From contig NZ_JAAVVZ010000003.1 in the NCBI RefSeq assembly GCF_023910635.1, forward strand, positions 62,001 to 126,000: a stretch of 64,000 bases of DNA, in the 5' to 3' direction. The notes below the pieces were generated by a model. That model saw only the letters and a list, made by a program, of their open reading frames with translations, was not told where the DNA came from and ran no database searches. Both the position numbers and the translations under genes were made by a program. This DNA is from Sphingorhabdus sp. (GTDB lineage Bacteria; Pseudomonadota; Alphaproteobacteria; Sphingomonadales; Sphingomonadaceae). Below, one piece after another: positions 1 through 64,000 of the stretch (its first letter is position 1; each line of letters opens with the position of its first letter).

Positions 1-346
1 CAAATTAAGGGGTATCTAGGGCATACACGGCTGCATTCATAATTCCCCAACTCCCCACGGCATTAAGTAACTCAAAGTGAAAATCAGAGAAGTTACGTTC
101 GCATTGCTTTGTCGATCATGCTAGAGCGCGCTACCATCGGCCAATTAGCTAAGTGCACGATACTCGGAAAAAAGGTAGAGAGTTAAGAGTTCAAAGGTCA
201 TTTCCTCCCGAACTGCCTGACAAATCATTGGGCCGTTGATAAACTTCGTCAGCTTCAACAAGCATTTTGGAGATCGTGTTTATCGACACGTTTAAACTAA
301 GATGAACTCTTCAGTTGGCTGTTTTGTCCGTAGGGACCTTTAGGCT
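1..346. other. stretch without a recognisable gene
   Basis: I see no convincing coding frame, RNA gene or terminator in this first stretch. It lies downstream of the small minus-strand gene that ends at 347. Its base composition is AT-richer than the right half of the window, as in the neighbouring accessory genes. Confidence 0.5.
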
Positions 347-556
347 TCAATCGGCTTCCATCCACGCGATGAACTGATCCCACGAGACTTCAACGCCGTT
401 CTTTTTGTGAGTTTTCCCAGCGCACCACACGAGTTTCGCTTTTGTTATTGTGAGGTCACCCAGCCTAGTCTCGCCATCAGGGGAATAGACATCAAGCTGC
501 ATTCCTTTATTCTTAAGCTGCTGCTCTGCGTTCAGTTCTGTGATCCAGACGTTCAT
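347..556 (-). CDS. small conserved-looking hypothetical protein (69 aa)
   Basis: A 69-residue soluble protein of unknown function, starting MNVWITEL and ending IAWMEAD, mixed charged and aromatic, with no signal peptide or membrane segment. The frame stays open upstream, but the start at 556 is chosen because a near-perfect Shine-Dalgarno sequence (AAGGAGG) lies 5 bases before that ATG; the upstream extension is Cys/Arg-rich and not protein-like. The gene is divergent from the Mrr-type endonuclease at 676, so the two may share a 119-bp control region. I do not recognise the family. A role as a partner or regulator of the nuclease is only a positional guess. Confidence 0.65.
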   Translation of the reverse strand: MNVWITELNAEQQLKNKGMQLDVYSPDGETRLGDLTITKAKLVWCAGKTHKKNGVEVSWDQFIAWMEAD

Positions 557-675
557 ATTGCCTCCTTGTCTTCCGCTACACCTATAGGAACGGAGGCTGG
601 AATGCGATAGAGTATAACTATTCGTAACCCCTAGATATTTTAAACTGAGACAATACCGCAGAGGGTAACAAGCGC

Positions 676-1680
676 ATGAACGAAAGAACAATCTGGGGCA
701 TCCACATGGCCCGCGATCATGGCACGTTGCCGATCGACAAAGGCTATGTAGCAATTGGCTGGCATAGGTTGGGCGATTTTGCCCAAGTCGCTCCGACCCG
801 TGAGGCTTTTAAGGCAGCGTATGTCCAAACTTATCCAAATGAGAAGCCCGGCAAGGTTCCGGTGGCGGCGGGGGTTGCGTATCGCTTTGCAGTTGAGATG
901 AAGCCGGGTGACATTGTGGTATACCCATCGAAGCAGGACCGCATGGTCAACATTGGTGTGATCGAGGGCGGTTATGAGTATGTTGCGAACGCTCCACTTG
1001 AATGCCCCAACCGCCACAAAGTCAAATGGCTGAAGCATATAGCGCGGACATCATTTTCGCAGCCGGCATTGAATGAGATTGGCTCGGCAATAACCCTTTT
1101 TAAAGTTAGCTCGAACGCTGATGAGTTTTTGGCTGCGTTGGAAGGCGAGGCATTCGAGGTCGAGGATATCGACGAAGCGAGCGCAGAACTTGTGTCAGCA
1201 CAGGTAGAGGAAACGACCGAAGATTTCATCATCAAGCGGCTCAAGAACAACCAGACGCCGTTCCAGTTTGAACATTTCGTTGCCCACCTGCTCAAGTGTA
1301 TGGGGTATCATAGCAGGGTCACACAGGCATCGGGCGACGGCGGGATCGATATCATCGCCCACCGTGACGAGCTTGGCTTTGAACCACCCATCATCAAAGT
1401 GCAGTGTAAGCAAATCCTATCGACGATCGGCAGGCCAGATGTGCAGCAACTTCATGGCGCAATTGAAAGTGGCGAGCACGGCTTATTCGTATCTTTAGGA
1501 ACATTTTCGAATGACGCACGGACCTTTGAACGCACTAAGCCAAACTTGCGTCTTATCGATGGCAGCGATTTAGTGGAGCTTATTTATGCTCACTACAGTC
1601 AATTCGAACCACGCTATCAAATGCTGCTCCCACTCAAGCGGACATATATACCGGGACCAGCGATTGGCGAAAACGAGTAA
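676..1680 (+). CDS. Mrr-type restriction endonuclease with N-terminal PUA/EVE-like region
   Basis: A 334-aa protein. The C-terminal half (about residues 190-310) matches the Mrr_cat fold: FEHFVAHLL helix (E199), GDGGIDI (D225) and QCK (Q243, K245) form the PD-(D/E)xK-type active site with the Q-x-K variant typical of Mrr enzymes. The first ~110 residues (IWGIHM, YVAIGWHRLGD, GDIVVYP, IGVIEGGYEY) resemble the PUA/EVE-like modules that read modified bases, which is typical of type IV-like restriction enzymes. It therefore probably cleaves foreign or modified DNA in the cytoplasm. A GAGG-like ribosome site precedes the ATG. No methyltransferase lies beside it, consistent with a stand-alone, modification-dependent nuclease. 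The family call is good; specificity is unknown. Confidence 0.8.
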   Translation: MNERTIWGIHMARDHGTLPIDKGYVAIGWHRLGDFAQVAPTREAFKAAYVQTYPNEKPGKVPVAAGVAYRFAVEMKPGDIVVYPSKQDRMVNIGVIEGGYEYVANAPLECPNRHKVKWLKHIARTSFSQPALNEIGSAITLFKVSSNADEFLAALEGEAFEVEDIDEASAELVSAQVEETTEDFIIKRLKNNQTPFQFEHFVAHLLKCMGYHSRVTQASGDGGIDIIAHRDELGFEPPIIKVQCKQILSTIGRPDVQQLHGAIESGEHGLFVSLGTFSNDARTFERTKPNLRLIDGSDLVELIYAHYSQFEPRYQMLLPLKRTYIPGPAIGENE

Positions 1681-1740
1681 CGGGCTGACGCGGACGTTTG
1701 AATCCAAGAGTAAAGCTTGTCTTTTCTGCTCATGATTCAG

Positions 1741-2685
1741 CTACAGTATTGGATTTTTGTCCCGTTGAGCTAAGCAGGCTGGGTCTCTATCATTGAACAG
1801 GTCCTTAAACTGATCATCGGTGAGCTCAGTGAGCCCGCATAGTTCGTGGTAACTTGGGTAATCGACATATTGCCAGCCAGCGTCAGTATGTTCCAGGCTG
1901 TGGAACGGGCCAACGAGACAACTTTTAGCGCAGTAGTAGTGGGACACGAACGGATGAGTTTCCCATTCTTTTTTGATAAAACCAGCGCCCATTGTGCCGG
2001 AAATAAACCAAGGCTGGAGACCGAAACCGGCGAATTGGCCCTCTAGGATTCTCTTTAGATATCCGATTGCGCATAGAGCGTCTTCGCGAAGGCGAGTTGC
2101 CGTGTCGGCGGTAAAATGAATAGACCGGTTACGGAGGCGTTCTAGCTCTAAGAAGTCATTAGACACTTCGGGCAACAGGACGCCCCAAGCGACCAAAGTA
2201 TGGATCATCTGGCGCCATCTATCGAATGAACTTTTCCGGTAGACCTTCTTATACTCGGGGGTAGCTTTGAAATGGTCGCGCAAATCCAGCATCATATGAT
2301 TGAGGATCCGCTCTCCCAAAGCGCAAGCGCCGGTCAAGGCCGCATAATAGCCGCCCCCTATGAATGCTGTTCGAACGTGATCAAACATGACATTGTGGTG
2401 AGCTACAATGCTGAAAGGCTTGGCCCCGAAGTCTCTAAAATTGTCGATTTTCTCAGTGAGGCCATTCTCACCATAGTCCGAACGGATGCTGGCAATGATG
2501 TTCTTTCGACTCTGCTCCCAAATCGCTCGCGACTCTTCGCTCCAGTCTCTTCCCGGTTCGTCCGACAATGTTAGCGGTCTTGAGTCAAAGTCAAAATTGA
2601 AGATTCGATATCGACGAACCTCTGGCTCGCCGTCCGCAAGTATGGTCGTGTGGGTATCTGTCGATTTCTCCATATGCTCAAACAT
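1741..2685 (-). CDS. hypothetical protein with HEPN-like Rx4H motif
   Basis: A 314-aa soluble protein of no recognised family. The middle (residues 90-205) is predicted helical and contains LRNRSIHF, an Rx4H signature (R185...H190) typical of HEPN domains, many of which are RNases in toxin-antitoxin and defence systems. The N-terminus has an acidic, aromatic segment (YRIFNFDFDSRP) and the C-terminus is rich in aromatic and acidic residues. It is the last of three minus-strand genes spaced by 5-7 bp, hence probably co-transcribed with the genes at 2691 and 3673. HEPN membership is inferred from one motif and helix pattern, so treat it as a lead. A second ATG four codons in is an alternative start. 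Confidence 0.6.
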   Translation of the reverse strand: MFEHMEKSTDTHTTILADGEPEVRRYRIFNFDFDSRPLTLSDEPGRDWSEESRAIWEQSRKNIIASIRSDYGENGLTEKIDNFRDFGAKPFSIVAHHNVMFDHVRTAFIGGGYYAALTGACALGERILNHMMLDLRDHFKATPEYKKVYRKSSFDRWRQMIHTLVAWGVLLPEVSNDFLELERLRNRSIHFTADTATRLREDALCAIGYLKRILEGQFAGFGLQPWFISGTMGAGFIKKEWETHPFVSHYYCAKSCLVGPFHSLEHTDAGWQYVDYPSYHELCGLTELTDDQFKDLFNDRDPACLAQRDKNPIL

Positions 2686-2690
2686 ACAGC

Positions 2691-3665
2691 CTAAATGAGC
2701 CGGTTCTCTGCTCTACGCTTCTTCCGACGATAATCCTGGACGCGTCCCTTGAGTTGCGGAATCCAACCCGGTCGATGCTCAATACGGTCGTAATTTTCGC
2801 CATTGCCAGCCAGCAATTCAATTCTGCTCTTTTGGCTGAGAACCTCCCAACCATCGTACATGATATACAATGCATTTCCGTACCGAGCATTCTCGAAAGC
2901 AACAAAATCGTCTCCAAACTTGGCTCCAAAGTAACGCAGAAACCCGTCTGTTCCCGTTATATATGCCTCTGGTTGAAGTTGTTGCATGACAGCAATCCGT
3001 TCTCGCATGACGGCCTGTTGCTGAGCATTCACGGGTCGTTTGCCATCCAGCATTGCGGCCACAACTTCATCAACACTGCCAGGCGGAAGGAGTTGCCAAT
3101 CAACTTTCACGCTCTTCGCAAAATCGGCCAGCGAGGTGGCGCTCTCGAAAATGTCTGCAGCGCCGACATTTTCTTGCAGCAAATTCAAATTATAGAGAAG
3201 TTCCTGCTGAAAATCTGGCGTCCGGCGGCTGATGACTTGGTCGATCGCAAATTTAATTAAGAAATCATTCCCTCGACGTTCAACTAAAGCAATCGATAAG
3301 TTCACCTCTTTAGGCGGATAAATATCACGGATGTAGACTTCGCGATCATGGGAAACGTAATGGGTGCTTCCAGAATTCCAGGATGGTGCCCAGAAGCCAT
3401 ACGATTTTGTGATTTTTGGCAGGTCTTTTCGGACTTTTTCCATGCCATACAGGTTTGCATTGGAATATTTACCAGCGGATGGTCTGGGAGGCTGAGGTTC
3501 AGGAAAGACAACAACATCGCCTTCCAGCGAAAGCCCCAATCCGCTGTAGTTGCCGATTTCAGCTCGCGTGATCAATTTTACTGTGGCAGCTACGACATCA
3601 TCTTGATCGAAGGTGGTCAGCCTTTGTAGGATGCTGTTTGGAACTTTTAGAAGGTTCTTGGGCAT
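2691..3665 (-). CDS. hypothetical protein, accessory operon
   Basis: A 324-aa protein, MPKNLLKV to AENRLI, with no signal peptide and no membrane segment. It is Gln- and Arg-rich towards the C-terminus (residues about 205-225 and 300-320), ending in a basic RRKKRRAENR tail that could bind nucleic acid. I do not recognise a domain. It sits between two genes with HEPN-like motifs, 7 bp after the one at 3673 and 5 bp before the one at 1741, which suggests a single transcript and joint function. No clear Shine-Dalgarno is seen, so translation may be coupled to the upstream gene. Confidence 0.6.
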   Translation of the reverse strand: MPKNLLKVPNSILQRLTTFDQDDVVAATVKLITRAEIGNYSGLGLSLEGDVVVFPEPQPPRPSAGKYSNANLYGMEKVRKDLPKITKSYGFWAPSWNSGSTHYVSHDREVYIRDIYPPKEVNLSIALVERRGNDFLIKFAIDQVISRRTPDFQQELLYNLNLLQENVGAADIFESATSLADFAKSVKVDWQLLPPGSVDEVVAAMLDGKRPVNAQQQAVMRERIAVMQQLQPEAYITGTDGFLRYFGAKFGDDFVAFENARYGNALYIMYDGWEVLSQKSRIELLAGNGENYDRIEHRPGWIPQLKGRVQDYRRKKRRAENRLI

Positions 3666-3672
3666 GATTAGA

Positions 3673-4359
3673 TTAAGTCCATTTCGCCAAAAATGAGGTT
3701 GTCGCTGTTAACACAGTAGCGAGATGCTGGGCTAATTGAGCCTGATGAGTTGGGATTAGCTGGGCGTCCAGCGGTAATTCATTCAATTTCCACTCAACTG
3801 GTGGCGCGTCGGCTATACCAATACCAACATACATCCGTCGGCCGGGCGCTGCACGATGAGTAAGTATGTTTCTGGTATCGCGCCATTGTTGGTAGGAAAC
3901 TTCATCAAACACAGATTGAATATCGTCTAAAATCTGATCACCGGGAAATGCTTTAACAAAGGTGGCTTGGGTGAACGAAGGCGAAATTCTCTGGCGCTCT
4001 TTCGCAGTTGATAAAGGAAAGGCGGCAGGGTGAATGAATGAGCCTATTGCAAATAGGCCGTAGAAAAACGCCTCGTAAGCCGCGAAGCCATTGCTAAAGA
4101 AACTGAATAATGCCTCTTCCTGTTGATATCGCTGCAGGGGAGCTGGATGAGGCCCAGAGTCTCTCAGAGATTTTTGAAACTTTGTACCTGCGTCTACCGA
4201 GCCGTGAAATCGGAAGGCCACTGCGTTCCAAGCACCGGAATATTCATGATACACACCTGAATCGGACCATTGTGCTAAAACAGCAGAATGAACTGCTTCA
4301 TAAGGTTTGCGCGGAAAATCGGCGTGTGGAATTAGGCCGTTCGGTGTGAGAGGAGACAT
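3673..4359 (-). CDS. hypothetical helical protein with RNxxxH motif (HEPN/Abi-like)
   Basis: A 228-aa protein. Residues 80-110 (EEALFSFFSNGFAAYEAFFYGLFAIG) form an aromatic helix and residues 157-169 carry WRDTRNILTHR, an Rx4H motif (R163...H168). An early helix followed by RNxxxH is the arrangement of HEPN-like/Abi proteins. It heads a three-gene minus-strand operon with the genes at 2691 and 1741, so this operon contains two such motifs around one unknown protein. Function is unknown; an RNase or abortive-infection role is an inference from the motif alone. No strong ribosome site is seen before the ATG at 4359. Confidence 0.6.
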   Translation of the reverse strand: MSPLTPNGLIPHADFPRKPYEAVHSAVLAQWSDSGVYHEYSGAWNAVAFRFHGSVDAGTKFQKSLRDSGPHPAPLQRYQQEEALFSFFSNGFAAYEAFFYGLFAIGSFIHPAAFPLSTAKERQRISPSFTQATFVKAFPGDQILDDIQSVFDEVSYQQWRDTRNILTHRAAPGRRMYVGIGIADAPPVEWKLNELPLDAQLIPTHQAQLAQHLATVLTATTSFLAKWT

Positions 4360-4545
4360 AACAGAATACTATCGCATCGACCAAATCATGGAAAGCTTTC
4401 AACTCAAAGTATTGATGACACGTGATGTGTGCAGTTGGTAAGTTATCACACAGCTAGTTTGCCTCAGCACCAGCCGGCAAAGTCAAAATGCCAATCTTGT
4501 ATTTATTGAGTACACGTAGTTTTGCACCAAAACGTTACGCGTTGC

Positions 4546-5250
4546 TTAGTCCCGCTGGTAATTTGCTATTGGGATGTCAATCGGGCCGCTAACCCATTTT
4601 CCATATATGACGCCGTGACGCTTTTCGTAATTTGCGAGCGCTGCCTTCCATGTTTCACTATCAGTCAGTGTTGAGTGTTCGACGGTGAGATTTTGCCACG
4701 GTTCGATAGATCGCAGCACTTTGCGTATGTTCGTGATTAGGCTTGGGTGGGCGAAAGGGCTAACGACGACGCGTTCGATAAGCCTAGTATCAAATTCCAG
4801 ACCCATGGAATTTTGCTTCTCAACAGAAAAGCTGACGACCCTATATTCCTTTTCATCGCCGAACCCATATCGTTTGAAGAACGGTAACTGATGAATATCC
4901 TTCGCCTCGATTTGATCTATCCGGTTTAGGAGAATATAGCGGACATCGCCAGCGTAGAAATGTTCATTTTCTTTACAAAGCTCATCCAACCTCTGCTTGT
5001 TTAGGATAACGCTGACACCAGCTGGGCCGCTAGCGTAAATTTGCCAATGATGAAAAGTTTCAGGCGCTCTAGTGAGACAAACTGCTCCGACAAATCCGTA
5101 GCCTAGCGCCCTTTGATATAGCGACAAGCCCTCACGGTCATTGGCATCGACCCAGTGGCTGTAGCCAATCGTTGTCAGCTTTCGGCTTACCAGCATATCG
5201 ATCAGCACAGGTAGATTTGTATATCGTCTGAGGGTCTGTGGATTTTCCAT
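4546..5250 (-). CDS. DUF2971-like protein
   Basis: A 234-aa cytosolic protein. The N-terminal pattern LRRYTNLPVLIDMLVSRKLT followed by GYSHWVDANDREG resembles DUF2971, whose members start with (Y/F)RYT...L and a W.D.ND motif; the later KEYRVV segment also fits. DUF2971 proteins are unassigned biochemically and often occur in accessory regions. The start at 5250 is preferred (AGGAAG nine bases upstream, and the family pattern begins soon after); an in-frame ATG at 5280 would add ten residues. It is followed after 186 bp by the HEPN-like operon on the same strand and flanked on the other side by the first IS630 copy. Confidence 0.65.
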   Translation of the reverse strand: MENPQTLRRYTNLPVLIDMLVSRKLTTIGYSHWVDANDREGLSLYQRALGYGFVGAVCLTRAPETFHHWQIYASGPAGVSVILNKQRLDELCKENEHFYAGDVRYILLNRIDQIEAKDIHQLPFFKRYGFGDEKEYRVVSFSVEKQNSMGLEFDTRLIERVVVSPFAHPSLITNIRKVLRSIEPWQNLTVEHSTLTDSETWKAALANYEKRHGVIYGKWVSGPIDIPIANYQRD

Positions 5251-5617
5251 ATAGCGACTCTTCCTGCTCGTAGCGGTCATTCCAGCTGCGCCTACCCTCT
5301 AGAACCGAATTTCGAATCACAAGGGCCTATCACTCGGCGCACAAGTGTGCTAGGAATTTACAGTACATAAAACGGTACATAGATGGCCATCATACGTCGA
5401 ATTTCAGGGCTTTTAGGAGCAAATTTGAAGAGAGCTACTTCTCCCGTAGGGGTCACCAAATTTGCATGCCTACAGCCCTTGCAATTTTGGCGATTTTCTG
5501 GAATTTTTTACCGTCTATTGAGTGTCATACCAAGCTGCGGTGAGGCTGACTCAGATTTGGGATTCCCAAACGGTGGAAAGTCTGATTCTATGTTGTTCTT
5601 CATTTGGAGGACGTGAC

Positions 5618-6169
5618 ATGGGATCAGCGATTAGCTTGCGGGATGATTTTGACGGCACTGCCTTGAGGCGACTGGCGCGGAAGTCGAAAAGTGCGAACCA
5701 GGCCCGCCGGCTTTTGGCATTGGCCGAGATCTACGACGGTGGCAGCCGGACAAGGGCGGCGCGGATCGGCGGGGTGGGCTTACAGATCGTGCGTGACTGG
5801 GTGGTGAGGTTCAACGCCCGAGGTCCCGATGGGCTGCTCGATGGCAAGGCCCCGGGAAGACAGTCGCTGCTCAATGATGCCCAGCGCCGCGCGCTTGTCG
5901 AAATGGTCGAGTGCGGCCCGATCCCGGCGATCCATGGCGTCGTTCGCTGGCGGCTGGTCGACTTGGTCCAGTGGCTTCATTACGAATTTGCTGTCTCGCT
6001 TGATGCAACGACCGTGGGGCGTGAGCTAAAGAGACTGGGCTATGTCAAGCTGACGGCGCGGCCTCGCCACTACGCCCAGAACGAGCTTGCGATGGAGGCC
6101 TTTAAAAAGGGGGCTTTGCCGCCGAGCTTGCAAAGGTCAGAGCAACTCTCCCGAAGGGCACGCCGATAG
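5618..6169 (+). CDS. IS630 transposase, N-terminal part (orfA, HTH domain)
   Basis: Starts at an ATG with GGAGG seven bases upstream. Residues ~10-140 hold helix-turn-helix DNA-binding modules (ARRLLALAEIYDGGSRTRAA, VGLQIVRDWVVRFNARG) and a winged-helix-like second part (LVQWLHYEFAVSLDATTVGR), which bind the terminal repeats. The reading frame passes the A5G5 run at 6104-6113; beyond that the protein sequence (ALPPSLQRSEQLSRRARR) is out of register with the transposase family, so the useful product is the -1 fusion with the DDE part. Alone it could act as a DNA-binding inhibitor of transposition. Confidence 0.88.
   Translation: MGSAISLRDDFDGTALRRLARKSKSANQARRLLALAEIYDGGSRTRAARIGGVGLQIVRDWVVRFNARGPDGLLDGKAPGRQSLLNDAQRRALVEMVECGPIPAIHGVVRWRLVDLVQWLHYEFAVSLDATTVGRELKRLGYVKLTARPRHYAQNELAMEAFKKGALPPSLQRSEQLSRRARR
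6104..6113 (+). promoter_or_regulatory. probable -1 ribosomal frameshift site (A5G5)
   Basis: The orfA frame reads TTT AAA AAG GGG GCT. Slipping back one base on A-AAG-GGG keeps Lys and Gly pairing and enters the DDE frame, whose upstream stop TAA lies at the slip site. The same site is present in the second IS copy. The alternative is a simple frameshift mutation inherited by both copies. Confidence 0.6.
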
Positions 6170-6681
6170 AGATTTGGTTCCAGGACGAAGCGCGGATTGG
6201 CCAGAAGAACAAGATCACGCGGCGTTGGGCCAGACGCGGGACGCGGCCATCGGCACCCAAAGACCAGCGGACCAAATCGGCCTATATCTTCGGCGCAATC
6301 TGCCCGGAGCACGGCAAGGGCGCGGGGCTGGTGCTGCCGTTCTGCAATACCGAAACCATGACACTCCATCTGACAGAAATAGCGCTCGCCGTCGCTCCTG
6401 GCGCTCACGCTGTTATACTGATGGATCAAGCCGGTTGGCATATGACTGACAAGCTGGATGTTCCCGGCAATATCAGCATCATCGCGCTTCCGGCCAAATG
6501 TCCTGAACTCAACCCGGTTGAGAATATCTGGCAGTTCATGCGCGACAACTGGCTCTCCAACCGGGTGTTCACTTCCCACGACAATATCGTCGACCTCTGC
6601 TGCGAGGCGTGGAACAAACTCATAGATCAGCCTTGGCGCATTATGACCATCGGGCACCGCAAATGGGCCAGTGGGTTATGA
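6106..6681 (+). CDS. IS630 transposase, DDE catalytic part (orfB, -1 frame)
   Basis: This frame opens right after a TAA at 6103-6105 and has no good start of its own, so it is most likely reached by -1 slippage from orfA. It encodes the DDE_3 endonuclease: first Asp in WFQDEARIGQ, second Asp in VILMDQAGWH, and the Glu in PELNPVENIWQFMR. Together with orfA this gives a ~354-residue transposase, the usual IS630 length. The enzyme cuts the element at its ends and inserts it at TA. Confidence 0.85.
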   Translation, partial: KGGFAAELAKVRATLPKGTPIEIWFQDEARIGQKNKITRRWARRGTRPSAPKDQRTKSAYIFGAICPEHGKGAGLVLPFCNTETMTLHLTEIALAVAPGAHAVILMDQAGWHMTDKLDVPGNISIIALPAKCPELNPVENIWQFMRDNWLSNRVFTSHDNIVDLCCEAWNKLIDQPWRIMTIGHRKWASGL

Positions 6682-7566
6682 TCATTGCAGGTTGGTATCA
6701 GCGGCATTCGCGATGGCCAACAAGGCCTGGCCATAAGCAGTTTTTTCAAAAAACTTGCCGCGTTCGATCAACTGGTCGCGGTCAATGAACCCCTGATGAA
6801 ACGCGATTTCTTCGAGGCAGGCAATTAACGTGCCGGTGCGCTTCTGCATCACGCGCACAAACTCGCTTGCTTCGACGAGGCTGTCGTGGGTGCCGGTGTC
6901 TAACCAAGCGTAGCCACGCCCCATTTTTTCGACGTACAGCTCGCCCAGTTCCATGTACATACGGTTAAGCTCGGTTATTTCGAGCTCTCCGCGTGCAGAT
7001 GGCCGGACGTCCTTCGCTAGCTCCACGACCTTGTTATCGTAGAAATACAGCCCTGTGACGGCGATATCGGAACGCGGCTGTTTTGGCTTTTCTTCAATTG
7101 ATATTGCGCGACCGTCAGCGTCCAATTCCACAACTCCATATGCCGAAGCATCGGTGACCTGATAACCAAAGACGGTCGCGCCTTGTATCCGCTCTCTCGC
7201 GTTGGCGAGCAATGCGCCAAAACCTGCGCCAAAGAAAATGTTATCGCCCAGCACCAGGGCCGCTGGTTGATCACCAATAAATTCGGCACCAATATGAAGT
7301 GCCTGCGCCAAGCCTTCAGGCTTGGGCTGCACTGCATATTCAAACTTCAGTCCGATGTCTTCGCCGGTGCCAAAAAGACGCCGATAGTTATCCAGATATT
7401 CTGGCGATGATATAATCAGGATTTCGCGAATGCCAGCCAGCATCAGCGCCGAGAGCGGATAATAAATCATCGGCTTGTCGTAGATCGGTAGCAGCTGCTT
7501 GTTTATCGCAAGCGTCGCTGGGTGCAGTCTGGTGCCTGAACCACCGGCCAGTATTATTCCGCGCAT
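6682..7566 (-). CDS. rmlA: glucose-1-phosphate thymidylyltransferase RmlA
   Basis: A 294-aa enzyme making dTDP-glucose from glucose 1-phosphate and dTTP, the first step of dTDP-L-rhamnose synthesis. It shows the nucleotidyltransferase loop GIILAGGSGTRLHP (residues 3-16), KQLLPIYDKPMIYYPLS, the metal/sugar-binding VLGDNIFFG, IEEKP and WLDTGTHDSL. It is the last gene of rmlC-B-D-A, 12 bp after rmlD. Oddity: the IS630 copy is inserted at its extreme 3' end, so the last residues (about TNLQ) and the TGA stop are encoded by the IS terminal repeat. Length is normal, so the enzyme is probably active. Confidence 0.95.
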   Translation of the reverse strand: MRGIILAGGSGTRLHPATLAINKQLLPIYDKPMIYYPLSALMLAGIREILIISSPEYLDNYRRLFGTGEDIGLKFEYAVQPKPEGLAQALHIGAEFIGDQPAALVLGDNIFFGAGFGALLANARERIQGATVFGYQVTDASAYGVVELDADGRAISIEEKPKQPRSDIAVTGLYFYDNKVVELAKDVRPSARGELEITELNRMYMELGELYVEKMGRGYAWLDTGTHDSLVEASEFVRVMQKRTGTLIACLEEIAFHQGFIDRDQLIERGKFFEKTAYGQALLAIANAADTNLQ

Positions 7567-7578
7567 TTTTATGTCCTC

Positions 7579-8454
7579 TTATCTTTCGAAACGTTCAGCG
7601 AGTATTTCATCGATCGCATCCTGCCAGTGCCTAGATGTAATTCCAAAATCCCGCTGTATCGCCGCCGTCGAGAGGCGCGAATTGCTCGGCCGTTTAGCAG
7701 GTGTGGGATATTGCGACGTGGTAATGGCCTTTAAAGCTGGTGTTGCAAGTCCGCGCCCCCCCATGTTGGCAAATATCGTCGCCGCCAGTTCATGCCAACT
7801 AGCTTCCCCACCGTTCACAAAATGCCATGTGCCATATTGTGCGTGGGGGTGTTCGGCCACTGCCAGCAGCGTCTGGGCTATATCGGAAGCGCTTGACGGA
7901 CAACCGATTTGATCATCAACCACGCTGACTTCAGGTCGATCAGAAGCCAGTCGGATCATGGTGTTTACAAAATTCGCGCCGCCCGCGCTCACTACCCAAG
8001 CGGTTCTGATGATCGCATGGCGCGGATTAAGTGAGCGAACTGCGCTCTCGCCCATTTCCTTCGTTCGGCCGTAGACACCCAGTGGGTTCACCGCGTCCTC
8101 TTCGACATAAGGCGCGTCTTTAGTACCATCAAACACATAGTCAGTGGACACGTGAATGATGGGAATATCCAACTTCGCCGTTTCGGCTGCGAATATAGCT
8201 GGTGCGACTGCGTTGACCTGCTCGGCCAAAGCGGCATCGGTCTCTGCGCGATCAACGGCAGTATAGGCCGCGCAGTTGATAACGGCTGACCATGAACGAT
8301 TGGCAACCAAGTCGGCGATGGACTGCGCATTCGTTAAATCCATCTGCGCGCGGGTGGGCGCAAATATATCCAAGCCACGTGTCTCAGCATGCCGCAACAC
8401 AGCCTGACCAACTTGGCCGGTCCCGCCCGTCAGAAGAATGGTTGCCTTTGACAT
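7579..8454 (-). CDS. rmlD: dTDP-4-dehydrorhamnose reductase RmlD
   Basis: A 291-aa SDR-type reductase catalysing the last step to dTDP-L-rhamnose with NAD(P)H. Visible motifs: N-terminal Rossmann glycine motif LLTGGTGQVGQAVLRH (residues 7-22), HVSTDYVFDGT (residues ~102-112) and the catalytic YGRTKEMGE (YxxxK, around residue 130), then RTAWVVS. It lies 2 bp after rmlB and 12 bp before rmlA in the same operon. Confidence 0.95.
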   Translation of the reverse strand: MSKATILLTGGTGQVGQAVLRHAETRGLDIFAPTRAQMDLTNAQSIADLVANRSWSAVINCAAYTAVDRAETDAALAEQVNAVAPAIFAAETAKLDIPIIHVSTDYVFDGTKDAPYVEEDAVNPLGVYGRTKEMGESAVRSLNPRHAIIRTAWVVSAGGANFVNTMIRLASDRPEVSVVDDQIGCPSSASDIAQTLLAVAEHPHAQYGTWHFVNGGEASWHELAATIFANMGGRGLATPALKAITTSQYPTPAKRPSNSRLSTAAIQRDFGITSRHWQDAIDEILAERFER

Positions 8455-8456
8455 CG

Positions 8457-9521
8457 TTACGCGGTTTTCAAACCAAGTCTTTCACCTTGATATTCGCCCG
8501 ATTGAATGGCCTGCCACCATGCACGATTTTCAAGATACCATTTGATGGTCTTTTCCATGCCACTTTCAAAAGATTCAAGCGGTTTCCAGCCCAATTCCCT
8601 TTGCAGTTTGCTAGCATCTATTGCGTAGCGGAAATCATGACCGGGCCGGTCGGCGACGAACTTAATCTGCTCGCGATAGCTAAGTTTATCCGACCTCGGC
8701 CGGATACGGTCTAATGTGTCACAAATTACATGGACAACTTCAAGGTTGGTGCGTTCCGAATTGCCGCCAACCATGTAGCTGTTTCCGACGGCGCCATTCT
8801 CAAACACTGCTTGCAAGGCACGGACATGGTCATCAACATACAACCAGTCGCGCACATTTGATCCCGTGCCGTATACGGGCAAGGGCTCGCCAGCCAAACA
8901 TTTGATGATGACCAACGGGATCAGTTTTTCTGGAAAATGAAAAGGGCCGTAGTTGTTCGAACAATTGGTGATCACCACAGGTAGGCCATATGTATGATGC
9001 CAAGCCTGAACCAGGTGGTCGGAACCAGCTTTCGATGCCGAATACGGCGAACGCGGGTCATACGGCGTTTCCTCAGTAAAAAACCCGTCATCGCCAAGCG
9101 CACCAAATACTTCGTCCGTCGAGATGTGATGAAAGCGGAAATTGCCCTGTTTGTCTTCCGGCAAATCGCGCCAATATTCCAGCGCGCCGTTCAACATGGA
9201 AAAGGTGCCAACGAGATTGGTCTGAATAAACGCTCCGGGTCCATCGATGGAGCGATCCACATGCGATTCCGCCGCCAAGTGGGTGATGACATCTGGCTGA
9301 AAGCTTTTTATCGCTTCAAGAATCTTGGTAGAATCGCAAATGTCTATCTGCTGGAATTGATATCGATCGGATCCAGCCACGGACGCCAGCGAGGACAGGT
9401 TTCCGGCATAGGTCAGCGAGTCAATATTCAAGACGGTGTACTCGGTATCGGACATTAGATGTCGCACGAGCGCTGACCCTATAAAACCCGCGCCGCCGGT
9501 GACGATAATTTTCTTGCTCAT
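8457..9521 (-). CDS. rmlB: dTDP-glucose 4,6-dehydratase RmlB
   Basis: A 354-aa NAD+-dependent SDR that turns dTDP-glucose into dTDP-4-keto-6-deoxyglucose. It has [15 protein letters not shown] near the N-terminus, [19 protein letters not shown] with the family's active-site Thr-Asp-Glu, and [10 protein letters not shown] (YxxxK). The ATG at 9521 is preferred because it sits directly before the Rossmann strand; a GTG four codons upstream (9533) is an alternative. It starts 15 bp after the rmlC stop, so translation is probably coupled. Confidence 0.95.
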
Positions 9522-9536
9522 AAATTTAGACACATC

Positions 9537-10100
9537 TCAGGTTGATAAGGAAGCCAACGGGTTGCCGTCGTACGGAAAATCGAAATCGCTATGGGACAAA
9601 GATGGCAGACTTGCATCCTTGTCTGACAAGATCGGAGCAGCGCTAACCATCGGCCAATTGATTGCCAATTCGGCATCGTCCCACCGAATACCGCCATCGG
9701 CCTGCGGCGCGTAATACGCATCTACTTTATAAGCTACGTGACAATCGTCTTCGAGCGTCAAGAACGCGTGCCCAAAACCCGCGGGGACAAAAAGCTGATT
9801 GCCTCGTTCAGCGGACAATTCGATACCAACCCATTTTTTAAACGTCGGGGATGCATGTCGCAAATCAACCGCGATGTCGAAAATCCTACCCTTTATACAC
9901 CGCACCAACTTTGCCTGCGCATGCGGAACACGCTGAAAATGGATACCGCGGATCGTGCCTGCCTTTAAGGAGGCAGATTGATTATCTTGGCAGAATTCCC
10001 CACACACGCCGAGTTTCTGAAAGCGGTCTTCGTTCCACGTTTCCGTGAACCAACCCCGATCATCGGCAAATCGTTGTGGGGTTAAGTGCACAACGGGCAT
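9537..10100 (-). CDS. rmlC: dTDP-4-dehydrorhamnose 3,5-epimerase RmlC
   Basis: A 187-aa cupin epimerase. Signature pieces are DDRGWFTETW, NQSASLKAGTIRGIHFQ with the catalytic His, and VPAGFGHAFLTL; the C-terminal half follows the family to PILSDKDASLP. It is the promoter-proximal gene of the rmlC-B-D-A operon. AAGGA eight bases before the ATG supports the start, and a short palindrome lies about 45 bp upstream. Confidence 0.95.
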   Translation of the reverse strand: MPVVHLTPQRFADDRGWFTETWNEDRFQKLGVCGEFCQDNQSASLKAGTIRGIHFQRVPHAQAKLVRCIKGRIFDIAVDLRHASPTFKKWVGIELSAERGNQLFVPAGFGHAFLTLEDDCHVAYKVDAYYAPQADGGIRWDDAELAINWPMVSAAPILSDKDASLPSLSHSDFDFPYDGNPLASLST

Positions 10101-10424
10101 GGGCGTTCCTTATGTCTTGGTTAAACATTGCTGGTGACGCAATTAACGGGCATGCGCCGTTAAGAAAAGACCTCATTTTAACTGAGACACATTACGCTCT
10201 GTATTGCTTTTGGGGTGTTAGGAACCATATGATTGGACGACAGTGCCGCCATAGAGTGGCGTGTAATTTCTTTTAGCCATGCACAAACAAATGAAGATAT
10301 TATCGACGAGGTTAGCAGATTTCTCTCCGTCGACTGATCAAACGCGGAACAACTTTGCGATTAAGGGAGAGAGCGAATCATGGTTGCGCTGCGCGTGGAG
10401 CTATTTGCAATAGCTGTCTGCGCT
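10101..10424. other. 324-bp spacer between rmlC and the ligase-like gene
   Basis: This should hold the promoter of the minus-strand rml operon and the 3' end of the preceding transcript. Apart from the palindrome at 10143 and a possible tiny plus-strand frame starting at 10380, I see no gene, no strong promoter boxes and no terminator. Confidence 0.4.
10143..10163. promoter_or_regulatory. short palindrome upstream of rmlC
   Basis: TTAACGG / CCGTTAA arms (7 bp) around a 7-base spacer, about 43 bp upstream of the rmlC start. There is no T-run on either strand, so a terminator is unlikely. It could be an operator of the rml operon, but no regulator is known here. Confidence 0.25.
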
Positions 10425-10493
10425 TCAATCTCCTTGGCCTTTCTGATAGTGCGAGGACTGGTAAGGCGATCGTACAAACCAAAGGAGTGCTAG
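10380..10493 (+). CDS. possible 37-aa membrane peptide
   Basis: A 37-codon frame with an AAGGGAGAG purine-rich site about 8 bases before the ATG. The peptide begins MVALRVELFAIAVCAS, continues hydrophobic to about residue 27 and ends RRSYKPKEC, the profile of a single-span small membrane protein with a basic cytoplasmic tail. It overlaps the 3' end of the ligase-like gene on the other strand by 69 bp. This may be chance; it is listed because both the ribosome site and the hydropathy profile are good. Confidence 0.25.
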   Translation: MVALRVELFAIAVCASISLAFLIVRGLVRRSYKPKEC

Positions 10494-11819
10494 GACCATT
10501 AAGCTCATTATTGCAGGCGTACGCAGCGGATAGTCAAACACGCTGGCAACAGCAAGAATCGCAATTATGACGCTCGACATTCGGCCAATTTTTACTTCGG
10601 AACGTGTTCCATCCATGAGAATCCATAGTTGAAAGGAACGGTAAACAAAATAAATGGATGCGCCCAATAGCCACACGATCCCTAAAATACCGAAAGTCAA
10701 TGCAGTCTCGAGCCAATCATTGTGAAGTCTGTTTAAATACACGCCATCCAATATCGATAATGGTTCGTCCCTTTGAAATGCCGCTGAAAATGATCCGGGG
10801 CCGAAGCCAAACGGGTAATATTGTCGAAATAATTGTCCACTCAAAGCCCAGAAATCTGAACGATCTTTTGCATATCCAGTTTCCGCAAAAAAACGCTCGA
10901 TGGCCTCAGCGCGCGAAAAGAAAATCGTAATCATCACAACACATACAATTGTTGCCAGCATGACTGCAGGGACGATAAACTTCGCGTTTTTGGATCTGTC
11001 ACGTGACGAAATATGGGGAATATAAAGAAGCGCGCCACCGATCAATCCGACTACGGCTGCAAACATCCCTGCTCGCGAGCCGGTAACCAAAATCAACGGG
11101 ACTAATATCAAAGTCAAGATGAGAGCAAAATAGCGATACCAGGTCGTGCCGCCTAACCCGTATGACGTTCGGTCACTGGCAAATACGGCCAAGATCGGAA
11201 ATAAACATGCCAAAAATACAGCGGAGTGATTGCGATTTGCAAAAAACCCTACTGCGCTGCCGTTGTTGGTCACGCTGTAAAGATACAAGGGATTGTCCGT
11301 CCCACCAGATAATTGAAGAACGCAAATTATCGCTGAAAGCGCTCCGACAAAAACTAAAAAGTGACGCACGAGGCCCAATTCAGCGCGCTTAAGCTGAAGG
11401 GCAAACAAAAGCACCGCCATTGGTGTAAACAAGAAAATGAGTGATTGCCAAGCAGACGGAAAGGCAGATGACTCTAATTGTCCAAATGTTGTCAAATTCG
11501 ACGAGTTACGAATTTCGTCGACACCGGCATCTGTTTGCAAAAACTGCATCAATTTCAACGGGCTCGGCAAATAATAAAACGCTACACATATATAGATGCT
11601 GCCAAACCATATCAGAAAACGTTTGTGTTCGCGCCAGTGTTCGACCCTTAATGTCAGTAATGCTATTCCCGTACACAATATCATCATAGGGTTTAAAAGC
11701 GCTAAAGACTGCACATCCGCTCGGGATGAACCGCCCATAAGAAATGCCGCAGCCAATGAAATGAAAATCCCCCAAAATGCGAATGAGGGCAAGGCGGAGC
11801 GAGTGTATTTAGGCAACAA
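10425..11819 (-). CDS. O-antigen ligase/polymerase-family membrane protein
   Basis: About 464 aa with roughly 10-12 hydrophobic segments. The periplasmic loop signature of the WaaL/Wzy_C family is visible (GFFANRNHSAVFLACLFPIL, VTGSRAGMFAAVVG, FGFGPGSFSAAFQ, LHNDWLETALTFGILGI). Such proteins transfer undecaprenyl-linked glycan to lipid A core or polymerise repeat units in the inner membrane. No ATG is available near the N-terminus. AGGA lies before a TTG at 11819, preferred over the TTG at 11837. It is divergent from the Wzc-like gene, with a 237-256 bp control region between them. Ligase and polymerase cannot be told apart by sequence. Confidence 0.8.
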   Translation of the reverse strand: MLPKYTRSALPSFAFWGIFISLAAAFLMGGSSRADVQSLALLNPMMILCTGIALLTLRVEHWREHKRFLIWFGSIYICVAFYYLPSPLKLMQFLQTDAGVDEIRNSSNLTTFGQLESSAFPSAWQSLIFLFTPMAVLLFALQLKRAELGLVRHFLVFVGALSAIICVLQLSGGTDNPLYLYSVTNNGSAVGFFANRNHSAVFLACLFPILAVFASDRTSYGLGGTTWYRYFALILTLILVPLILVTGSRAGMFAAVVGLIGGALLYIPHISSRDRSKNAKFIVPAVMLATIVCVVMITIFFSRAEAIERFFAETGYAKDRSDFWALSGQLFRQYYPFGFGPGSFSAAFQRDEPLSILDGVYLNRLHNDWLETALTFGILGIVWLLGASIYFVYRSFQLWILMDGTRSEVKIGRMSSVIIAILAVASVFDYPLRTPAIMSLMVLALLWFVRSPYQSSHYQKGQGD

Positions 11820-12074
11820 GGTAATCCTACAAATCAACTATCGCACAAATGCCATCTAGGCGGCACCGACAGCGGCGATACGAATGAAAGCAGTGAACGC
11901 ATGACTACCCTAATAGCAACAGGTGCGTGATTATATACGTCTATTGAAGCGTCGCCAAACCTTAAAAAGTTATGGCAATATTATTTTACTTCCGATACTC
12001 GCCACCAGAACAGCCGACACGCTACAATGCCCCAAAGCCCTGCAAAGTAAAGCTCCCATTGCACAAGGAAACCG

Positions 12075-14288
12075 ATGATAAACTCTACTCGCCCCGCGCT
12101 AGGCATTGCAAATTCAGGTGTGCCTTCAGTAAACGGTGAAGCGGAAATCAGTCTAGCTCCACCTATCTTGCTGCAGTATTGGCATGTCCTAATTCGTTGG
12201 AAATGGCTAATAGTTGGCATCGTGATTGTCGCTTTGACTATTGGATTGGTGGCTACTTTACTTGCGACTCCTCAATATACTGCCACATCGCGCATTGAGA
12301 TTAGCCGATCGCAGAAAAACGTGACAAACGTGGAAAGCCTCGAATCGGCCGACGCGGGTCGCGATCAAGAGTTCTTCCAAACCCAATACTCCCTGTTGCA
12401 AGCTAGATCTTTAGCAGAAAGGGTCGCTCGGCAATTACGTTTGGCAAATAATGACCAATTCTTTGAAGCCCATGGCGTGGATCCTAATAATGCGGGTCTG
12501 TTTGCTTCAAAATCTTCTAAGCAGCTGCGTGGCCCGGAATTGCGAGCGCGGGAAAAAAAGGCGATCGACTTACTTACCAAACATATCTCAATTTCGCCGA
12601 TCCGCAACTCGGCTTTGGTAGATATAAGCTACACCAGCGCCTCGCCCGGCCTTTCGGCGCAGATCAGCAATTCATGGACGGAGCAATTCATTGTTCAGAG
12701 TATGGATCGGCGTTTTGCATCTACTGCAGATGCTAGAAAATTCCTTGAAGGCCGCTTGGCTGATCTGCGCGCTCGTGTCGAAACATCCGAGCGGGAAGCT
12801 GTCAACTATGCTTCACAGAAAGACATTGTCGCACTCGCCACAACGAGGAATGCGGACGGGAACACGGAAGTTGCCCGTACAATGGTCTCAAGCGATCTTG
12901 AGGCGCTAAACGGCGCGTTAGCTGAGGCTACTGCCAGTCGAATTGCCGCTCAAAGTCGTGTAAACAGTCGCAACGGCGGAGCGAATTCCGACGCACTAGG
13001 AAATGCAGCGATTTCACAACTTAGGCAACGGCGGGCGGAGGTCGCTTCAGAGCAGGCAAAGTTGCTGGTCCAGTTCGAACCAGACTATCCTTCCGTTAGA
13101 GCACTTACCGAACAACTACGGGCACTCGATGCAAGCATCGCACGAGAAGAAAGCCGCGTACTTAACAGCCGCTCTACAGAGTACAGTGAAGCAGTTCAAC
13201 GCGAGAGGGACCTTCTGCAACGCGTGCAAACTCTGAAAAGTCGCTTGGACCGTCAACAGCGGGACAGCATAAAATACAACATTTTTCAACGTGAAGCAGA
13301 TACAAACCGGCAGCTATATGATGGTCTATTGCAACGGTACAAAGAAATTGGTGTCGCTGGTATTGGTGCAAATAATATCGCAATTGTTGACCAAGCTAAG
13401 CTCCCGGAGAGTCCTTCCTCGCCTAGCTTACCAATAAATATGGCGTTAGCCTTACTCGCTGGCATGGCTGTAGCTGCCATTTCCACATTTGCTATTGAAC
13501 AAATTGATGAGGGCATTCGTAATCCGGATCAAGTCAACCGCATCTTGCACGTCCCCTTGCTCGGAAGTGTTCCAGACGCCGACCAGACAGACACTTTTGT
13601 CCTATTAGCTGATCCAAAGTCAATGATTGCGGAGGCCTATTTCAGTGTGCGGTCCAACCTTGCTTTCAGTACCGACCACGGAATACCAAACACTTTTATG
13701 GTCACTAGCACTCGGCCGGCCGAGGGGAAGTCTACGACCAGCCTTGCACTTGCGACCGTTATGGGCCGAACAGGCAAAAAGGTCTTGTTGGTTGATGCCG
13801 ACATGCGATCGCCGTCAATGCACCAATTTCTCAATTGCCAGAACAATAGCGGGCTCAGTAACTTTTTGGCAGGCGACAATCAGTGGCAAAATATGGTCCT
13901 CGAAACGGATCAAAAGGGCCTGCATCTTATGCCTGCAGGGCCGATGCCGCCCAGCGCTTCAGAACTACTCAGCAGCGATCGGTTGTTAATGCTCATACGG
14001 CAGCTGAGTGAGCACTTCGATCATATCGTAGTTGATTCACCACCAATACTGGGGCTTGCCGACGCACCGTTGCTTTCGCGCGCTGTTGAAGGGTGTATAT
14101 TTGTGGTGGAGGCAGAAGGTGTTGCTGTCAGAGGTTTGAAGTCCTCGTTGGGGCGTCTTCATGCAGTGCATGCCCATGTGTTTGGTGTGGTTCTTACGAA
14201 ACTCAAGAATCGCCAAGCTGGATATGGATATGGATATGGATATGGATATGGATATGGAGAGAGAGATCCTCGAATTGATGACAATTGA
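12075..14288 (+). CDS. Wzc-like polysaccharide co-polymerase with BY-kinase domain
   Basis: A 737-aa inner-membrane protein controlling chain length and export. A Wzz domain with TM1 (residues ~43-65, WKWLIVGIVIVALTIGLV) is followed by a long coiled-coil periplasmic part (~200-420) and TM2 (~450-470). A cytoplasmic tyrosine autokinase carries Walker A TSTRPAEGKSTTS (~545-557), A' VLLVDADMRSP (~570-580) and Walker B HIVVDSPP (~650). The C-terminal tyrosine cluster, the autophosphorylation target, is here a pure (Gly-Tyr)6 repeat encoded by a GGATAT microsatellite at 14220-14258. AAGGAAA precedes the ATG by five bases. Its neighbour is a divergent ligase/polymerase. Confidence 0.92.
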   Translation: MINSTRPALGIANSGVPSVNGEAEISLAPPILLQYWHVLIRWKWLIVGIVIVALTIGLVATLLATPQYTATSRIEISRSQKNVTNVESLESADAGRDQEFFQTQYSLLQARSLAERVARQLRLANNDQFFEAHGVDPNNAGLFASKSSKQLRGPELRAREKKAIDLLTKHISISPIRNSALVDISYTSASPGLSAQISNSWTEQFIVQSMDRRFASTADARKFLEGRLADLRARVETSEREAVNYASQKDIVALATTRNADGNTEVARTMVSSDLEALNGALAEATASRIAAQSRVNSRNGGANSDALGNAAISQLRQRRAEVASEQAKLLVQFEPDYPSVRALTEQLRALDASIAREESRVLNSRSTEYSEAVQRERDLLQRVQTLKSRLDRQQRDSIKYNIFQREADTNRQLYDGLLQRYKEIGVAGIGANNIAIVDQAKLPESPSSPSLPINMALALLAGMAVAAISTFAIEQIDEGIRNPDQVNRILHVPLLGSVPDADQTDTFVLLADPKSMIAEAYFSVRSNLAFSTDHGIPNTFMVTSTRPAEGKSTTSLALATVMGRTGKKVLLVDADMRSPSMHQFLNCQNNSGLSNFLAGDNQWQNMVLETDQKGLHLMPAGPMPPSASELLSSDRLLMLIRQLSEHFDHIVVDSPPILGLADAPLLSRAVEGCIFVVEAEGVAVRGLKSSLGRLHAVHAHVFGVVLTKLKNRQAGYGYGYGYGYGYGERDPRIDDN
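14220..14258 (+). repeat. GGATAT hexanucleotide tandem repeat (6.5 units) in the kinase tail
   Basis: Six perfect GGATAT units plus GGA, each adding one Gly-Tyr pair to the tyrosine-rich tail. Unit length is a multiple of three, so slippage changes tyrosine number without breaking the frame. Confidence 0.95.
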
Positions 14289-14619
14289 GATCCGACGATA
14301 TCTATAATTTTCATTCCGTCATTTTGCAGCCCATATTTGATCCCAAGGTCAATCTGTGCACGGCGGCCCGTATGACAATATGCTGAAGCCAGAGACTTTG
14401 GCTGGAAGTCGCGCACGCAGATACTTCGAATGGATTTATATGGAGTATCGAGGAGCCGCTGTGGGTGCTGTCAAAGCATGTGGGATGTCTTGGATCCCAT
14501 TGATCGGCTATCGTTCTCGCAACTAGGATCATGCACCCTGAGAATGACGGATGATGGAAATTGGCATGAAAGCTTTTTGCAGGCAAAGTCGGCTGTGTGA
14601 CTGGCTAATAGATGTTATA
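14289..14619. other. 331-bp gap between the Wzc-like gene and the second IS630
   Basis: It contains one short coding-like frame (14356-14526, listed separately) and otherwise no recognised feature. The IS630 copy begins at 14620 after TA. No terminator hairpin with a T-run is evident after the Wzc-like gene. Confidence 0.45.
14356..14526 (+). pseudogene. possible gene remnant, 56 codons
   Basis: An open stretch read from a GTG, with coding-like composition (MLKPETLAGSRARRYFEW, ... CGMSWIPLIGYRSRN). It has no ribosome site and no family I can name. It may be the residue of a gene disrupted when the IS block formed, or a chance frame. Confidence 0.25.
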
Positions 14620-14633
14620 CCAACCTGCAATGA

Positions 14634-15209
14634 TCATAACCCACTGGCCCATTTGCGGTGCCCGATGGTCATAATGCGCCAAGGCTGATCTATGAGTTTG
14701 TTCCACGCCTCGCAGCAGAGGTCGACGATATTGTCGTGGGAAGTGAACACCCGGTTGGAGAGCCAGTTGTCGCGCATGAACTGCCAGATATTCTCAACCG
14801 GGTTGAGTTCAGGACATTTGGCCGGAAGCGCGATGATGCTGATATTGCCGGGAACATCCAGCTTGTCAGTCATATGCCAACCGGCTTGATCCATCAGTAT
14901 AACAGCGTGAGCGCCAGGAGCGACGGCGAGCGCTATTTCTGTCAGATGGAGTGTCATGGTTTCGGTATTGCAGAACGGCAGCACCAGCCCCGCGCCCTTG
15001 CCGTGCTCCGGGCAGATTGCGCCGAAGATATAGGCCGATTTGGTCCGCTGGTCTTTGGGTGCCGATGGCCGCGTCCCGCGTCTGGCCCAACGCCGCGTGA
15101 TCTTGTTCTTCTGGCCAATCCGCGCTTCGTCCTGGAACCAAATCTCTATCGGCGTGCCCTTCGGGAGAGTTGCTCTGACCTTTGCAAGCTCGGCGGCAAA
15201 GCCCCCTTT
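14634..15209 (-). CDS. IS630 transposase, DDE catalytic part (copy 2)
   Basis: The mirror copy of the DDE part at 6106-6681, with the same Asp, Asp and Glu motifs (WFQDEARIGQ, VILMDQAGWH, PVENIWQF). It is reached from the N-terminal frame by the same A5G5 slip site. See copy 1 for the reasoning on frameshifting. Confidence 0.85.
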   Translation of the reverse strand, partial: KGGFAAELAKVRATLPKGTPIEIWFQDEARIGQKNKITRRWARRGTRPSAPKDQRTKSAYIFGAICPEHGKGAGLVLPFCNTETMTLHLTEIALAVAPGAHAVILMDQAGWHMTDKLDVPGNISIIALPAKCPELNPVENIWQFMRDNWLSNRVFTSHDNIVDLCCEAWNKLIDQPWRIMTIGHRKWASGL

Positions 15210-15697
15210 TTAAAGGCCTCCATCGCAAGCTCGTTCTGGGCGTAGTGGCGAGGCCGCGCCGTCAGCTTGACATAGCCCAGTCTCTTTAGCTCACGCCCCA
15301 CGGTCGTTGCATCAAGCGAGACAGCAAATTCGTAATGAAGCCACTGGACCAAGTCGACCAGCCGCCAGCGAACGACGCCATGGATCGCCGGGATCGGGCC
15401 GCACTCGACCATTTCGACAAGCGCGCGGCGCTGGGCATCATTGAGCAGCGACTGTCTTCCCGGGGCCTTGCCATCGAGCAGCCCATCGGGACCTCGGGCG
15501 TTGAACCTCACCACCCAGTCACGCACGATCTGTAAGCCCACCCCGCCGATCCGCGCCGCCCTTGTCCGGCTGCCACCGTCGTAGATCTCGGCCAATGCCA
15601 AAAGCCGGCGGGCCTGGTTCGCACTTTTCGACTTCCGCGCCAGTCGCCTCAAGGCAGTGCCGTCAAAATCATCCCGCAAGCTAATCGCTGATCCCAT
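15146..15697 (-). CDS. IS630 transposase, N-terminal part (copy 2)
   Basis: The mirror copy of the HTH part at 5618-6169, with the same start, GGAGG ribosome site and 183-residue product. The protein-level identity with copy 1 implies that either copy can supply transposase to both. Confidence 0.87.
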   Translation of the reverse strand: MGSAISLRDDFDGTALRRLARKSKSANQARRLLALAEIYDGGSRTRAARIGGVGLQIVRDWVVRFNARGPDGLLDGKAPGRQSLLNDAQRRALVEMVECGPIPAIHGVVRWRLVDLVQWLHYEFAVSLDATTVGRELKRLGYVKLTARPRHYAQNELAMEAFKKGALPPSLQRSEQLSRRARR

Positions 15698-15849
15698 GTC
15701 ACGTCCTCCAAATGAAGAACAACATAGAATCAGACTTTCCACCGTTTGGGAATCCCAAATCTGAGTCAGCCTCACCGCAGCTTGGTATTACGCTGAGTCC
15801 ATATTCGCAAAAAACATCAGTGAACGTTCATTGGTGGCCGTATTACCAA

Positions 15850-16578
15850 TCAGATATTGGTGAGATATCTTATGGCGCTTGATACATGCCATCTCAAGTG
15901 CTTGATGCTTCTTTTGCTTGCACGTTGAGCAGCGTGGACCACGGTAACAGAAGGATTTGCGATGACTGACCAACCCGACTTCCAGATGCGCCTGCATATA
16001 TCGACATCCTCAAAGTACATAAAATACTTCTTATCATCGAACCCGCCAACCTTTTCGAAAACTGACCTGGTGAATACCATGAACATACCCGCGGCCCATT
16101 CAACAGGGAACGGAATATCACCCCAGCGATAATCTAATTGCCTGTCTCTAAAAACAACACGTCGTAATAGTCTAATGAAGGTTGGGCGGTAGCGGACAGA
16201 GTCTTCAATCGCCCCATTTGGCGAAATTACTTTTGGTACAACAACGCCCACGCTTGTGTTCGCGAATGGCTGCAAAAATGCGACACAATCGAGTTCGGAT
16301 AGACGAATATCGGGATTGATCACCGCAAAATATGGAGTCGTGGCAAACTTGAATGCGGTGTTGTGGTTTGCTCCAAATCCCCGTGGCTCGCTATTCACGA
16401 TGATTTTTTTTATGTACGATCTCGGTAGTGGTCGATGATGGTCAACGATATTCATCGTTATTATTAGCTCAAAGTCCCCATTATATACCTTGTCCAGATC
16501 GGCGAGGAGCAAGGACATCAGATCATATTGGTTGTGGCTCACAACCGATAACGTGATGAGGGGCTCCTTGTTTGACAT
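15850..16578 (-). CDS. GT2 glycosyltransferase, rhamnosyltransferase-like
   Basis: A 242-aa GT-A enzyme: N-terminal TLSVVSHNQYDLMSLLLADL, donor-site FAVINPDIRLSE (in place of DxD), VVVPKVISPNGAIEDSVR, then WAAGMFMVFTRSVFEKVGGFD and FMYFEDVDICRRIWKSGW. This layout is that of WbbL-type dTDP-rhamnosyltransferases, which fits the rml operon nearby. It acts on lipid-linked glycan at the cytoplasmic membrane face. It is the most distal gene of the minus-strand glycan locus and ends 63 bp from the second IS630. Acceptor and exact donor are inferred. Confidence 0.82.
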   Translation of the reverse strand: MSNKEPLITLSVVSHNQYDLMSLLLADLDKVYNGDFELIITMNIVDHHRPLPRSYIKKIIVNSEPRGFGANHNTAFKFATTPYFAVINPDIRLSELDCVAFLQPFANTSVGVVVPKVISPNGAIEDSVRYRPTFIRLLRRVVFRDRQLDYRWGDIPFPVEWAAGMFMVFTRSVFEKVGGFDDKKYFMYFEDVDICRRIWKSGWSVIANPSVTVVHAAQRASKRSIKHLRWHVSSAIRYLTNI

Positions 16579-16588
16579 CGAAAATAAC

Positions 16589-17614
16589 CTAATGTAAATT
16601 TAATTGGAAAAAGAAATCATAAGGTAAAAATCTGACTGCGTCGCTATTGCTAAAGATAATCTGACGCAAGAAGTTTAGATTTGTTAATATGCCAAGTGAA
16701 ACACAAAGAAATAACGCTACTTTTTGTTTTCGTATTTCCAACGAGGCAGCGGTAGACAGCGCAATCAACAACACAGAAATCTGTAGAAATCGTAACCCTG
16801 CATAGCTATACACCAAAACGGGTAGAGATAATAAAAATATAGCTAGCGCCATTATCCTTAAAGATTTTGATAAATCATTATTTATACAGAATTTATAATT
16901 TATGAAGTAGAAAATCAAAAATTGTATAACGGGCATTATGCCAGAATACCCTTCAGGCCGAGACAATTCTTGATATACTTCAAATTTATATATGAGATAT
17001 TCTATAGGTAAAAATTGCGATATTAAAACAGAAACGACAGATATTGCTAAAAGACCAATTAAGTTAAATCTTAATTTAAGAAATACCAACGGAAGCATAC
17101 TAATATGCGCTAGCGACGGGACAAGCAGCCAGGTCCGCGCAAAATAATTGCTTCTTTTCGCGAACAGAGCGACGAAATAACAGACTAAAGCGAACGATAA
17201 TCCATATCTTAATCCGTTAAATGTTGAATCGAGCATTAGGACCGGAAGAATCGAAACCGACAGATACGCATTATTTGGTTGTAGTTTGCTGACGCCTGTA
17301 ATGTACAAATACAATACTACAAATGAATGAAGGACTGTATATGCCTGAAAATCCAGACCAACATCGCGCATAAATGTCTGAGGATACCAAAATAATGGAT
17401 CAATCGTTATTGCGTAGGATTCGGCATAATCGAACAAGTCACGATATGCTGCAGTGTCGGTTCCTGCGTAACCTCTCAGAGACGCAAATATTGCTATTGG
17501 GCAAAATGATATCAACAAAGCAAATCTAGATATTTTGACGTTATTGTAAGCCATAAACGACAAGATCAATTGAGGCCAAAATATCAAAAACACATACAGC
17601 GCGATGCTTGTCAT
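16589..17614 (-). CDS. EpsG/Wzy-like polysaccharide polymerase
   Basis: A 341-aa integral membrane protein with about ten hydrophobic segments. RGYAGTDTAAYRDLF (residues ~48-62) is the EpsG-family signature (RG..GTD...Y), followed by FNGLRYGLSFALVCYF and SLAHISMLPL, as in EpsG/Wzy polymerases. It probably joins repeat units in the periplasm. The gene is AT-rich. It overlaps the upstream glycosyltransferase stop by 4 bp (ATGA) and lies 10 bp before the GT2 at 16578, so it is part of one transcript. Confidence 0.78.
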   Translation of the reverse strand: MTSIALYVFLIFWPQLILSFMAYNNVKISRFALLISFCPIAIFASLRGYAGTDTAAYRDLFDYAESYAITIDPLFWYPQTFMRDVGLDFQAYTVLHSFVVLYLYITGVSKLQPNNAYLSVSILPVLMLDSTFNGLRYGLSFALVCYFVALFAKRSNYFARTWLLVPSLAHISMLPLVFLKLRFNLIGLLAISVVSVLISQFLPIEYLIYKFEVYQELSRPEGYSGIMPVIQFLIFYFINYKFCINNDLSKSLRIMALAIFLLSLPVLVYSYAGLRFLQISVLLIALSTAASLEIRKQKVALFLCVSLGILTNLNFLRQIIFSNSDAVRFLPYDFFFQLNLH

Positions 17615-18492
17615 GATTTGTCTGAATTCTGTATAGGATTTAGCTTATTCGGAAACGAAATTATCAAATACCCAAACAGCATAAGAATTACTTTTATGCT
17701 GTGCACCATCCGAACACTCATTCGAAGCGATTTGTACAAAAGACGATCAAAAACAGAAAGTTTGTTCAGAATTTCTGGAGCAACATAGGCGCCCATTTTT
17801 GACATCGCCAGGGCCTTGCTTCGCAGAGAAAATTTGTCTTTTATTTCGTTTGTAGAACCAGGATAGAAGTCCCAGCCCTTGTGAATAACTGACAATTCCG
17901 GTGAAGTTCTGCACGTATAGTAATGCGGCTTAAATAGACGCGCATGACCTATCCGAAATCTAAATCCGAATAAAAAATAGTCATTTCTATAAATTGCAGC
18001 AGTTGTATCAACTGGTGCAATAATGTTGCTACCAATATTTGATCCACTAAGCAGTTTTTTTTCGAGTTCGAATGTTTCCTGAAGTATTTTATTATCTTTT
18101 ATATTATCAAGAGACAAATTTAGTCCCAGTTTTCCAATACATCTATGTTGGTTCATTTCAGTTAACATTTGAGTCAGCCAGCAGTCGCCGTCTCTGGGCT
18201 CAGGGAATATTATATCTGCGTCGGAAAATACGTAATATTGGCCATCGATCCAATTATTATGTTCCAATGCTAAATTAAATCCATATATCCAGTTGTTGTG
18301 TTTATTTTGAATATAATGCGCATCGGGTAATTGTGCGATTTGATTTTTCACATACTCGAGCGCCGCAGAGCTGTCTGATTTATTGTCCACCACAAAGAGG
18401 CGATATGGATATCGAGTGTTGGCAACAATCGAGTTAATGCACATCAAAAGTATATCTGGTTGATTATGATGCAACAGGACGATCTGGATCAT
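17611..18492 (-). CDS. GT2-family glycosyltransferase
   Basis: A 293-aa protein starting MIQIVLLHHNQPDILLMCINS, with the nucleotide-binding FVVDNKSDS (residues ~34-42) and the DxD-type FSDADIIFPEPRDGD (residues ~89-103). The C-terminal portion is basic with a hydrophobic patch near residues 260-278, suggesting membrane association. It overlaps the polymerase gene by 4 bp and starts 1 bp after the WbsX-like gene stop. Sugar specificity cannot be read from the sequence. Confidence 0.8.
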   Translation of the reverse strand: MIQIVLLHHNQPDILLMCINSIVANTRYPYRLFVVDNKSDSSAALEYVKNQIAQLPDAHYIQNKHNNWIYGFNLALEHNNWIDGQYYVFSDADIIFPEPRDGDCWLTQMLTEMNQHRCIGKLGLNLSLDNIKDNKILQETFELEKKLLSGSNIGSNIIAPVDTTAAIYRNDYFLFGFRFRIGHARLFKPHYYTCRTSPELSVIHKGWDFYPGSTNEIKDKFSLRSKALAMSKMGAYVAPEILNKLSVFDRLLYKSLRMSVRMVHSIKVILMLFGYLIISFPNKLNPIQNSDKS

Positions 18493-18493
18493 A

Positions 18494-19633
18494 TCAATAT
18501 CGTTCTTTCATAGCCTGAGATATAGCCTCAAGGTATTGCCGCTCTTCGTCAAAGCTCGGTTCAACGAAATTGCCCTCGGCCCACTCGTTCCAGGATTTCA
18601 GAAAAATAAACCTAGGCTTCCCGTCTTGATTAACAAAATCAGATTTTTCAATTGCTGCTTTAAGCACGTCCTTAAATTTTTCAGGACTGCAGCCGGTTAA
18701 AACCAGTCCTCGCCGTCCAGATCTCGGTGTGTTGTCCCAGTTTGATATAACCGTGTGGTAGGCAGGAAAATTAAATTGGCTAAGATCGGGCAACATCTCC
18801 TTTGCCGCGTCGATATATGGAATACGCTGCGGACCAGTCAGACCACTTATTTTGCCTTTGATCCTTGCACTAATGGCATCGATGTAATGGCTGTTTTTAT
18901 GTTGGCTGTCTCGTCCGGTAATATTCATAATTACCGCCCCATCTAGCCCCATAGATTCGATTTGGTCAAATCGGCCGCTTGGATTTGGTGACCAAGTTCC
19001 CAAGATGTACAGATCAGGAAACCCGTCCGACCGGGCCAAACTTCTAAGTTTTTCATAATAGGCCAGCGAATTTTTAAGACCGTTGGGTCGGTATATGTAA
19101 AGCACGGGTCGATTGTCATGCTTTACATACCGGGGATCCAAGAAAAACCGCCTTAGCGTTGCATAATGAGAGCTTGCGTCGTCGGAAGGATACGTCTGCT
19201 CTACGAGGGTTTTTTTGGGTTGTCCGTGCCAAACACCAGTCCATGATTCATTTGCCCAGCCTAGGCAAAATGGGAAATCAATGTGCGGCGCGGCAAGAAG
19301 ATTTTCAAGTGGCTTTTCCAGCAATCTTCTGCCTCCAAACCAGTAATGCCAGTAGCAAAAACCATGAATTCCATAGCTTTGCGCGAGGTCAGCTTGTCGC
19401 TCTTGCGTTTCTGTTAACCGTAAGTCGTAGAATCCAAGCTCGCCGGGAAGTTTTGGCTGTTTATGACCGCGATACAAAGGCCGGGCTCTTGCAACATTAT
19501 GCCATTCGGTAAAGCCGGGGCCCCACCAATTACTATTTTCTTCAATGGGATGGAATTGGGGCAGATGAAACGCGAGTATCTTCGGCAAATTTTTACTTGC
19601 CACCTCTAGTCTATTTTTTTGCATTTTTTCCAT
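18494..19633 (-). CDS. WbsX-like (GH99-like domain) glycan protein
   Basis: A 379-aa soluble protein matching the WbsX family: LAFHLPQFHPIEENSNWWGPGFTEW near the N-terminus, HGFCYWHYWF, FCLGWANESWTG, and near the C-terminus FIFLKSWNEWAEGNFVEP. WbsX proteins occur in O-antigen and capsule loci and carry a GH99-like TIM barrel; their precise reaction is not established. The conserved acids (NE..W, WNEW.EG) are present. It starts 28 bp inside the acetyltransferase gene, so the two are translationally linked. Confidence 0.85.
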   Translation of the reverse strand: MEKMQKNRLEVASKNLPKILAFHLPQFHPIEENSNWWGPGFTEWHNVARARPLYRGHKQPKLPGELGFYDLRLTETQERQADLAQSYGIHGFCYWHYWFGGRRLLEKPLENLLAAPHIDFPFCLGWANESWTGVWHGQPKKTLVEQTYPSDDASSHYATLRRFFLDPRYVKHDNRPVLYIYRPNGLKNSLAYYEKLRSLARSDGFPDLYILGTWSPNPSGRFDQIESMGLDGAVIMNITGRDSQHKNSHYIDAISARIKGKISGLTGPQRIPYIDAAKEMLPDLSQFNFPAYHTVISNWDNTPRSGRRGLVLTGCSPEKFKDVLKAAIEKSDFVNQDGKPRFIFLKSWNEWAEGNFVEPSFDEERQYLEAISQAMKERY

Positions 19634-20262
19634 TCCATTGTGCGCTCATCATAATATTTGACGGGAACTGCAGGCGCGCCAACGACAATTGTATTAATCG
19701 GCACATTCTTAGTAACAACTGAATTTGCGCCAATAATCGCACCCGCGCCTATAACAACCGGACCTATAATAACAACGTTATCACCGATCCATACATTTGA
19801 GCCAATTTCCACTGCTCCATCGCAGTTAATATGTCGTTTGATCGGCGCTTCCATCGGATCGCTTTGATCTTGGCCAGTATATTTCCCGTGATTGTGGTCT
19901 GTAATATGCACCCCGCTTCCGATGAGGCAATCTTGTCCTATGCGAATGTGATTCACACATGCGACGTGCAAACGTTCAGAGGCTGAAAATTTTGCTCCGA
20001 TTTCAAGGATTGGGGTTCGGTTCGTCTCGCTTGGAACCACTTCTATCCAGGCGAAGCGGCCAACGGAGCAACCAGGCTGCGCCGCGATAAATGTTGTCCC
20101 GATAATTCTTGGCGCCCGACCAATAAACCCGCCTTGCCATCCATATAACAAAGCACGGTAACGTCCAGCGAAGCGTTCACTTGCCCGCGTTACGAAGGCA
20201 CTCAATTTTGAGAAACCTCTTTCAGAACGCCAAATGCGTTTCATTACTGCAATCTTTGACAT
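19606..20262 (-). CDS. left-handed beta-helix acyltransferase (WcaF/CatB type)
   Basis: A 218-aa protein with hexapeptide repeats in the C-terminal 120 residues: RIGQDCLIGSGVHITDHNHG (catalytic-type His), EIGSNVWIGDNVVIIGPVVIGAGAIIGANSVVTKNVP and VVGAPAVPVKYY. Such enzymes transfer acetyl groups from acetyl-CoA to sugars. This one probably O-acetylates the repeat unit. It is 9 bp downstream of the GT2 at 20272 and overlaps the WbsX-like gene. Confidence 0.87.
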   Translation of the reverse strand: MSKIAVMKRIWRSERGFSKLSAFVTRASERFAGRYRALLYGWQGGFIGRAPRIIGTTFIAAQPGCSVGRFAWIEVVPSETNRTPILEIGAKFSASERLHVACVNHIRIGQDCLIGSGVHITDHNHGKYTGQDQSDPMEAPIKRHINCDGAVEIGSNVWIGDNVVIIGPVVIGAGAIIGANSVVTKNVPINTIVVGAPAVPVKYYDERTMEWKKCKKID

Positions 20263-20271
20263 GTCACTGTC

Positions 20272-21255
20272 CTAATCAGTTTTATTCAATCGTCGCAGAA
20301 ATTGCGCAAAAATGTAAAAGGGCCATGCCAACGGACGTGGAAGCGCTATAATCGGCCTTACCAATAACTGGCGATAATAGTTTTTTCCGATCGCGTTACT
20401 CCAATTCGTAGGTAAATCCTCTTTCTGAAATTTACCGATATTTTTGAAGCGTAAATTCCACGCCAGTCTGGGAAGATAATCCAAGAAATGTGGTTTAAGT
20501 ATGGATTTACCAATTGAACTATCTTTGCCAAAGAAATTATCGATTATTTGCGGAAAATTCTGAAAGAATACTTTGAATACTTGGTATCCCCCGGTATTTC
20601 CTGAGGTTGCCAAAACACATTTATTCTTGACATAAAAAAACGGCCCGTCGGTCATTAGCAAAGGTAATATCCATCCGAGCTGTACTAACGATGTTCGATT
20701 GTAGCGGTCAACGGCGCGCATATCGATTACGTCCGTTAACCGTCGCTTATCAATCACCATCGCTGAAATATAGGTCAACCATGTATGTACCGTTGAAGCA
20801 AACGATAGTGCATTCAATTGCCTTATATTTAAGGATTGAACCAACTCCCCCTGATCCGGACTGCATACGCGGTCGACCCATTCACTTTGCATATATACCA
20901 ATGCCGGCTCTTTTTCTTCCAGCAACTGGATAACACTTGATAATATGCCACGTTTCGGCAGGTCGTCATCTCCAATTATCCAGAGCCAACGTGTTTGCAC
21001 GGAACGCACACAATGGAGAAAATTCTCATCCGCGCCTATATTTTCAGGATGTCGAAAACTAGCAAAGTTGGGCCATTCCTTCGCTACGCGATCGACGACA
21101 AGGGGAGTGGAGTCGGTGGAAGCATTGTCGGAAACAAACACCGTAACGGTGTCCAGTTGAGCGACTTCTTCGTGGAGAGCACGCAACAAAACGGCAAGAT
21201 TTTCGCTCCTATTGTAGGTCGGAACGAGTATCGTCAATAAAGGCTTGGTTTTCAT
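20272..21255 (-). CDS. GT2-family glycosyltransferase
   Basis: A 327-aa GT-A enzyme: LLTILVPTYNRSENLAVLLRAL, FVSDNASTDSTP, ENIGADENFLHCV and WLWIIGDDDLPKRG. The ADENF...W..GDDD layout is the one seen in abequosyl- and other dideoxyhexosyltransferases of Salmonella-type O antigens. That fits a locus making a CDP-3,6-dideoxyhexose and makes this the best candidate to transfer it. This assignment is an inference. The C-terminal 20 residues are hydrophobic and aromatic, suggesting membrane contact. It ends 9 bp before the acetyltransferase and starts 16 bp after the flippase gene. Confidence 0.82.
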   Translation of the reverse strand: MKTKPLLTILVPTYNRSENLAVLLRALHEEVAQLDTVTVFVSDNASTDSTPLVVDRVAKEWPNFASFRHPENIGADENFLHCVRSVQTRWLWIIGDDDLPKRGILSSVIQLLEEKEPALVYMQSEWVDRVCSPDQGELVQSLNIRQLNALSFASTVHTWLTYISAMVIDKRRLTDVIDMRAVDRYNRTSLVQLGWILPLLMTDGPFFYVKNKCVLATSGNTGGYQVFKVFFQNFPQIIDNFFGKDSSIGKSILKPHFLDYLPRLAWNLRFKNIGKFQKEDLPTNWSNAIGKNYYRQLLVRPIIALPRPLAWPFYIFAQFLRRLNKTD

Positions 21256-21271
21256 ATAGGCGCGTTAATGT

Positions 21272-22627
21272 TCAAGGAGATAAAATTGCGCTAGTTTGGC
21301 GCGACCTGTAGCGGATAAATAACAACAAAGTCCAAGGCATGCTCACAAATGCACCTACCATGGCGTAGCCCATCATCATTTCCGTAACATCTGAACGCAA
21401 CAGCCAGACCATTATAATGGTCGCTATTGCCGAAATAATTGATACGGGCAGCATCGGCTCCTCTCGATGAGCGCGCATATATGTAGCGGCCGAGTAAGAA
21501 GCTGTGTTAAGAACTGCAGAACAAGCGATCCAGAATAAGGTCGAGGCACTGGCAATTCGATGCACAGCCTCTAGTTCGGCTAACGTGGCAAGTTTGACAA
21601 TACCGACAATGGAAAATGCAATTGCAGCTGTGGCGAATACCGACCGTGCTGCGACCGACATGAATAACTGGTTCAATGCTCGGGGCTCTCGCCTTGACAC
21701 ATGCATCGTGAAGTTTGGTGCCTTTGCATTTATCCAACTTAAGCCAAGCGTCGTCACTGCATTAAATACGGTCATTGCCATGCCAACTCGACCGGCCACA
21801 ACAGCGCCGTGCGTAGCAAATGCTATGGGAGTGAACATATTATAGAGAAAGTAGCCGCTGACCCAACTGACGGCGATACGCCATTGCAATGGAAGAACAT
21901 CTCTTCTCCAATTTACCTCACTATTTTTCCGGTCTATTTTCCTAAATCCGGAAGCCTTTGAACGTAGCCAAAACCACGTCACAAACGACGACATGAGTGG
22001 TAACGACACCGTCGCCCAAAGTTCCAATCCTAATATAAGCAAAAGCCACAATAAGACATATCCGGCCATCGACTGCAATAAGCGCAGGCGCGCTACCTGG
22101 CCGACCTGCCCCAAGCCCTCGAATAATGCGAGTTTCGGACTTAGAAATAAATTGAAGGCCGTCAGCAATACTAGAACGACCCAGACTGGCGCCCAGTCGT
22201 AAATTGAAATAGACTGGTTATTTACAAAAAAGAAAATCCATCCGGCTGTCCCCGCGATTGCAGCAAATAATACAGCGGCAACTGCGAACCATCGACGTAC
22301 AAATCCAAAGATACCGCCAATCCGGTTGAGACGGTCTTCGTGCCCCAAAAACGTCCCATCTGGCTGTACCGTAATATGCGCGGCTTCATGGCTAATTAGA
22401 AGAACAATAACTTGGCTAAAACCGAGTTCAAAAAAGATCTGCAGTGCCAACAAACTCGCAAACGTATAAAAGAAGCCTTGCTGTAAAGGCGTTAACCAAA
22501 ATGGCACTATTAGCACCGTTAGGGCACCAGCAACTAGCGCCCATATCCTGTACAATAGCGTTAGCGACACATGAAAATCGAGGCCTGTCATCACTAACAT
22601 ACGCCTAAGCGACGCAGACAGACCCAT
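21272..22627 (-). CDS. Wzx-like polysaccharide flippase
   Basis: A 451-aa integral membrane protein with about 12 predicted segments and no soluble domain, as in the MOP/Wzx superfamily that flips lipid-linked repeat units across the inner membrane. The segment after TM2 (ISHEAAHITVQPDGTFLGHE) is an unusually long polar loop. The start at 22627 is preferred: AGGA lies six bases upstream, whereas the ATG five codons earlier has no ribosome site. It is preceded by 114 bp of AT-rich non-coding sequence, a possible internal promoter. Sequence conservation is weak, so the call rests on topology and context. Confidence 0.72.
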   Translation of the reverse strand: MGLSASLRRMLVMTGLDFHVSLTLLYRIWALVAGALTVLIVPFWLTPLQQGFFYTFASLLALQIFFELGFSQVIVLLISHEAAHITVQPDGTFLGHEDRLNRIGGIFGFVRRWFAVAAVLFAAIAGTAGWIFFFVNNQSISIYDWAPVWVVLVLLTAFNLFLSPKLALFEGLGQVGQVARLRLLQSMAGYVLLWLLLILGLELWATVSLPLMSSFVTWFWLRSKASGFRKIDRKNSEVNWRRDVLPLQWRIAVSWVSGYFLYNMFTPIAFATHGAVVAGRVGMAMTVFNAVTTLGLSWINAKAPNFTMHVSRREPRALNQLFMSVAARSVFATAAIAFSIVGIVKLATLAELEAVHRIASASTLFWIACSAVLNTASYSAATYMRAHREEPMLPVSIISAIATIIMVWLLRSDVTEMMMGYAMVGAFVSMPWTLLLFIRYRSRQTSAILSP

Positions 22628-22741
22628 CGCCTTTCCTGTCATTTACCGAATTTCAACGGTAAAATAAAAATCATGTGAAAACACTGATGCTGCAGTATGT
22701 TAACTTTTGCGATCACCTTTGGTAACTCACATCGTTCATAT

Positions 22742-23917
22742 TTATATCTGGTATTCATTTCTGCGCTTAAGCAAGAATTCATATTCATCGCAATTTAAAT
22801 CCCGGCCCAAATTCCACTCTGCTTTTTTCCGGTATTCGATCTGAAATTTGTTTTTGTCGAATTGAAATTTATCGGCGCCGACAAGGGCATTGGCGACGTG
22901 ATTTACATGCAGAATTGCTTGTCGAGTTGTTCGACTGATGTGTTTCGTGTAATTTTCAATCGTACTTTCGTCCATCTCAGCCAAACTGTAGGAATTAAAG
23001 AATAAATCCACGGAATTGTCTTCTAAATCCTGAATGACAAATGAGGGTAACAGCGCAATGTCATAACGCTTAATTGTATCGATATTTATATTCGGCTCAT
23101 CGCCATATAATAAAAATTTCTTTTCTGGAAAAAGATTCATCAGCTGATAGCTGGATATGCAAAGTATTTCTGGCAAATCCAGATTAATATAAGCGAGATT
23201 GTTTGGCATGATTTTATTTAAATAATATGCAAAGCCGCCAATGCCGCCGCCCAATTCCGCAACGACACTGCGTTGCTCATTTGACGCAACAAGCGACGAC
23301 GCAACATGCGCATAATAATATTGATAGTCGGAACCCGACCGTACAAAATCCTGCCCTACCCAAATGCCGTAGGGATTCCCGAAATTTTCGATATGTAGGT
23401 CTCGTGTTGTTACATTGGGCAGTAGTTTCTCAAGCAACCGATATCTGTACACGGCATCGATCAACATGCGTTTCAAAGCCAATTTGGAAGGTGCATTTTT
23501 AAAATATACCTTCTCCATATCTACTGGCATGCCAATTAGCCCAGTGCTTATTGAATTTCGGAAAAAATTATCCAACAGGTCACGCAAGCCTTCAGCGTCG
23601 CCCTGTCTCAACACATCAAGTAGCTTTGTCAGCGGCTTTTCATAAATCGGAACCCATTCATTGGATACCTTGTACAAATCATTTTGTTTGGAATGATCTT
23701 TTGCCGTGAGGGAATATGCGTCGATAATGCGTTGGGCAACTTGCGTACGCTCAATCTTACTGCGCGTAGACGAGGTCGGACGCGGCAGAAGGCCCTTTTG
23801 AACTGCTGCAATCTCATAAAGCGGATCGCGCTTGAATTCCGCATCCCAATAACGGTACGTCTTAACCATATTGTTAAATCGACGCGCCCTTGAGACTATT
23901 CGCTTAATTATATTCAA
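22742..23917 (-). CDS. putative sugar O-methyltransferase
   Basis: A 391-aa protein. Residues ~195-260 carry the signature of the 'putative sugar O-methyltransferase' family: LHIENFGNPYGI, YYYAHVASSL, VVAELGGGIGGFAYYL (SAM-binding glycine loop), YINLDLPEIL, then NSYSLAEMD. These enzymes are found in polysaccharide loci and methylate sugar hydroxyls with SAM. AT-rich like its neighbours. It follows the SDR gene after 45 bp and may act on the unusual sugar made by the CDP-sugar genes upstream. Confidence 0.8.
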   Translation of the reverse strand: MNIIKRIVSRARRFNNMVKTYRYWDAEFKRDPLYEIAAVQKGLLPRPTSSTRSKIERTQVAQRIIDAYSLTAKDHSKQNDLYKVSNEWVPIYEKPLTKLLDVLRQGDAEGLRDLLDNFFRNSISTGLIGMPVDMEKVYFKNAPSKLALKRMLIDAVYRYRLLEKLLPNVTTRDLHIENFGNPYGIWVGQDFVRSGSDYQYYYAHVASSLVASNEQRSVVAELGGGIGGFAYYLNKIMPNNLAYINLDLPEILCISSYQLMNLFPEKKFLLYGDEPNINIDTIKRYDIALLPSFVIQDLEDNSVDLFFNSYSLAEMDESTIENYTKHISRTTRQAILHVNHVANALVGADKFQFDKNKFQIEYRKKAEWNLGRDLNCDEYEFLLKRRNEYQI

Positions 23918-23962
23918 TGAACTGCTCCAGATGGATAAATGTTAGTGAATCTGCATAGCTTC

Positions 23963-24907
23963 TTAAATAATTGCTTTAGAATTGATTACGGAAAATGATT
24001 CCTCTAAAACAATATCTAACGAATTGCCGGATGGTTCGTATCCAAATTTCTCTGCTCGCCGATTATTTGAATAATAATTCATTTTCATTCCTGTCGAATC
24101 GATAATTTCAAACGATTCGCAAAATGAATATTTTAATTCATATTTTGATTTCATTGCGTTTAATAATGAAAATTTGTCGATGGGAGATTTAGTGTAACAG
24201 TCAATAACATCATTAGTGAGTGGGGAAGAAATAATTGACTGAATTAATCTGAAAAAATCACTTGGGCCGATGTAATCACGAACAATATTGACCTGATTTG
24301 TCTTAAGCGTTTTTCCAGATTTTATGGCTCTCAATATGTCTGTGATCAAGAACCGTTCCGAGATATCTTGTGTGCGACTGACATAATTGAAAACTCTTAC
24401 ATCAATTATCGGGAGATGGGGCAGCGCGCGATGACGACATTCAGCGTACATTTTGGCTACTGAATACCAATCTCGTGTAAGTAAGTGATTGATTGGGATC
24501 TCAGCATAAGTATTTTCGTCTGCGGGTTCATCAAATCTCGAGCCATAGGCTGCTCCGCTGCTCAAAAATATGTAACGGCACTCGGGATGCGCAGTCTGAT
24601 AGCGAACAGCCATTTCATCATATTTTAGTGTAACGTCAAAAATAGACGCACCCATCGCTATTGCCTGTGCTGGGTTCCCCACCCCTACGAAGTTTAAAAC
24701 TACATCGAAGTGTAGATCATGATGAAAATCTTCAAAACCTGCAACGGTATAAACACCGTGCAATTGCATGTCGCGAAGCCATGTGACTACTGCGTCTGGT
24801 CGCCTTGCAAACAAAATAAGATTATGCTGGGTTTGTGCAGCAAAAGATCGGATGAGATCTTTTGCAATTTGGCTAGTAGCGCCCAATATTGCTATGCGTT
24901 GAGTCAC
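23963..24907 (-). CDS. NAD-dependent epimerase/reductase (SDR), CDP-sugar module
   Basis: About 314 aa, extended-SDR fold: IAILGATSQIAKDLI (Rossmann), VVLNFVGVGNP, FLSSGAAYGS, and YSVAKMYAE (YxxxK). The family includes the reductases that finish CDP-tyvelose, abequose and yersiniose. The GTG start at 24907 overlaps the transketolase C-subunit stop (GTGA); a TTG at 24925 is an alternative. The coupling indicates that it acts directly after the transketolase step, plausibly reducing or epimerising the branched CDP-sugar, as YerF does in yersiniose synthesis. Substrate is inferred only from position. Confidence 0.75.
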   Translation of the reverse strand: MTQRIAILGATSQIAKDLIRSFAAQTQHNLILFARRPDAVVTWLRDMQLHGVYTVAGFEDFHHDLHFDVVLNFVGVGNPAQAIAMGASIFDVTLKYDEMAVRYQTAHPECRYIFLSSGAAYGSRFDEPADENTYAEIPINHLLTRDWYSVAKMYAECRHRALPHLPIIDVRVFNYVSRTQDISERFLITDILRAIKSGKTLKTNQVNIVRDYIGPSDFFRLIQSIISSPLTNDVIDCYTKSPIDKFSLLNAMKSKYELKYSFCESFEIIDSTGMKMNYYSNNRRAEKFGYEPSGNSLDIVLEESFSVINSKAII

Positions 24908-25824
24908 GGTAGGGAGAGCCCGCAAAATTCCGAAACGCGCCTGAGCACGGAATTATCGTCCAAGCCGTGCTCATGCAAAAGATATGCGTGTGAACCACAA
25001 TGAGAAGAAAAACGGTCTTCCACCCCAAGTCTCAACAACCGAGTTGGATGATCCTGACTAATAATTTCAGCTACTGCTCCGCCTAACCCGCCTAATATAG
25101 AATGCTCCTCGAGTGTTACCAAGCCTTTGGTAATACTTGCTGCGCTGCAGACATCCTTACTGTCCAGCGGCTTCAACATAGGCGCACTCCACGCCATCAG
25201 GTTGAGCTCTTCAGCAACACGAAGGGCGGTTACCGCCATTGCGCCTGTAGCAATGAGTCCAGGACGATCCGTTCGTCCATCTCGCAATTTAATTAATTGC
25301 CCGGATTTCAACGCATCTATCGGCCCAGTATGGACGTCGCCGCGATCTGATTTTCCCATACGGAGGTAAACGGGTTGCTTTGCAGAATACGCGTAATTCA
25401 TACACGATTCCATTTCAAATCTATCGGCCGGAGAAAGCACCGTCATATTGGGTATGCTTCGAGTACATGCAATATCTTCGGTTGATTGGTGACTGGTTCC
25501 TAAATGGCTGTAAACGAAACCTGCCCCGTCTCCCAAAAGAACGACCGGTAGATCATCATGAGCAATATCTAGCTTTATCTGTTCGATTGTTCGTATTGGT
25601 ACAAAGGCTGCCAACCCATATACAAATGGCCGAAAACCGACGCGCGCCAAACCCGCGGCCATGCCAACCATGTTTTGCTCAGCAATACCGGCATTAATAT
25701 ATTGCTTCGGGCATTCCCGCCGAAAATCGTCAAACAATGCATAGCCGTGATCGCCGGTCAGGAGCAGTACCTTACGGTCGGCTGATGCAAGGCGCACCAA
25801 AGCACTAGAAAAAGCGTCCCTCAC
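24904..25824 (-). CDS. transketolase-like C-terminal subunit
   Basis: A 306-aa protein equal to the pyrimidine-binding plus C-terminal domains of transketolase: INAGIAEQNMVGMAAGLARVGFRPFVYG (the Glu that activates thiamine diphosphate), FVYSHLGTSHQSTEDIA, VTLEEHSILGGLGGAVAE. GTG start overlapping the N-subunit stop (TAGTG), so the halves are translated together and form an alpha2beta2-type enzyme. Position between RfbH and an SDR argues that the acceptor is a CDP-keto-dideoxy sugar, not a pentose phosphate. Such split transketolases in glycan loci are known but most lack assigned reactions. Confidence 0.88.
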   Translation of the reverse strand: MRDAFSSALVRLASADRKVLLLTGDHGYALFDDFRRECPKQYINAGIAEQNMVGMAAGLARVGFRPFVYGLAAFVPIRTIEQIKLDIAHDDLPVVLLGDGAGFVYSHLGTSHQSTEDIACTRSIPNMTVLSPADRFEMESCMNYAYSAKQPVYLRMGKSDRGDVHTGPIDALKSGQLIKLRDGRTDRPGLIATGAMAVTALRVAEELNLMAWSAPMLKPLDSKDVCSAASITKGLVTLEEHSILGGLGGAVAEIISQDHPTRLLRLGVEDRFSSHCGSHAYLLHEHGLDDNSVLRRVSEFCGLSLP

Positions 25825-26669
25825 TACGCAGCTGCCCCGAGCGCAGCAATAGCATCGGCGTACGTTTGGCTATTCAGTCGTGTGTAGTGCCAGCTGTTGT
25901 CGGATTCCATGAATGGAACGCCTTTTCCCTTTACGGTAGTGGCGATCAAAGCCTTAGGTTTGCCTACTCCAGTCGCCCAAAGGCGGTGAATAGCCGAATC
26001 CAATTCGTCCTCATCATGTCCGTCAACTTCCAGCGTTTCAAAGCCAAAGCTTCGTAACTTAGATGCTAGGTCTCCAAGCGCCAAAACATCATCGGTCGGG
26101 CCCATTGCTTGAAATCCATTTTTGTCAACAATCATCATCAAGTTGTCAATCTTGTGATGTGCCGCTACCAATGCCCCTTCCCAGATTGGTCCTTCATTGA
26201 GCTCGCCATCACCGACAAGACAAAAGACCTTTTGCTCAGCTTTTTTGGACATTAAACCTAGTGCGATACCAACCCCGACTGAAAATCCGTGCCCCAACGA
26301 TCCTGACGTTACTTCAAGTCCAGGTACCCGTGAGTCTGATAAACCTTTTAAGTCACTTCCATCTTCAAAATAACCCTTGATTTGTTCGTCAGTTAACCAG
26401 CCTAACTCGTGCATACAGGCATATTGGGCCATGACACCATGCCCTTTGCTAAGGACAAGGTAATCCCGTCCGTCCGCCATTGGATTGTTGTCCGGATATC
26501 GCAAATGATTGCGATATAGCACGGTCAATATTTCGACGATCGAGAATGCACACCCGATATGCACTGTTGAACCAGAATATGCCATGTCCAACACCGTGCG
26601 CCGCATACGCGCGGGTAAAAAGCGATGATCACTATTGAGCAAGGTTGAATTTCGCATTTTTTTCGTCAT
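25824..26669 (-). CDS. transketolase-like N-terminal subunit
   Basis: A 281-aa protein corresponding to the pyrophosphate-binding domain: YSGSTVHIGCAFSIVEILTVLY, VLSKGHGVMAQYA, GSLGHGFSVGVGIALG and the thiamine-diphosphate/Mg motif GDGELNEGPIWEGALVAAHH...DKN. Its ATG overlaps the rfbH stop (TAATG) and its stop overlaps the partner subunit start. The pair would form a ketol-transferring enzyme. Housekeeping transketolase is normally a single 650-residue chain, so this split pair is probably specialised for the sugar pathway. Confidence 0.88.
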   Translation of the reverse strand: MTKKMRNSTLLNSDHRFLPARMRRTVLDMAYSGSTVHIGCAFSIVEILTVLYRNHLRYPDNNPMADGRDYLVLSKGHGVMAQYACMHELGWLTDEQIKGYFEDGSDLKGLSDSRVPGLEVTSGSLGHGFSVGVGIALGLMSKKAEQKVFCLVGDGELNEGPIWEGALVAAHHKIDNLMMIVDKNGFQAMGPTDDVLALGDLASKLRSFGFETLEVDGHDEDELDSAIHRLWATGVGKPKALIATTVKGKGVPFMESDNSWHYTRLNSQTYADAIAALGAAA

Positions 26670-28021
26670 TAGAAGTTGAGGCCAAAAAATTCTTCCAACT
26701 TATCGCCAATATATTCGAGGTGCTCCTCAGATAAACCTGGAAAAGTGCCCAACCAAAACGTCTGGTTCATCACAATTTCAGTATTCGTCAAGTCCCCAGA
26801 AACTCGATAATTGCGGCCAGTCATATATGGCTGCTTGGTAAGGTTGCCAGCAAAAAGCAAACGGGTGCCAATTTTATTTTGGTCAAGGAAGTTGATGAGA
26901 TCAGTTCGCATAATCCCACTATTTTCTTTTAAAATGAGAGGAAACCCGAACCAAGACGGATTGGAATTTGGGGTTGCTTCAGGCAAGTGCAAGAACTCGC
27001 TGCAACTTGCGAGGCGCTTCTTTAAAAAGGAAAAATTAGAACGTCGCTTGGCTATAAACTCCTCCAAACGATCCATCTGGGCCAAGGCACAGGCAGCCTG
27101 CATATCGGTGATTTTCAGATTGTATCCCAAGTGACTATAGGTATATTTATGGTCATATCCGTCCGGTAAATCACCGCCGATATCTTTTTTGGTCCAGCAA
27201 AACCGCTTATTGCAGGTATTGTCCTTTCCAGTTGGGCAATAGCAATCACGTCCCCAGTCGCGGAATGACTCCGCAATCATCTTCAATTCCACGTCATTTG
27301 TGAATACAGCACCGCCCTCGCCCATTGTGATGTGGTGCGCGGGATAAAAACTAAGAGTTCCGATATCACCAAAGGTGCCGACCATTTGATCCCGATATGT
27401 CGCACCCAAAGCATCGCAACAATCTTCGACTAACCATAGGTTATACTTTTTGCATAACGCCGTTATTACTTCGACGTTGAAAGGATTACCGAGACTGTGA
27501 GCCAGCATAATTGCCTTAGTTTTTGGCCCAATTGCAGCTTCAATTTTCGTCGGATCAATATTGTGTGTAGCTAATTCAATATCTACAAATACTGGCACAG
27601 CTCCAAACTGCAAAATAGGATTAACCGTGGTTGGAAAACCCGCTGCCACGCCTATTACTTCATCTCCGGGTTTGATTGCGCGAGCGCCAAGTTTTGGACT
27701 CGTCAGCGTTGAAAACGCGACCAAATTTGCCGATGAACCCGAATTAACAGTAATCAAATGCTTTACGCCTAGAAAATCGGCCATTCGTTTTTCGAACATT
27801 GAATTAAAGCGGCCAGTTGTTAGCCATCCATCTAAAGAGGCCTCAACCATCAGCTGTAATTCCTTCGCGCCAACGACTTTACCAGACACCGGCACTGGCG
27901 TTTCGCCATGCACAAAAGGTACGGGAGCATATGCAATGTCTGCATATTGCTGAACTAACTCGCCAATCTGCTTGCGAATAGCATCAAGCGGAGAATCAAC
28001 GTTTATCGATTGTGTAGTCAT
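26669..28021 (-). CDS. rfbH: CDP-4-keto-6-deoxyglucose 3-dehydrase RfbH
   Basis: A 450-aa PMP-dependent, iron-sulfur dehydrase (E1, RfbH/DdhC/AscC). Diagnostic features: [14 protein letters not shown], where the usual PLP lysine is replaced by His; a Cys cluster [17 protein letters not shown] for the [2Fe-2S] centre; and [22 protein letters not shown] early on. With its reductase it removes the C3 hydroxyl of CDP-4-keto-6-deoxyglucose. ATG overlaps the stop of the CDP-glucose 4,6-dehydratase (ATGA); the stop overlaps the transketolase N-subunit start. Confidence 0.95.
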
Positions 28022-29073
28022 TTTTCATCCTGATATTGAGAAATCTGCGCGAGACAGACCGCGCGCATATCCGCGCCCGCCAACCAAGCTTGATGCCATT
28101 GAGTGATGTTCGACAACGCCGTTTGGAGTGGCCACCGGGGCAGCCAATTTAAGCGTGAGCGAGCCTTAGAGATGTCTAGTTTTAAGTAGTGCGCCTCGTG
28201 TGGGTGTTCCCCCGGTTGCAATATCCACGATCCCCCGCCCGTCCACTCTTGGCATAGGCGTTCAACAATCCATTGCACAGTTTGCGCATCCTCGTCGCGA
28301 GGACCAAAATTCCAACCTTCCGCGTCTAACTGACCATGCTCATACAAACGCTCAGCCAACCGTAAATACCCCGACAAGGGCTCCAAAACATGTTGCCAAG
28401 GACGAACGGCATGCGGGTTGCGTATTTGCACTGGCCGCCGATCCTCAAGCGCTTTTAAAATGTCAGGAACGAGGCGATCCGACGCCCAATCACCTCCACC
28501 GATGACGTTGCCAGCACGTGCGGACGCCAGTGCGATACCTTGAGCTTGAAAAAACGATTTGCGATATGCGTTTCCTACTAGCTCGGCGCAACCTTTGCTA
28601 CTTGAATAAGGATCATGGCCCCCCATAGCCTCATGCTCACGATAGCCCCAAACCCACTCTCGATTTTCATAACACTTATCAGTTGTTACAGATACGATTG
28701 CCCGCACACTGCCTGCGTGCCGCGCGGCTTCTAATACGTTGACGGTGCCCATTACGTTCGTAGCAAAAGTATCGATAGGCTGCTGGTACGATAAGCGCAC
28801 TATTGGCTGCGCCGCCATGTGAATTACGATTTCAGGCTTAAAATCTGCCATCAAAGCAGAAAGTATATCATAGTTTCGAATATCTGAGATCTGGTGGTCC
28901 ATGCCATTAGCAACCTGCGCGATGCTAAAAAGAGCCGGCACGGTGGGCGGTTCGAGCGAAATGCCTCGTAAAGTCGCCCCCAATGATTGCAACCACAGAC
29001 TCAACCAACTCCCCTTGAAGCCGGTATGCCCCGTCAATAAAACGCGCTTGTTTTGCCAAAATGCTGGATTCAC
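28018..29073 (-). CDS. rfbG: CDP-glucose 4,6-dehydratase
   Basis: A 351-aa SDR converting CDP-glucose to CDP-4-keto-6-deoxyglucose. Motifs: [20 protein letters not shown] (residues ~4-23), [31 protein letters not shown], and [13 protein letters not shown]. The GTG at 29073 is chosen because the family starts a few residues before FW..KRV and a GGTGGA site lies just upstream; the longer frame to 29124 overlaps the preceding gene. It lies 11 bp after the rfbF stop. Confidence 0.94.
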
Positions 29074-29084
29074 ATTTTCCACCG

Positions 29085-29858
29085 TTAGGGCCACTTCTTC
29101 CACGGTGCGGTGCCATCGACCCACATTTTTTCAAGAGTGTTTTTATCGAATAGAGTGTCCATCGGTTGCCAAAATCCGTGATGCGGAAATGCCATCAATT
29201 CGCCCTGCTCGGCCAAGCTGGTTAGCGGGCCTTGTTCCCAAACCGTATCGTCACCGTCTAGCAGCGACAGAACTTTCGGAGACAAAACGAAGAATCCGCC
29301 GTTGATCAGCATGCCATCACCACGCGGTTTTTCTTTAAAACTATGCACTCGGTGGTTTTGAATATCCATGGCGCCGAAGCGAGCGGGTGGATAGGTCGCA
29401 GTAAGCGTAGCGGCCTTGCCGTGGCTTCGATGGAAGGCGATTGTCGCTCCAATGTCGTTATCGCCAACGCCATCGCCATAGGTGAAACAAAACGCCTCTT
29501 CATTTTTGACGTGATCGGCAACGCGCCGCAAGCGACCCCCTGTCATTGAAGCATCGCCTGTGTCGACCAGCGTAACTGTCCAGGGCTCTGCGCGCTTTTG
29601 GTGAACGCGCATATTGTTCGACTTCATGTCAAAAGTAACATCAGACATGTGTAAAAAGTAATTCGCAAAATATTCTTTGATCAAATATCCTTTATAGCCA
29701 CAACAAATGATAAAGTCGTTGATGCCGTGATATGAATACATTTTCATAATGTGCCACAAGATCGGCTTGCCTCCGATTTCGACCATAGGTTTTGGCCGAG
29801 TCGAAGTTTCTTCGCTCAATCTGGTGCCCAATCCACCTGCAAGAATTACTGCTTTCAT
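29085..29858 (-). CDS. rfbF: glucose-1-phosphate cytidylyltransferase
   Basis: A 257-aa enzyme making CDP-glucose from CTP and glucose 1-phosphate. Motifs: AVILAGGLGTRLSEETSTRPKPMVEIGGKPILWHIMK (residues ~3-39), FICCGYKGYLIKEYF, VTLVDTGDASMTGGRLRRV and FTYGDGVGDND. Full length for the family. It lies 18 bp downstream of the reductase gene and is the entry step of the CDP-sugar branch. Confidence 0.96.
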   Translation of the reverse strand: MKAVILAGGLGTRLSEETSTRPKPMVEIGGKPILWHIMKMYSYHGINDFIICCGYKGYLIKEYFANYFLHMSDVTFDMKSNNMRVHQKRAEPWTVTLVDTGDASMTGGRLRRVADHVKNEEAFCFTYGDGVGDNDIGATIAFHRSHGKAATLTATYPPARFGAMDIQNHRVHSFKEKPRGDGMLINGGFFVLSPKVLSLLDGDDTVWEQGPLTSLAEQGELMAFPHHGFWQPMDTLFDKNTLEKMWVDGTAPWKKWP

Positions 29859-29876
29859 ATATTTATTCTCGATCTG

Positions 29877-30869
29877 TCAGATAGATCCCGAGCTTACAAA
29901 AGCATCGGAATAAAATCGGTTGGGAGCCAAGCCAGCTTTAAAGAGCTCTACTTTAGCACTAGCAATCATTGCCTGAGATCCACAAGCGTACGCAACGGCA
30001 TCACTTAAGTCAGGTCCATTTTCCAATAATGCATCTTGGACGTAGCCCCGAGCCCCCGACCACTCGGAATGTGCCTGAGACAATACAGGCAAAAAAGTGT
30101 GTCGGCCTCCTATCGCCTGAATATCATAGTATATATCAGCGACAACCCGCCCCCCCCAAACGACCGTTACCGAGCGCGGTTGTTCATCAACGCTAAGTTC
30201 CGTGATTGCCTCAAGCATCGCTTTGACGGGCGCTATACCTGTGCCTGTTGCCAGAAAAATTAAGTCCAAGCTCGCGCAACTGCGAAGAAAAAACGACCCA
30301 AGCGGTCCATTGATACGCAAAAGATCATTTTCTTTGGCTTTATTGAACCAGTAATCGCTCATCGCACCCCCATGCACCGCACGTATGTGCAAATCAAGAT
30401 GGCCGCGACAATTCGGTGCATTCGCAATTGAGTAGCTTCTGCGCATGGCCCCAGGCCCGATCACATCGATATATTGACCTGGCAGATAACTGAAGGCACT
30501 TGTTGGCGGAACCCTGAGTGTCGCGAGCATCACATCTGGCGCTAATTTCTGTAGGCAATCGATACGGGCGGGAAGAGTTTTGACTTCAGGTATATATATG
30601 CCGTCCAAATCTTCGGCATCAATTGTTAAATCTGATGCTGCGGTTCGTATGCAGCTGAGAATATAGCCGGCCTTTTTTTCATCATCTGACAAGCCTATCT
30701 CAATGGCAAGCGCTTCGCTCCGTCCGCTCAAAATCCTGCATTTGCAAGAGCTACACCGGCCCGTTTTACAACTATAAGGAAGCGAAATCTGCGCATTTGC
30801 TGCAGCATCTAACAAAGACACTCCGTGCGAGCACTCAAATTTTTTCCCAGAAACAAGTTCTACTAACAA
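29877..30869 (-). CDS. rfbI: CDP-6-deoxy-3,4-glucoseen reductase (RfbI/AscD)
   Basis: A 330-aa flavo-iron-sulfur electron donor for RfbH. The N-terminal plant-type [2Fe-2S] domain has CKTGRCSSCKCRIL plus a later Cys (residues ~34-75). An FAD domain (RRSYSIANAP) and an NAD domain (FLATGTGIAPVKAML, AYACGSQAMI) follow. A TTG start at 30869 with AAAGGAG five bases upstream is preferred, which gives the usual family length; a TTG at 30884 is possible. It is the first gene of the CDP-sugar run, so the promoter should lie in 30870-31031. Confidence 0.94.
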   Translation of the reverse strand: MLVELVSGKKFECSHGVSLLDAAANAQISLPYSCKTGRCSSCKCRILSGRSEALAIEIGLSDDEKKAGYILSCIRTAASDLTIDAEDLDGIYIPEVKTLPARIDCLQKLAPDVMLATLRVPPTSAFSYLPGQYIDVIGPGAMRRSYSIANAPNCRGHLDLHIRAVHGGAMSDYWFNKAKENDLLRINGPLGSFFLRSCASLDLIFLATGTGIAPVKAMLEAITELSVDEQPRSVTVVWGGRVVADIYYDIQAIGGRHTFLPVLSQAHSEWSGARGYVQDALLENGPDLSDAVAYACGSQAMIASAKVELFKAGLAPNRFYSDAFVSSGSI

Positions 30870-31031
30870 GATTGCTCCTTTCAATTATTAAAACTGTTGG
30901 TGCTTTATCAGTGTGTGTCAATCTTACATGACGGGTAATGATTGTAGGGTCCGAGCGCAATGGCACCTGAAATTGTCATTTTTTATTCCAAATTTATAGG
31001 TCTCTACCAACCAAGTACCTCTCAAATTATA

Positions 31032-31979
31032 TCATAAAATGATCAAGATGAGCGCAAGGGTTAACGACGCGATCCAGTACATAAATAAACCACCGGGCCA
31101 CCCAAACTTATCCTGCAAATGATGATGCAAATGGTCGCGATCAGCAGACATGGGCGACCGCCCCTGCCGAAGGCGTTTATACGTTAGCCTAAATGAGTCA
31201 GCGACTGGCACAACAAAAAGCAACACTAATTCGTCAGCGCTAATTGCCCGCAGCGCCTGGGTTCCTGGCGTGTTGTAAACCATGATCGAAAGCAATCCGA
31301 TAGCGGCAGCAATTGCGTATGCTCCGCCATCACCGAGGAACAACTTGCTCCTCATGTTAAAAGTAAACAAAACCATCAGCACAGCTGAGAACAAACCAAT
31401 AAGTGGCAGCAAGGGCCCAACCGATCGGGTCGCTAGTATCGCCAGCCAGCCCAAAGAAAGTCCTAAAACAAGCCCATTCTTTCCGTCAGCCATGTTAACT
31501 GCGTTCAAAAGACCAACGCAACAGACTACTGTGAAGATAATAGAGAGCCACCATGTTCCCAATCCTAGGGTTAACGGGGGTATGATGAAATCAAGAACGC
31601 GAACATTGAAAGTCGGATCTACAGCGGCCGCAATAGCAAACACAGCAAACGAAATTATAAGCCTTGAGCGCGGGGAAAGAGAGTGCCGGTCATCACCGAG
31701 CCCCACCAGTGCCATCGCGGAAACGCAGCCGAGCCAGATCAGAAGAGATCCAAGCCAGCGTTCTGAGGCAAAAATCATGATATAGGCGAGTGCTACAGGA
31801 ACAAATGCGATAAGAAGCGTGACTCCTCCCATCAAGGGCGTAGGTACGCTGTGCTTTTTTCTGCCAACAGGAACATCCATCAGATTTAATAATGTGCAAA
31901 TGCGTTGCGCGTTCAAACACAAAATAATTGCTGCCAATGCACCTGACAAGATCAGCGCAATGTAAAGTATATCGTCCAT
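31032..31979 (-). CDS. WecA/TagO-like polyprenyl-phosphate sugar-1-phosphate transferase
   Basis: A 315-aa MraY/WecA-superfamily membrane enzyme with ~10 TM segments. It shows the acidic metal-binding motif ALVGLGDDRHSLSP, the NAVNMADGKNGL loop, FLGDGGAYAIA and the cytoplasmic DRDHLHHHL. It transfers a (probably N-acetylhexosamine) 1-phosphate to undecaprenyl phosphate, starting the repeat unit for this locus. It lies upstream of the reductase gene by 163 bp on the same strand, so it may head the large transcript. Confidence 0.88.
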   Translation of the reverse strand: MDDILYIALILSGALAAIILCLNAQRICTLLNLMDVPVGRKKHSVPTPLMGGVTLLIAFVPVALAYIMIFASERWLGSLLIWLGCVSAMALVGLGDDRHSLSPRSRLIISFAVFAIAAAVDPTFNVRVLDFIIPPLTLGLGTWWLSIIFTVVCCVGLLNAVNMADGKNGLVLGLSLGWLAILATRSVGPLLPLIGLFSAVLMVLFTFNMRSKLFLGDGGAYAIAAAIGLLSIMVYNTPGTQALRAISADELVLLFVVPVADSFRLTYKRLRQGRSPMSADRDHLHHHLQDKFGWPGGLFMYWIASLTLALILIIL

Positions 31980-32174
31980 GGAATGGCAGTTGCTCTAGTG
32001 TTGGTTATCGGACGTGCACGTCGAAGCCATTATTGTATAAAATTACAGAGGTCTATACAGTAATAACAATTCCAGGAAAAAATTGCTTGGGCCAGAGCTC
32101 GGTAGCAAGCTTTGTGATTAGCGCTTAACCGCAAACCGCATACCCCGATTGCGATGTGCCGCACCACTCGGAGA

Positions 32175-32987
32175 TTACTGCGGCTGATCTTCCCCGCCGT
32201 GACGGACGCGTTGTCGTACTGGCTGTTGACGCAAGCGTTCCTGTCGGACCTCGGGTACCGGTCTCCCAGTGGCAGCGCCGTCCTGCCCCGAATCAATCAG
32301 TGGTGTTTGCCGCTGATCAAAATTGTCGCGTTGCCGGGGCGGTGCATTTGCGTCGGGTGCGCGGGGGCGTCGACTCGGCTGTCCATAGCTTCCGCCGCGT
32401 CCTTCACGTATGTCAGTATATGGCACGGGCACAGCACCGGCGCCGCGGCTTTCTCGGCCACGCCAATGATCATTTTTGCCGCGCCGTTCATCCCGGCGCC
32501 CGTCATGCGGATGCTGGATTTCTTCGGCACCGCGTGCGCGACCGCTATGACGTTCGGGCCAACTTGCAGCGCCCGACCCTGCACCCTCCGTATATCCGCG
32601 ACTACGCCTTTGGTATCGGCCGCTGTCGCCGTTACGCCCCCGATTCTCACGATACCAATTATGCCGCTTTTCGCCCCAATAGCGGCGATGCTGATCGCGC
32701 ATGGGGTAGCGGCGTCCGATGTTATCGAACAGGAAGAAGCCATAGCCGGGATAATAATAATTATCGTACCAGCCGCCGCCATAACCGATATTGTTAAAGC
32801 CATAGCCGAGGTCGCAATCATAATAGCGGTCGTAATCGCTATAAGGGTCGCAACCATATTCGTCGTCATAATAGCCGTCGCTGGCATAACCAAGGCCGAG
32901 ATCATAAACGCATCCGGACAGTGCAACGCTTGCCGATGCTAATGCCGCAATCTTTACAATAGCCTTTAGATTGAATGTCGCTTTCAT
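32175..32987 (-). CDS. Tyr/Gly-rich, Arg-rich putative lipoprotein
   Basis: About 270 aa. A signal peptide ends in a lipobox (ASVALSGC), so the mature protein would begin at Cys and be lipid-anchored. Then comes an Asp/Tyr/Gly-rich segment (residues ~30-95, e.g. DEYGCDPYSDYDRYYDCD) and a long Arg/Gly/Gln-rich low-complexity tail. The start at 32987 is preferred (GGGGG site five bases upstream; the extension to 33023 lacks one). The opposite strand is also open here because of the composition. Similar lipoproteins are common in sphingomonads with unknown function. The exact C-terminus is the least certain part. Confidence 0.6.
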   Translation of the reverse strand: MKATFNLKAIVKIAALASASVALSGCVYDLGLGYASDGYYDDEYGCDPYSDYDRYYDCDLGYGFNNIGYGGGWYDNYYYPGYGFFLFDNIGRRYPMRDQHRRYWGEKRHNWYRENRGRNGDSGRYQRRSRGYTEGAGSGAASWPERHSGRARGAEEIQHPHDGRRDERRGKNDHWRGRESRGAGAVPVPYTDIREGRGGSYGQPSRRPRAPDANAPPRQRDNFDQRQTPLIDSGQDGAATGRPVPEVRQERLRQQPVRQRVRHGGEDQPQ

Positions 32988-33186
32988 ATGACCCCCGTTT
33001 CGCCCTAAACGCTCCTGTGCCAATTCCGCTTAGAGCATCATATGCGCTGGTTATAATTGCTCAGTTGAATTGCAGGTGAATAAGTCCGTATGCTGACGTT
33101 CAGCTTTCTGCCGACGTCTCCACTTGCACCTTACTTACAGACATGGCAGTAATGTTTAACCGCGCAATTAAACAGGATTGAGACCG

Positions 33187-34554
33187 ATGGCCCTTGCCCA
33201 TAGCGAAGCTGCAAATCCGCATTGGACGCCACGCACCAAAATCGGTGACCTTTCGCACATACCCGGCGAAAATGGGCCACCCATCGTCGGCACGACATTC
33301 CGCGTATTGCGCGATCCACCCGGATATGGTGCGCATATGGTCAAAACCTATGGCAAGGTTTTCCGCACTAACGCCTTTGGCAACCCGACGATTTCGCTGG
33401 TCGGTGCCGAGGCGAATGAGCTGATGCTGTTCGACCGGGAAAAGCTGTTCTCGTCCGAGCAAGGCTGGGGTCCTGTATTAAATTTGCTGTTCCCGCGCGG
33501 CTTGATGCTGATGGATTTTGACCATCACCGTATGGACCGGCGTGCCCTTGGTATTGCATTCAAACCCGAGCCAATGCGGGCATATACGCAGGATATGAAC
33601 CGCATCTTTGCTGATCAGTTAAAGAACTGGCGCGGCGATATGCTGTTTTATCCTGCGATCAAGCAGCTGACCCTTGATGTCGCGGCAAGCAGCTTTCTTG
33701 GCATTCCGCTGGGGCCAGAAGCGGATAAAATCAACAAGGCGTTTGTTGATATGGTGCAGGCATCGGTAGCGCCCATTCGAGCCCCAATACCGTTTACTTC
33801 CATGGGCCGGGGCGTGGCCGGTCGCAAATATCTGATCGACTATTTCGGTCCGCAAATCGCCGAGCGCCGCCGCAATGAAAACCGGCAGGATATGTTCAGC
33901 CAATTTTGCCGATCAAAGCGCGAAGACGGCGAATATATGTCGGATGGCGAACTCATCGATCATATGAACTTCCTGATGATGGCGGCGCATGACACCATCA
34001 CGTCGTCGGTCACGTCGATGATCTGGTATCTCGCCAAGCACCCAGAATGGCAGCAGAAACTGCGCGAGGAGTGCCTCGCCATCGCGCCAGCTGGTTCGGA
34101 CATTTCCTTTGCCGACCTCGATAAATTCGAGCTGACCGAATATGCGTTCAAAGAAGCATTGCGGATGATTTCGCCTGTGCCGTCTATCCCGCGCCGCGCG
34201 CTCAAAGATTTCGAATTTATGGGTTATCATATTCCGAAGGGAACGGCCGTCAGCATCAGCCCCTCTTACGTCCATATGATGCCCGAATATTGGGAAAACC
34301 CAGAAGTGTTCGACCCAATGCGTTTTACCCCCGACAAGGTGAAGGCACGGCATAAATATGCGTGGGTCCCATTCGGTGGCGGCGCGCATATGTGCCTGGG
34401 CCTGCACTTTGCCTATATGCAAATGAAGCTGTTCACCCATCATTTGCTGACGTCGGTGAAGGTCGAAATTGCCGAAGGTTATGAACCCGATTGGCAGCCA
34501 TGGCCTATTCCAAAGCCCAAGGATGGACTGAAGGTCCGGTTCACGCCTCTATAA
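33187..34554 (+). CDS. cytochrome P450
   Basis: A 455-aa heme monooxygenase. Visible are the I-helix oxygen-activation motif MAAHDTITSSV (~266-276, variant of AGxDTT), the K-helix EALR (~323-326), and the heme-binding FGGGAHMCLGLHFA with axial Cys at about residue 403. No membrane anchor, so a soluble class with separate ferredoxin partners; none is adjacent. The ATG at 33187 has AGGA nine bases upstream; an in-frame TTG at 33178 is less likely. It is followed after 49 bp by a TonB-like gene. The substrate cannot be predicted. Confidence 0.93.
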   Translation: MALAHSEAANPHWTPRTKIGDLSHIPGENGPPIVGTTFRVLRDPPGYGAHMVKTYGKVFRTNAFGNPTISLVGAEANELMLFDREKLFSSEQGWGPVLNLLFPRGLMLMDFDHHRMDRRALGIAFKPEPMRAYTQDMNRIFADQLKNWRGDMLFYPAIKQLTLDVAASSFLGIPLGPEADKINKAFVDMVQASVAPIRAPIPFTSMGRGVAGRKYLIDYFGPQIAERRRNENRQDMFSQFCRSKREDGEYMSDGELIDHMNFLMMAAHDTITSSVTSMIWYLAKHPEWQQKLREECLAIAPAGSDISFADLDKFELTEYAFKEALRMISPVPSIPRRALKDFEFMGYHIPKGTAVSISPSYVHMMPEYWENPEVFDPMRFTPDKVKARHKYAWVPFGGGAHMCLGLHFAYMQMKLFTHHLLTSVKVEIAEGYEPDWQPWPIPKPKDGLKVRFTPL

Positions 34555-34603
34555 TGCGGCATTGCAAGCAGCGCTGAGCGCATTAAAGGTGCGCGCTGCG
34601 CGC

Positions 34604-35374
34604 ATGGCCTATTCAGAACAGACAGATTGGGACCGTGAATCGCTGCGCCGGCGAGGCTTGGGCTTTGTCATCGCCCTGCTCGTCGAAGCGCTCATCATCA
34701 TAGCGATACTCAGCCTGGGCATGCGGGCGGGTGGGCCATCAGCGGGTACAAGGGGCCTCAGCACCTTCTCACTGGAGGCACAATCCGATTCCGCTTCGTC
34801 CGAGCGAACCGAAACCAAAACCCCTATTGCCCAAAAAACACCGCCTCAATTTACGCCACCTATTCCCAAAGCGCTGCTACCACCGGTCAATCCCGTGCAA
34901 GCGCCGCCGCCGAACCCTGAATTCATCAAGGTCAGCAAAAGCGAGTTCGATGCCATGGACTTATCGAAGCTGCCTGCTGGTGGCGGAGGGGCTGGCGACA
35001 ATAAGGGTGCCGGACAAGGTTCCAAAGGCATGATGGGTCCAGGGCTTGGACCAGGCGGTGCGCAATTATATCCGGTCGCGTGGCTGCGCGAACCGTATGA
35101 CAGCGAACTTACGCCCTATCTGGCCGCCATCAAGCGTATTCCCCCAGGCGCGTCCGCCGACATTGCATGCCGCATGGCAGAACACAACCGCGTCGAAAAC
35201 TGCCAGATCATTGGTGAAAACCCCCGCGGCACCGGCCTCGCCAAGGCCTTACGCCTCGCGGCATGGCAATTTCTGGTTAAGCCGCCGCGCATCGATAACA
35301 AGCCCCAATTGGGTGTGTGGGTGCGGATCCATTTCGACTTTGGTGTAAAGGCCGCGGGTGAAGAGGCCCAATAG
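34604..35374 (+). CDS. TonB-like membrane-anchored protein
   Basis: About 256 aa. An N-terminal cytoplasmic stretch is followed by a single TM (LGFVIALLVEALIIIAILSLG, residues ~18-38) and a Pro/Lys/Gln-rich linker (PPQFTPPIPKALLPPVNPVQ). A Gly-rich hinge leads to a C-terminal domain with the TonB-type ADIACRMAEHNRVENCQIIGE...ALRLAAWQFLVKPPRI arrangement. Probably an energy-transducer-like envelope protein. The ATG at 34604 is preferred; the frame is open back to a TTG at 34562 next to the P450 stop. No ExbB/ExbD is near. Confidence 0.7.
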   Translation: MAYSEQTDWDRESLRRRGLGFVIALLVEALIIIAILSLGMRAGGPSAGTRGLSTFSLEAQSDSASSERTETKTPIAQKTPPQFTPPIPKALLPPVNPVQAPPPNPEFIKVSKSEFDAMDLSKLPAGGGGAGDNKGAGQGSKGMMGPGLGPGGAQLYPVAWLREPYDSELTPYLAAIKRIPPGASADIACRMAEHNRVENCQIIGENPRGTGLAKALRLAAWQFLVKPPRIDNKPQLGVWVRIHFDFGVKAAGEEAQ

Positions 35375-35386
35375 GTCCGTTAGTAT

Positions 35387-36703
35387 TTACTGGGCCGTGT
35401 CTGTCTGTCCGCTTTTGGTAGAGCCAAAAATCACGCCAAAGCAGATCATCATCAACATCAATGGTTGTGCAAAATGCGCCATGCCGTCAAACATGGACAT
35501 GACCAAAAGGCAATCTAGCATGGCTAAAAACGGTAGCACATTGCGATGTCGTAGGGCAGCGAGATGTGCTCGCCAAGTGGCATAAGGAAGCATTGCAACT
35601 GACGCGACGGTTGCCAATAATCCCCACGATAAAAGAAACTGCAAAATAATATTGTGCGGCTGAACATGAATTTGCTCTCCGGCTGGCAATATCCAATAAG
35701 ATGCAAATGGGCCTGCACCAAAAATTGGAACGGACTTATACGCGCTCCAAAGTGCAGACCAATATGACGCGCGACCCCCTGAAATGCTTTCGGCAGTCGC
35801 CGAATCATGGCTGGCGATCAGCATAAATGTTGGATCACCGTACGGTACAAGAATTGTCGCTAATAAAAAGGCAGTAGCAGCACACAGGATCAACAACGCA
35901 AACGACGTCATATTTGCTGGTCGCAACCGATAGACAAGCAGTAAGATGGTCATTGCAACTGCAATCCCGAGAACGGCATTTCTTGTACCGGACCACAGCG
36001 TCATGGCAGCACACAATGTTACCCACAAATATGGCAGATATCCCCTGCGGCCACGCTCTTCATCGAACAGCAGTTGCGCTAAGAGAAAGCAAAAAATGGC
36101 CCCGCAGAATGCTCCGAATAATCGCACCGATATAAAACCAGGGATGATAAACTGCCATATAATCATGTTATCCGGCATTGTTGATAGTGGCGGGTGATTT
36201 AGGAATGCAGATGCTGTCATACCGCAAAAAATGAGCAGGCCGCCAGATACGGCCACGGCGAACGCCCGCAACCCTTGCGCGCTCACGCATGATACCGAAT
36301 GATATACCGCAATCGCGAAGAGCGGATGGATCAGAAAAATGATGTTCTGGGCGATCGCGAGCGGCGTGACCTTAGAATAGAACGCACTACCTACCCAAAA
36401 AAACGCCAAAAAGATGATGGCGCACACCCGCAAGTTGCGGGGCAGCTGCTTCCAAACTTCACGCACGTCAAGACCGCGGCGCAGAGCGTAAATAATAGTC
36501 CCAATTTCGGCGATAACATAGGGCAGCCCCAATTGTCGGGCAGCCTCCATCGACGGTGAAGTCATGGTGATACCATATGTCCGAAAAAGAAGACCGTTGA
36601 GCACCAAAAGCGCGCTAATCAATCCGCCCATCGCCAGCAGCGGTAGAGGTTTAAGGTCGCGGCGAGTAGGAATCGCAGCTTGCGGTTTATCAAATAATTC
36701 CAT
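35387..36703 (-). CDS. O-antigen ligase-like membrane protein (second copy type)
   Basis: A 438-aa membrane protein with about 10-12 hydrophobic segments. WaaL/Wzy_C features: LWSGTRNAVLGIAVAMTILL, a large periplasmic loop with ISGGRASYWSALWSAYKSVPIFGAGPFASYWILP, and HVQPHNIILQFLLSWGLLAT (catalytic-type His). Sequence differs clearly from the ligase-like protein at 10425, so it is not a duplicate. One of the two is probably the ligase and the other a polymerase or a ligase for a different glycan. It converges with the TonB-like gene (12-bp gap). Confidence 0.8.
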   Translation of the reverse strand: MELFDKPQAAIPTRRDLKPLPLLAMGGLISALLVLNGLLFRTYGITMTSPSMEAARQLGLPYVIAEIGTIIYALRRGLDVREVWKQLPRNLRVCAIIFLAFFWVGSAFYSKVTPLAIAQNIIFLIHPLFAIAVYHSVSCVSAQGLRAFAVAVSGGLLIFCGMTASAFLNHPPLSTMPDNMIIWQFIIPGFISVRLFGAFCGAIFCFLLAQLLFDEERGRRGYLPYLWVTLCAAMTLWSGTRNAVLGIAVAMTILLLVYRLRPANMTSFALLILCAATAFLLATILVPYGDPTFMLIASHDSATAESISGGRASYWSALWSAYKSVPIFGAGPFASYWILPAGEQIHVQPHNIILQFLLSWGLLATVASVAMLPYATWRAHLAALRHRNVLPFLAMLDCLLVMSMFDGMAHFAQPLMLMMICFGVIFGSTKSGQTDTAQ

Positions 36704-36816
36704 CGCGATACAACTACCGCGACATGGTTAGCATATCGTTACCAGTGCTAAGAAAGGGCCCTTCTTAAACGACAAACGGAAGGACCGCCGTTAGTGCGAC
36801 GACCCTCCTATCTGTA

Positions 36817-38661
36817 TTACCGCCGTGAAGCGACCCACGCATCCACTTGCTCTTCGAGCACATCGAGAGGCACGGGGCCTGATTTCAGCACCGTGTCGTG
36901 GAATCCGCGGACGTCGAACTTTGGTCCAAGCGCCTTTTGCGCCTTGTCGCGCAGTTCGCTGATTTTCAGGCGACCGACCATATATGCAGTCGCTTGGCCG
37001 GGATAGATGATATAGCGTTCAATCGCCTTCACGATGCCGCCGGGTGCATCGGCGCTATTATCCTCGACATATTTGATCGCCTTTTCGCGGGTCCAGCGTT
37101 TGTGGTGCAGGCCGCTGTCGACGACCAAGCGAATCGCGCGGTGTAGCTCAAGCTGGAGCCGACCAAAATCGCGCGCCGGATCGGTATATAGGCCCATGTC
37201 CTTTGCCAGTTTCTCCGAATAGAGACCCCAGCCTTCGGAATAAGCCGTGACGCCGCCAAACTGACGGAAGGCGGGAACGTCTTTCAACTCGGTCTGAATC
37301 GCGAGCTGCAAATGGTGGCCGGGAACGCCCTCATGGTAAAATAGCGCCTCAACCTCGGTCAGCGGCATATCCGCCATCTTGTACAAATTGGCATAATAAG
37401 TGCCGGGGCGCGAACCGTCGGGGCTGGGACGCTGATAAAATGCCTTGCCGGCAGATTTCTCGCGGAATGCTTCGACGGGCTTCACGACCAAAGGTGCCTT
37501 GGGCAAAACGCCAAACCATTTGGGCAGCAAGGGCGTAATCGCGTCCTGCGCCTTTTGCGTTTCGGACAGATACAACGCGCGGCCTTCGGCGGTTTCGGGC
37601 GCGTAGAATTTGGGCTCCGTGCGCATATAGTTGAAGAAGGCCTGAAGATCACCCTTCACGCCCATCTTTTTCTGGACGACACCCATTTCCTTATGAATGC
37701 GCGCGACCTGCGCTAGACCCAGATTGTGGATATCGTCAGGCGTCATGTTGGTCGTGGTGTAGTTCGCCAGCCGCTCGGCATAATAGCCCGCACCATCCTT
37801 GAAACGCCAGACACCGTCGTCGGTTCCGGCGACTTTTTCCTGCGCCGTCATTTCGGATATCAACGCCTCATACGCTGGCTTCACCGAAGCATTCAGTGCA
37901 TGCGCCGCGTCAGCGACAAGCAAGTCTTTTTCGATCTGGCTGATGTTGAGCTTGGCCACCTTTGCCTTGAAATCTGCAAATAACGGCGCATCGGGACCAT
38001 CGCCAAAGGGCGCGCCGGTGATAACATTGCGCGCGTCATTGATGACATAAGGATAGACCCATTTGGGCGGCAGTATGCCTTGCGCCGCGCGCGTCTTGGC
38101 TTGGGCGATGGCTTCCATCATGCCTGGACCTAGGCCATATAAGCGGCTAACATATGCGCGGGCGTCTGACTTGTTATCGACGCGGTGAATATTGATCAGG
38201 AAGGCTGGCAACTGGCTTTGCGCACCATTCATCTGGTCAAAGATATAGCCATAATCATTATATGCATAAGCAGCCTCGCTGCGTTCGGCGCGCTTTTCAA
38301 ACAAGCGGTAGGACAGGCGGTTTTCGGGCGAAAGCTTGGCAGGGTCAAAACGGGCGCGCATTTCCTTCAACGCCGAACGCTCGGCTTCATGCGTGCGCAT
38401 TTCGCCGGCGGCGGAAAAATCACCCCAACGGCCATAATCGCTGTCCTTGATACCGCGATAGGATTTGCCGAGCGGCGAAAGCGCCAGTTGCTGCGCATCA
38501 TATTCTTCAAAGAATGCCGTGATGGCGGCGTTTTGATCGACCTCGGCGACGGCAGTGGGTGCGGCAGCGGGTGTGGCATTGGCCGTCTGCGCAAGCGCCG
38601 GGGTGCCAATTTGCACCAAAGCGATGGCAAAAGCAGAAATCGCGGTTTTGGTAATGCGCAT
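36817..38661 (-). CDS. DUF885-family exported metallopeptidase-like protein
   Basis: A 614-aa protein with a Sec signal peptide (MRITKTAISAFAIAL..., cleavage after ALAQ at about residue 25). The zinc-type motif YHEGVPGHHLQ (HExxxxHH-like, about residue 442) and a C-terminal GQATAYMVGRLKI segment are diagnostic of DUF885, a gluzincin-like family of largely uncharacterised periplasmic peptidases. Full length. It lies 138 bp downstream of ppc on the same strand, probably as a separate unit. Confidence 0.88.
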   Translation of the reverse strand: MRITKTAISAFAIALVQIGTPALAQTANATPAAAPTAVAEVDQNAAITAFFEEYDAQQLALSPLGKSYRGIKDSDYGRWGDFSAAGEMRTHEAERSALKEMRARFDPAKLSPENRLSYRLFEKRAERSEAAYAYNDYGYIFDQMNGAQSQLPAFLINIHRVDNKSDARAYVSRLYGLGPGMMEAIAQAKTRAAQGILPPKWVYPYVINDARNVITGAPFGDGPDAPLFADFKAKVAKLNISQIEKDLLVADAAHALNASVKPAYEALISEMTAQEKVAGTDDGVWRFKDGAGYYAERLANYTTTNMTPDDIHNLGLAQVARIHKEMGVVQKKMGVKGDLQAFFNYMRTEPKFYAPETAEGRALYLSETQKAQDAITPLLPKWFGVLPKAPLVVKPVEAFREKSAGKAFYQRPSPDGSRPGTYYANLYKMADMPLTEVEALFYHEGVPGHHLQLAIQTELKDVPAFRQFGGVTAYSEGWGLYSEKLAKDMGLYTDPARDFGRLQLELHRAIRLVVDSGLHHKRWTREKAIKYVEDNSADAPGGIVKAIERYIIYPGQATAYMVGRLKISELRDKAQKALGPKFDVRGFHDTVLKSGPVPLDVLEEQVDAWVASRR

Positions 38662-38799
38662 TCGAAACTCTCCTGATTGTCTTTATGGCACCGTCATATC
38701 AGTCCGACGCGCTAGGGGAAGCGCCGAATGCGTGGCTTGTCGAAAGGACGGGGATTTTTGGTTGGTGCTTCGGCGCTTATCAGGGCTGTGCGCGTGAAC

Positions 38800-41487
38800 C
38801 TACCCGCTATTCCTGAGCGCCGTCGCGATGGCGTTGATGGTCAACTGAATGCCCTCGCCGATCCGCTCGTCAGCTTCGCCCGCGCGGTGGCGTTTCATCA
38901 GTTCGATCTGGAGCAGGTTAAGCGGTTCGATATAGGGCAGCCGCAACCGGATGGAATTGTGGAGCGCGGGGTTGGCCTCCAGCAAATGACTTTGCCCCGT
39001 TGCATCAAGCAAGCTGTCGCGTGACGCCTGCCAGCCGCCTTTGATGCGACCGAATATGTCGGTGGCCAACGCCTGATCTTCGACCAAGCCCGCATAATGC
39101 GTGGCGATGGCCATGTCCGATTTGGCCAACACCATTTCCATATTGGCAAGGATCGTCTGGAAATAGGACCACTCTCCCGCCATGGCGCGCAGCAGGCCTT
39201 TGTCCGCGAAATCGGCCAACGCTTGGCCCGTGCCATACCATCCGGGTAACATCACGCGCGCTTGCGCCCATGAAAACACCCATGGGATGGCGCGCAAATC
39301 TTCAATCGCGTCCGACGCCGTGCGGCTTGACGGGCGCGAGCCGATTTTCAGCGTCGCAATCTCGTTAATCGGTGTCATTTGCCGGAAAAATGTCCGGAAA
39401 TCGGGCGTATCATACACCAGCCCGCGATAATGTTGAAAGGCGCTGGCGGACAACTGCGCCATCGCCGCCTTAAACCGCACGACATCGGCATCGGCTATCG
39501 GGTCGCTGGACAATGTCGCCAGAATTGCGGCAGAGGCCATGGTTTCAAGGCTCGTGACGGCATTGTCGACCGTGCCATATTTGGCGGCGATGACTTCGCC
39601 TTGTTCGGTAATGCGGATGCGCCCCTGCAATGTGCCCTTGGGCTGCGCAAGAATCGCGCCAAAGGCTGAACCGCCGCCCCGACCCACTGCGCCGCCGCGA
39701 CCGTGGAACAATTGCATCGCGATATTGGCATCGGCAAAAATGCCCGCAAGCGCGCTTGATGCCTCGTACAATTCCCATGTGGAGGTAAGGTACCCGCCAT
39801 CCTTATTCGAATCGGAATATCCGATCATCACTTCCTGATGCCCGCGCGCCTGCGCCAGCTTACGCATCAACGGAATGTCGAAGAACGCCCGCATCGTCTC
39901 GGGCGCGGCTTGCAAATCGGCGATGGTTTCGAACAGGGGCACGGACATGATCGTCGCCTGCGGCGTGCCATCATCGTCCACATGATATAGCCCCGCCTGT
40001 TTCAGCAGAACATAAACCTCCAGCATGTCGGACACGCTGGTCGTCTTGCTGATATTATAGGTCGTGATTGCCGCGCAGCCGAAATCGCCTTGCGCCTTTG
40101 CCGCAGCGCGGATGATGGCCAGTTCTTTTGTGGTCTCTTCACTATATTGCGTCCACACGCCCGTCAGCGGGCGATTATGTGATAGCTCGGCGACGAGCAA
40201 ATCCACACGCGCTGCCTCATCGAGCTTCAGATAATCCGGCGCGACCCGCGCCGTGCGAAACAATTCGGCAATGACGCGCTCATGCACGTCGCTATTCTGG
40301 CGCAGGTCCAACGTTGCCAAATGGAAACCAAATATTTCCACCGACCGGATCAGCCGCGATAGTGCCCCACCGCTCGAATATGCGCCATCGCCGTCACTGG
40401 CAAGGCCCGATGCCACCGTAACAAGGTCCTTCCGCAGGGCGTCCGGGCCGCTGTAAGCCGCGCCAGATAGCTTTGATGGACGCGGTGGCCCGTCACCCAC
40501 CAATTGGACATGCGTGGCCGCCAGCCGCGCGTAAATGCCCGACAGCGCACGTCGATAGGGCTCGTCCGCACGGCTGGGTGCCGAATCGCCGCTGGCTTCG
40601 GCAAGCGCAAGCACGGCCTCGGGCGTATCGCTCATGAAAGAAGAGATCGAAATCTCCGCGCCAAGACTGTGGATGCCCTCAAGATAGTGCCGGATCGCGG
40701 TGCCGCCATTACGCGCGACCGCATATTGCAGCGTTTCGGCATCGACAAACGGGTTGCCGTCGCGGTCGCCACCGATCCAACTGCCCAAGCGGACAAAACC
40801 GGGCGGCCTGCTCCCAAGCGCCGTTTCCCAGCCCGCATATAATTTGGGCAACGCCGTCAGGAACACCTCCTGCATCGTGGCGCGGGCATTTTCAATCTCG
40901 TCGGCGACAAACAGCTTTTCGCGGCGCAATGGCCGCGTCTGCCACAGCAAGGCAATTTGCCGGTAGATCGCGGCATCGACATCATCGCCATCGTCGGTGA
41001 CTTTTTGCCCTTGGTCGCGCAACGTCATCAGCCGCGCGATGCGGTTCTTATGGTCAATGATGCTTTTGCGCCGCACTTCGGTCGGGTGCGCGGTGAGCAC
41101 CGGGACAATCAGGCTGTGCGAAAGCAGTTCGCGAACCTGCGTCAGCGACACCCCCTCTGCCGCAAGCCGTGCGCACGCTTCGGCCACCGTCGCGCCATCT
41201 TCATGCGCAAGGCCTTGCCGATCCTCTGCTAGGTTCGCCAGCAGCGAGAACAGCATGAACCCGCGTACGAAGTTGAGCGTGTCATCCAAGCTAAGCGCCC
41301 CAAGGCCGCGATCACTCGAATCGGCGCCCTCTATTTTGCGAAAGCGGTCAACGCTGGTGGATCGGATATATTCGGTCTGCCGGAATAATTGTTCGCCGCC
41401 ATAAGCGCGAATGACATCGCCAAGCATCTTACCCAGAAAGCGGATGTCGGGATTTTGTGAAATGGCTTGTGTGTGTTGACCGTTCAT
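38800..41487 (-). CDS. ppc: phosphoenolpyruvate carboxylase
   Basis: About 895 aa, full length for bacterial PEPC, forming oxaloacetate from PEP and bicarbonate to refill the TCA cycle. Catalytic motifs: VLTAHPTEVRRK (His), LFHGRGGAVGRGGGSAFGAI (mobile loop), RAIPWVFSWAQARVMLPGWYGTG and the C-terminal LRLPYIEPLNLLQIELMKR...TINAIATALRNSG with the allosteric/terminal residues. The start at 41487 is preferred (MNGQHTQAIS); upstream alternatives at 41505 and 41526 add non-conserved residues. No Shine-Dalgarno is obvious. Confidence 0.96.
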   Translation of the reverse strand: MNGQHTQAISQNPDIRFLGKMLGDVIRAYGGEQLFRQTEYIRSTSVDRFRKIEGADSSDRGLGALSLDDTLNFVRGFMLFSLLANLAEDRQGLAHEDGATVAEACARLAAEGVSLTQVRELLSHSLIVPVLTAHPTEVRRKSIIDHKNRIARLMTLRDQGQKVTDDGDDVDAAIYRQIALLWQTRPLRREKLFVADEIENARATMQEVFLTALPKLYAGWETALGSRPPGFVRLGSWIGGDRDGNPFVDAETLQYAVARNGGTAIRHYLEGIHSLGAEISISSFMSDTPEAVLALAEASGDSAPSRADEPYRRALSGIYARLAATHVQLVGDGPPRPSKLSGAAYSGPDALRKDLVTVASGLASDGDGAYSSGGALSRLIRSVEIFGFHLATLDLRQNSDVHERVIAELFRTARVAPDYLKLDEAARVDLLVAELSHNRPLTGVWTQYSEETTKELAIIRAAAKAQGDFGCAAITTYNISKTTSVSDMLEVYVLLKQAGLYHVDDDGTPQATIMSVPLFETIADLQAAPETMRAFFDIPLMRKLAQARGHQEVMIGYSDSNKDGGYLTSTWELYEASSALAGIFADANIAMQLFHGRGGAVGRGGGSAFGAILAQPKGTLQGRIRITEQGEVIAAKYGTVDNAVTSLETMASAAILATLSSDPIADADVVRFKAAMAQLSASAFQHYRGLVYDTPDFRTFFRQMTPINEIATLKIGSRPSSRTASDAIEDLRAIPWVFSWAQARVMLPGWYGTGQALADFADKGLLRAMAGEWSYFQTILANMEMVLAKSDMAIATHYAGLVEDQALATDIFGRIKGGWQASRDSLLDATGQSHLLEANPALHNSIRLRLPYIEPLNLLQIELMKRHRAGEADERIGEGIQLTINAIATALRNSG

Positions 41488-41552
41488 TGCGTGAATAACG
41501 CACATGGGTAAGGCTGGTGCAAGCAAATGTGGCCATTTTTACCCGGGAATAG

Positions 41553-42059
41553 CTATTCCCCGATCACCTTCGAAAGCCGCGCGATTTCCGCATTTTGCTG
41601 CGCGACGTCTTCGGCCACTGGTCGCTGCGCCTCTGCCAGATGCACCGCAAGGCCCGCGTCACGCGCGCCTGCCTCTGCTATCAACCCGTCAAAGTCACGC
41701 AAGGCGGCCACCGAATCGGCACGTGTCTTGTCCAGCCGTGACAGCATAAGATGCGCGTTCACCCACATCTCACTGCCCGGGGATGTTCTGGCCGCCTGTG
41801 CAGCGGTCAACTGCACCGCGGGCAATCCGCGCAGATATGCGCCATGCGCCGCTGTGTGCCGCGCCTGCAGCGCGTCGATTTTTGCAGCGAATTCAGCAGA
41901 TACCACAAATGGCGCAGTTGCCGAATCGCCGGGCGCAGCAATCGGCGCGTCGGCTTCATAACTTCGGCGCTCAAGCGAGGGAAATCCCCCCTCACTTGTG
42001 CCACATGCGGCAAGGATCAGGAGCAGAAGCAATGGGGATGCAGGCTTGAAATTCAACAT
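41553..42059 (-). CDS. putative lipoprotein with coiled-coil C-terminus
   Basis: A 168-aa protein with a lipoprotein signal (LLLLLILAACGTS, Cys at about residue 19). An Ala-rich helical region follows, with heptad-like periodicity in residues ~60-165 (FAAKIDALQARHTAAH..., AEDVAQQNAEIARLSKVIGE). Function unknown. It lies just upstream of ppc on the same strand (65-bp gap) and divergent from rplU. Confidence 0.75.
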   Translation of the reverse strand: MLNFKPASPLLLLLILAACGTSEGGFPSLERRSYEADAPIAAPGDSATAPFVVSAEFAAKIDALQARHTAAHGAYLRGLPAVQLTAAQAARTSPGSEMWVNAHLMLSRLDKTRADSVAALRDFDGLIAEAGARDAGLAVHLAEAQRPVAEDVAQQNAEIARLSKVIGE

Positions 42060-42151
42060 ATCCGTCGTTTAAGCCTGCTTGGAGGCGCATGCAAGCGCAT
42101 CTCAGTGGCGGCGCAGGCGGCGTCATAAGCGCCAAAACGCTGGATTATACG

Positions 42152-42180
42152 TTGACATAGATATTTGCTTGCACTAGCTG
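42152..42180 (+). promoter_or_regulatory. candidate rplU promoter
   Basis: A perfect -35 hexamer TTGACA lies at 42152-42157. The -10 region 17 bases further (TAGCTG) is poor, so the call is tentative. It is about 107 bp upstream of the rplU start in a 227-bp spacer between divergent genes. Confidence 0.3.
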
Positions 42181-42286
42181 CGCCCATTCTTGCGTGACCC
42201 TGTTGAGATTCGTCTCCGCTATGTCACGCGCCTGAGCAACCCGCCCTTATAAGGCGCTAAGCTGTAGAAACGGATGAGTTAAAGCC

Positions 42287-42712
42287 ATGTTCGCAATCGT
42301 GCGCACAGGCGGCAAGCAATATCGCGTCGCCGCCGGAGATAAAATCGCAGTTGAAAAACTGTCTGGTGAAGCGGGTGACAAAATCTCGCTTGGTGACGTC
42401 CTTCTTGCCGGTGACGGTGACAAGGCGCAGGACGTAAACGGCTTGACCGTTTCTGCCGAAATCATTGCGCAAGAGCGTGGTGAAAAGGTCATCGTCTTTA
42501 AAAAGCGTCGCCGCCACAACTATCGCCGCAAGCAGGGTCATCGCCAGTCGTTGACGCTTCTGCGTATCCTTGCCGTTGGCAAGGAAGAGAAAAAGGCTGC
42601 TGCGCCTAAGGCCGAGAAGGTTGAGGCTGCTGCCACTGCTGCTCCTGCCAAGGAAGCCGCGCCAAAGAAAGCCGCTGCGCCCAAAAAGGCTGCAGCCCCT
42701 AAGAAAGCTTGA
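42287..42712 (+). CDS. rplU: 50S ribosomal protein L21
   Basis: A 141-aa protein. The first ~100 residues are canonical L21: [20 protein letters not shown], then [20 protein letters not shown], binding 23S rRNA. Residues ~102-141 form an Ala/Lys/Pro-rich tail ([12 protein letters not shown] repeats), a known extension in sphingomonads and other alphaproteobacteria that E. coli L21 (103 aa) lacks. It is followed by rpmA after 31 bp, the universal rplU-rpmA operon. Confidence 0.97.
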
Positions 42713-42743
42713 GCGGCAACGCTCTGACGTAGGAGTTTAGACC

Positions 42744-43013
42744 ATGGCACATAAAAAAGCAGGTGGTTCGTCACGCAACGGTCGCGATTCAGCTGGCCGT
42801 CGCCTTGGCGTAAAGAAGTTCGGTGGCGAAAATGTCATCGGCGGCAACATTATTATCCGTCAGCGCGGCACCAAGGTATATCCTGGTTCGGGCGTTGGCC
42901 TTGGCAAGGACCACACCTTGTTCGCGCTCGTCGAAGGCCGCGTGCGATTCCATGCTGGCAAACTCGGCCGCAAATATGTGTCGGTCGATATGCCAGCGAT
43001 GGCCGCCGAATAA
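42744..43013 (+). CDS. rpmA: 50S ribosomal protein L27
   Basis: An 89-aa protein starting [20 protein letters not shown], the N-terminal tail that reaches the peptidyl-transferase centre, then [24 protein letters not shown]. There is no Firmicutes-type cleaved leader. TAGGAG lies nine bases before the ATG. The operon ends at the terminator at 43086. Confidence 0.98.
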
Positions 43014-43085
43014 ACAGGACAATCGATACCGGGTTGTCCAGACGGATGACCCGGAAATCATGTCAGGTGGTTTCCACCTTTGAAC

Positions 43086-43119
43086 AGGGAGACGGGTCAA
43101 CCGGTCTCCCTTTCTTTTT
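43086..43119 (+). terminator. rho-independent terminator of rplU-rpmA
   Basis: AGGGAGAC and GTCTCCCT form an 8-bp stem (a G-C pair can extend it) around a ~10-base loop, followed by TTCTTTTT. A smaller AGGTGG/CCACCT hairpin lies just upstream (about 43064-43080). Position 73 bp after the rpmA stop fits the operon end. Confidence 0.88.
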
Positions 43120-43214
43120 GCCTCATTCTCCCTGTTCATCGCCTTTCAAAGGGCGAATGTAACATGGCTGTCGCTTTGAGATGTCAAAGGGCGGCGCAGC
43201 AGCGGAGAAACAGG

Positions 43215-43805
43215 ATGTTCGCGAGAACGGAAAGATTATTGTTGCGGCCAAGCTGGCCAGAGGATGCAGCCGAATTGCATCAGGCGATTGCCGATGAAGG
43301 CATCGTCCGCAACCTTGCAAGCGCACCCTGGCCTTACACTGCGGATGACGCTGCGGCCTTTGCGGCGCTGGAACACGACCCACTGTTCCCCAATTTTCTG
43401 TTGATGTTGCGGACCGACAACGCGCCGCGCTTGGTGGGCTCTTGCGGGCTTGGCGAGCGTGAAGGCGAGGCCGAGCTCGGCTATTGGATCGCCCGGCCTT
43501 ATTGGGGCCTTGGCTTTGCGACCGAGGCCGGCCGCGCCGTCATCAACATCGCCCGGACGATAGGCCATAAAAAGCTTATCGCCAGCCACTTCACCGACAA
43601 TCCCGCGTCGGGCAAAGTGCTGCGCAAGCTTGGCTTTCAACACACGGGCAAGACGGCATCACGGCACAGCAAAGGCCGCCGCGCGGCGGCGAGCTGCGTC
43701 TTATATGAAAATGCATTGGATGGCGCAGGCGCAGAACCCGCCTGTATGCCGCGACCACCCGCGTTCAACATCCGCGCACAAATGGATGGCCTGCAAGCCG
43801 CCTAG
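43215..43805 (+). CDS. GNAT-family N-acetyltransferase (RimJ/RimL type)
   Basis: A 196-aa protein: MFARTERLLLRPSWPEDAAEL start typical of the family, GLGEREGEAELGYWIARPYWGLGFATEAGRAVI (acetyl-CoA pyrophosphate loop), ASHFTDNPASGKVLRKLGFQHTG at the end. It transfers acetyl from acetyl-CoA to an amine, often a protein N-terminus. The start at 43215 is chosen by homology and GGAG eight bases upstream; the frame is open further back across the rpmA terminator. It overlaps a short relic of another gene at its 3' end. Confidence 0.88.
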   Translation: MFARTERLLLRPSWPEDAAELHQAIADEGIVRNLASAPWPYTADDAAAFAALEHDPLFPNFLLMLRTDNAPRLVGSCGLGEREGEAELGYWIARPYWGLGFATEAGRAVINIARTIGHKKLIASHFTDNPASGKVLRKLGFQHTGKTASRHSKGRRAAASCVLYENALDGAGAEPACMPRPPAFNIRAQMDGLQAA

Positions 43806-43885
43806 GCAGCGGCCGCGCCTGCGTTGCTGTCGGCATTCGGTTGATATTCAGGCACGAGATCGCGCAGCAAGCTGACGGCAACACA
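43802..43885 (-). pseudogene. 3' relic, possibly of a polysaccharide-biosynthesis gene
   Basis: The minus strand reads VAVSLLRDLVPEYQP followed by NADSNAGAAA and a stop at 43802. LVPEYQP-type endings are typical of FlaA1/CapD-like dehydratases, but only ~25 codons remain and a stop (TGA) closes the frame upstream, so the rest of the gene is gone. It lies between manA and the GNAT gene. The family guess is weak because it rests on a short tail. Confidence 0.35.
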
Positions 43886-43906
43886 TGCTCAAATCTTCTA
43901 CGCTCT

Positions 43907-44692
43907 CTAGAACGCAACAAGCGCCTTTGCGTCGCTTGAAAAGGTGATTTTTGCTTGGCCAGACGTGACTATGCAGTCACCCTTGGCGGCGACCTGCCCA
44001 TCTGTTTGAACCTGGCCTGACAACGGAATAATCCAGATATCCCTTAAGGGTGGCAACGCCTGCACATTGTCCATGTTACGGACATACCAAAGTTGAAAAT
44101 ATGGTCCTGCGACAAGCTGATCGCCAAGATCGGCATGTCCGGACCGAATATCTGTATATGGTGTTGCAGACGATACCCCCACACCATCGTCCAAATGCAG
44201 CTCGCGATCGCGGCCGTAATCATACAGGCGATATGTGATGTCCGCATATTGCTGAACCTCGACAAGAACTATCCCGGCCCCGATGGCGTGGACTGTGCCG
44301 GCGGGAATGTAAAAATAGTCTCCGGCAGACACTTTTTTCCAGTCCATCAGCGCTTCAATCTCGCCCGAAAGTGACGCGGCATACAGTTCTTCGCTGCCAA
44401 GCGGGCGCTTGGTCCCAATGCCAATAACCGCGCCCGGCTCTGCGTCAACAATGTACCAACATTCTTCTTTGCCCGAAGACATGCCGCGCGCGCGTGCCTG
44501 CGCGTCATCAGGGTGTACCTGGATGGAAAGCCTTTCGGACGTAAAAAGCCATTTCACCAAAATCGGCAAAGGCGCTTCGGTTTCGGCGCTATACCAGATT
44601 TCGCCGACGCGGCGGCCATTCATGGTGCCGAATTCTGGCGGAATGTCCGTTCGACCCCAGGGTTTGTCAACCAAATGCTTTGATAACTTCAT
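43907..44692 (-). CDS. manA: class I mannose-6-phosphate isomerase
   Basis: A 261-aa cupin enzyme interconverting fructose 6-phosphate and mannose 6-phosphate. Features: KLSKHLVDKPWG, LSIQVHPDDAQAR (zinc-binding His), GKEECWYIVDAEPGA, YFYIPAGTVHAIGAGIVLVEVQQ and a degenerate C-terminal cupin. The short form (about 260 aa) is common in this class. The start at 44692 is preferred; the frame continues upstream without homology. Divergent from manC. Confidence 0.92.
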   Translation of the reverse strand: MKLSKHLVDKPWGRTDIPPEFGTMNGRRVGEIWYSAETEAPLPILVKWLFTSERLSIQVHPDDAQARARGMSSGKEECWYIVDAEPGAVIGIGTKRPLGSEELYAASLSGEIEALMDWKKVSAGDYFYIPAGTVHAIGAGIVLVEVQQYADITYRLYDYGRDRELHLDDGVGVSSATPYTDIRSGHADLGDQLVAGPYFQLWYVRNMDNVQALPPLRDIWIIPLSGQVQTDGQVAAKGDCIVTSGQAKITFSSDAKALVAF

Positions 44693-44901
44693 GCTCAGAT
44701 GGATAGCAGAGCCTGTCCGCTTGCGCACTCGACAAATTTTGCAGGTGGCGTGTTGCAAATAGGCAAATCGCGGTCACAACTTCATGCCTGCAACGCCTGC
44801 CCCCCATGTGCAGACGTATAACCATTTTTTGGCGTTTGACCGAGCACGCAACATCGGCAATATCAATTCCATCTCCCCACGTCCTGACAGTTGGAAAAAT
44901 T

Positions 44902-45933
44902 GTGATCATTAGTCCTGTAATCTTATCGGGTGGCGGCGGTACCCGGCTTTGGCCGTTATCGACGCCGCAAACGCCAAAGCAGTTTTTGGCGCTGACGGAT
45001 GCGCATACGATGTTTCAGTTGACGGTGCTGCGGGTGATGGACCGCGCACGCTTCACCGCGCCAATTATCGTCGCCAATGCCGCGCATGCGGGGATTGTCA
45101 GCGCGCAATTGGCCGAAATCGGTGTAACCGATGCGACCATCTTGCTTGAGCCCTGCGCGCGCAATACGGCGCCGGCGATTGCGCTGGCGGCGCTTGCCGT
45201 CAGTGCGCCGCAATCGGTTATGCTGGTGATGCCAAGCGACCATGTCATCACCGACGAAACGGCATTTCACGCAGCGACAGGGGCGCTTTTGCCGTTAGTT
45301 CAGGATAACTGGCTCGCCACTTATGGGATCAACCCAACCGGTCCCGAGACAGGCTATGGCTACATCCAGATGGGTTCCGCCGTTGGGGCGGGCGTTCAGG
45401 CCGTGCAGCGCTTTGTGGAGAAGCCTGACGCAGCCCGCGCTGCGGCCATGATTGAGGCTGGGGACCATGTGTGGAATGGCGGTATTTTCCTGTTCCGCGC
45501 AGACAGTTATTTGGACGCCGTGGAGGCACATGCCTCGGAAATGGGCGCAGCGGTTCGGGACGCAATGTCAAGGGCGCAGCGGAGCGGCAATCACATAAAT
45601 CCCGACGCCGATAGCTTCGCCGCCTGTCCCGCAGACAGCATTGATTATGCGATTATGGAAAAGGCGCCGAAGGTCGCGGTCGCTCCAGTGAGCATGGGTT
45701 GGTCAGACGTCGGCAGCTGGGATGCGCTGCACGACATCGGTGAAAAGGACGCCGATGGCAACGTTACGTCCGGCACTGTTCGGTTGGATAGCAGCCACGG
45801 CAACCTTATTCACGCCGACGGCATCCGCGTGTCGGTGCACGGCGTTGACGACTTACTCATCATTGCGAATGGCAATGAAGTGATGATTCTGCCCCGAGGA
45901 ACGAGCCAAAAGGTCAGGGATTTCGCAGGCTAA
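44902..45933 (+). CDS. manC: mannose-1-phosphate guanylyltransferase
   Basis: A 343-aa nucleotidyltransferase making GDP-mannose: VILSGGGGTRLWPLSTPQTPKQFLAL, EPCARNTAPAIALAAL, MLVMPSDHVI, VEKPD and YAIMEKAPKVAVAPVSMGWSDVGSWDALHDIG. It lacks the fused isomerase domain of type II enzymes, which fits the separate manA. A GTG start at 44902, with TTGGA ~8 bases upstream, puts MIISPVIL at the N-terminus; the frame to 44806 is not conserved-looking. Confidence 0.94.
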   Translation: MIISPVILSGGGGTRLWPLSTPQTPKQFLALTDAHTMFQLTVLRVMDRARFTAPIIVANAAHAGIVSAQLAEIGVTDATILLEPCARNTAPAIALAALAVSAPQSVMLVMPSDHVITDETAFHAATGALLPLVQDNWLATYGINPTGPETGYGYIQMGSAVGAGVQAVQRFVEKPDAARAAAMIEAGDHVWNGGIFLFRADSYLDAVEAHASEMGAAVRDAMSRAQRSGNHINPDADSFAACPADSIDYAIMEKAPKVAVAPVSMGWSDVGSWDALHDIGEKDADGNVTSGTVRLDSSHGNLIHADGIRVSVHGVDDLLIIANGNEVMILPRGTSQKVRDFAG

Positions 45934-46052
45934 GTATCCGTCGGCCAACCGCGCGCGAACCCCAAAAACATTCTGCGGCATTGCCTCCCAACGCTCTTGG
46001 ATATACCCGCCAATTGGCGTAGCGTTGTAAAATCATCGGAGTATTGTCGAAT

Positions 46053-46706
46053 ATGGCGACTGAGGCATCCAAGATTATTGAATTTAAAGACGTTGGCATG
46101 CCGCGCCGATTAAGCCCGGAAGCGAGCCGGATGGCGGCGCTTGAGGCGGCGCGTGACCTGTTGCTTGAGGCAGGTCCGCAGGCCGTTACCTTAAAGGCGG
46201 TCGCCGGGCGGATCGGGCGGACGCATGCCAATTTGCTGCATCATTTTGGGTCGGCCTCGGGCCTTCAGCGCGCATTGGCGGCGTATATGGGCAACAATAT
46301 CTGCAGCAAAATCGCCGAGGCTGTGGTGCAAATGCGCGGCGGGGTCGTAACGCCGCACGAATTGGCCGACCTGATTTTTGACCATTTCGACCGTGAGGGT
46401 GCGGGCGCGCTGGCGTCGTGGATGCTGCTGTCGGGCAATGAAGACGCGCTAGACCCTATTGTGGAGGCGATCCATAAGCTGGTGGATGAGATTGCAGAGG
46501 AGGGGGACGACGCCACCTCGCTGCATGAGCTGACACTTGAAATGGTGCTGATGGCGCTCGGTGATGCGCTGCTGGGCGGACCATTGTCGTCCTCGCTTGG
46601 CTTGCCGCGCGAAGCGGGACGGCAGATTGCCGGACGAAAGCTCGCCGCGTCCTTTGATGAATGGCAGGCGCAGTTAAAACGTCAAGTTTACGAAGCGGGT
46701 CCGTAA
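46053..46706 (+). CDS. TetR-family transcriptional regulator
   Basis: About 217 aa. The N-terminal HTH is visible at residues ~20-65 (AALEAARDLLLEAGPQAVTLKAVAGRIGRTHANLLHHFGSASGLQRAL), with the TetR-typical Leu-x-His-x-Phe. The C-terminal helical ligand/dimer domain has an acidic segment (VDEIAEEGDDATS). GGAG lies eleven bases before the ATG at 46053. It overlaps the convergent epimerase by 19 bp; its target is unknown. Confidence 0.88.
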   Translation: MATEASKIIEFKDVGMPRRLSPEASRMAALEAARDLLLEAGPQAVTLKAVAGRIGRTHANLLHHFGSASGLQRALAAYMGNNICSKIAEAVVQMRGGVVTPHELADLIFDHFDREGAGALASWMLLSGNEDALDPIVEAIHKLVDEIAEEGDDATSLHELTLEMVLMALGDALLGGPLSSSLGLPREAGRQIAGRKLAASFDEWQAQLKRQVYEAGP

Positions 46707-47671
46707 TACGCCCGATACCAGTCGGCGAACTTCTCTAATCCCTCCGCCAGCATGACCTTTGGCTTGTAACCGGTGAGGGCATGTAATTTCGATACATCGG
46801 CATAGGTCGCGGTGACATCGCCCGGTTGCATGGGCCGCATGATCTTGACCGCCTCTCGCCCAATCGCCTTTTCAAGCGTTTCAATCATCTCCATCAGGCC
46901 AATTGGATGGCTATCGCCAATGTTAAGAACCCGGTGTTCGCCGTGTGCAGGTGGGTGGTCGAGCGACCCGATGATCCCGTCAACAATGTCGTCGATATAG
47001 GTGAAATCGCGCGCCATTTGTCCATTGCCATAGACTTCAATCGCCTCGCCGCGCAGGATTTTCTGCGTGAAACTGAAATAGGCCATGTCGGGCCGCCCCC
47101 ATGGTCCATAGACAGTGAAGAAGCGCAGGCCGGTTTGCGGAAAGCCGTAGAGTTTGGCATAAGATTGGCTCATCAACTCACACGCGCGCTTGGTCGCGGC
47201 GTAGAGCGATACAGGATCGTTGGCGGGTTCATCCTCCTTAAAGCCTTCGCCGCCCATGGGCTTATCACCATAGACCGAGCTCGACGACGCATAGACCAGA
47301 TGCTCAAAGCCCTCGGCATGCCGGCACGCCTCCATCACTGACAAATGGCCCGCCAGGTTTGACCGTTCATAGGCAAACGGATTTTCGATGCTGTAGCGCA
47401 CACCCGCCTGCGCCGCGAGATGCACGACGCGCAGTATGTGGTTGTCGTGGACGAGCGCCCGCATCTTTTCGGCATCGGCGATGTCGAGCCGTTCAAAGGC
47501 AAAGCTGTTTATCCCGGCAAAGGTCGCAAGTCGCGCTTCCTTCAACGCGGGGTCATAATAATCATTGACGATGTCGACACCAATGACGCGCTCGCCGCGC
47601 GCCAATAGTCGGTGCGCCACCGCATGGCCGATAAAGCCAGCGGCGCCGGTTACGAGTATCGGTGATGTCAT
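46688..47671 (-). CDS. NAD-dependent epimerase, UDP-glucuronate 4-epimerase-like
   Basis: A 327-aa extended SDR: ILVTGAAGFIGHAVAHRLLARG, GVDIVNDYYDPALKEARL (characteristic of UDP-glucuronate 4-epimerases), HLAAQAGVRYSIENP, SSSSVYG, YAATKRACE (YxxxK) and YGPWGRPDMA. It probably supplies UDP-galacturonate for surface glycans. The start at 47671 is set by homology; the frame runs upstream into the MITE, but that part is not conserved-looking. Overlaps the convergent TetR gene at the 3' end. Confidence 0.88.
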   Translation of the reverse strand: MTSPILVTGAAGFIGHAVAHRLLARGERVIGVDIVNDYYDPALKEARLATFAGINSFAFERLDIADAEKMRALVHDNHILRVVHLAAQAGVRYSIENPFAYERSNLAGHLSVMEACRHAEGFEHLVYASSSSVYGDKPMGGEGFKEDEPANDPVSLYAATKRACELMSQSYAKLYGFPQTGLRFFTVYGPWGRPDMAYFSFTQKILRGEAIEVYGNGQMARDFTYIDDIVDGIIGSLDHPPAHGEHRVLNIGDSHPIGLMEMIETLEKAIGREAVKIMRPMQPGDVTATYADVSKLHALTGYKPKVMLAEGLEKFADWYRAYYGPAS

Positions 47672-47738
47672 ATTAGAAAACGTCCCTGTCCATCGCTCGT
47701 CCGACCCGCGTCTATAAGACACAATCTTAGCATTGCTA

Positions 47739-48001
47739 GGGTCAGGACCTATTAAATCCACCTTCGCGGTTTGAGGCCATTTTGTTCAGTGCAAGGCGGT
47801 AAGCGCAGGGCTTAGTGGTTCTAAGTCCAAGCTTGCCAACGCGGCAATGGACAGTATGGGTCAAATCCGAAGGACGCCAAAATGGCTTTGATCTCGAAAC
47901 AAAATGCCCTTGCAGGCAGAATAACTGCCTGCGGCGGACATTTTGCTTCGATATCTTTGCCATTTTGACGCCGCGAAGGTGGATTTAAGTGGTCCTGACC
48001 C
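47739..48001. mobile_element. 263-bp MITE-like element with ~31-bp terminal inverted repeats
   Basis: Left end GGGTCAGGACC TA TTAAATCCACC..., right end its inverse with 2 mismatches over ~31 bases. TA flanks both sides (47737-47738 and 48002-48003), as for IS630/Tc1-mariner-type targets. It has no coding capacity; internal inverted segments (e.g. GGCCATTTTG / CAAAATGGC) make it foldable. Related ends recur at 48179 and 49398. Confidence 0.85.
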
Positions 48002-48176
48002 TAGATATAGAGAGAGATATGGCTGCCTTTTTTTGTTGCCTTAGCGACCAGCGGCTTTATCTGACCAAGGCTGTCGGCTAGGCAGGTGGCAATGAACCAA
48101 CAATATTGCAAGAGTTCGTCCACACTGGGCACCGATTTGGCTTCCCAGACCTGTATCCCCCGTCCAAGCTATAACG
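48001..48176 (-). pseudogene. truncated minus-strand gene remnant
   Basis: Between the MITE and the cassette end the minus strand has a coding-like ~55-codon frame (VWEAKSVPSVDELLQYCWF, IATCLADSLGQIKPLVAKAT...) with no start; its TAG stop is made by the MITE end plus its TA. The 5' part seems to have been removed where the GGGTCAGGACC repeat begins at 48179 (a TAG lies in frame just before that junction). The family is not recognised. Confidence 0.4.
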
Positions 48177-48189
48177 TAGGGTCAGGACC
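48177..48189. repeat. MITE-type end (TA + GGGTCAGGACC) left of the mystery cassette
   Basis: TAGGGTCAGGACC matches the 11-base core of the MITE ends plus the TA target, in the same orientation as the MITE left end. The match stops after TA (TATCCC...), so it is a partial or diverged end. Confidence 0.7.
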
Positions 48190-48240
48190 TATCCCAATAA
48201 AATGTCGGGCGTAGAATGAGAAAAATTAAATTATGGTCAC

Positions 48241-48279
48241 ATATAAATGTGCAAAATAATTAGTTTTGCACATTTATAT
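48241..48279. promoter_or_regulatory. perfect 16-bp inverted repeat, probable operator of the mystery A/B operon
   Basis: ATATAAATGTGCAAAA and its exact inverse are separated by 7 bases (TAATTAG). A third, imperfect half-site (TTTGCGCATATATATA) lies at about 48298-48313, close to the likely transcription start. It sits 65 bp before the XRE-type gene, the expected place for autoregulation. The region is very AT-rich and can also serve as the promoter. Confidence 0.7.
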
Positions 48280-48343
48280 ATAAGCATCATATATTGATTT
48301 GCGCATATATATATGTCATATGATGTGCGAAGGATCTCAAGAC

Positions 48344-48808
48344 ATGTCACCCAGTCAAGCAATTCTGGCGCGTAAAAACCTAGATCGCCGCCTCGCAACG
48401 CTAAAGGGCGAAGCCGTTGCCGTGCCTCCACGCGGTTGGCTGAAGGGCATTCGCGAGGCCTTGGGATTAAGCACGCGGCAATTGGCTTCGCGAATGGGTG
48501 CCGCCTATTCGCGCATAAGCGCAATGGAGAAGGCGGAGGTAACGGGCGCGATAACGATCAAGAGTATGCGCGAGGCCGCTGAGGCCATGGGCTGCACATT
48601 CGTCTACGCCATAGTCCCGACGACCTCATTGGATGACATCGTGCGGCGGCAGGCCACGCACAAGGCCGAAGTCAGCCTTGGTCGGCTCCATCACACAATG
48701 CGCCTCGAGAACCAGGCGATGGAGGGAGAAGACCTCGCCAACGAACGTCAAAGAATTATAGCTGAATTGCTTGCCGGCCCATCGCGCCGCTTGTGGGATG
48801 ATAAATGA
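48344..48808 (+). CDS. mobile mystery protein A (XRE-family HTH regulator)
   Basis: A 154-aa protein. Residues ~25-75 form an XRE HTH: RGWLKGIREALGLSTRQLASRMGAAYSRISAMEKAEVTGAITIKSMREAAEAMGC, followed by FVYAIVPTTSLDDIVRRQA. This is the pattern of the family TIGR named 'mobile mystery protein A', always found beside the Fic-type protein B. It likely binds the operator upstream and represses the pair, acting like an antitoxin. The start at 48344 has AAGGA nine bases upstream; the frame to 48299 enters the operator. It overlaps the partner by 4 bp (ATGA). Confidence 0.88.
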   Translation: MSPSQAILARKNLDRRLATLKGEAVAVPPRGWLKGIREALGLSTRQLASRMGAAYSRISAMEKAEVTGAITIKSMREAAEAMGCTFVYAIVPTTSLDDIVRRQATHKAEVSLGRLHHTMRLENQAMEGEDLANERQRIIAELLAGPSRRLWDDK

Positions 48809-49398
48809 CCGATCAACTGTTCGATGGGCATGACGATGACGCCAATACACCTCTCGACGCAGAGGAGCGTCAGCAGCTTATCCCGTCCTACATCACCCTG
48901 CGCCGCGAGTTGAACGAGGCGGAGCAGATCAATATCGCGCACGCAGCAAAGTGGCTGTCCTCACGCCGCGGCGACCTGCTCGATGAAGGCTTCCTGCGCG
49001 AACTACACAGACGCATGTTCGGTCAGGTGTGGCGCTGGGCAGGCAAGTATCGAGAGACCCCGCGTAATATTGGGGTGGATGCAAATCGCATTCGGATGGA
49101 CATTGCGCAGGCAATTGATGACGCACGCTTCTGGGTCGCAAATGCCACCTATGCGCCCGACGAAATTGCAGTGCGTTACGCGCACCGGTTAGTGGCAATC
49201 CATCCCTTCCCCAATGGCAATGGCCGCCTATCCCGGATGGTTGGCGACTTACTCGCAATGCACCTGGGTAGACCTCGCTTTTCGTGGGGAAGCCAAAGCC
49301 TCATTGACGCCAACATGACGCGCGCAAAATATGTTGCGGCGCTGCGCGCGGCCGATGCGCACGATCTGACACCATTGATTTCATTCGCACGCTCTTAG
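48805..49398 (+). CDS. mobile mystery protein B (Fic/DOC-domain protein)
   Basis: A 197-aa Fic-fold protein. HPFPNGNGRLSRM (about residues 133-145) is the canonical HxFx(D/N)GNGR active site of AMP-transferring Fic enzymes. FGQVWRWAGKYRETPRNIGVD and the flanking helices fit the family. The N-terminal region has no clear (S/T)xxxE(G/N) inhibitory helix that I can point to, so control may come from protein A. Translation is coupled to protein A. Its TAG stop is formed by the TA+G of a MITE-type end at 49396. Confidence 0.9.
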   Translation: MTDQLFDGHDDDANTPLDAEERQQLIPSYITLRRELNEAEQINIAHAAKWLSSRRGDLLDEGFLRELHRRMFGQVWRWAGKYRETPRNIGVDANRIRMDIAQAIDDARFWVANATYAPDEIAVRYAHRLVAIHPFPNGNGRLSRMVGDLLAMHLGRPRFSWGSQSLIDANMTRAKYVAALRAADAHDLTPLISFARS

Positions 49399-49430
49399 GG
49401 TAAGGACCACTTAAATCCACCTTTGCGGCG
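49396..49430. repeat. MITE-type end (TA + GGGTAAGGACC...) right of the mystery cassette
   Basis: TAGGGTAAGGACCACTTAAATCCACC... matches about 33 bases of the MITE right terminal repeat (read inward) with two changes. It has the same orientation as the end at 48177, not inverted. The TA and first G double as the stop codon of the Fic gene. Confidence 0.8.
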
Positions 49431-49577
49431 TTCGTCTGTGGCACCAAGCCGTCGCCAAATCTTAGATAAAGCGGATCGAATTGAACCTTTGGGTGAATGC
49501 GGGTGTCAATGCGGGTGATGAGAATGCGAATACGCTAAAGCCGATATGATATAGATCGCGCAAGGGCCGACTGCTCT

Positions 49578-50423
49578 TTACATCGCCAGATTATCGATCA
49601 ACCGCGTCTTGCCCATCTTTGCCGCCGCCAAGAGCCGCGCCGGTCTGCCGTCAAAATGCTGCAATTCCTCCAAGGTCTCGGCATCCGCCAGCGCGATATA
49701 ATCCACCCGCGCAAAGCCAGCGGCAAGAATATCGGCCGTGGCCGCAGCTAGCGTCCGCGCCACATCATCACCTGCACGAATCCTACCCGCCGCCTGTTGC
49801 AACGCCGCAGGAAGCGCCAAGGCCGCCGCACGTTCGTTGGCCGTTAGATAGGCATTGCGCGACGACAGAGCGAGGCCATCTGCGTCACGCACAATTGGCA
49901 CACCCAATATCTCCAAAGCGAAGTCAAGATCGCGGGCCATGTGCCGAATGACAGCCAGTTGCTGAAAATCCTTTTCCCCGAAAAGCGCAACATCGGGCTG
50001 AACCTGGTTAAATAATTTAGCGACCACCAAAGCAACGCCGTCAAAATGCCCGGGCCGCGCTGCGCCGCAATAGCCGTTGCTTGGGCCATCGACATGCAAT
50101 TGGGTTGCAAAGCCCGGTGGATAGACAATGTCCGCATGCGGTGCCCATAAAATGTCGACCCCGGCAGCGCGCAGCAGTTCGGCATCACGTTCCATGGTGC
50201 TGGGATAAGCGTCAAGATCTTCATTCGGTCCAAATTGGGCCGGGTTGACGAAGATCGACACAACCACCGCATCGGCATGCCGCCGCGCCTCCTCAACCAG
50301 CGTCATGTGCCCGTCATGCAACGCGCCCATCGTCGGGACCAACGCGACGCGGCGCTTGACAGAGCGCAGCGCCGAAATATGGGACCGCAATGCGTCAAGC
50401 TGATTGATGGTTTGCACGTCCAC
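49578..50423 (-). CDS. panC: pantothenate synthetase (pantoate-beta-alanine ligase)
   Basis: A 281-aa ligase of the nucleotidyltransferase superfamily, joining pantoate and beta-alanine in vitamin B5/CoA synthesis. Motifs: [18 protein letters not shown] (HxGH), [37 protein letters not shown] and [10 protein letters not shown]. Full length. It is divergent from mipZ with a 107-bp spacer. Confidence 0.96.
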
Positions 50424-50530
50424 GTCGCCTTGTTTATTGGCCTTTGTTGAACCCGCCTATGCGGGAGGGTACAGCGACAATTCAAGGCAAATGTCGCCGC
50501 ATATGATATTTGGAGTAGATTTGGGGGATT

Positions 50531-51313
50531 ATGGCCAAGGCACATCACATCGTTTTTGCGAATGAAAAGGGCGGGACGGGTAAATCAACCACCGCAGTCC
50601 ATGTCGCCATAGCTCTGGCGTCACGTGGCGCGCGGGTGGCGTGCATCGATTTGGATTCGCGTCAGCGCACCTTATACCGCTATCTGGAAAACCGGCGCGA
50701 CACGATGGCGCGGCGCAAAATCACTTTGCCGATGCCATTGTTCGAGGTGTTTGAGCATGAGTCGCAGGCTACGTTAGAGCGTCAGGTGGAACGCCTGGGC
50801 GCAGAAAATGATTTCCTCATCTTCGACACGCCCGGACGCGATGATCGCTATGCACGTTTTGTTGCGACGCGCGCCAATACATTGGTCACCCCCATGAACG
50901 ACAGCTTTGTCGATTTTGACCTGATTGGCCAAGTGGACGCCGAAAACTTCAAAGTGCGCAAATTAAGCTTCTATGCGGAGCTTATCTGGGACGCGCGCAA
51001 GGAACGCGCCAAGGCCGATGGCGTCACCATCGACTGGGTCGTGGTCCGCAACCGCCTGCACAATATGGAGGCGCGTAATCAGCAGCGCATGACCGATGCA
51101 CTTGCCGAATTGTCCAAGCGCGTTGGTTTCCGTTCGGTGCCCGGCCTGAATGAACGCGTCATTTATCGTGAGCTGTTTCCGTCGGGCCTGACGTTGATCG
51201 ACAAGGGCCATCTTGGCCAGTTGGCCACCGCACATATTGTCGCGCGACAGGAACTGCGTGAACTGGTCACTGGCCTCGCGCTGCCCGAAATACCGCAAGC
51301 AGCCTTGGTGTAA
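50531..51313 (+). CDS. mipZ: ParA/MipZ-type division-plane ATPase
   Basis: A 260-aa P-loop ATPase: HHIVFANEKGGTGKSTTAVHVAIALA (deviant Walker A), VACIDLDSRQRTLYRYLENR, FLIFDTPGRDD, and the MipZ-typical C-terminal VVVRNRLHNMEARNQQRM...RVGFRSVPGLNERVIYRELFPSGLTLID. MipZ binds ParB near origins and keeps FtsZ at mid-cell in alphaproteobacteria. Stop overlaps the next start (TAATG). Confidence 0.93.
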   Translation: MAKAHHIVFANEKGGTGKSTTAVHVAIALASRGARVACIDLDSRQRTLYRYLENRRDTMARRKITLPMPLFEVFEHESQATLERQVERLGAENDFLIFDTPGRDDRYARFVATRANTLVTPMNDSFVDFDLIGQVDAENFKVRKLSFYAELIWDARKERAKADGVTIDWVVVRNRLHNMEARNQQRMTDALAELSKRVGFRSVPGLNERVIYRELFPSGLTLIDKGHLGQLATAHIVARQELRELVTGLALPEIPQAALV

Positions 51314-51726
51314 TGACGTTTCTGGCCATCTTGGTCCTGCTTGCACTTGGCTGGGCCGTGTGGAAGGGCAAGCTGCAAAAGCAGCAATTGCCGCCTGTGT
51401 TGCTTGGGCTCGCCGGGGCGTTTCTCGCGTCGCGGGGAAGCCTGTTGATCGGCGTGGGTGCCATCGCCATAGCGGCGGCCTGGTATCACGGCCTGACATT
51501 GCGGCTGTTCGGTTCCGACGCCAAGCACGGCAAGACGTCGGATATTGACGATGCCCGCTTCTTGCTGGGCGTGTCGCGTTTCGACAATGCCGAACGCATT
51601 CGCGAACGTCATCGCACACTGATTGCACAAAACCATCCGGACACCGGCGGCAGCGCAGAACGCGCCGCCGAATTGAACAAAGCCCGCGATCTTTTGTTAG
51701 ATGATTTGCATAATAAACGGCTGTAA
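51313..51726 (+). CDS. membrane-anchored J-domain protein
   Basis: A 137-aa protein. Two N-terminal hydrophobic segments (residues ~3-15 and ~27-52) precede a C-terminal J-domain with [36 protein letters not shown] is the DnaK-stimulating motif. The layout resembles TIM14/DjlA-like co-chaperones that recruit Hsp70 to membranes. Overlaps mipZ (stop/start TAATG) and the phosphomannomutase start (TAATG), so it lies in one transcript. Confidence 0.88.
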
Positions 51727-53147
51727 TGGCCAAGCTCTCTCCCGCAGTTACAGGACACTCCATGGCCCATCATTTCCACCCCACTTCGCTTCGTGAATAT
51801 GACATTCGCGGCATTATCGGTGAAACATTAAGGGAGGCTGATGCCTATGCCATTGGCCGGGGGTTCGGCACCTGCCTTGTCCGCGCTGGCGGTAAAAAGG
51901 CGGCGGTAGGCTATGACGGGCGGGAAAGCTCGCCGATGCTTGAGGAAGCCTTGGTCAAGGGGCTAAACGACAGCAATGTGGATGTCGTGCGCATCGGCAT
52001 GGGGCCAACCCCCATGCTATATTATGCTGAGGCCGTATTGGACGATGTCGATGGCGGCATAGAAATAACCGGCAGCCACAACCCCGCCAATTATAACGGC
52101 TTCAAGATGGTCCTTATGGGTAAACCGTTTTTCGGGGCCGATATCCAAAAAATTGGCCGCATGGCGTCGGCCGAGGATTGGGTAAACGGTACTGGCGTTT
52201 CGGAACAACTCGACATCCTTGACCAATATGTGGCCCGCGTGGCGCAAGCCGCACCACAAAAGGCATTTCGCATCGGTTGGGATGCAGGTAATGGCGCGGC
52301 AGGACCAGCAATTGAAAAGCTGGTCAAGATGTTACCAGGAGAGCACCATCTCTTATTTATGGAAGTGGATGGCCAATTTCCCAATCATCACCCTGATCCC
52401 ACCGACCCAGCCAATCTGGTCGATTTGCAGCGGCTTGTCGCGGAAAAGAAACTCGATTTTGGAGTAGCTTTTGACGGCGATGGCGACCGCATCGGCGCAA
52501 TTGATGGCGAAGGCCGCGTAATCTGGGGCGATCAATTGTTGCAAATCTATGCTGCCGATGTGCTGGGCGAAGTCCCCGGAGCGACGATTATCGCCGATGT
52601 AAAGGCATCTCAGGCATTGTTCGACCGCGTCAGCGCATTGGGCGGTCAGCCGCTGATGTGGAAAACTGGCCACAGCCTCATTAAGTCCAAAATGAAAGAG
52701 ACCGGATCGCCGCTCGCAGGTGAAATGAGCGGGCATATTTTCTTCAAGCATGAATATTATGGTTTTGACGATGCCATTTATGCCGCCGTCCGGCTGATGG
52801 CGGCGTCGGCCAAGCTGGGCAAAAGCGTGACGGAGTTGCGCAGCGAAATGCCCGAGATGATCAATACCCCCGAAATGCGTTTCCAAGTCGACGAGAGCCG
52901 CAAATTCGCCGTGATCGACGAAGTGCTTGCACGGTTGTCGGCAGATGGTGCGGATGTGAACAACACCGACGGTGCACGCGTCAATACGCCTGATGGCTGG
53001 TGGCTGTTGCGCGCATCGAACACGCAAGACGTGCTCGTCGCCCGCGCCGAGGCCTCTAGCGAAGAGGGCCTAGAACGGCTGATGGCGCAAATTGATGCGC
53101 AATTGGCGGCATCGGGGCTGGAACGCGGGGAAACTGTCGGGCATTAA
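51726..53147 (+). CDS. phosphomannomutase/phosphoglucomutase
   Basis: A 473-aa alpha-D-phosphohexomutase. Active-site serine loop [14 protein letters not shown] (about residue 116), metal loop [13 protein letters not shown], sugar loop [22 protein letters not shown] and phosphate loop [14 protein letters not shown] are all present. It makes mannose 1-phosphate (and/or glucose 1-phosphate) for GDP-mannose and for the NDP-glucose sugars. The start overlaps the J-domain stop; MAHHFHPTS at 51762 is an alternative. Confidence 0.94.
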
Positions 53148-53154
53148 GTCCGTT

Positions 53155-55671
53155 GTGAACTTACCCCCTATCATTCTCGACTGGTTCGCCGAACGCGGAT
53201 GGCAGCCGCGACGGCATCAGTTGGAGATGCTCGACGCGGCGGGTGCTGGACGGCATGCCCTGCTGGTGGCCGCGACGGGTGCGGGTAAGACGCTTGCCGG
53301 ATTTTTGCCGACTTTGTGCGCGTTGATATCAGAAACGCGTGCCCCGGCGAAGGCCGGGGTCCAGACCCAATCAAAAAACGCCCAGACCCAACCAAAAAAC
53401 GCTTCGGAGGCTGGATCCCGGCCTGCGCCGGGACACACATTAGAACCCGTGGTGGGCCTGCACACGCTCTACATCTCCCCGCTAAAGGCATTGGCCACTG
53501 ACGTTCGCCGCAATCTGCTGATCCCGATCGCGGAAATGGGCTTGCCAATCCGCGTTGAGGCCCGGACGGGCGACACGCCGTCCGACCGCAAGGCACGGCA
53601 GCGGGTCAAGCCACCACATATATTGTTGACCACACCTGAATCTTTGTCGTTGCTGCTCAGCCATGAAGACAGCGTGCACATGTTCGCCACGCTGAAACGC
53701 GTCATCGTCGATGAGGTCCACGCCTTTGCCAATGGCAAGCGCGGTGATTTGCTCAGCCTGTCGCTCGCGCGGTTGCAGACGCTTGCGCCCGCCCTGCAAC
53801 GCGTTGCCCTCTCTGCCACCGTGGCCGACCCCGATGACTATCGCGCGTGGCTCGCCCCCAATGGCGACATTGATCAGGTGCGCCTGGTGGAAGGGGAAGC
53901 AGCAGCCGAGCCTGACCTGACGATCCTGTTGCCACAGGGCCGCGTGCCATGGGCGGGGCATAGCGGGCAGCATGCAATCCCGCAGCTCATCGAAGAAATC
54001 GGGCGCAACAAAATCACCCTTATTTTCTGCAACACGCGTTTCCTCGCCGAGTTTATCTTTCAGAAATTATGGGACGCAAATGAACCCAAATATGCCATCG
54101 GCATTCACCACGGCTCCCTGTCGGTGGAGGCGCGGCGCAAGGTTGAGGGCGCCATGGCCGAAGGAAAGCTGCGCGCCTTGGTCTGCACCTCAAGCCTCGA
54201 TTTAGGCGTCGACTGGGGCAATGTCGACTGCGTCATCCAAATGGGTGCACCCAAAGGGTCGTCCCGCTTGCTGCAACGTATTGGCCGGTCGAACCACCGC
54301 ATGGACGCGCCCAGCAAGGCCATCCTCGTGCCCGGCAATCGTTTTGAATATCTTGAAACACAGGCCGCCTTTGACGCGGTGGCAGAGGGCGTGCGCGACG
54401 GCGAGACCTTCCGCCCCGGATGCTATGATGTCTTGGCGCAGCATGTCATGGGGCTAGCCTGCGCGGGGCCGTTTGACGAAGGCGAGCTGCTGGCCGAGGT
54501 GCAGTCTGCCTTGCCCTATTCGGCCCTAGACGCCGCGACCTTTGCGCGCGTCATCGCCTTTATCGCCACGGGCGGATATGCTCTGAAGGCTTACGACCGC
54601 TTCAAAAAGCTCGTCAAAGACCCCGATGGCCGGTGGCGCCTATCGCACCCGCAATTTGCCGCGCAGCATCGGTTTAATGCGGGCATCATTGTCGATGCGC
54701 CCATGCTGCAGGTCCGGTTCCGCAATGGCCGCAAATTGGGCAAGGTTGAGGAGTCCTTTGCCGCCACTTTAAGCCCCGGCAACTGTTTCACTTTTGCCGG
54801 CATGGCGCTTGAGGTCGAATCGATCAAAGACCTTGACCTCATCGTCCGCGCCGCGACCAAGCCAGCGGCCAATATCCCAAGCTATATGGGCGCACGGCTG
54901 CCGCTGACGACGCATCTGGCTGGGCGTGTGCGGCAGATGCTGACCGACAGGGCGGGCTGGGCGCGCTTTCCGGACGAAGTGCGCGAATGGTTGGAGATGC
55001 AGGCCTATCGCAGCCAAATGCCACAGGCCGGGCAGTTACTCGTCGAAACCTTCCCCCACGACAAACGATATTATATGGTCGCCTATCCGTTCGAAGGGTG
55101 GAACGCACATCAATCGCTGGGCATGCTCATCACGCGGCGGATGGAGAGCCGGGGCCTGATGCCCATGGGTTTTGTCGCGAGCGATTATGCCTTGGCCGTG
55201 TGGAGCCTAAAACCCATCACAGACCCGCGCCCCTTATTTTCTGCCGACATATTGGCGGATGAATTTGTTGACTGGGTGGAGTCGAGCTATTTGCTCAAAC
55301 GCGCCTTTCGCGAAGTGGCGGTGATCAGCGGGCTTGTCGAACGCCAGCATCCCGGCAAGCGCAAGACGGGCAAGCAAGTTACCTTTTCCACCGACCTGAT
55401 TTACGATGTCCTGCGCAAATATGAACCCGACCATCTGCTGCTGGAGGCCGCCTGGGCCGATGCGCGGACGCGGTTGACCGATGTCGGGCGGCTTGGCGAT
55501 TTATTGGACCGCGCCGCCGACAATATGCTGCATGTCGATCTGGAGCGCGTCAGTCCGCTGGCGGTGCCCTTGCTGGTGATGATTGGCCGCGAGAGCGTGG
55601 CGCAAGGGTCGGTGGATGACGCGCTGCTGATGGAGGCAGAGAGCCTCGCCAGCGTGGCGATGACGCCTTAG
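53155..55671 (+). CDS. ligase-associated DEXH-box helicase (Lhr-like)
   Basis: About 838 aa, SF2 helicase of the Lhr family found beside DNA ligase or PdeM nuclease. Motif I is ALLVAATGAGKTLAGFLPTL (~residues 34-53); motif II is DEVHAF (~186); others are ALSATVAD, ICTSSLDLGVDWG (as VCTSSLDLGVDWG) and QRIGRSNHR. C-terminal Lhr domain: GWNAHQSLGMLITRRMESRGLMPMGF. GTG start at 53155, 8 bp after the mutase stop; the upstream frame overlaps that gene. Oddity: about 33 residues encoded by a palindromic repeat sit between motifs I and Ia. Confidence 0.93.
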   Translation: MNLPPIILDWFAERGWQPRRHQLEMLDAAGAGRHALLVAATGAGKTLAGFLPTLCALISETRAPAKAGVQTQSKNAQTQPKNASEAGSRPAPGHTLEPVVGLHTLYISPLKALATDVRRNLLIPIAEMGLPIRVEARTGDTPSDRKARQRVKPPHILLTTPESLSLLLSHEDSVHMFATLKRVIVDEVHAFANGKRGDLLSLSLARLQTLAPALQRVALSATVADPDDYRAWLAPNGDIDQVRLVEGEAAAEPDLTILLPQGRVPWAGHSGQHAIPQLIEEIGRNKITLIFCNTRFLAEFIFQKLWDANEPKYAIGIHHGSLSVEARRKVEGAMAEGKLRALVCTSSLDLGVDWGNVDCVIQMGAPKGSSRLLQRIGRSNHRMDAPSKAILVPGNRFEYLETQAAFDAVAEGVRDGETFRPGCYDVLAQHVMGLACAGPFDEGELLAEVQSALPYSALDAATFARVIAFIATGGYALKAYDRFKKLVKDPDGRWRLSHPQFAAQHRFNAGIIVDAPMLQVRFRNGRKLGKVEESFAATLSPGNCFTFAGMALEVESIKDLDLIVRAATKPAANIPSYMGARLPLTTHLAGRVRQMLTDRAGWARFPDEVREWLEMQAYRSQMPQAGQLLVETFPHDKRYYMVAYPFEGWNAHQSLGMLITRRMESRGLMPMGFVASDYALAVWSLKPITDPRPLFSADILADEFVDWVESSYLLKRAFREVAVISGLVERQHPGKRKTGKQVTFSTDLIYDVLRKYEPDHLLLEAAWADARTRLTDVGRLGDLLDRAADNMLHVDLERVSPLAVPLLVMIGRESVAQGSVDDALLMEAESLASVAMTP
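53339..53436. repeat. REP-like palindromic element inside the helicase gene
   Basis: About 98 bp bounded by inverted copies of GTGCCCCGGCGAAGGCCGGG GTCCAG (26-base arms, three mismatches). Between the arms is a tandem pair of about 21 bases (CAGACCCAA(T/C)CAAAAAACGC). This is the composition of sphingomonad intergenic REPs, but here it lies in frame in a conserved gene. Confidence 0.88.
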
Positions 55672-56035
55672 GCCAATCGTTCCGGGGAAAACCGCCGTCG
55701 CACCAGCGCAGGCTGGGGGGGTGGAGGGGGCTGTCGGCCTCATGCGACATGGCAAGTGGAGAGCCCCCTCCGTCACTCGCTACGCGAGCGCCACCTCCCC
55801 GTTCCGGGGAGGAATTACCCCTCAAATCCTCCCCGTTCCGGGGAGGGGGACCATGCGAAGCATGGGGGAGGGGCACAGGCGAGTCCTCCTGACCTTCTGG
55901 CGTGGTGATACCCTGAACGTGCCCCTCCACCGTCTGCGACGGTCCCCCTCCCCATTCTGGGGAGGAAATCAGCGGACCGCAGCCTTGAAGCCACACGAAA
56001 AGAAGCGTATTGCTGTGCCACAGGAGAATTTGAAA
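55672..56035. repeat. 364-bp spacer with a repeat cluster (CCTCCCC...GGGGAGG)
   Basis: Three copies of a 19-base palindrome CCTCCCCGTTCCGGGGAGG (55794-55812, 55828-55846, and a variant at 55947-55965 with AT/T changes) sit among CT-rich, foldable sequence. Open frames through this region are low-complexity and not gene-like. The spacer ends with the AGGAG of the aspartic protease gene. Confidence 0.85.
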
Positions 56036-57016
56036 ATGCGTCGCGTTGCTTTTGGGTTCATTGGCTCTTTAACAGCCGCATCCGCGTTCTTAATTGCCGC
56101 ATCCGCGGTGGCGCAGGACGTGCCGCAAGCCGAAACCAGCGCAGACGTCGCCGCGATCACCGAACAATTTGATATCGACCGCAGCGACCGTATGACCGTT
56201 CAAGTCCGCGTTAATGGCAGCGAAGCTGTGCCCTTCATCGTCGACACAGGGGCCGAACGCACCGTCATTGCCAATGACTTTGCCCGAAAGCTGGCGCTGG
56301 AGGCTGGCCCTATATTGACGCTGGCAACGATTTCGGGGCGGTATCAGGTCAATAGCTTCTTCATCGATTCGATTTCGACCGCGTCGGTCAATCTCTTGGG
56401 CATTGAGGCCCCCGGCCTTGAGCGGTCCAACCTGGGGGCTTTTGGATTGCTGGGTATCGACAGTCTTGAGGACAGCCGCGTCTATCTCGATTTTGCGCAA
56501 CAGACGATGGATGTGCTGCCGTCGCAGAAATCGCGCGGGAAAACAAAGCTGGAAAACGGCATGATCGTCGTCCGGGCGCGGCGCAAGGCGGGGCGAATGA
56601 TCCTGTCGAGCGCACAGATTGATGGTGTCAAGGTTGACATCATCTTGGACACTGGCGCGCAAAGCAGCATGGCCAATCTGGCACTGCGCGACAAGCTTCG
56701 CCGCCGCCATCGCAATTTTGATTTTATCCCTGTGAAATTGAGAAGCGTCACCGGCACCATATTGGAGGGCGATTATACGCAAATCCGCGAAATCGATATT
56801 GGCGGGCTTACCATCCGGGACATGCCCATGACCTTTGCCGATAATTACGCCTTTACCGCGCTGAACCTTGATGACCGGCCTGCGATATTGCTCGGGATGG
56901 ATGCGCTGAAGCTGTTTGACCGCGTGTTGATTGATTTTGGCAATCGGCGCGTCGGGTTCGATCCGCCCAAGGGCGTGACGCGAGAACAAAAGGCGCGCCT
57001 CGCTTTCGCGCAGTAG
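56036..57016 (+). CDS. exported retropepsin-like aspartic protease
   Basis: A 326-aa protein with a signal peptide (FIGSLTAASAFLIAASAVAQ, cleaved about residue 26). It carries two retroviral-type active-site motifs: FIVDTGAERTVI and IILDTGAQSSM. This is a duplicated, bilobal single-chain aspartic protease, probably periplasmic and of unknown substrate. Conserved in sphingomonads between lhr and pdeM-type genes as here. Start at 56036 with AGGAG nine bases upstream; the frame runs back through the repeat cluster but that part is not protein-like. Confidence 0.88.
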   Translation: MRRVAFGFIGSLTAASAFLIAASAVAQDVPQAETSADVAAITEQFDIDRSDRMTVQVRVNGSEAVPFIVDTGAERTVIANDFARKLALEAGPILTLATISGRYQVNSFFIDSISTASVNLLGIEAPGLERSNLGAFGLLGIDSLEDSRVYLDFAQQTMDVLPSQKSRGKTKLENGMIVVRARRKAGRMILSSAQIDGVKVDIILDTGAQSSMANLALRDKLRRRHRNFDFIPVKLRSVTGTILEGDYTQIREIDIGGLTIRDMPMTFADNYAFTALNLDDRPAILLGMDALKLFDRVLIDFGNRRVGFDPPKGVTREQKARLAFAQ

Positions 57017-57070
57017 TTCCTTGCGCACATCGCTTGCAGTGGCCAGCGACAGTGCGCATAGCCTGTGGCA

Positions 57071-57766
57071 ATGGCACAAAGTTTCGAATTTGGTGGCGCG
57101 GCGTTTGAGGTGGCTGGACAGGCTGCCTTATATTGGCGCGCGCAAGATGCGTTATTGGTGTCCGACCTGCATCTGGAAAAGGCGAGCGCCTTTGCCTTAG
57201 TTGGCCAAATGCTGCCGCCCTATGACAGCGTCTCGACACTTGAGGAGATAGCCACGCTTTGCAGGACATATCGACCTGCCAAAATCATATCCCTTGGTGA
57301 CAATTTCCACGATGATGACGGGGAACACCGATTGGCGCAAGATGCTGCGGCATTATTGGTCGATTTGGCCTGCAACACCGAATGGATCTGGATTACCGGG
57401 AACCATGACCGCGCGGTGTCGGGTATCTGGGGCGGCAAGGCGTTTGACGCATTGACATTGTCGGGCATCACGCTTCGGCATGAGGCGTTAAGTGGCGATC
57501 CCAATCCCGAAATCTCCGGCCATTTTCACCCGAAGTTCCGGCAAGTGCTGCGCGGGCGGATGGTAAAGCGGCGGTGCTTTGTGAAAACCCCGCGCAAGTT
57601 GATCATGCCTGCCTTTGGCGCGCTGACCGGTGGGCTGGATGTGCAGGATGCTGCTATATTAAAGGCCTGCGACCTTAACCATGGTGAAGGCGTTGAGGCT
57701 TTGGTCGCCACGCAAAGCGGCATTGCCCGATTTGCCTTAAATCATGCTGGGTCGTTCGCTAAATAA
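57071..57766 (+). CDS. pdeM: ligase-associated metallophosphoesterase PdeM
   Basis: About 231 aa, calcineurin-like nuclease of the DNA-ligase-associated repair module. Motifs: LLVSDLHLEKA, ISLGDNFHDDD, WITGNHDRAVS and EISGHFHPK. Together with the Lhr-like helicase at 53155 it probably processes DNA 3' ends. A GTG two codons upstream (57065) is an alternative start. It overlaps the convergent YggS-family gene by 30 bp. The usual partner genes (ATP-dependent ligase, exonuclease) are not seen here. Confidence 0.92.
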   Translation: MAQSFEFGGAAFEVAGQAALYWRAQDALLVSDLHLEKASAFALVGQMLPPYDSVSTLEEIATLCRTYRPAKIISLGDNFHDDDGEHRLAQDAAALLVDLACNTEWIWITGNHDRAVSGIWGGKAFDALTLSGITLRHEALSGDPNPEISGHFHPKFRQVLRGRMVKRRCFVKTPRKLIMPAFGALTGGLDVQDAAILKACDLNHGEGVEALVATQSGIARFALNHAGSFAK

Positions 57767-58423
57767 GGCGGTGCCAACGCGGATATAGGTCGCGCCCAGC
57801 ATGATGGCGGTTTCAAAATCATCGGACATGCCCATGCTCAATTGTGCCAAGTTATGCCGCGCGGACAATTCGGCCAAAAGCGCAAAGAAAGGCGCGGCTT
57901 CGACGTCGGCGGGCGGAATGCACATCAACCCGGCGACCGGAATCCCTGCGTCCTGCGCTGCCTTCAACAGGTCGGGAAGCTCCATGAAGGAACACCCCCC
58001 CTTTTGCGCTTCAGCGCCAATATTGACTTGAATGAAGCAAGGCACCGCACGCCCCAGCCTCTGCATCGCCTTGCCCAGCGCCGTCACAAGCGACAGCCGA
58101 TCAACCGAATGAATGACGTCAAACAACGCGACCGCTTCTTCGGCCTTGTTCGATTGCAACTGGCCAATGAGATGGAGCTCAACGCCGGGATGGCGCTCCT
58201 TCAGCGCTGGCCATTTACTGGCGGCCTCCTGAACACGGTTTTCACCGAACAGCCTTTGCCCCGCGAGAATGATTGGCGCGATGTCCTCCACCGACCGCGT
58301 TTTCGACACGGCGATAAGGTGGATGTCCTCGGCCGAACGTCGCGCCAATTTGGCGGCGGCGCCCATGCGCGTGCGGATGGCCGTCAAACGGTCGGCGGGT
58401 GTTTCTGGTGTCGCTTCCTGCAT
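57737..58423 (-). CDS. YggS-family PLP homeostasis protein
   Basis: A 228-aa single-domain PLP-binding TIM barrel: IHLIAVSKTRSVEDI with the PLP lysine (about residue 37), LFGENRVQEA, ELHLIGQLQSNKA, SVDRLSL and LSMGMSDDFETAIMLGATYIRVGTALFSER with the phosphate-binding loop. YggS/PLPBP proteins handle pyridoxal phosphate and amino-acid homeostasis; no racemase activity is expected. Divergent from the thiE-like gene, 23 bp away. Confidence 0.93.
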   Translation of the reverse strand: MQEATPETPADRLTAIRTRMGAAAKLARRSAEDIHLIAVSKTRSVEDIAPIILAGQRLFGENRVQEAASKWPALKERHPGVELHLIGQLQSNKAEEAVALFDVIHSVDRLSLVTALGKAMQRLGRAVPCFIQVNIGAEAQKGGCSFMELPDLLKAAQDAGIPVAGLMCIPPADVEAAPFFALLAELSARHNLAQLSMGMSDDFETAIMLGATYIRVGTALFSERPSMI

Positions 58424-58446
58424 AGCGCGTCGCTATAGGCAGTTGC

Positions 58447-58995
58447 ATGCCGCGAAGCCACCCCTTGCCGAAAATCTGGCTCATGACCGATGCGCGTTTT
58501 GGTGATGACCAGTTGCGCGCTATTCAACACCTACCGGCGCGATCAGGCGTGGTTTTCCGCCATTATGATTTGGCTACTCAGCAACGTCGCATATTGTTCG
58601 CCCAGGTGCTGCGCATTTGTCGTCGGCGCGGGCATATACTGCTGTTGGCGGGTGATGCGCGGACCGCTTTGCGCTGGCATGCCGACGGCTTTCATCAACG
58701 CAGCCGTGGCCACACAGGCTTGCTACACAGCGCCCCTGTTCATAATGCGCGTGAAATCGCAGACGTTAAACGCAGCCGCCCCGACCTGTTATTCCTCTCC
58801 CCGCTTTTCGATACCAACAGCCACCCCGGCGCGCGGCCACTCGGTCCGTTGATGTTTCTGCGGCTCGCAAAGCTTGCTGGCCCAAAACGCATCATCGCCT
58901 TGGGCGGCATGACCCGTCAGAGCGCAAACATGCTCGGCCCACGGATGATCCATGGTTGGGCGGCGATTGATGCTTTCAGGAAAAAGCCCGCTTAG
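58447..58995 (+). CDS. thiamine-phosphate synthase-like (ThiE/TenI fold)
   Basis: A 182-aa TIM-barrel protein: IWLMTDARFGDDQ, GVVFRHYDL, RGHILLLAGD, GLLHSAPVHN, LLFLSPLFDTNSHPGARPLGPLMF and RIIALGGMTRQSA. This is the ThiE/TenI layout, though it lacks several residues conserved in true ThiE and is shorter (normally ~210), so a TenI-like or degenerate role is equally possible. It overlaps the next gene's 3' end by 4 bp. Confidence 0.82.
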   Translation: MPRSHPLPKIWLMTDARFGDDQLRAIQHLPARSGVVFRHYDLATQQRRILFAQVLRICRRRGHILLLAGDARTALRWHADGFHQRSRGHTGLLHSAPVHNAREIADVKRSRPDLLFLSPLFDTNSHPGARPLGPLMFLRLAKLAGPKRIIALGGMTRQSANMLGPRMIHGWAAIDAFRKKPA

Positions 58996-59747
58996 AAGCG
59001 GATTTTGGTTCCGACATAGACCGCTTCGCTGTCCTTGCGGTTGTCGGGCAAAGGAAGAACGCGATCATTTTCACTGGCGTAACGGACGCCAGCGGTGACG
59101 TCGATCTTGCGGCTGATCGAGAAGCTGCCGCCGACATCGAGCTTATAATCGCCCGCAGCCGCGCTACCGCGTGCGGGCGGGGCCATTTCTTTATTCTGGT
59201 CGAGTTTAATATTGGTACTGAACTTGCTTGGTTTTTTCGCCGATTCATCCAACCGGAAGCCGCCCTTACCGACATCGCTCAGAGGCGTCTTTGCGGCACG
59301 TGCATGCGCCTTAGGCAAAGCAAAATCCTGCCAACCCTTGGAAGCCGTCAAACGATAGTCGGCCGCGGCCAAGCGCAGCCCCTTACCAGCGCCCACTTCG
59401 CTTGGTGCGATGACATTGCGAAGGGATACCGCGCCAGCGGTCAGACGTGAGTTCGCCCGCGCAGCGACGGTAATCGTGCGGTTGCGACCTTCATCGGCAC
59501 TCGCCGGCGTGAAGGGGAACCGCGTATCAGGCGCAATTTGCGTAGCAGAGAATTTTTGGGCAAGCACACTGTCACCGCCAGCAGGCGTGAACATCGCAAT
59601 CCACGAGGGCGCGGCTTTTTGTTCCGGACCGGATGACCTTGCGGCAAAGGCAGGCACAATCATCGGCGAAAGGGCAAGCGAACCGGTCGCAAGCATCACT
59701 GCTGCAAAGGTCGCATATTTTCCTTTCTGTACCCGCATCACGTCCAT
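58992..59747 (-). CDS. exported hypothetical protein of sphingomonad type
   Basis: A 251-aa protein with a signal peptide (KYATFAAVMLATGSLALSPMIVPAFA, cleavage about residue 35). The C-terminal half ends in KIDVTAGVRYASENDRV...DSEAVYVGTKIRF, whose alternating pattern and final Phe are typical of outer-membrane beta-strands, so it may be an envelope protein. Function unknown. In-frame ATGs at 59747 and 59738 are both possible. It is convergent with the thiE-like gene. Confidence 0.78.
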   Translation of the reverse strand: MDVMRVQKGKYATFAAVMLATGSLALSPMIVPAFAARSSGPEQKAAPSWIAMFTPAGGDSVLAQKFSATQIAPDTRFPFTPASADEGRNRTITVAARANSRLTAGAVSLRNVIAPSEVGAGKGLRLAAADYRLTASKGWQDFALPKAHARAAKTPLSDVGKGGFRLDESAKKPSKFSTNIKLDQNKEMAPPARGSAAAGDYKLDVGGSFSISRKIDVTAGVRYASENDRVLPLPDNRKDSEAVYVGTKIRF

Positions 59748-59986
59748 GGACCTTTTTCAAGCGATTCTTATTTAGAACGGTTGGCATACGCCTTATTTTA
59801 GCGATTCAAAAGAGGTGTAATTTCAGAATCATGCCCATAACACGTTTTATCCGCAGTTGTTGCATGATGTCCACAATCGGATAGCGCATGCAGTATGAAT
59901 TGCGCGCCGTTCAGCCGCCAGAAAGCTTGCCCCCGGCAGCAAGCCACTATAGAGGTTTCCGATATTCTATTGTTCAAGGACATTTT

Positions 59987-60430
59987 ATGCGCAATACTCG
60001 CCTGACACTCATCATTGCGACCAGCAGCTTAATTAGCTTAGGCCTGCTTTCCGGCTGCGGCGGCAGGGAACGTCCAAAGGCGGACCTCGCGGCCAGCCAG
60101 GTCACCAATATTGGCGTCAACAGCTATTTGTGGCGCGCATCGCTTGATGCCTTGTCGTTCATGCCGTTGGTACAGGCCGACTCGTCGGGCGGCGTCATCG
60201 TCACCGATTGGTATGTAAACCCGCAAAGCCCCGGCGAACGCGTGAAGCTTACCGTGTCGATTTTGGATCAAGACCTGCGCGCAGACGCCTTGCGCGTGGC
60301 CGGCAGCCGCGAAGTCTCGCAAAATGGCCAGTGGGTCGCGGCGCCATTGCGTGCCGCCACGGTGCAAAAGCTTGAAGCCGTCATCCTCACCAAGGCGCGT
60401 GACCTTCGTCGGTCGTCCATCACCGGGTAA
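59987..60430 (+). CDS. DUF3576 lipoprotein
   Basis: A 147-aa protein: lipoprotein signal ending [10 protein letters not shown], then [36 protein letters not shown], the core of DUF3576. In many alphaproteobacteria it precedes leuS, as here (5 bp gap). It may take part in envelope assembly; no reaction is known. AAGGA seven bases before the ATG decides the start. Confidence 0.92.
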
Positions 60431-60435
60431 TTTCT

Positions 60436-62961
60436 ATGTCCAACGAAGAGCGCTTTAACCCGCACGTTGCCGACGCGCGGTGGCAAAATATTTGGGAAGA
60501 ACGCAGCAGCTTCGTCGCAGATGATAATTCGACTAAGCCGCGCGCTTATGTCCTTGAGATGTTTCCCTATCCGTCGGGCCGCATCCATATTGGCCATGTC
60601 CGCAATTACACCATGGGCGACGTGCTGGCGCGCTACAAACGGATGACGGGGCATGAGGTGTTGCATCCCATGGGTTGGGACGCCTTTGGCATGCCTGCCG
60701 AAAATGCGGCGATGGAGAAGAACGTCCACCCCGGCGGATGGACCCGCGACAATATCGCAAACATGAAGGCGCAGCTGAAGCGGCTTGGTTTTGCGATTGA
60801 CTGGACGCGCGAGCTTGCGACCTGCGAGCCGGAATATTATGGCCATGAACAGGCCCTGTTCCTGAAACTATATGCCGCTGGCCTGGTCTATCGCAAGGAA
60901 TCTGCGGTAAACTGGGACCCGGTTGACATGACCGTGCTCGCCAATGAACAAGTCATCGACGGCAAGGGCTGGCGCTCCGGCGCGCCGGTTGAACGCCGCA
61001 AGCTGAGCCAATGGTTTCTCAAAATCACCGACTTTGCAGATGAACTGCTCACCGGCCTTGGTTCGCTTGACCAATGGCCGGACAAGGTGCGCTTGATGCA
61101 GGAAAACTGGATCGGCAAATCGCAGGGCTTGAAATGCACCTTCCGTTTCCCCGGGGGGAATGGTGGCATCGACGTGTTTACAACGCGGCCTGATACGATG
61201 TTCGGCGCAAGCTTTGTTGCCATTGCCGCCGACCACCCCGTCGCGCAAAAGCTGGCTGCCAATGCCCCCGATTTGCAAGCGTTTATCGAGGAATGTCGCA
61301 AGGGCGGCACCACTGCTGCTGACATTGAAACCGCTGAAAAGCGGGGGTTTGATACAGGCTTGACCGTCGAACATCCGCTCGATGCAAGCTGGCATTTGCC
61401 GGTCTATGTCGCGAACTTCGTGTTGATGGACTATGGCACTGGCGCCGTCTTTGGCTGCCCCGCGCATGACCAGCGCGATCTTGATTTTGCCCGCAAATAT
61501 GATTTGCCCGTCACCCGCGTTGTCGGCGATGGCGATTTGACCGATAGCAGCTTTGCCGGCGATATTGCTTTCACAGGCCCCGGCACAATCGTCAATTCGC
61601 GCTGGATGAACGGCATGACGATTGATCAGGCGAAGGCCGATGTCATCGCACGCGCACAGGCCGAAGGCTGGGGCATTGGCCAAACGCAATATCGCCTGCG
61701 CGACTGGGGCGTTTCGCGTCAGCGTTATTGGGGGACACCCATTCCCATCATCCATTGCCAGACCTGCGGCGCGGTGCCGGTGCCCGATGACCAATTGCCA
61801 GTAACCTTACCCGAAGATGTCAGTTTCGACATTCCCGGCAACCCGCTGGATCGGCACCCAAGCTTCAGCAAAGTCGATTGCCCAAGCTGTGGTCAGCCTG
61901 CACGGCGCGAAACCGACACGCTCGATACTTTTGTCGATTCAAGCTGGTATTTCATTCGCTTTGCCAGCCAGCCACATGACAAGCCATTTGATCGCACGGT
62001 TGCGGAAAAATGGCTTCCGGTGGACCAATATATTGGCGGCGTGGAACATGCCATTTTGCACTTGCTCTATGCCCGGTTCTGGACGCGCGCATTGAGCCAT
62101 ATTGGCTTGATCGATGTGAAGGAGCCATTTGCGTCTTTGTTCACGCAAGGCATGGTCACGCACCAAACCTATCAGGACGCAAAGGGCAGTTGGCTGAGCC
62201 CCGATCAGGTGCGACGCGAAGGCGACATCTGGACCATCATCGATAGCGGCGCGCAAGCGGTTGCTGGCCGTATCGAAAAAATGTCCAAGTCGAAAAAGAA
62301 TGTCGTCGATCCCGATGATATTGTCGATCAATATGGCGCAGATGCCGTACGCTGGTTCATGCTGTCCGACAGCCCGCCCGAACGCGATCTGGAATGGTCC
62401 GAAGCAGGCATCGAGGGCTGCTGGCGCTTTGTGCAGCGGCTCTGGCGTCTGACAGCACAAGTCAGCGGTGCGGATGGCGCGGACAAGGCATTGGACCGCA
62501 AAACGCATCAGGTGATCGCTGGCGTCGGCGCAGATATCGAGGCGCTGGCCTTTAACAAAGCCGTGGCCAAGATTTACGACCTAGCCAACATTATTGAAAA
62601 AGCCGCGCCTTCGGCCAGCCGCGATTCTGCCATCCGCACGATCCTATTGCTGTCATCACCGATGGTCCCGCATTTGGCCGAAGAAGCCTGGACGCAGCTT
62701 GGCGCGGAACTGGGTGGTGGTCTCATCGCCGACGCCGCATGGCCCGCGGTTGACCCGGCCCTGCTTGAAGAGGACGAGGTTACCATCGCCATACAGGTCA
62801 GGGGCAAATTGCGTGACACGCTAACGGTCGCCAAGGGCTTGCCGCAGGCCGAAATGGAGGCACTTGCACTGGCCAGCCAAAAGGTTCAGATTGCCATCGA
62901 CGGCAGCGATATTAAAAAAATCATCGTCGTTCCCGACAGGCTGGTCAACATCGTCTTATGA
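60436..62961 (+). CDS. leuS: leucyl-tRNA synthetase
   Basis: An 841-aa class I synthetase, charging tRNA-Leu. Catalytic motifs [18 protein letters not shown] (HIGH) and MSKSKKN (KMSKS), the editing domain ([32 protein letters not shown]) and a zinc-ribbon-like CQTCG...CPSCG segment are present. C-terminal region normal. The stop overlaps lptE by 4 bp. Confidence 0.98.
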
Positions 62962-63446
62962 ACCGTTTCTTCGCCCCCTTGATGCTTGCTTTCCTGCTGC
63001 CCGCGTGCAGTTTGCAGCCATTATATAGCGGTGGGTCAAAAGGGGCGGTGGCGCGCGCATTGGGGACCATCAGCGTCGCGCCAATCGAGGGCAAAAATGG
63101 TTGGCTGATGCGCAATGCATTGACCGACCGGCTTGGCGCTCAGAACAGCAATATTGCCCAGTTCCGCTTGGTTGTTGTCCTTGATGACCAAATTGAAGGT
63201 TTCGGCGTGCGCGCGGATGATACGGTCACGCGTGAACGTCGGACATTACGTGCGCGCTATCAGCTTATTTCCGTCGAGACGGGTGAGACTGTGCTCGATA
63301 CGACCGCCGGATCGGACGCTGGCATCGACGTGGTCAGCTCGGAATATGCAACGATCGCTGGCGAAAACAGCGCGCTTGAAAATCTGACGCAAAAGGTTGC
63401 GGATCAGATTGTCACGCGGCTTTCCATTTACGCTCGTGGCGAATGA
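62958..63446 (+). CDS. lptE: LPS assembly lipoprotein LptE
   Basis: A 162-aa lipoprotein: signal [21 protein letters not shown], then a basic alpha/beta core with ALTDRLGA...[37 protein letters not shown], typical of LptE, which plugs LptD and delivers LPS to the outer membrane surface. Fits the leuS-lptE-holA order of alphaproteobacteria. Confidence 0.92.
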
Positions 63447-64000
63447 GTAGCGCAAAAGAACGTAGTTTTATCAGTGCTATAAGTGCACGTCCGGATGTCC
63501 GGATGTTTTTCATATTCGGGCCGGATGAATCGGCTGTCGCCGATGTCGCCGGGCAAATGTCGGCGCAATTAGCAGGCTCGGAACGCATTGATATCGACAG
63601 CGACCGGATCCGCAATGACCCGGCCTTGTTGGCAGATGAGGCGTCTGCACTCTCGCTGTTCGGTGACAAAAGACATATCCGGCTCAATTTCCGCCGCGAA
63701 GAGGGCTTAGCCGCAGTCGAAAATTTGCTATCACTGGACGGCGATGTAAACCCGGTTATCGCCACCGCCGGTAACCTGACCAAGGCCAGCAAATTGCGGA
63801 AGTTGGTGGAAGCGGATCCGCGCGCCATGGTGCATATCTGTTATGTGCCCGAAGAAGGCGACGCCGCCGCCGCAGTCATGGCCTTTGCGGCCACAACCGG
63901 GTTGAAGATCGATCGGCCACTTGCCGCACGTATTGCGCGCTACACTGGACAAGACCGCAAGCTAGCCCAAGCCGAAATTGAAAAGCTCGCGTTATATTAT
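63443..64000 (+). CDS. holA: DNA polymerase III delta subunit, 5' part
   Basis: The frame starts with ATG at 63443, overlapping the lptE stop (ATGA), and runs off the window end (186 codons, no stop). The start ([20 protein letters not shown] then MFFIFGPDESAVADVAGQM), LFGDKRHIRLNF, NLTKASKLRKLVEADPRA and IARYTGQDRKLAQAEIEKL fit HolA, the clamp-loader subunit that opens the beta clamp. Confidence 0.92.
   Translation, partial: MSSAKERSFISAISARPDVRMFFIFGPDESAVADVAGQMSAQLAGSERIDIDSDRIRNDPALLADEASALSLFGDKRHIRLNFRREEGLAAVENLLSLDGDVNPVIATAGNLTKASKLRKLVEADPRAMVHICYVPEEGDAAAAVMAFAATTGLKIDRPLAARIARYTGQDRKLAQAEIEKLALYY

Follow-up and report, generated by a model that had tools for sequence, protein, structure and literature searches.

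A conserved split transketolase pair beside RfbH most likely takes the place of YerE in a Sphingorhabdus surface-polysaccharide locus

RfbF, RfbG, RfbH and RfbI together make CDP-4-keto-3,6-dideoxyglucose, which is established chemistry for these families. In the yersiniose pathway (DdhABCD, YerE and YerF), this sugar is then branched by a thiamine diphosphate (ThDP) carboligase, YerE, and reduced. Transketolases usually transfer a ketol unit, and the apulose 4-phosphate transketolase would be a precedent for chemistry at a tertiary carbon; a literature search on this precedent returned nothing. A 2025 review divides the ThDP enzymes that branch keto sugars into decarboxylases, alphaKADH2 enzymes and unproven split-gene transketolases (miharamycin, amipurimycin and 13 more candidates), says that the 13 transketolase sequences of Krug et al. 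are all from Streptomycetes, and describes the use of transketolases for tertiary alcohols as being without experimental demonstration (PMC12247030).

The stretch of Sphingorhabdus sp. DNA that we analyzed (64,000 nucleotides, here called the window) has a run of minus-strand genes in a surface-polysaccharide locus. Read 5' to 3', these are RfbI, RfbF, RfbG, RfbH, the two transketolase subunits (TK-N and TK-C), an extended SDR, an O-methyltransferase (OMT) and then a Wzx-like flippase (Table 1). A sequence-only reading had described rfbI, rfbF, rfbG, rfbH, a split transketolase and an SDR as contiguous on one strand, joined by stop/start overlaps and short gaps, and the coordinates and family models bear this out. 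The junctions are ATGA (RfbG to RfbH), TAATG (RfbH to TK-N), TAGTG (TK-N to TK-C) and GTGA (TK-C to SDR), with spacers of 18 bp between RfbI and RfbF and 45 bp between the SDR and the OMT. For RfbI, the start at 30869 in that reading is a later TTG; the frame opens with a TTG at 30884. The true start of RfbG may lie inside the frame in the table.

Table 1. Genes of the locus, with positions in the window.
Gene product	Position	Strand	Evidence
RfbI/DdhD-type ferredoxin-NAD(P)H reductase	29877..30884	-	Fer2+FAD_binding_6+NAD_binding_1; TTG start
RfbF, glucose-1-phosphate cytidylyltransferase	29085..29858	-	TIGR02623 456.8 bits, cut-off 300.25
RfbG, CDP-glucose 4,6-dehydratase	28018..29124	-	TIGR02622 504.5 bits, cut-off 278.45
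RfbH, CDP-4-keto-6-deoxyglucose 3-dehydrase	26669..28021	-	NF011936 731.3 bits, cut-off 423
Transketolase N-subunit (TK-N; ThDP/Mg domain)	25824..26669	-	PF00456
Transketolase C-subunit (TK-C; pyrimidine + C-terminal domains)	24904..25824	-	PF02779+PF02780
YerF-like extended SDR, predicted C-4 acyl-branch reductase	23963..24907	-	PF01370; GTG start
NanM-type putative sugar O-methyltransferase (OMT)	22742..23917	-	TIGR04371 100.4 bits, cut-off 44
Wzx-like flippase, same polysaccharide locus	21272..22642	-	NF041503 65.5 bits, below cut-off 300

RfbF, RfbG and RfbH all score above NCBIfam equivalog cut-offs. RfbI would be the electron donor for RfbH, a DdhD-type role, and its homologs (51–59% identity) lie immediately upstream of RfbF in 10 of the 56 related loci described below. 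Pfam finds no TPP_enzyme_N/M protein, the mark of a YerE-type carboligase, among the ten genes at 21272-31979, and TPP_enzyme_C on TK-N reaches only 21.5 bits, under the cut-off.

The arrangement of RfbH followed by a split transketolase recurs in dozens of genomes. We searched for relatives with TK-C alone, using exact back-translated peptides, which retrieves close relatives only, and obtained 56 loci. Of the 48 loci that extend at least 1.5 kb upstream of TK-N, 47 carry RfbH there, on the same strand and no more than 3.5 kb away (the sole exception is L005), and the gap is below 60 bp in 36 of those 47. As a rough control, 28 split transketolases outside the clade, in loci of only ~3.9 kb, include one that adjoins an RfbH at 50% or more (L176, the same locus as L135 below). 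The linkage is thus a conserved module and not chance. Downstream of the pair, the 49 loci with room hold this SDR in 26 cases, an alternative extended SDR (c6) in 18, neither in five and both in none. Open reading frames in the relatives were called greedily by length, which at times took an antisense frame, so we rechecked gene order and the mutual exclusion of transketolase and YerE by tblastn.

It had been suggested that no characterized case has exactly this gene set. Our literature search, beyond whose reach lay the key survey of Krug et al. 2024, found no description of the arrangement; the set itself is widespread, however, and not unique to the window. The OMT had been offered as a possible part of the pathway, but none of the 56 related loci has a counterpart of it, so we rejected it as pathway core.

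Both subunits belong to the transketolase family, with Pfam Transketolase_N on one and Transket_pyr plus Transketolase_C on the other, all above cut-offs. TK-N scores 224 bits for NF004559 versus 40.9 for a PDH E1 alpha model, and the closest solved structures by sequence are the split transketolase chains 6yak (N-chain, for TK-N) and 6yaj (for TK-C). We rejected a role as DXS (TIGR00204 gives TK-C 145.2 bits and TK-N 33.5, cut-off 465.95); the genome's own DXS scores 789.4 bits against that cut-off. A housekeeping role was also set aside because the genome keeps a full-length transketolase (Tkt, C34:102556-104478) and because, among 298 genomes of the family, a close TK-C occurs only in the window's genome and G534. 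Some TK-C match exists in 293 of the 298, with the next best at no more than 39% identity, and a plasmid search gave 477 records, every one below 60% identity.

We compared active-site residues with yeast transketolase, for which we assume the usual residue numbers and roles. The equivalents of D157, E162, N187, H30, H69, H263, E418 and H481 are kept in all 52 related pairs counted, and those of the catalytic and cofactor residues E418, D157, N187, H30, H263 and H481 are present in the window too. At the residues that mark a transketolase of EC 2.2.1.1 (His103 and the phosphate site), all 52 pairs instead carry H103L, H469G and R528K. In the window, TK-N Leu110 stands at the position of yeast His103, presumably the contact to the ketol hydroxyl; His469 and Arg528 we take to be phosphate contacts. 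The count is without L009, L016, L051, L057 and L060 (length and gap filters) and the duplicates L091, L092, L113, L144 and L145, and the poorly aligned R359 and S386 columns were left out. In a tree of 18 rows, made up of the window and 17 of those 52 relatives, the Leu set forms one clade with an SH-aLRT of 100; this tree was built with a 'quick' method without bootstrap and gave long-branch warnings. Split transketolases outside the clade often show the same changes of His469 to Gly, Asp477 to Leu and Arg528 to Lys, so we rejected these as clade-specific. Position 103 is non-His in nine of the 28 other split transketolases (Val in four, Ile in two, Leu, Tyr and a gap in one each). Literature searches on the Carboxydothermus split transketolase and on yeast transketolase residues returned nothing.

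Other RfbH regions indicate what the pair may be doing. Twelve of the 37 that we fetched contain a TPP_enzyme-family protein (cluster k3), all 12 with TPP_enzyme_N/M/C by Pfam, and a thirteenth region, L127, shows part of such a protein where it is cut off. Two of the 12 were compared with the PDB: L108_07 matches 5ahk (E 1.1e-234), which we take to be the YerE of P. protegens (PpYerE), and L109_07 has its best match in 8rph, which we take to be JanthE. By tblastn there is no transketolase in any of the 13 regions, so the TK pair and a YerE-like enzyme occur together in none of the 37; in the 56 TK loci the only YerE-like hit is a 37% frame 8 kb off, in L049. Homologs of the window's SDR (49–52% identity) adjoin k3 in L108, L109, L118 and L129; in the last two, RfbH is on one strand and both the SDR and the YerE-like gene are on the other. 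These observations support the view that the pair sits where YerE-like enzymes sit elsewhere. Because the SDR family also adjoins YerE-like carboligases and no region has both enzymes, replacement of YerE by the pair is the most likely reading, and the pair would then branch CDP-4-keto-3,6-dideoxyglucose at C-4.

Neighborhoods and tree place the SDR in one family with the SDRs beside YerE-like enzymes, and on that shared family we predict that it is a YerF-like reductase of the C-4 acyl branch. Well-supported branches of the SDR tree join transketolase-, aldolase- and YerE-linked SDRs and force at least two swaps. The transketolase label needs three changes versus a shuffled mean of 5.7 (4 of 500 shuffles were as low), so it is more clustered than chance and the swaps between transketolase and YerE are few; in this tree, built without L091, L072 and L113, 19 of the 32 internal branches stay open, and the bootstrap had yet to settle. 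The SDR's predicted fold has a pLDDT of 89.3, and its closest solved folds include the C. jejuni CDP-glucitol reductase 8v4h; a PDB sequence search with the SDR gave no match. In 198 genomes around G222, the search for further copies of the SDR gave G222 only.

The pathway that we favor, with moderate confidence, would begin with CDP-4-keto-3,6-dideoxyglucose from RfbF, RfbG, RfbH and RfbI. In YerE's place, the ThDP carbanion of the split pair would attack the C-4 ketone and leave a tertiary alcohol with an acyl branch. The donor would most likely be pyruvate, giving an acetyl branch whose ketone the SDR would reduce to hydroxyethyl, and the resulting CDP-yersiniose-type sugar would go to an O-antigen or EPS. 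Gene order and swapping support the replacement of YerE; the donor and the product we infer. The sequence-only reading had also proposed a branched 3,6-dideoxyhexose made by RfbIFGH, a ThDP enzyme and a reductase, and this part is supported; the ketol (glycolaldehyde) unit that it had the pair transfer is not.

We prefer pyruvate because the ketol-hydroxyl residue is lost throughout the clade. In an engineering study, substitutions at H102 (G, L or T) and H474 (S or N) let TKGST use aliphatic keto acids; EcPDH E1, which works on pyruvate, has Y177/H640 at these two positions if the residues are paired by order (PMC7696235). The genome's own DXS has Phe in the column of position 103, where the alignment is rich in gaps. 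The quoted pyruvate-using variant also carries H474S, whereas the window pair keeps His481, and the variant's activity is low, with a kcat/KM of 0.01 for pyruvate versus 5.5 s-1 mM-1 for hydroxypyruvate with the wild type (PMC7696235). In a rival reading, the pair would move a two-carbon ketol taken from hydroxypyruvate or from a ketose phosphate. The branch would then be 4-C-hydroxyacetyl, and reduction would turn the sugar into a 4-C-(1,2-dihydroxyethyl) 3,6-dideoxyhexose. Such a transfer would fit the pair's family and is also compatible with the shared SDR family. A separate split-transketolase lineage beside YerF-like SDRs (L135, L181/L185) does keep His103, and hydroxyacetyl transfer by split-gene transketolases has been proposed for miharamycin and amipurimycin (PMC12247030). 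With Leu at position 103 in 52 of 52 pairs we nevertheless judge ketol transfer unlikely here, and the Gly and Lys at the His469 and Arg528 positions speak against a phosphorylated ketose, though other split transketolases share these changes.

A longer 2-oxo acid, leading to an erwiniose- or caryophyllose-like branch, seems quite improbable. ErwE is described as preferring 4-hydroxy-2-oxo acids (PMC12247030). Genes for an acylating acetaldehyde dehydrogenase and a DmpG-type aldolase lie near RfbH in L106, L109 and L112, and in the SDR tree the L112 protein groups as sister to the transketolase-linked SDR of L052. However, tblastn with these two genes found neither of them in any of the 56 TK loci, although the loci extend no further than 10 kb to either side and a donor could be made elsewhere in the genome. 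We give very little weight to the idea that the SDR simply makes a linear 3,6-dideoxyhexose by reduction at C-4 while the transketolase feeds another sugar. An SDR (k8) does directly follow RfbH without a carboligase in L110, L111, L114 and L115, but the k8 SDRs match the window's at best at 25% over 118 aa (E 0.044, ten-protein set), each of the seven regions among the 37 in which this SDR family occurs has a carboligase or the donor-making pair as well, and the RfbH linkage in 47 of 48 loci is hard to square with an unrelated transketolase. An acetyl unit from pyruvate therefore remains our preferred reading.

More tentatively, the whole clade (Pseudomonadota, Chlorobiota and MAG Cyanobacteriota, in dozens of genomes) may have replaced YerE and may have switched donor from ketols to pyruvate through H102L, a substitution also known from transketolase engineering, with at least one His-keeping lineage recruited separately beside YerF-like reductases that may make a dihydroxyethyl-branched sugar. 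The module adds ~50 natural candidate transketolases with a clear predicted acceptor, a partner reductase and a testable donor switch, and it could explain branched surface-polysaccharide sugars in organisms whose RfbH loci lack YerE.

The locus shares with the yersiniose pathway (RfbFGHI/DdhABCD, YerE and YerF) a CDP-3,6-dideoxyhexose front end followed by a ThDP carboligase, as well as a reductase from a family that elsewhere adjoins YerE-like enzymes. It differs in that its carboligase is of the split transketolase family and not of the TPP_enzyme_N/M/C decarboxylase superfamily, and its product is a prediction of ours. The Carboxydothermus split transketolase (6yaj/6yak) is nearest by sequence to both subunits, but in the alignment 6yak has His at position 103. 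The alphaKADH2 carboligases (aldgamycin, kibdelomycin KbDH) add acetyl from pyruvate to keto sugars with ThDP (PMC12247030); they belong to the E1-dehydrogenase family, whereas the window pair scores far better on transketolase models. The split transketolases of miharamycin and amipurimycin in Streptomyces are alike in their proposed two-carbon addition to a keto sugar (PMC12247030), but they are set apart as serving specialized metabolites and not CDP-dideoxyhexose polysaccharides.

In the window, RfbF, RfbG and RfbH passed their curated equivalog cut-offs in the family-model test, both transketolase (TK) halves had the expected Pfam domains, and the SDR was placed as an Epimerase-family protein. 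The sequence-only reading had described the genes from RfbG on as joined by stop/start overlaps or short gaps, and we confirmed those junctions, including the GTGA overlap, which puts the SDR start at 24907. The RfbIFGH-TK-SDR genes are a portion of a larger surface-polysaccharide region (see table), which also holds glycosyltransferases, an EpsG-family protein, WbsX, a hexapeptide transferase and an O-antigen-ligase-family protein, along with a Wzx-like protein and a WecA-like transferase that both score under the cut-offs of their own NCBIfam models.

Positions in the window of the TK gene run and its neighbors
Feature	Window position	Strand	Remark
RfbI, RfbF, RfbG, RfbH, TK-N, TK-C, SDR, putative sugar O-methyltransferase (in order)	22742-30884	minus	
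RmlABCD (rmlA, rmlD, rmlB, rmlC; complete dTDP-rhamnose gene set)	6682-10100		same surface-polysaccharide region
Wzc-like kinase	12075-14288		same surface-polysaccharide region

The gene set had been read correctly, and the arrangement is general. A neighborhood search for RfbH with a split TK had been proposed as a check, and we used TK-C alone as the query against the genome_contigs collection, which is described as covering 84,980 species. The search returned 56 loci, all close relatives, since the query consists of exact back-translated peptides. RfbH lies within 3.5 kb upstream of TK-N on the same strand in 47 of the 48 loci with at least 1.5 kb of upstream sequence, L005 being the single exception, and for 36 of the 48 the gap is under 60 bp. 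Downstream of TK-C, the 49 loci with at least 1 kb of sequence carry either the window-type SDR (26) or an alternative extended SDR, c6 (18), never both; c6 sits there or between RfbH and TK-N. The remaining five (L020, L034, L051, L058, L059) have neither. An unlabelled protein of ~360 aa directly follows TK-C in L034 and L058, where it may represent yet another type of partner.

Most of the 56 loci are labelled as betaproteobacterial, and the others include Methylococcaceae, Chlorobiaceae, a Magnetococcales and two cyanobacterial MAGs, although MAG assignments may be wrong. Paucibacter (L006) and Caballeronia (L026) are among the carriers, and those that can be cultured include Paucimonas lemoignei DSM 7445, Caballeronia sordidicola LMG 22029 and Ideonella azotifigens DSM 21438. 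Three Chlorobiaceae loci (L015, at 6557-7300; L031; L032) have, amid their RfbG, RfbH and TK genes, a protein of one cluster with, by eye, an HxHxDH metal-hydrolase-like motif. Among 298 genomes of the window's family, a close TK-C copy occurs only in the window's own genome and in G534; the five further members of the genus that were sampled lack it. This distribution and the lower G+C of the SDR (0.399 vs 0.525 for the window) suggest that the module was acquired horizontally.

Of 398 genomes from the phylum, 37 had an RfbH (NF011936) match over the cut-off, and we compared 37 regions around such matches, leaving out the window's own. Twelve contain a full-length TPP_enzyme-family protein (cluster k3), each with the TPP_enzyme_N, M and C domains, and L127 has a partial one at the region edge. 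TKs occur in L113 (a window-type pair), L135 (a diverged pair) and L139 (a split TK ~4 kb from RfbH). In none of the 37 do a TPP_enzyme-family protein and a TK occur together. Two k3 proteins match PDB structures: L108_07 matches 5ahk (E 1.1e-234), which we take to be P. protegens YerE, and L109_07 matches 8rph (1.1e-108), presumably JanthE. We infer that the other ten would be YerE-like in function. Homologs of the window SDR are present in seven of the 37 regions: with k3 in L108, L109, L118 and L129 (the L118 and L129 copies face the other way from RfbH), with TK in L113 and L135, and with an acetaldehyde dehydrogenase/aldolase pair in L112, at a contig end. The strongest argument for the TK pair taking over the task of YerE is that one reductase family adjoins either carboligase. 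The proposed role of the pair as a ketone carboligase in place of YerE has good genomic support and is very likely.

We also built an SDR tree from 35 sequences (29 TK-linked, 4 YerE-linked, 1 aldolase-linked and 1 with the diverged TK); its bootstrap had not converged, and it leaves 19 of its 32 inner branches open. L135 joins L118 and L129 (100/99), while TK-linked L052 pairs with L112 (100/100) and next with L109 (99/92). The TK label changes 3 times against a shuffled mean of 5.7 (4 of 500 shuffles as low), so it is clustered beyond chance, which speaks against free mixing, and the tree supports a few apparent swaps between TK and YerE. The predicted SDR structure (pLDDT 89.3) has an extended SDR fold. 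Among the 50 matches shown, which include ArnA and UDP-glucuronate 4-epimerase, the highest query TM-score was 0.80, to the C. jejuni CDP-glucitol reductase 8v4h.

The sequence-only reading had a ketol as the donor. We aligned 52 related TK pairs with the window pair and with the transketolase and DXS of the window's genome, whose identities we confirmed. Cofactor and catalytic positions are conserved in all 52, and in every one His103 is Leu (Leu110 in the window's TK-N), His469 is Gly, Asp477 is Leu and Arg528 is Lys (yeast numbering). His103 is present in 9/9 other split TKs of the alignment. Outside the clade we compared 28 split TKs (30 loci minus L155 and L156; L176 is L135 again): at position 103, 19 have His, 4 have Val, 2 have Ile, and Leu, Tyr and a gap occur once each. 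We rejected the 469, 477 and 528 changes as special to the clade, as they are common among these 28.

Known ketol enzymes have His at position 103, two pyruvate enzymes have Tyr or Phe, and the window clade has Leu, from which we infer a pyruvate-type donor. In Geobacillus transketolase, replacing H102 (by G, L or T) and H474 (by S or N) allowed aliphatic keto acids; the corresponding residues of EcPDH E1, a pyruvate enzyme, are Y177 and H640 (PMC7696235), and from the listing order H102 would pair with Y177. TK variants D470L, H461S and R528Q are tabulated there, each with non-native acceptors or donors. None of this is proof, because the engineered keto-acid variant quoted is slow and also has H474S (PMC7696235), whereas the His481 equivalent is kept in the window's lineage. 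Given a carboligase role, pyruvate is the probable donor on these residues, and a ketol, with Leu103 in 52/52 pairs against it, is less likely.

In a TK tree of 49 split and full-length sequences, made by a quick method with long-branch warnings, the 18 RfbH-linked Leu103 rows form a single clade (SH-aLRT 100), and L135 groups with L181 in a second (100). Both L135 and L181 keep His103 and adjoin a YerF-like SDR. In L135 (G117) and in L185 (G085), the larger stretch around L181, the SDR follows the diverged pair; RfbG and RfbH are upstream of the pair in L135, while in L185 the contig ends just past TK-N. The L135/L185 type of pair is a candidate for real hydroxyacetyl transfer. L186 (G027:C106, 2417-7008) is a run of RfbF, RfbG, a split TK pair with Val103 and a c6-like SDR. 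None of its called frames matches RfbH; perhaps CDP-4-keto-6-deoxyglucose itself is branched there. CDP-sugar branching may thus have recruited split TKs on several occasions, each perhaps with its own donor. Near RfbH in L106, L109 and L112 are genes for an acylating acetaldehyde dehydrogenase and a DmpG-type aldolase, which likely make 4-hydroxy-2-oxo acid donors for erwiniose-like branches.

The sequence-only reading knew of no characterised case, and the literature we searched (transketolase with dideoxyhexose or yersiniose themes, not including Krug et al. 2024) gave no description of the RfbH-split-TK module. A 2025 review (PMC12247030) describes split-gene TKs as proposed, and unproven, for miharamycin and amipurimycin, lists 13 further candidate TKs, all from Streptomycetes, and has YerE-like enzymes chiefly serving cell structures such as LPS. 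As far as this literature shows, the TK module is a new variation on yersiniose-type pathways.
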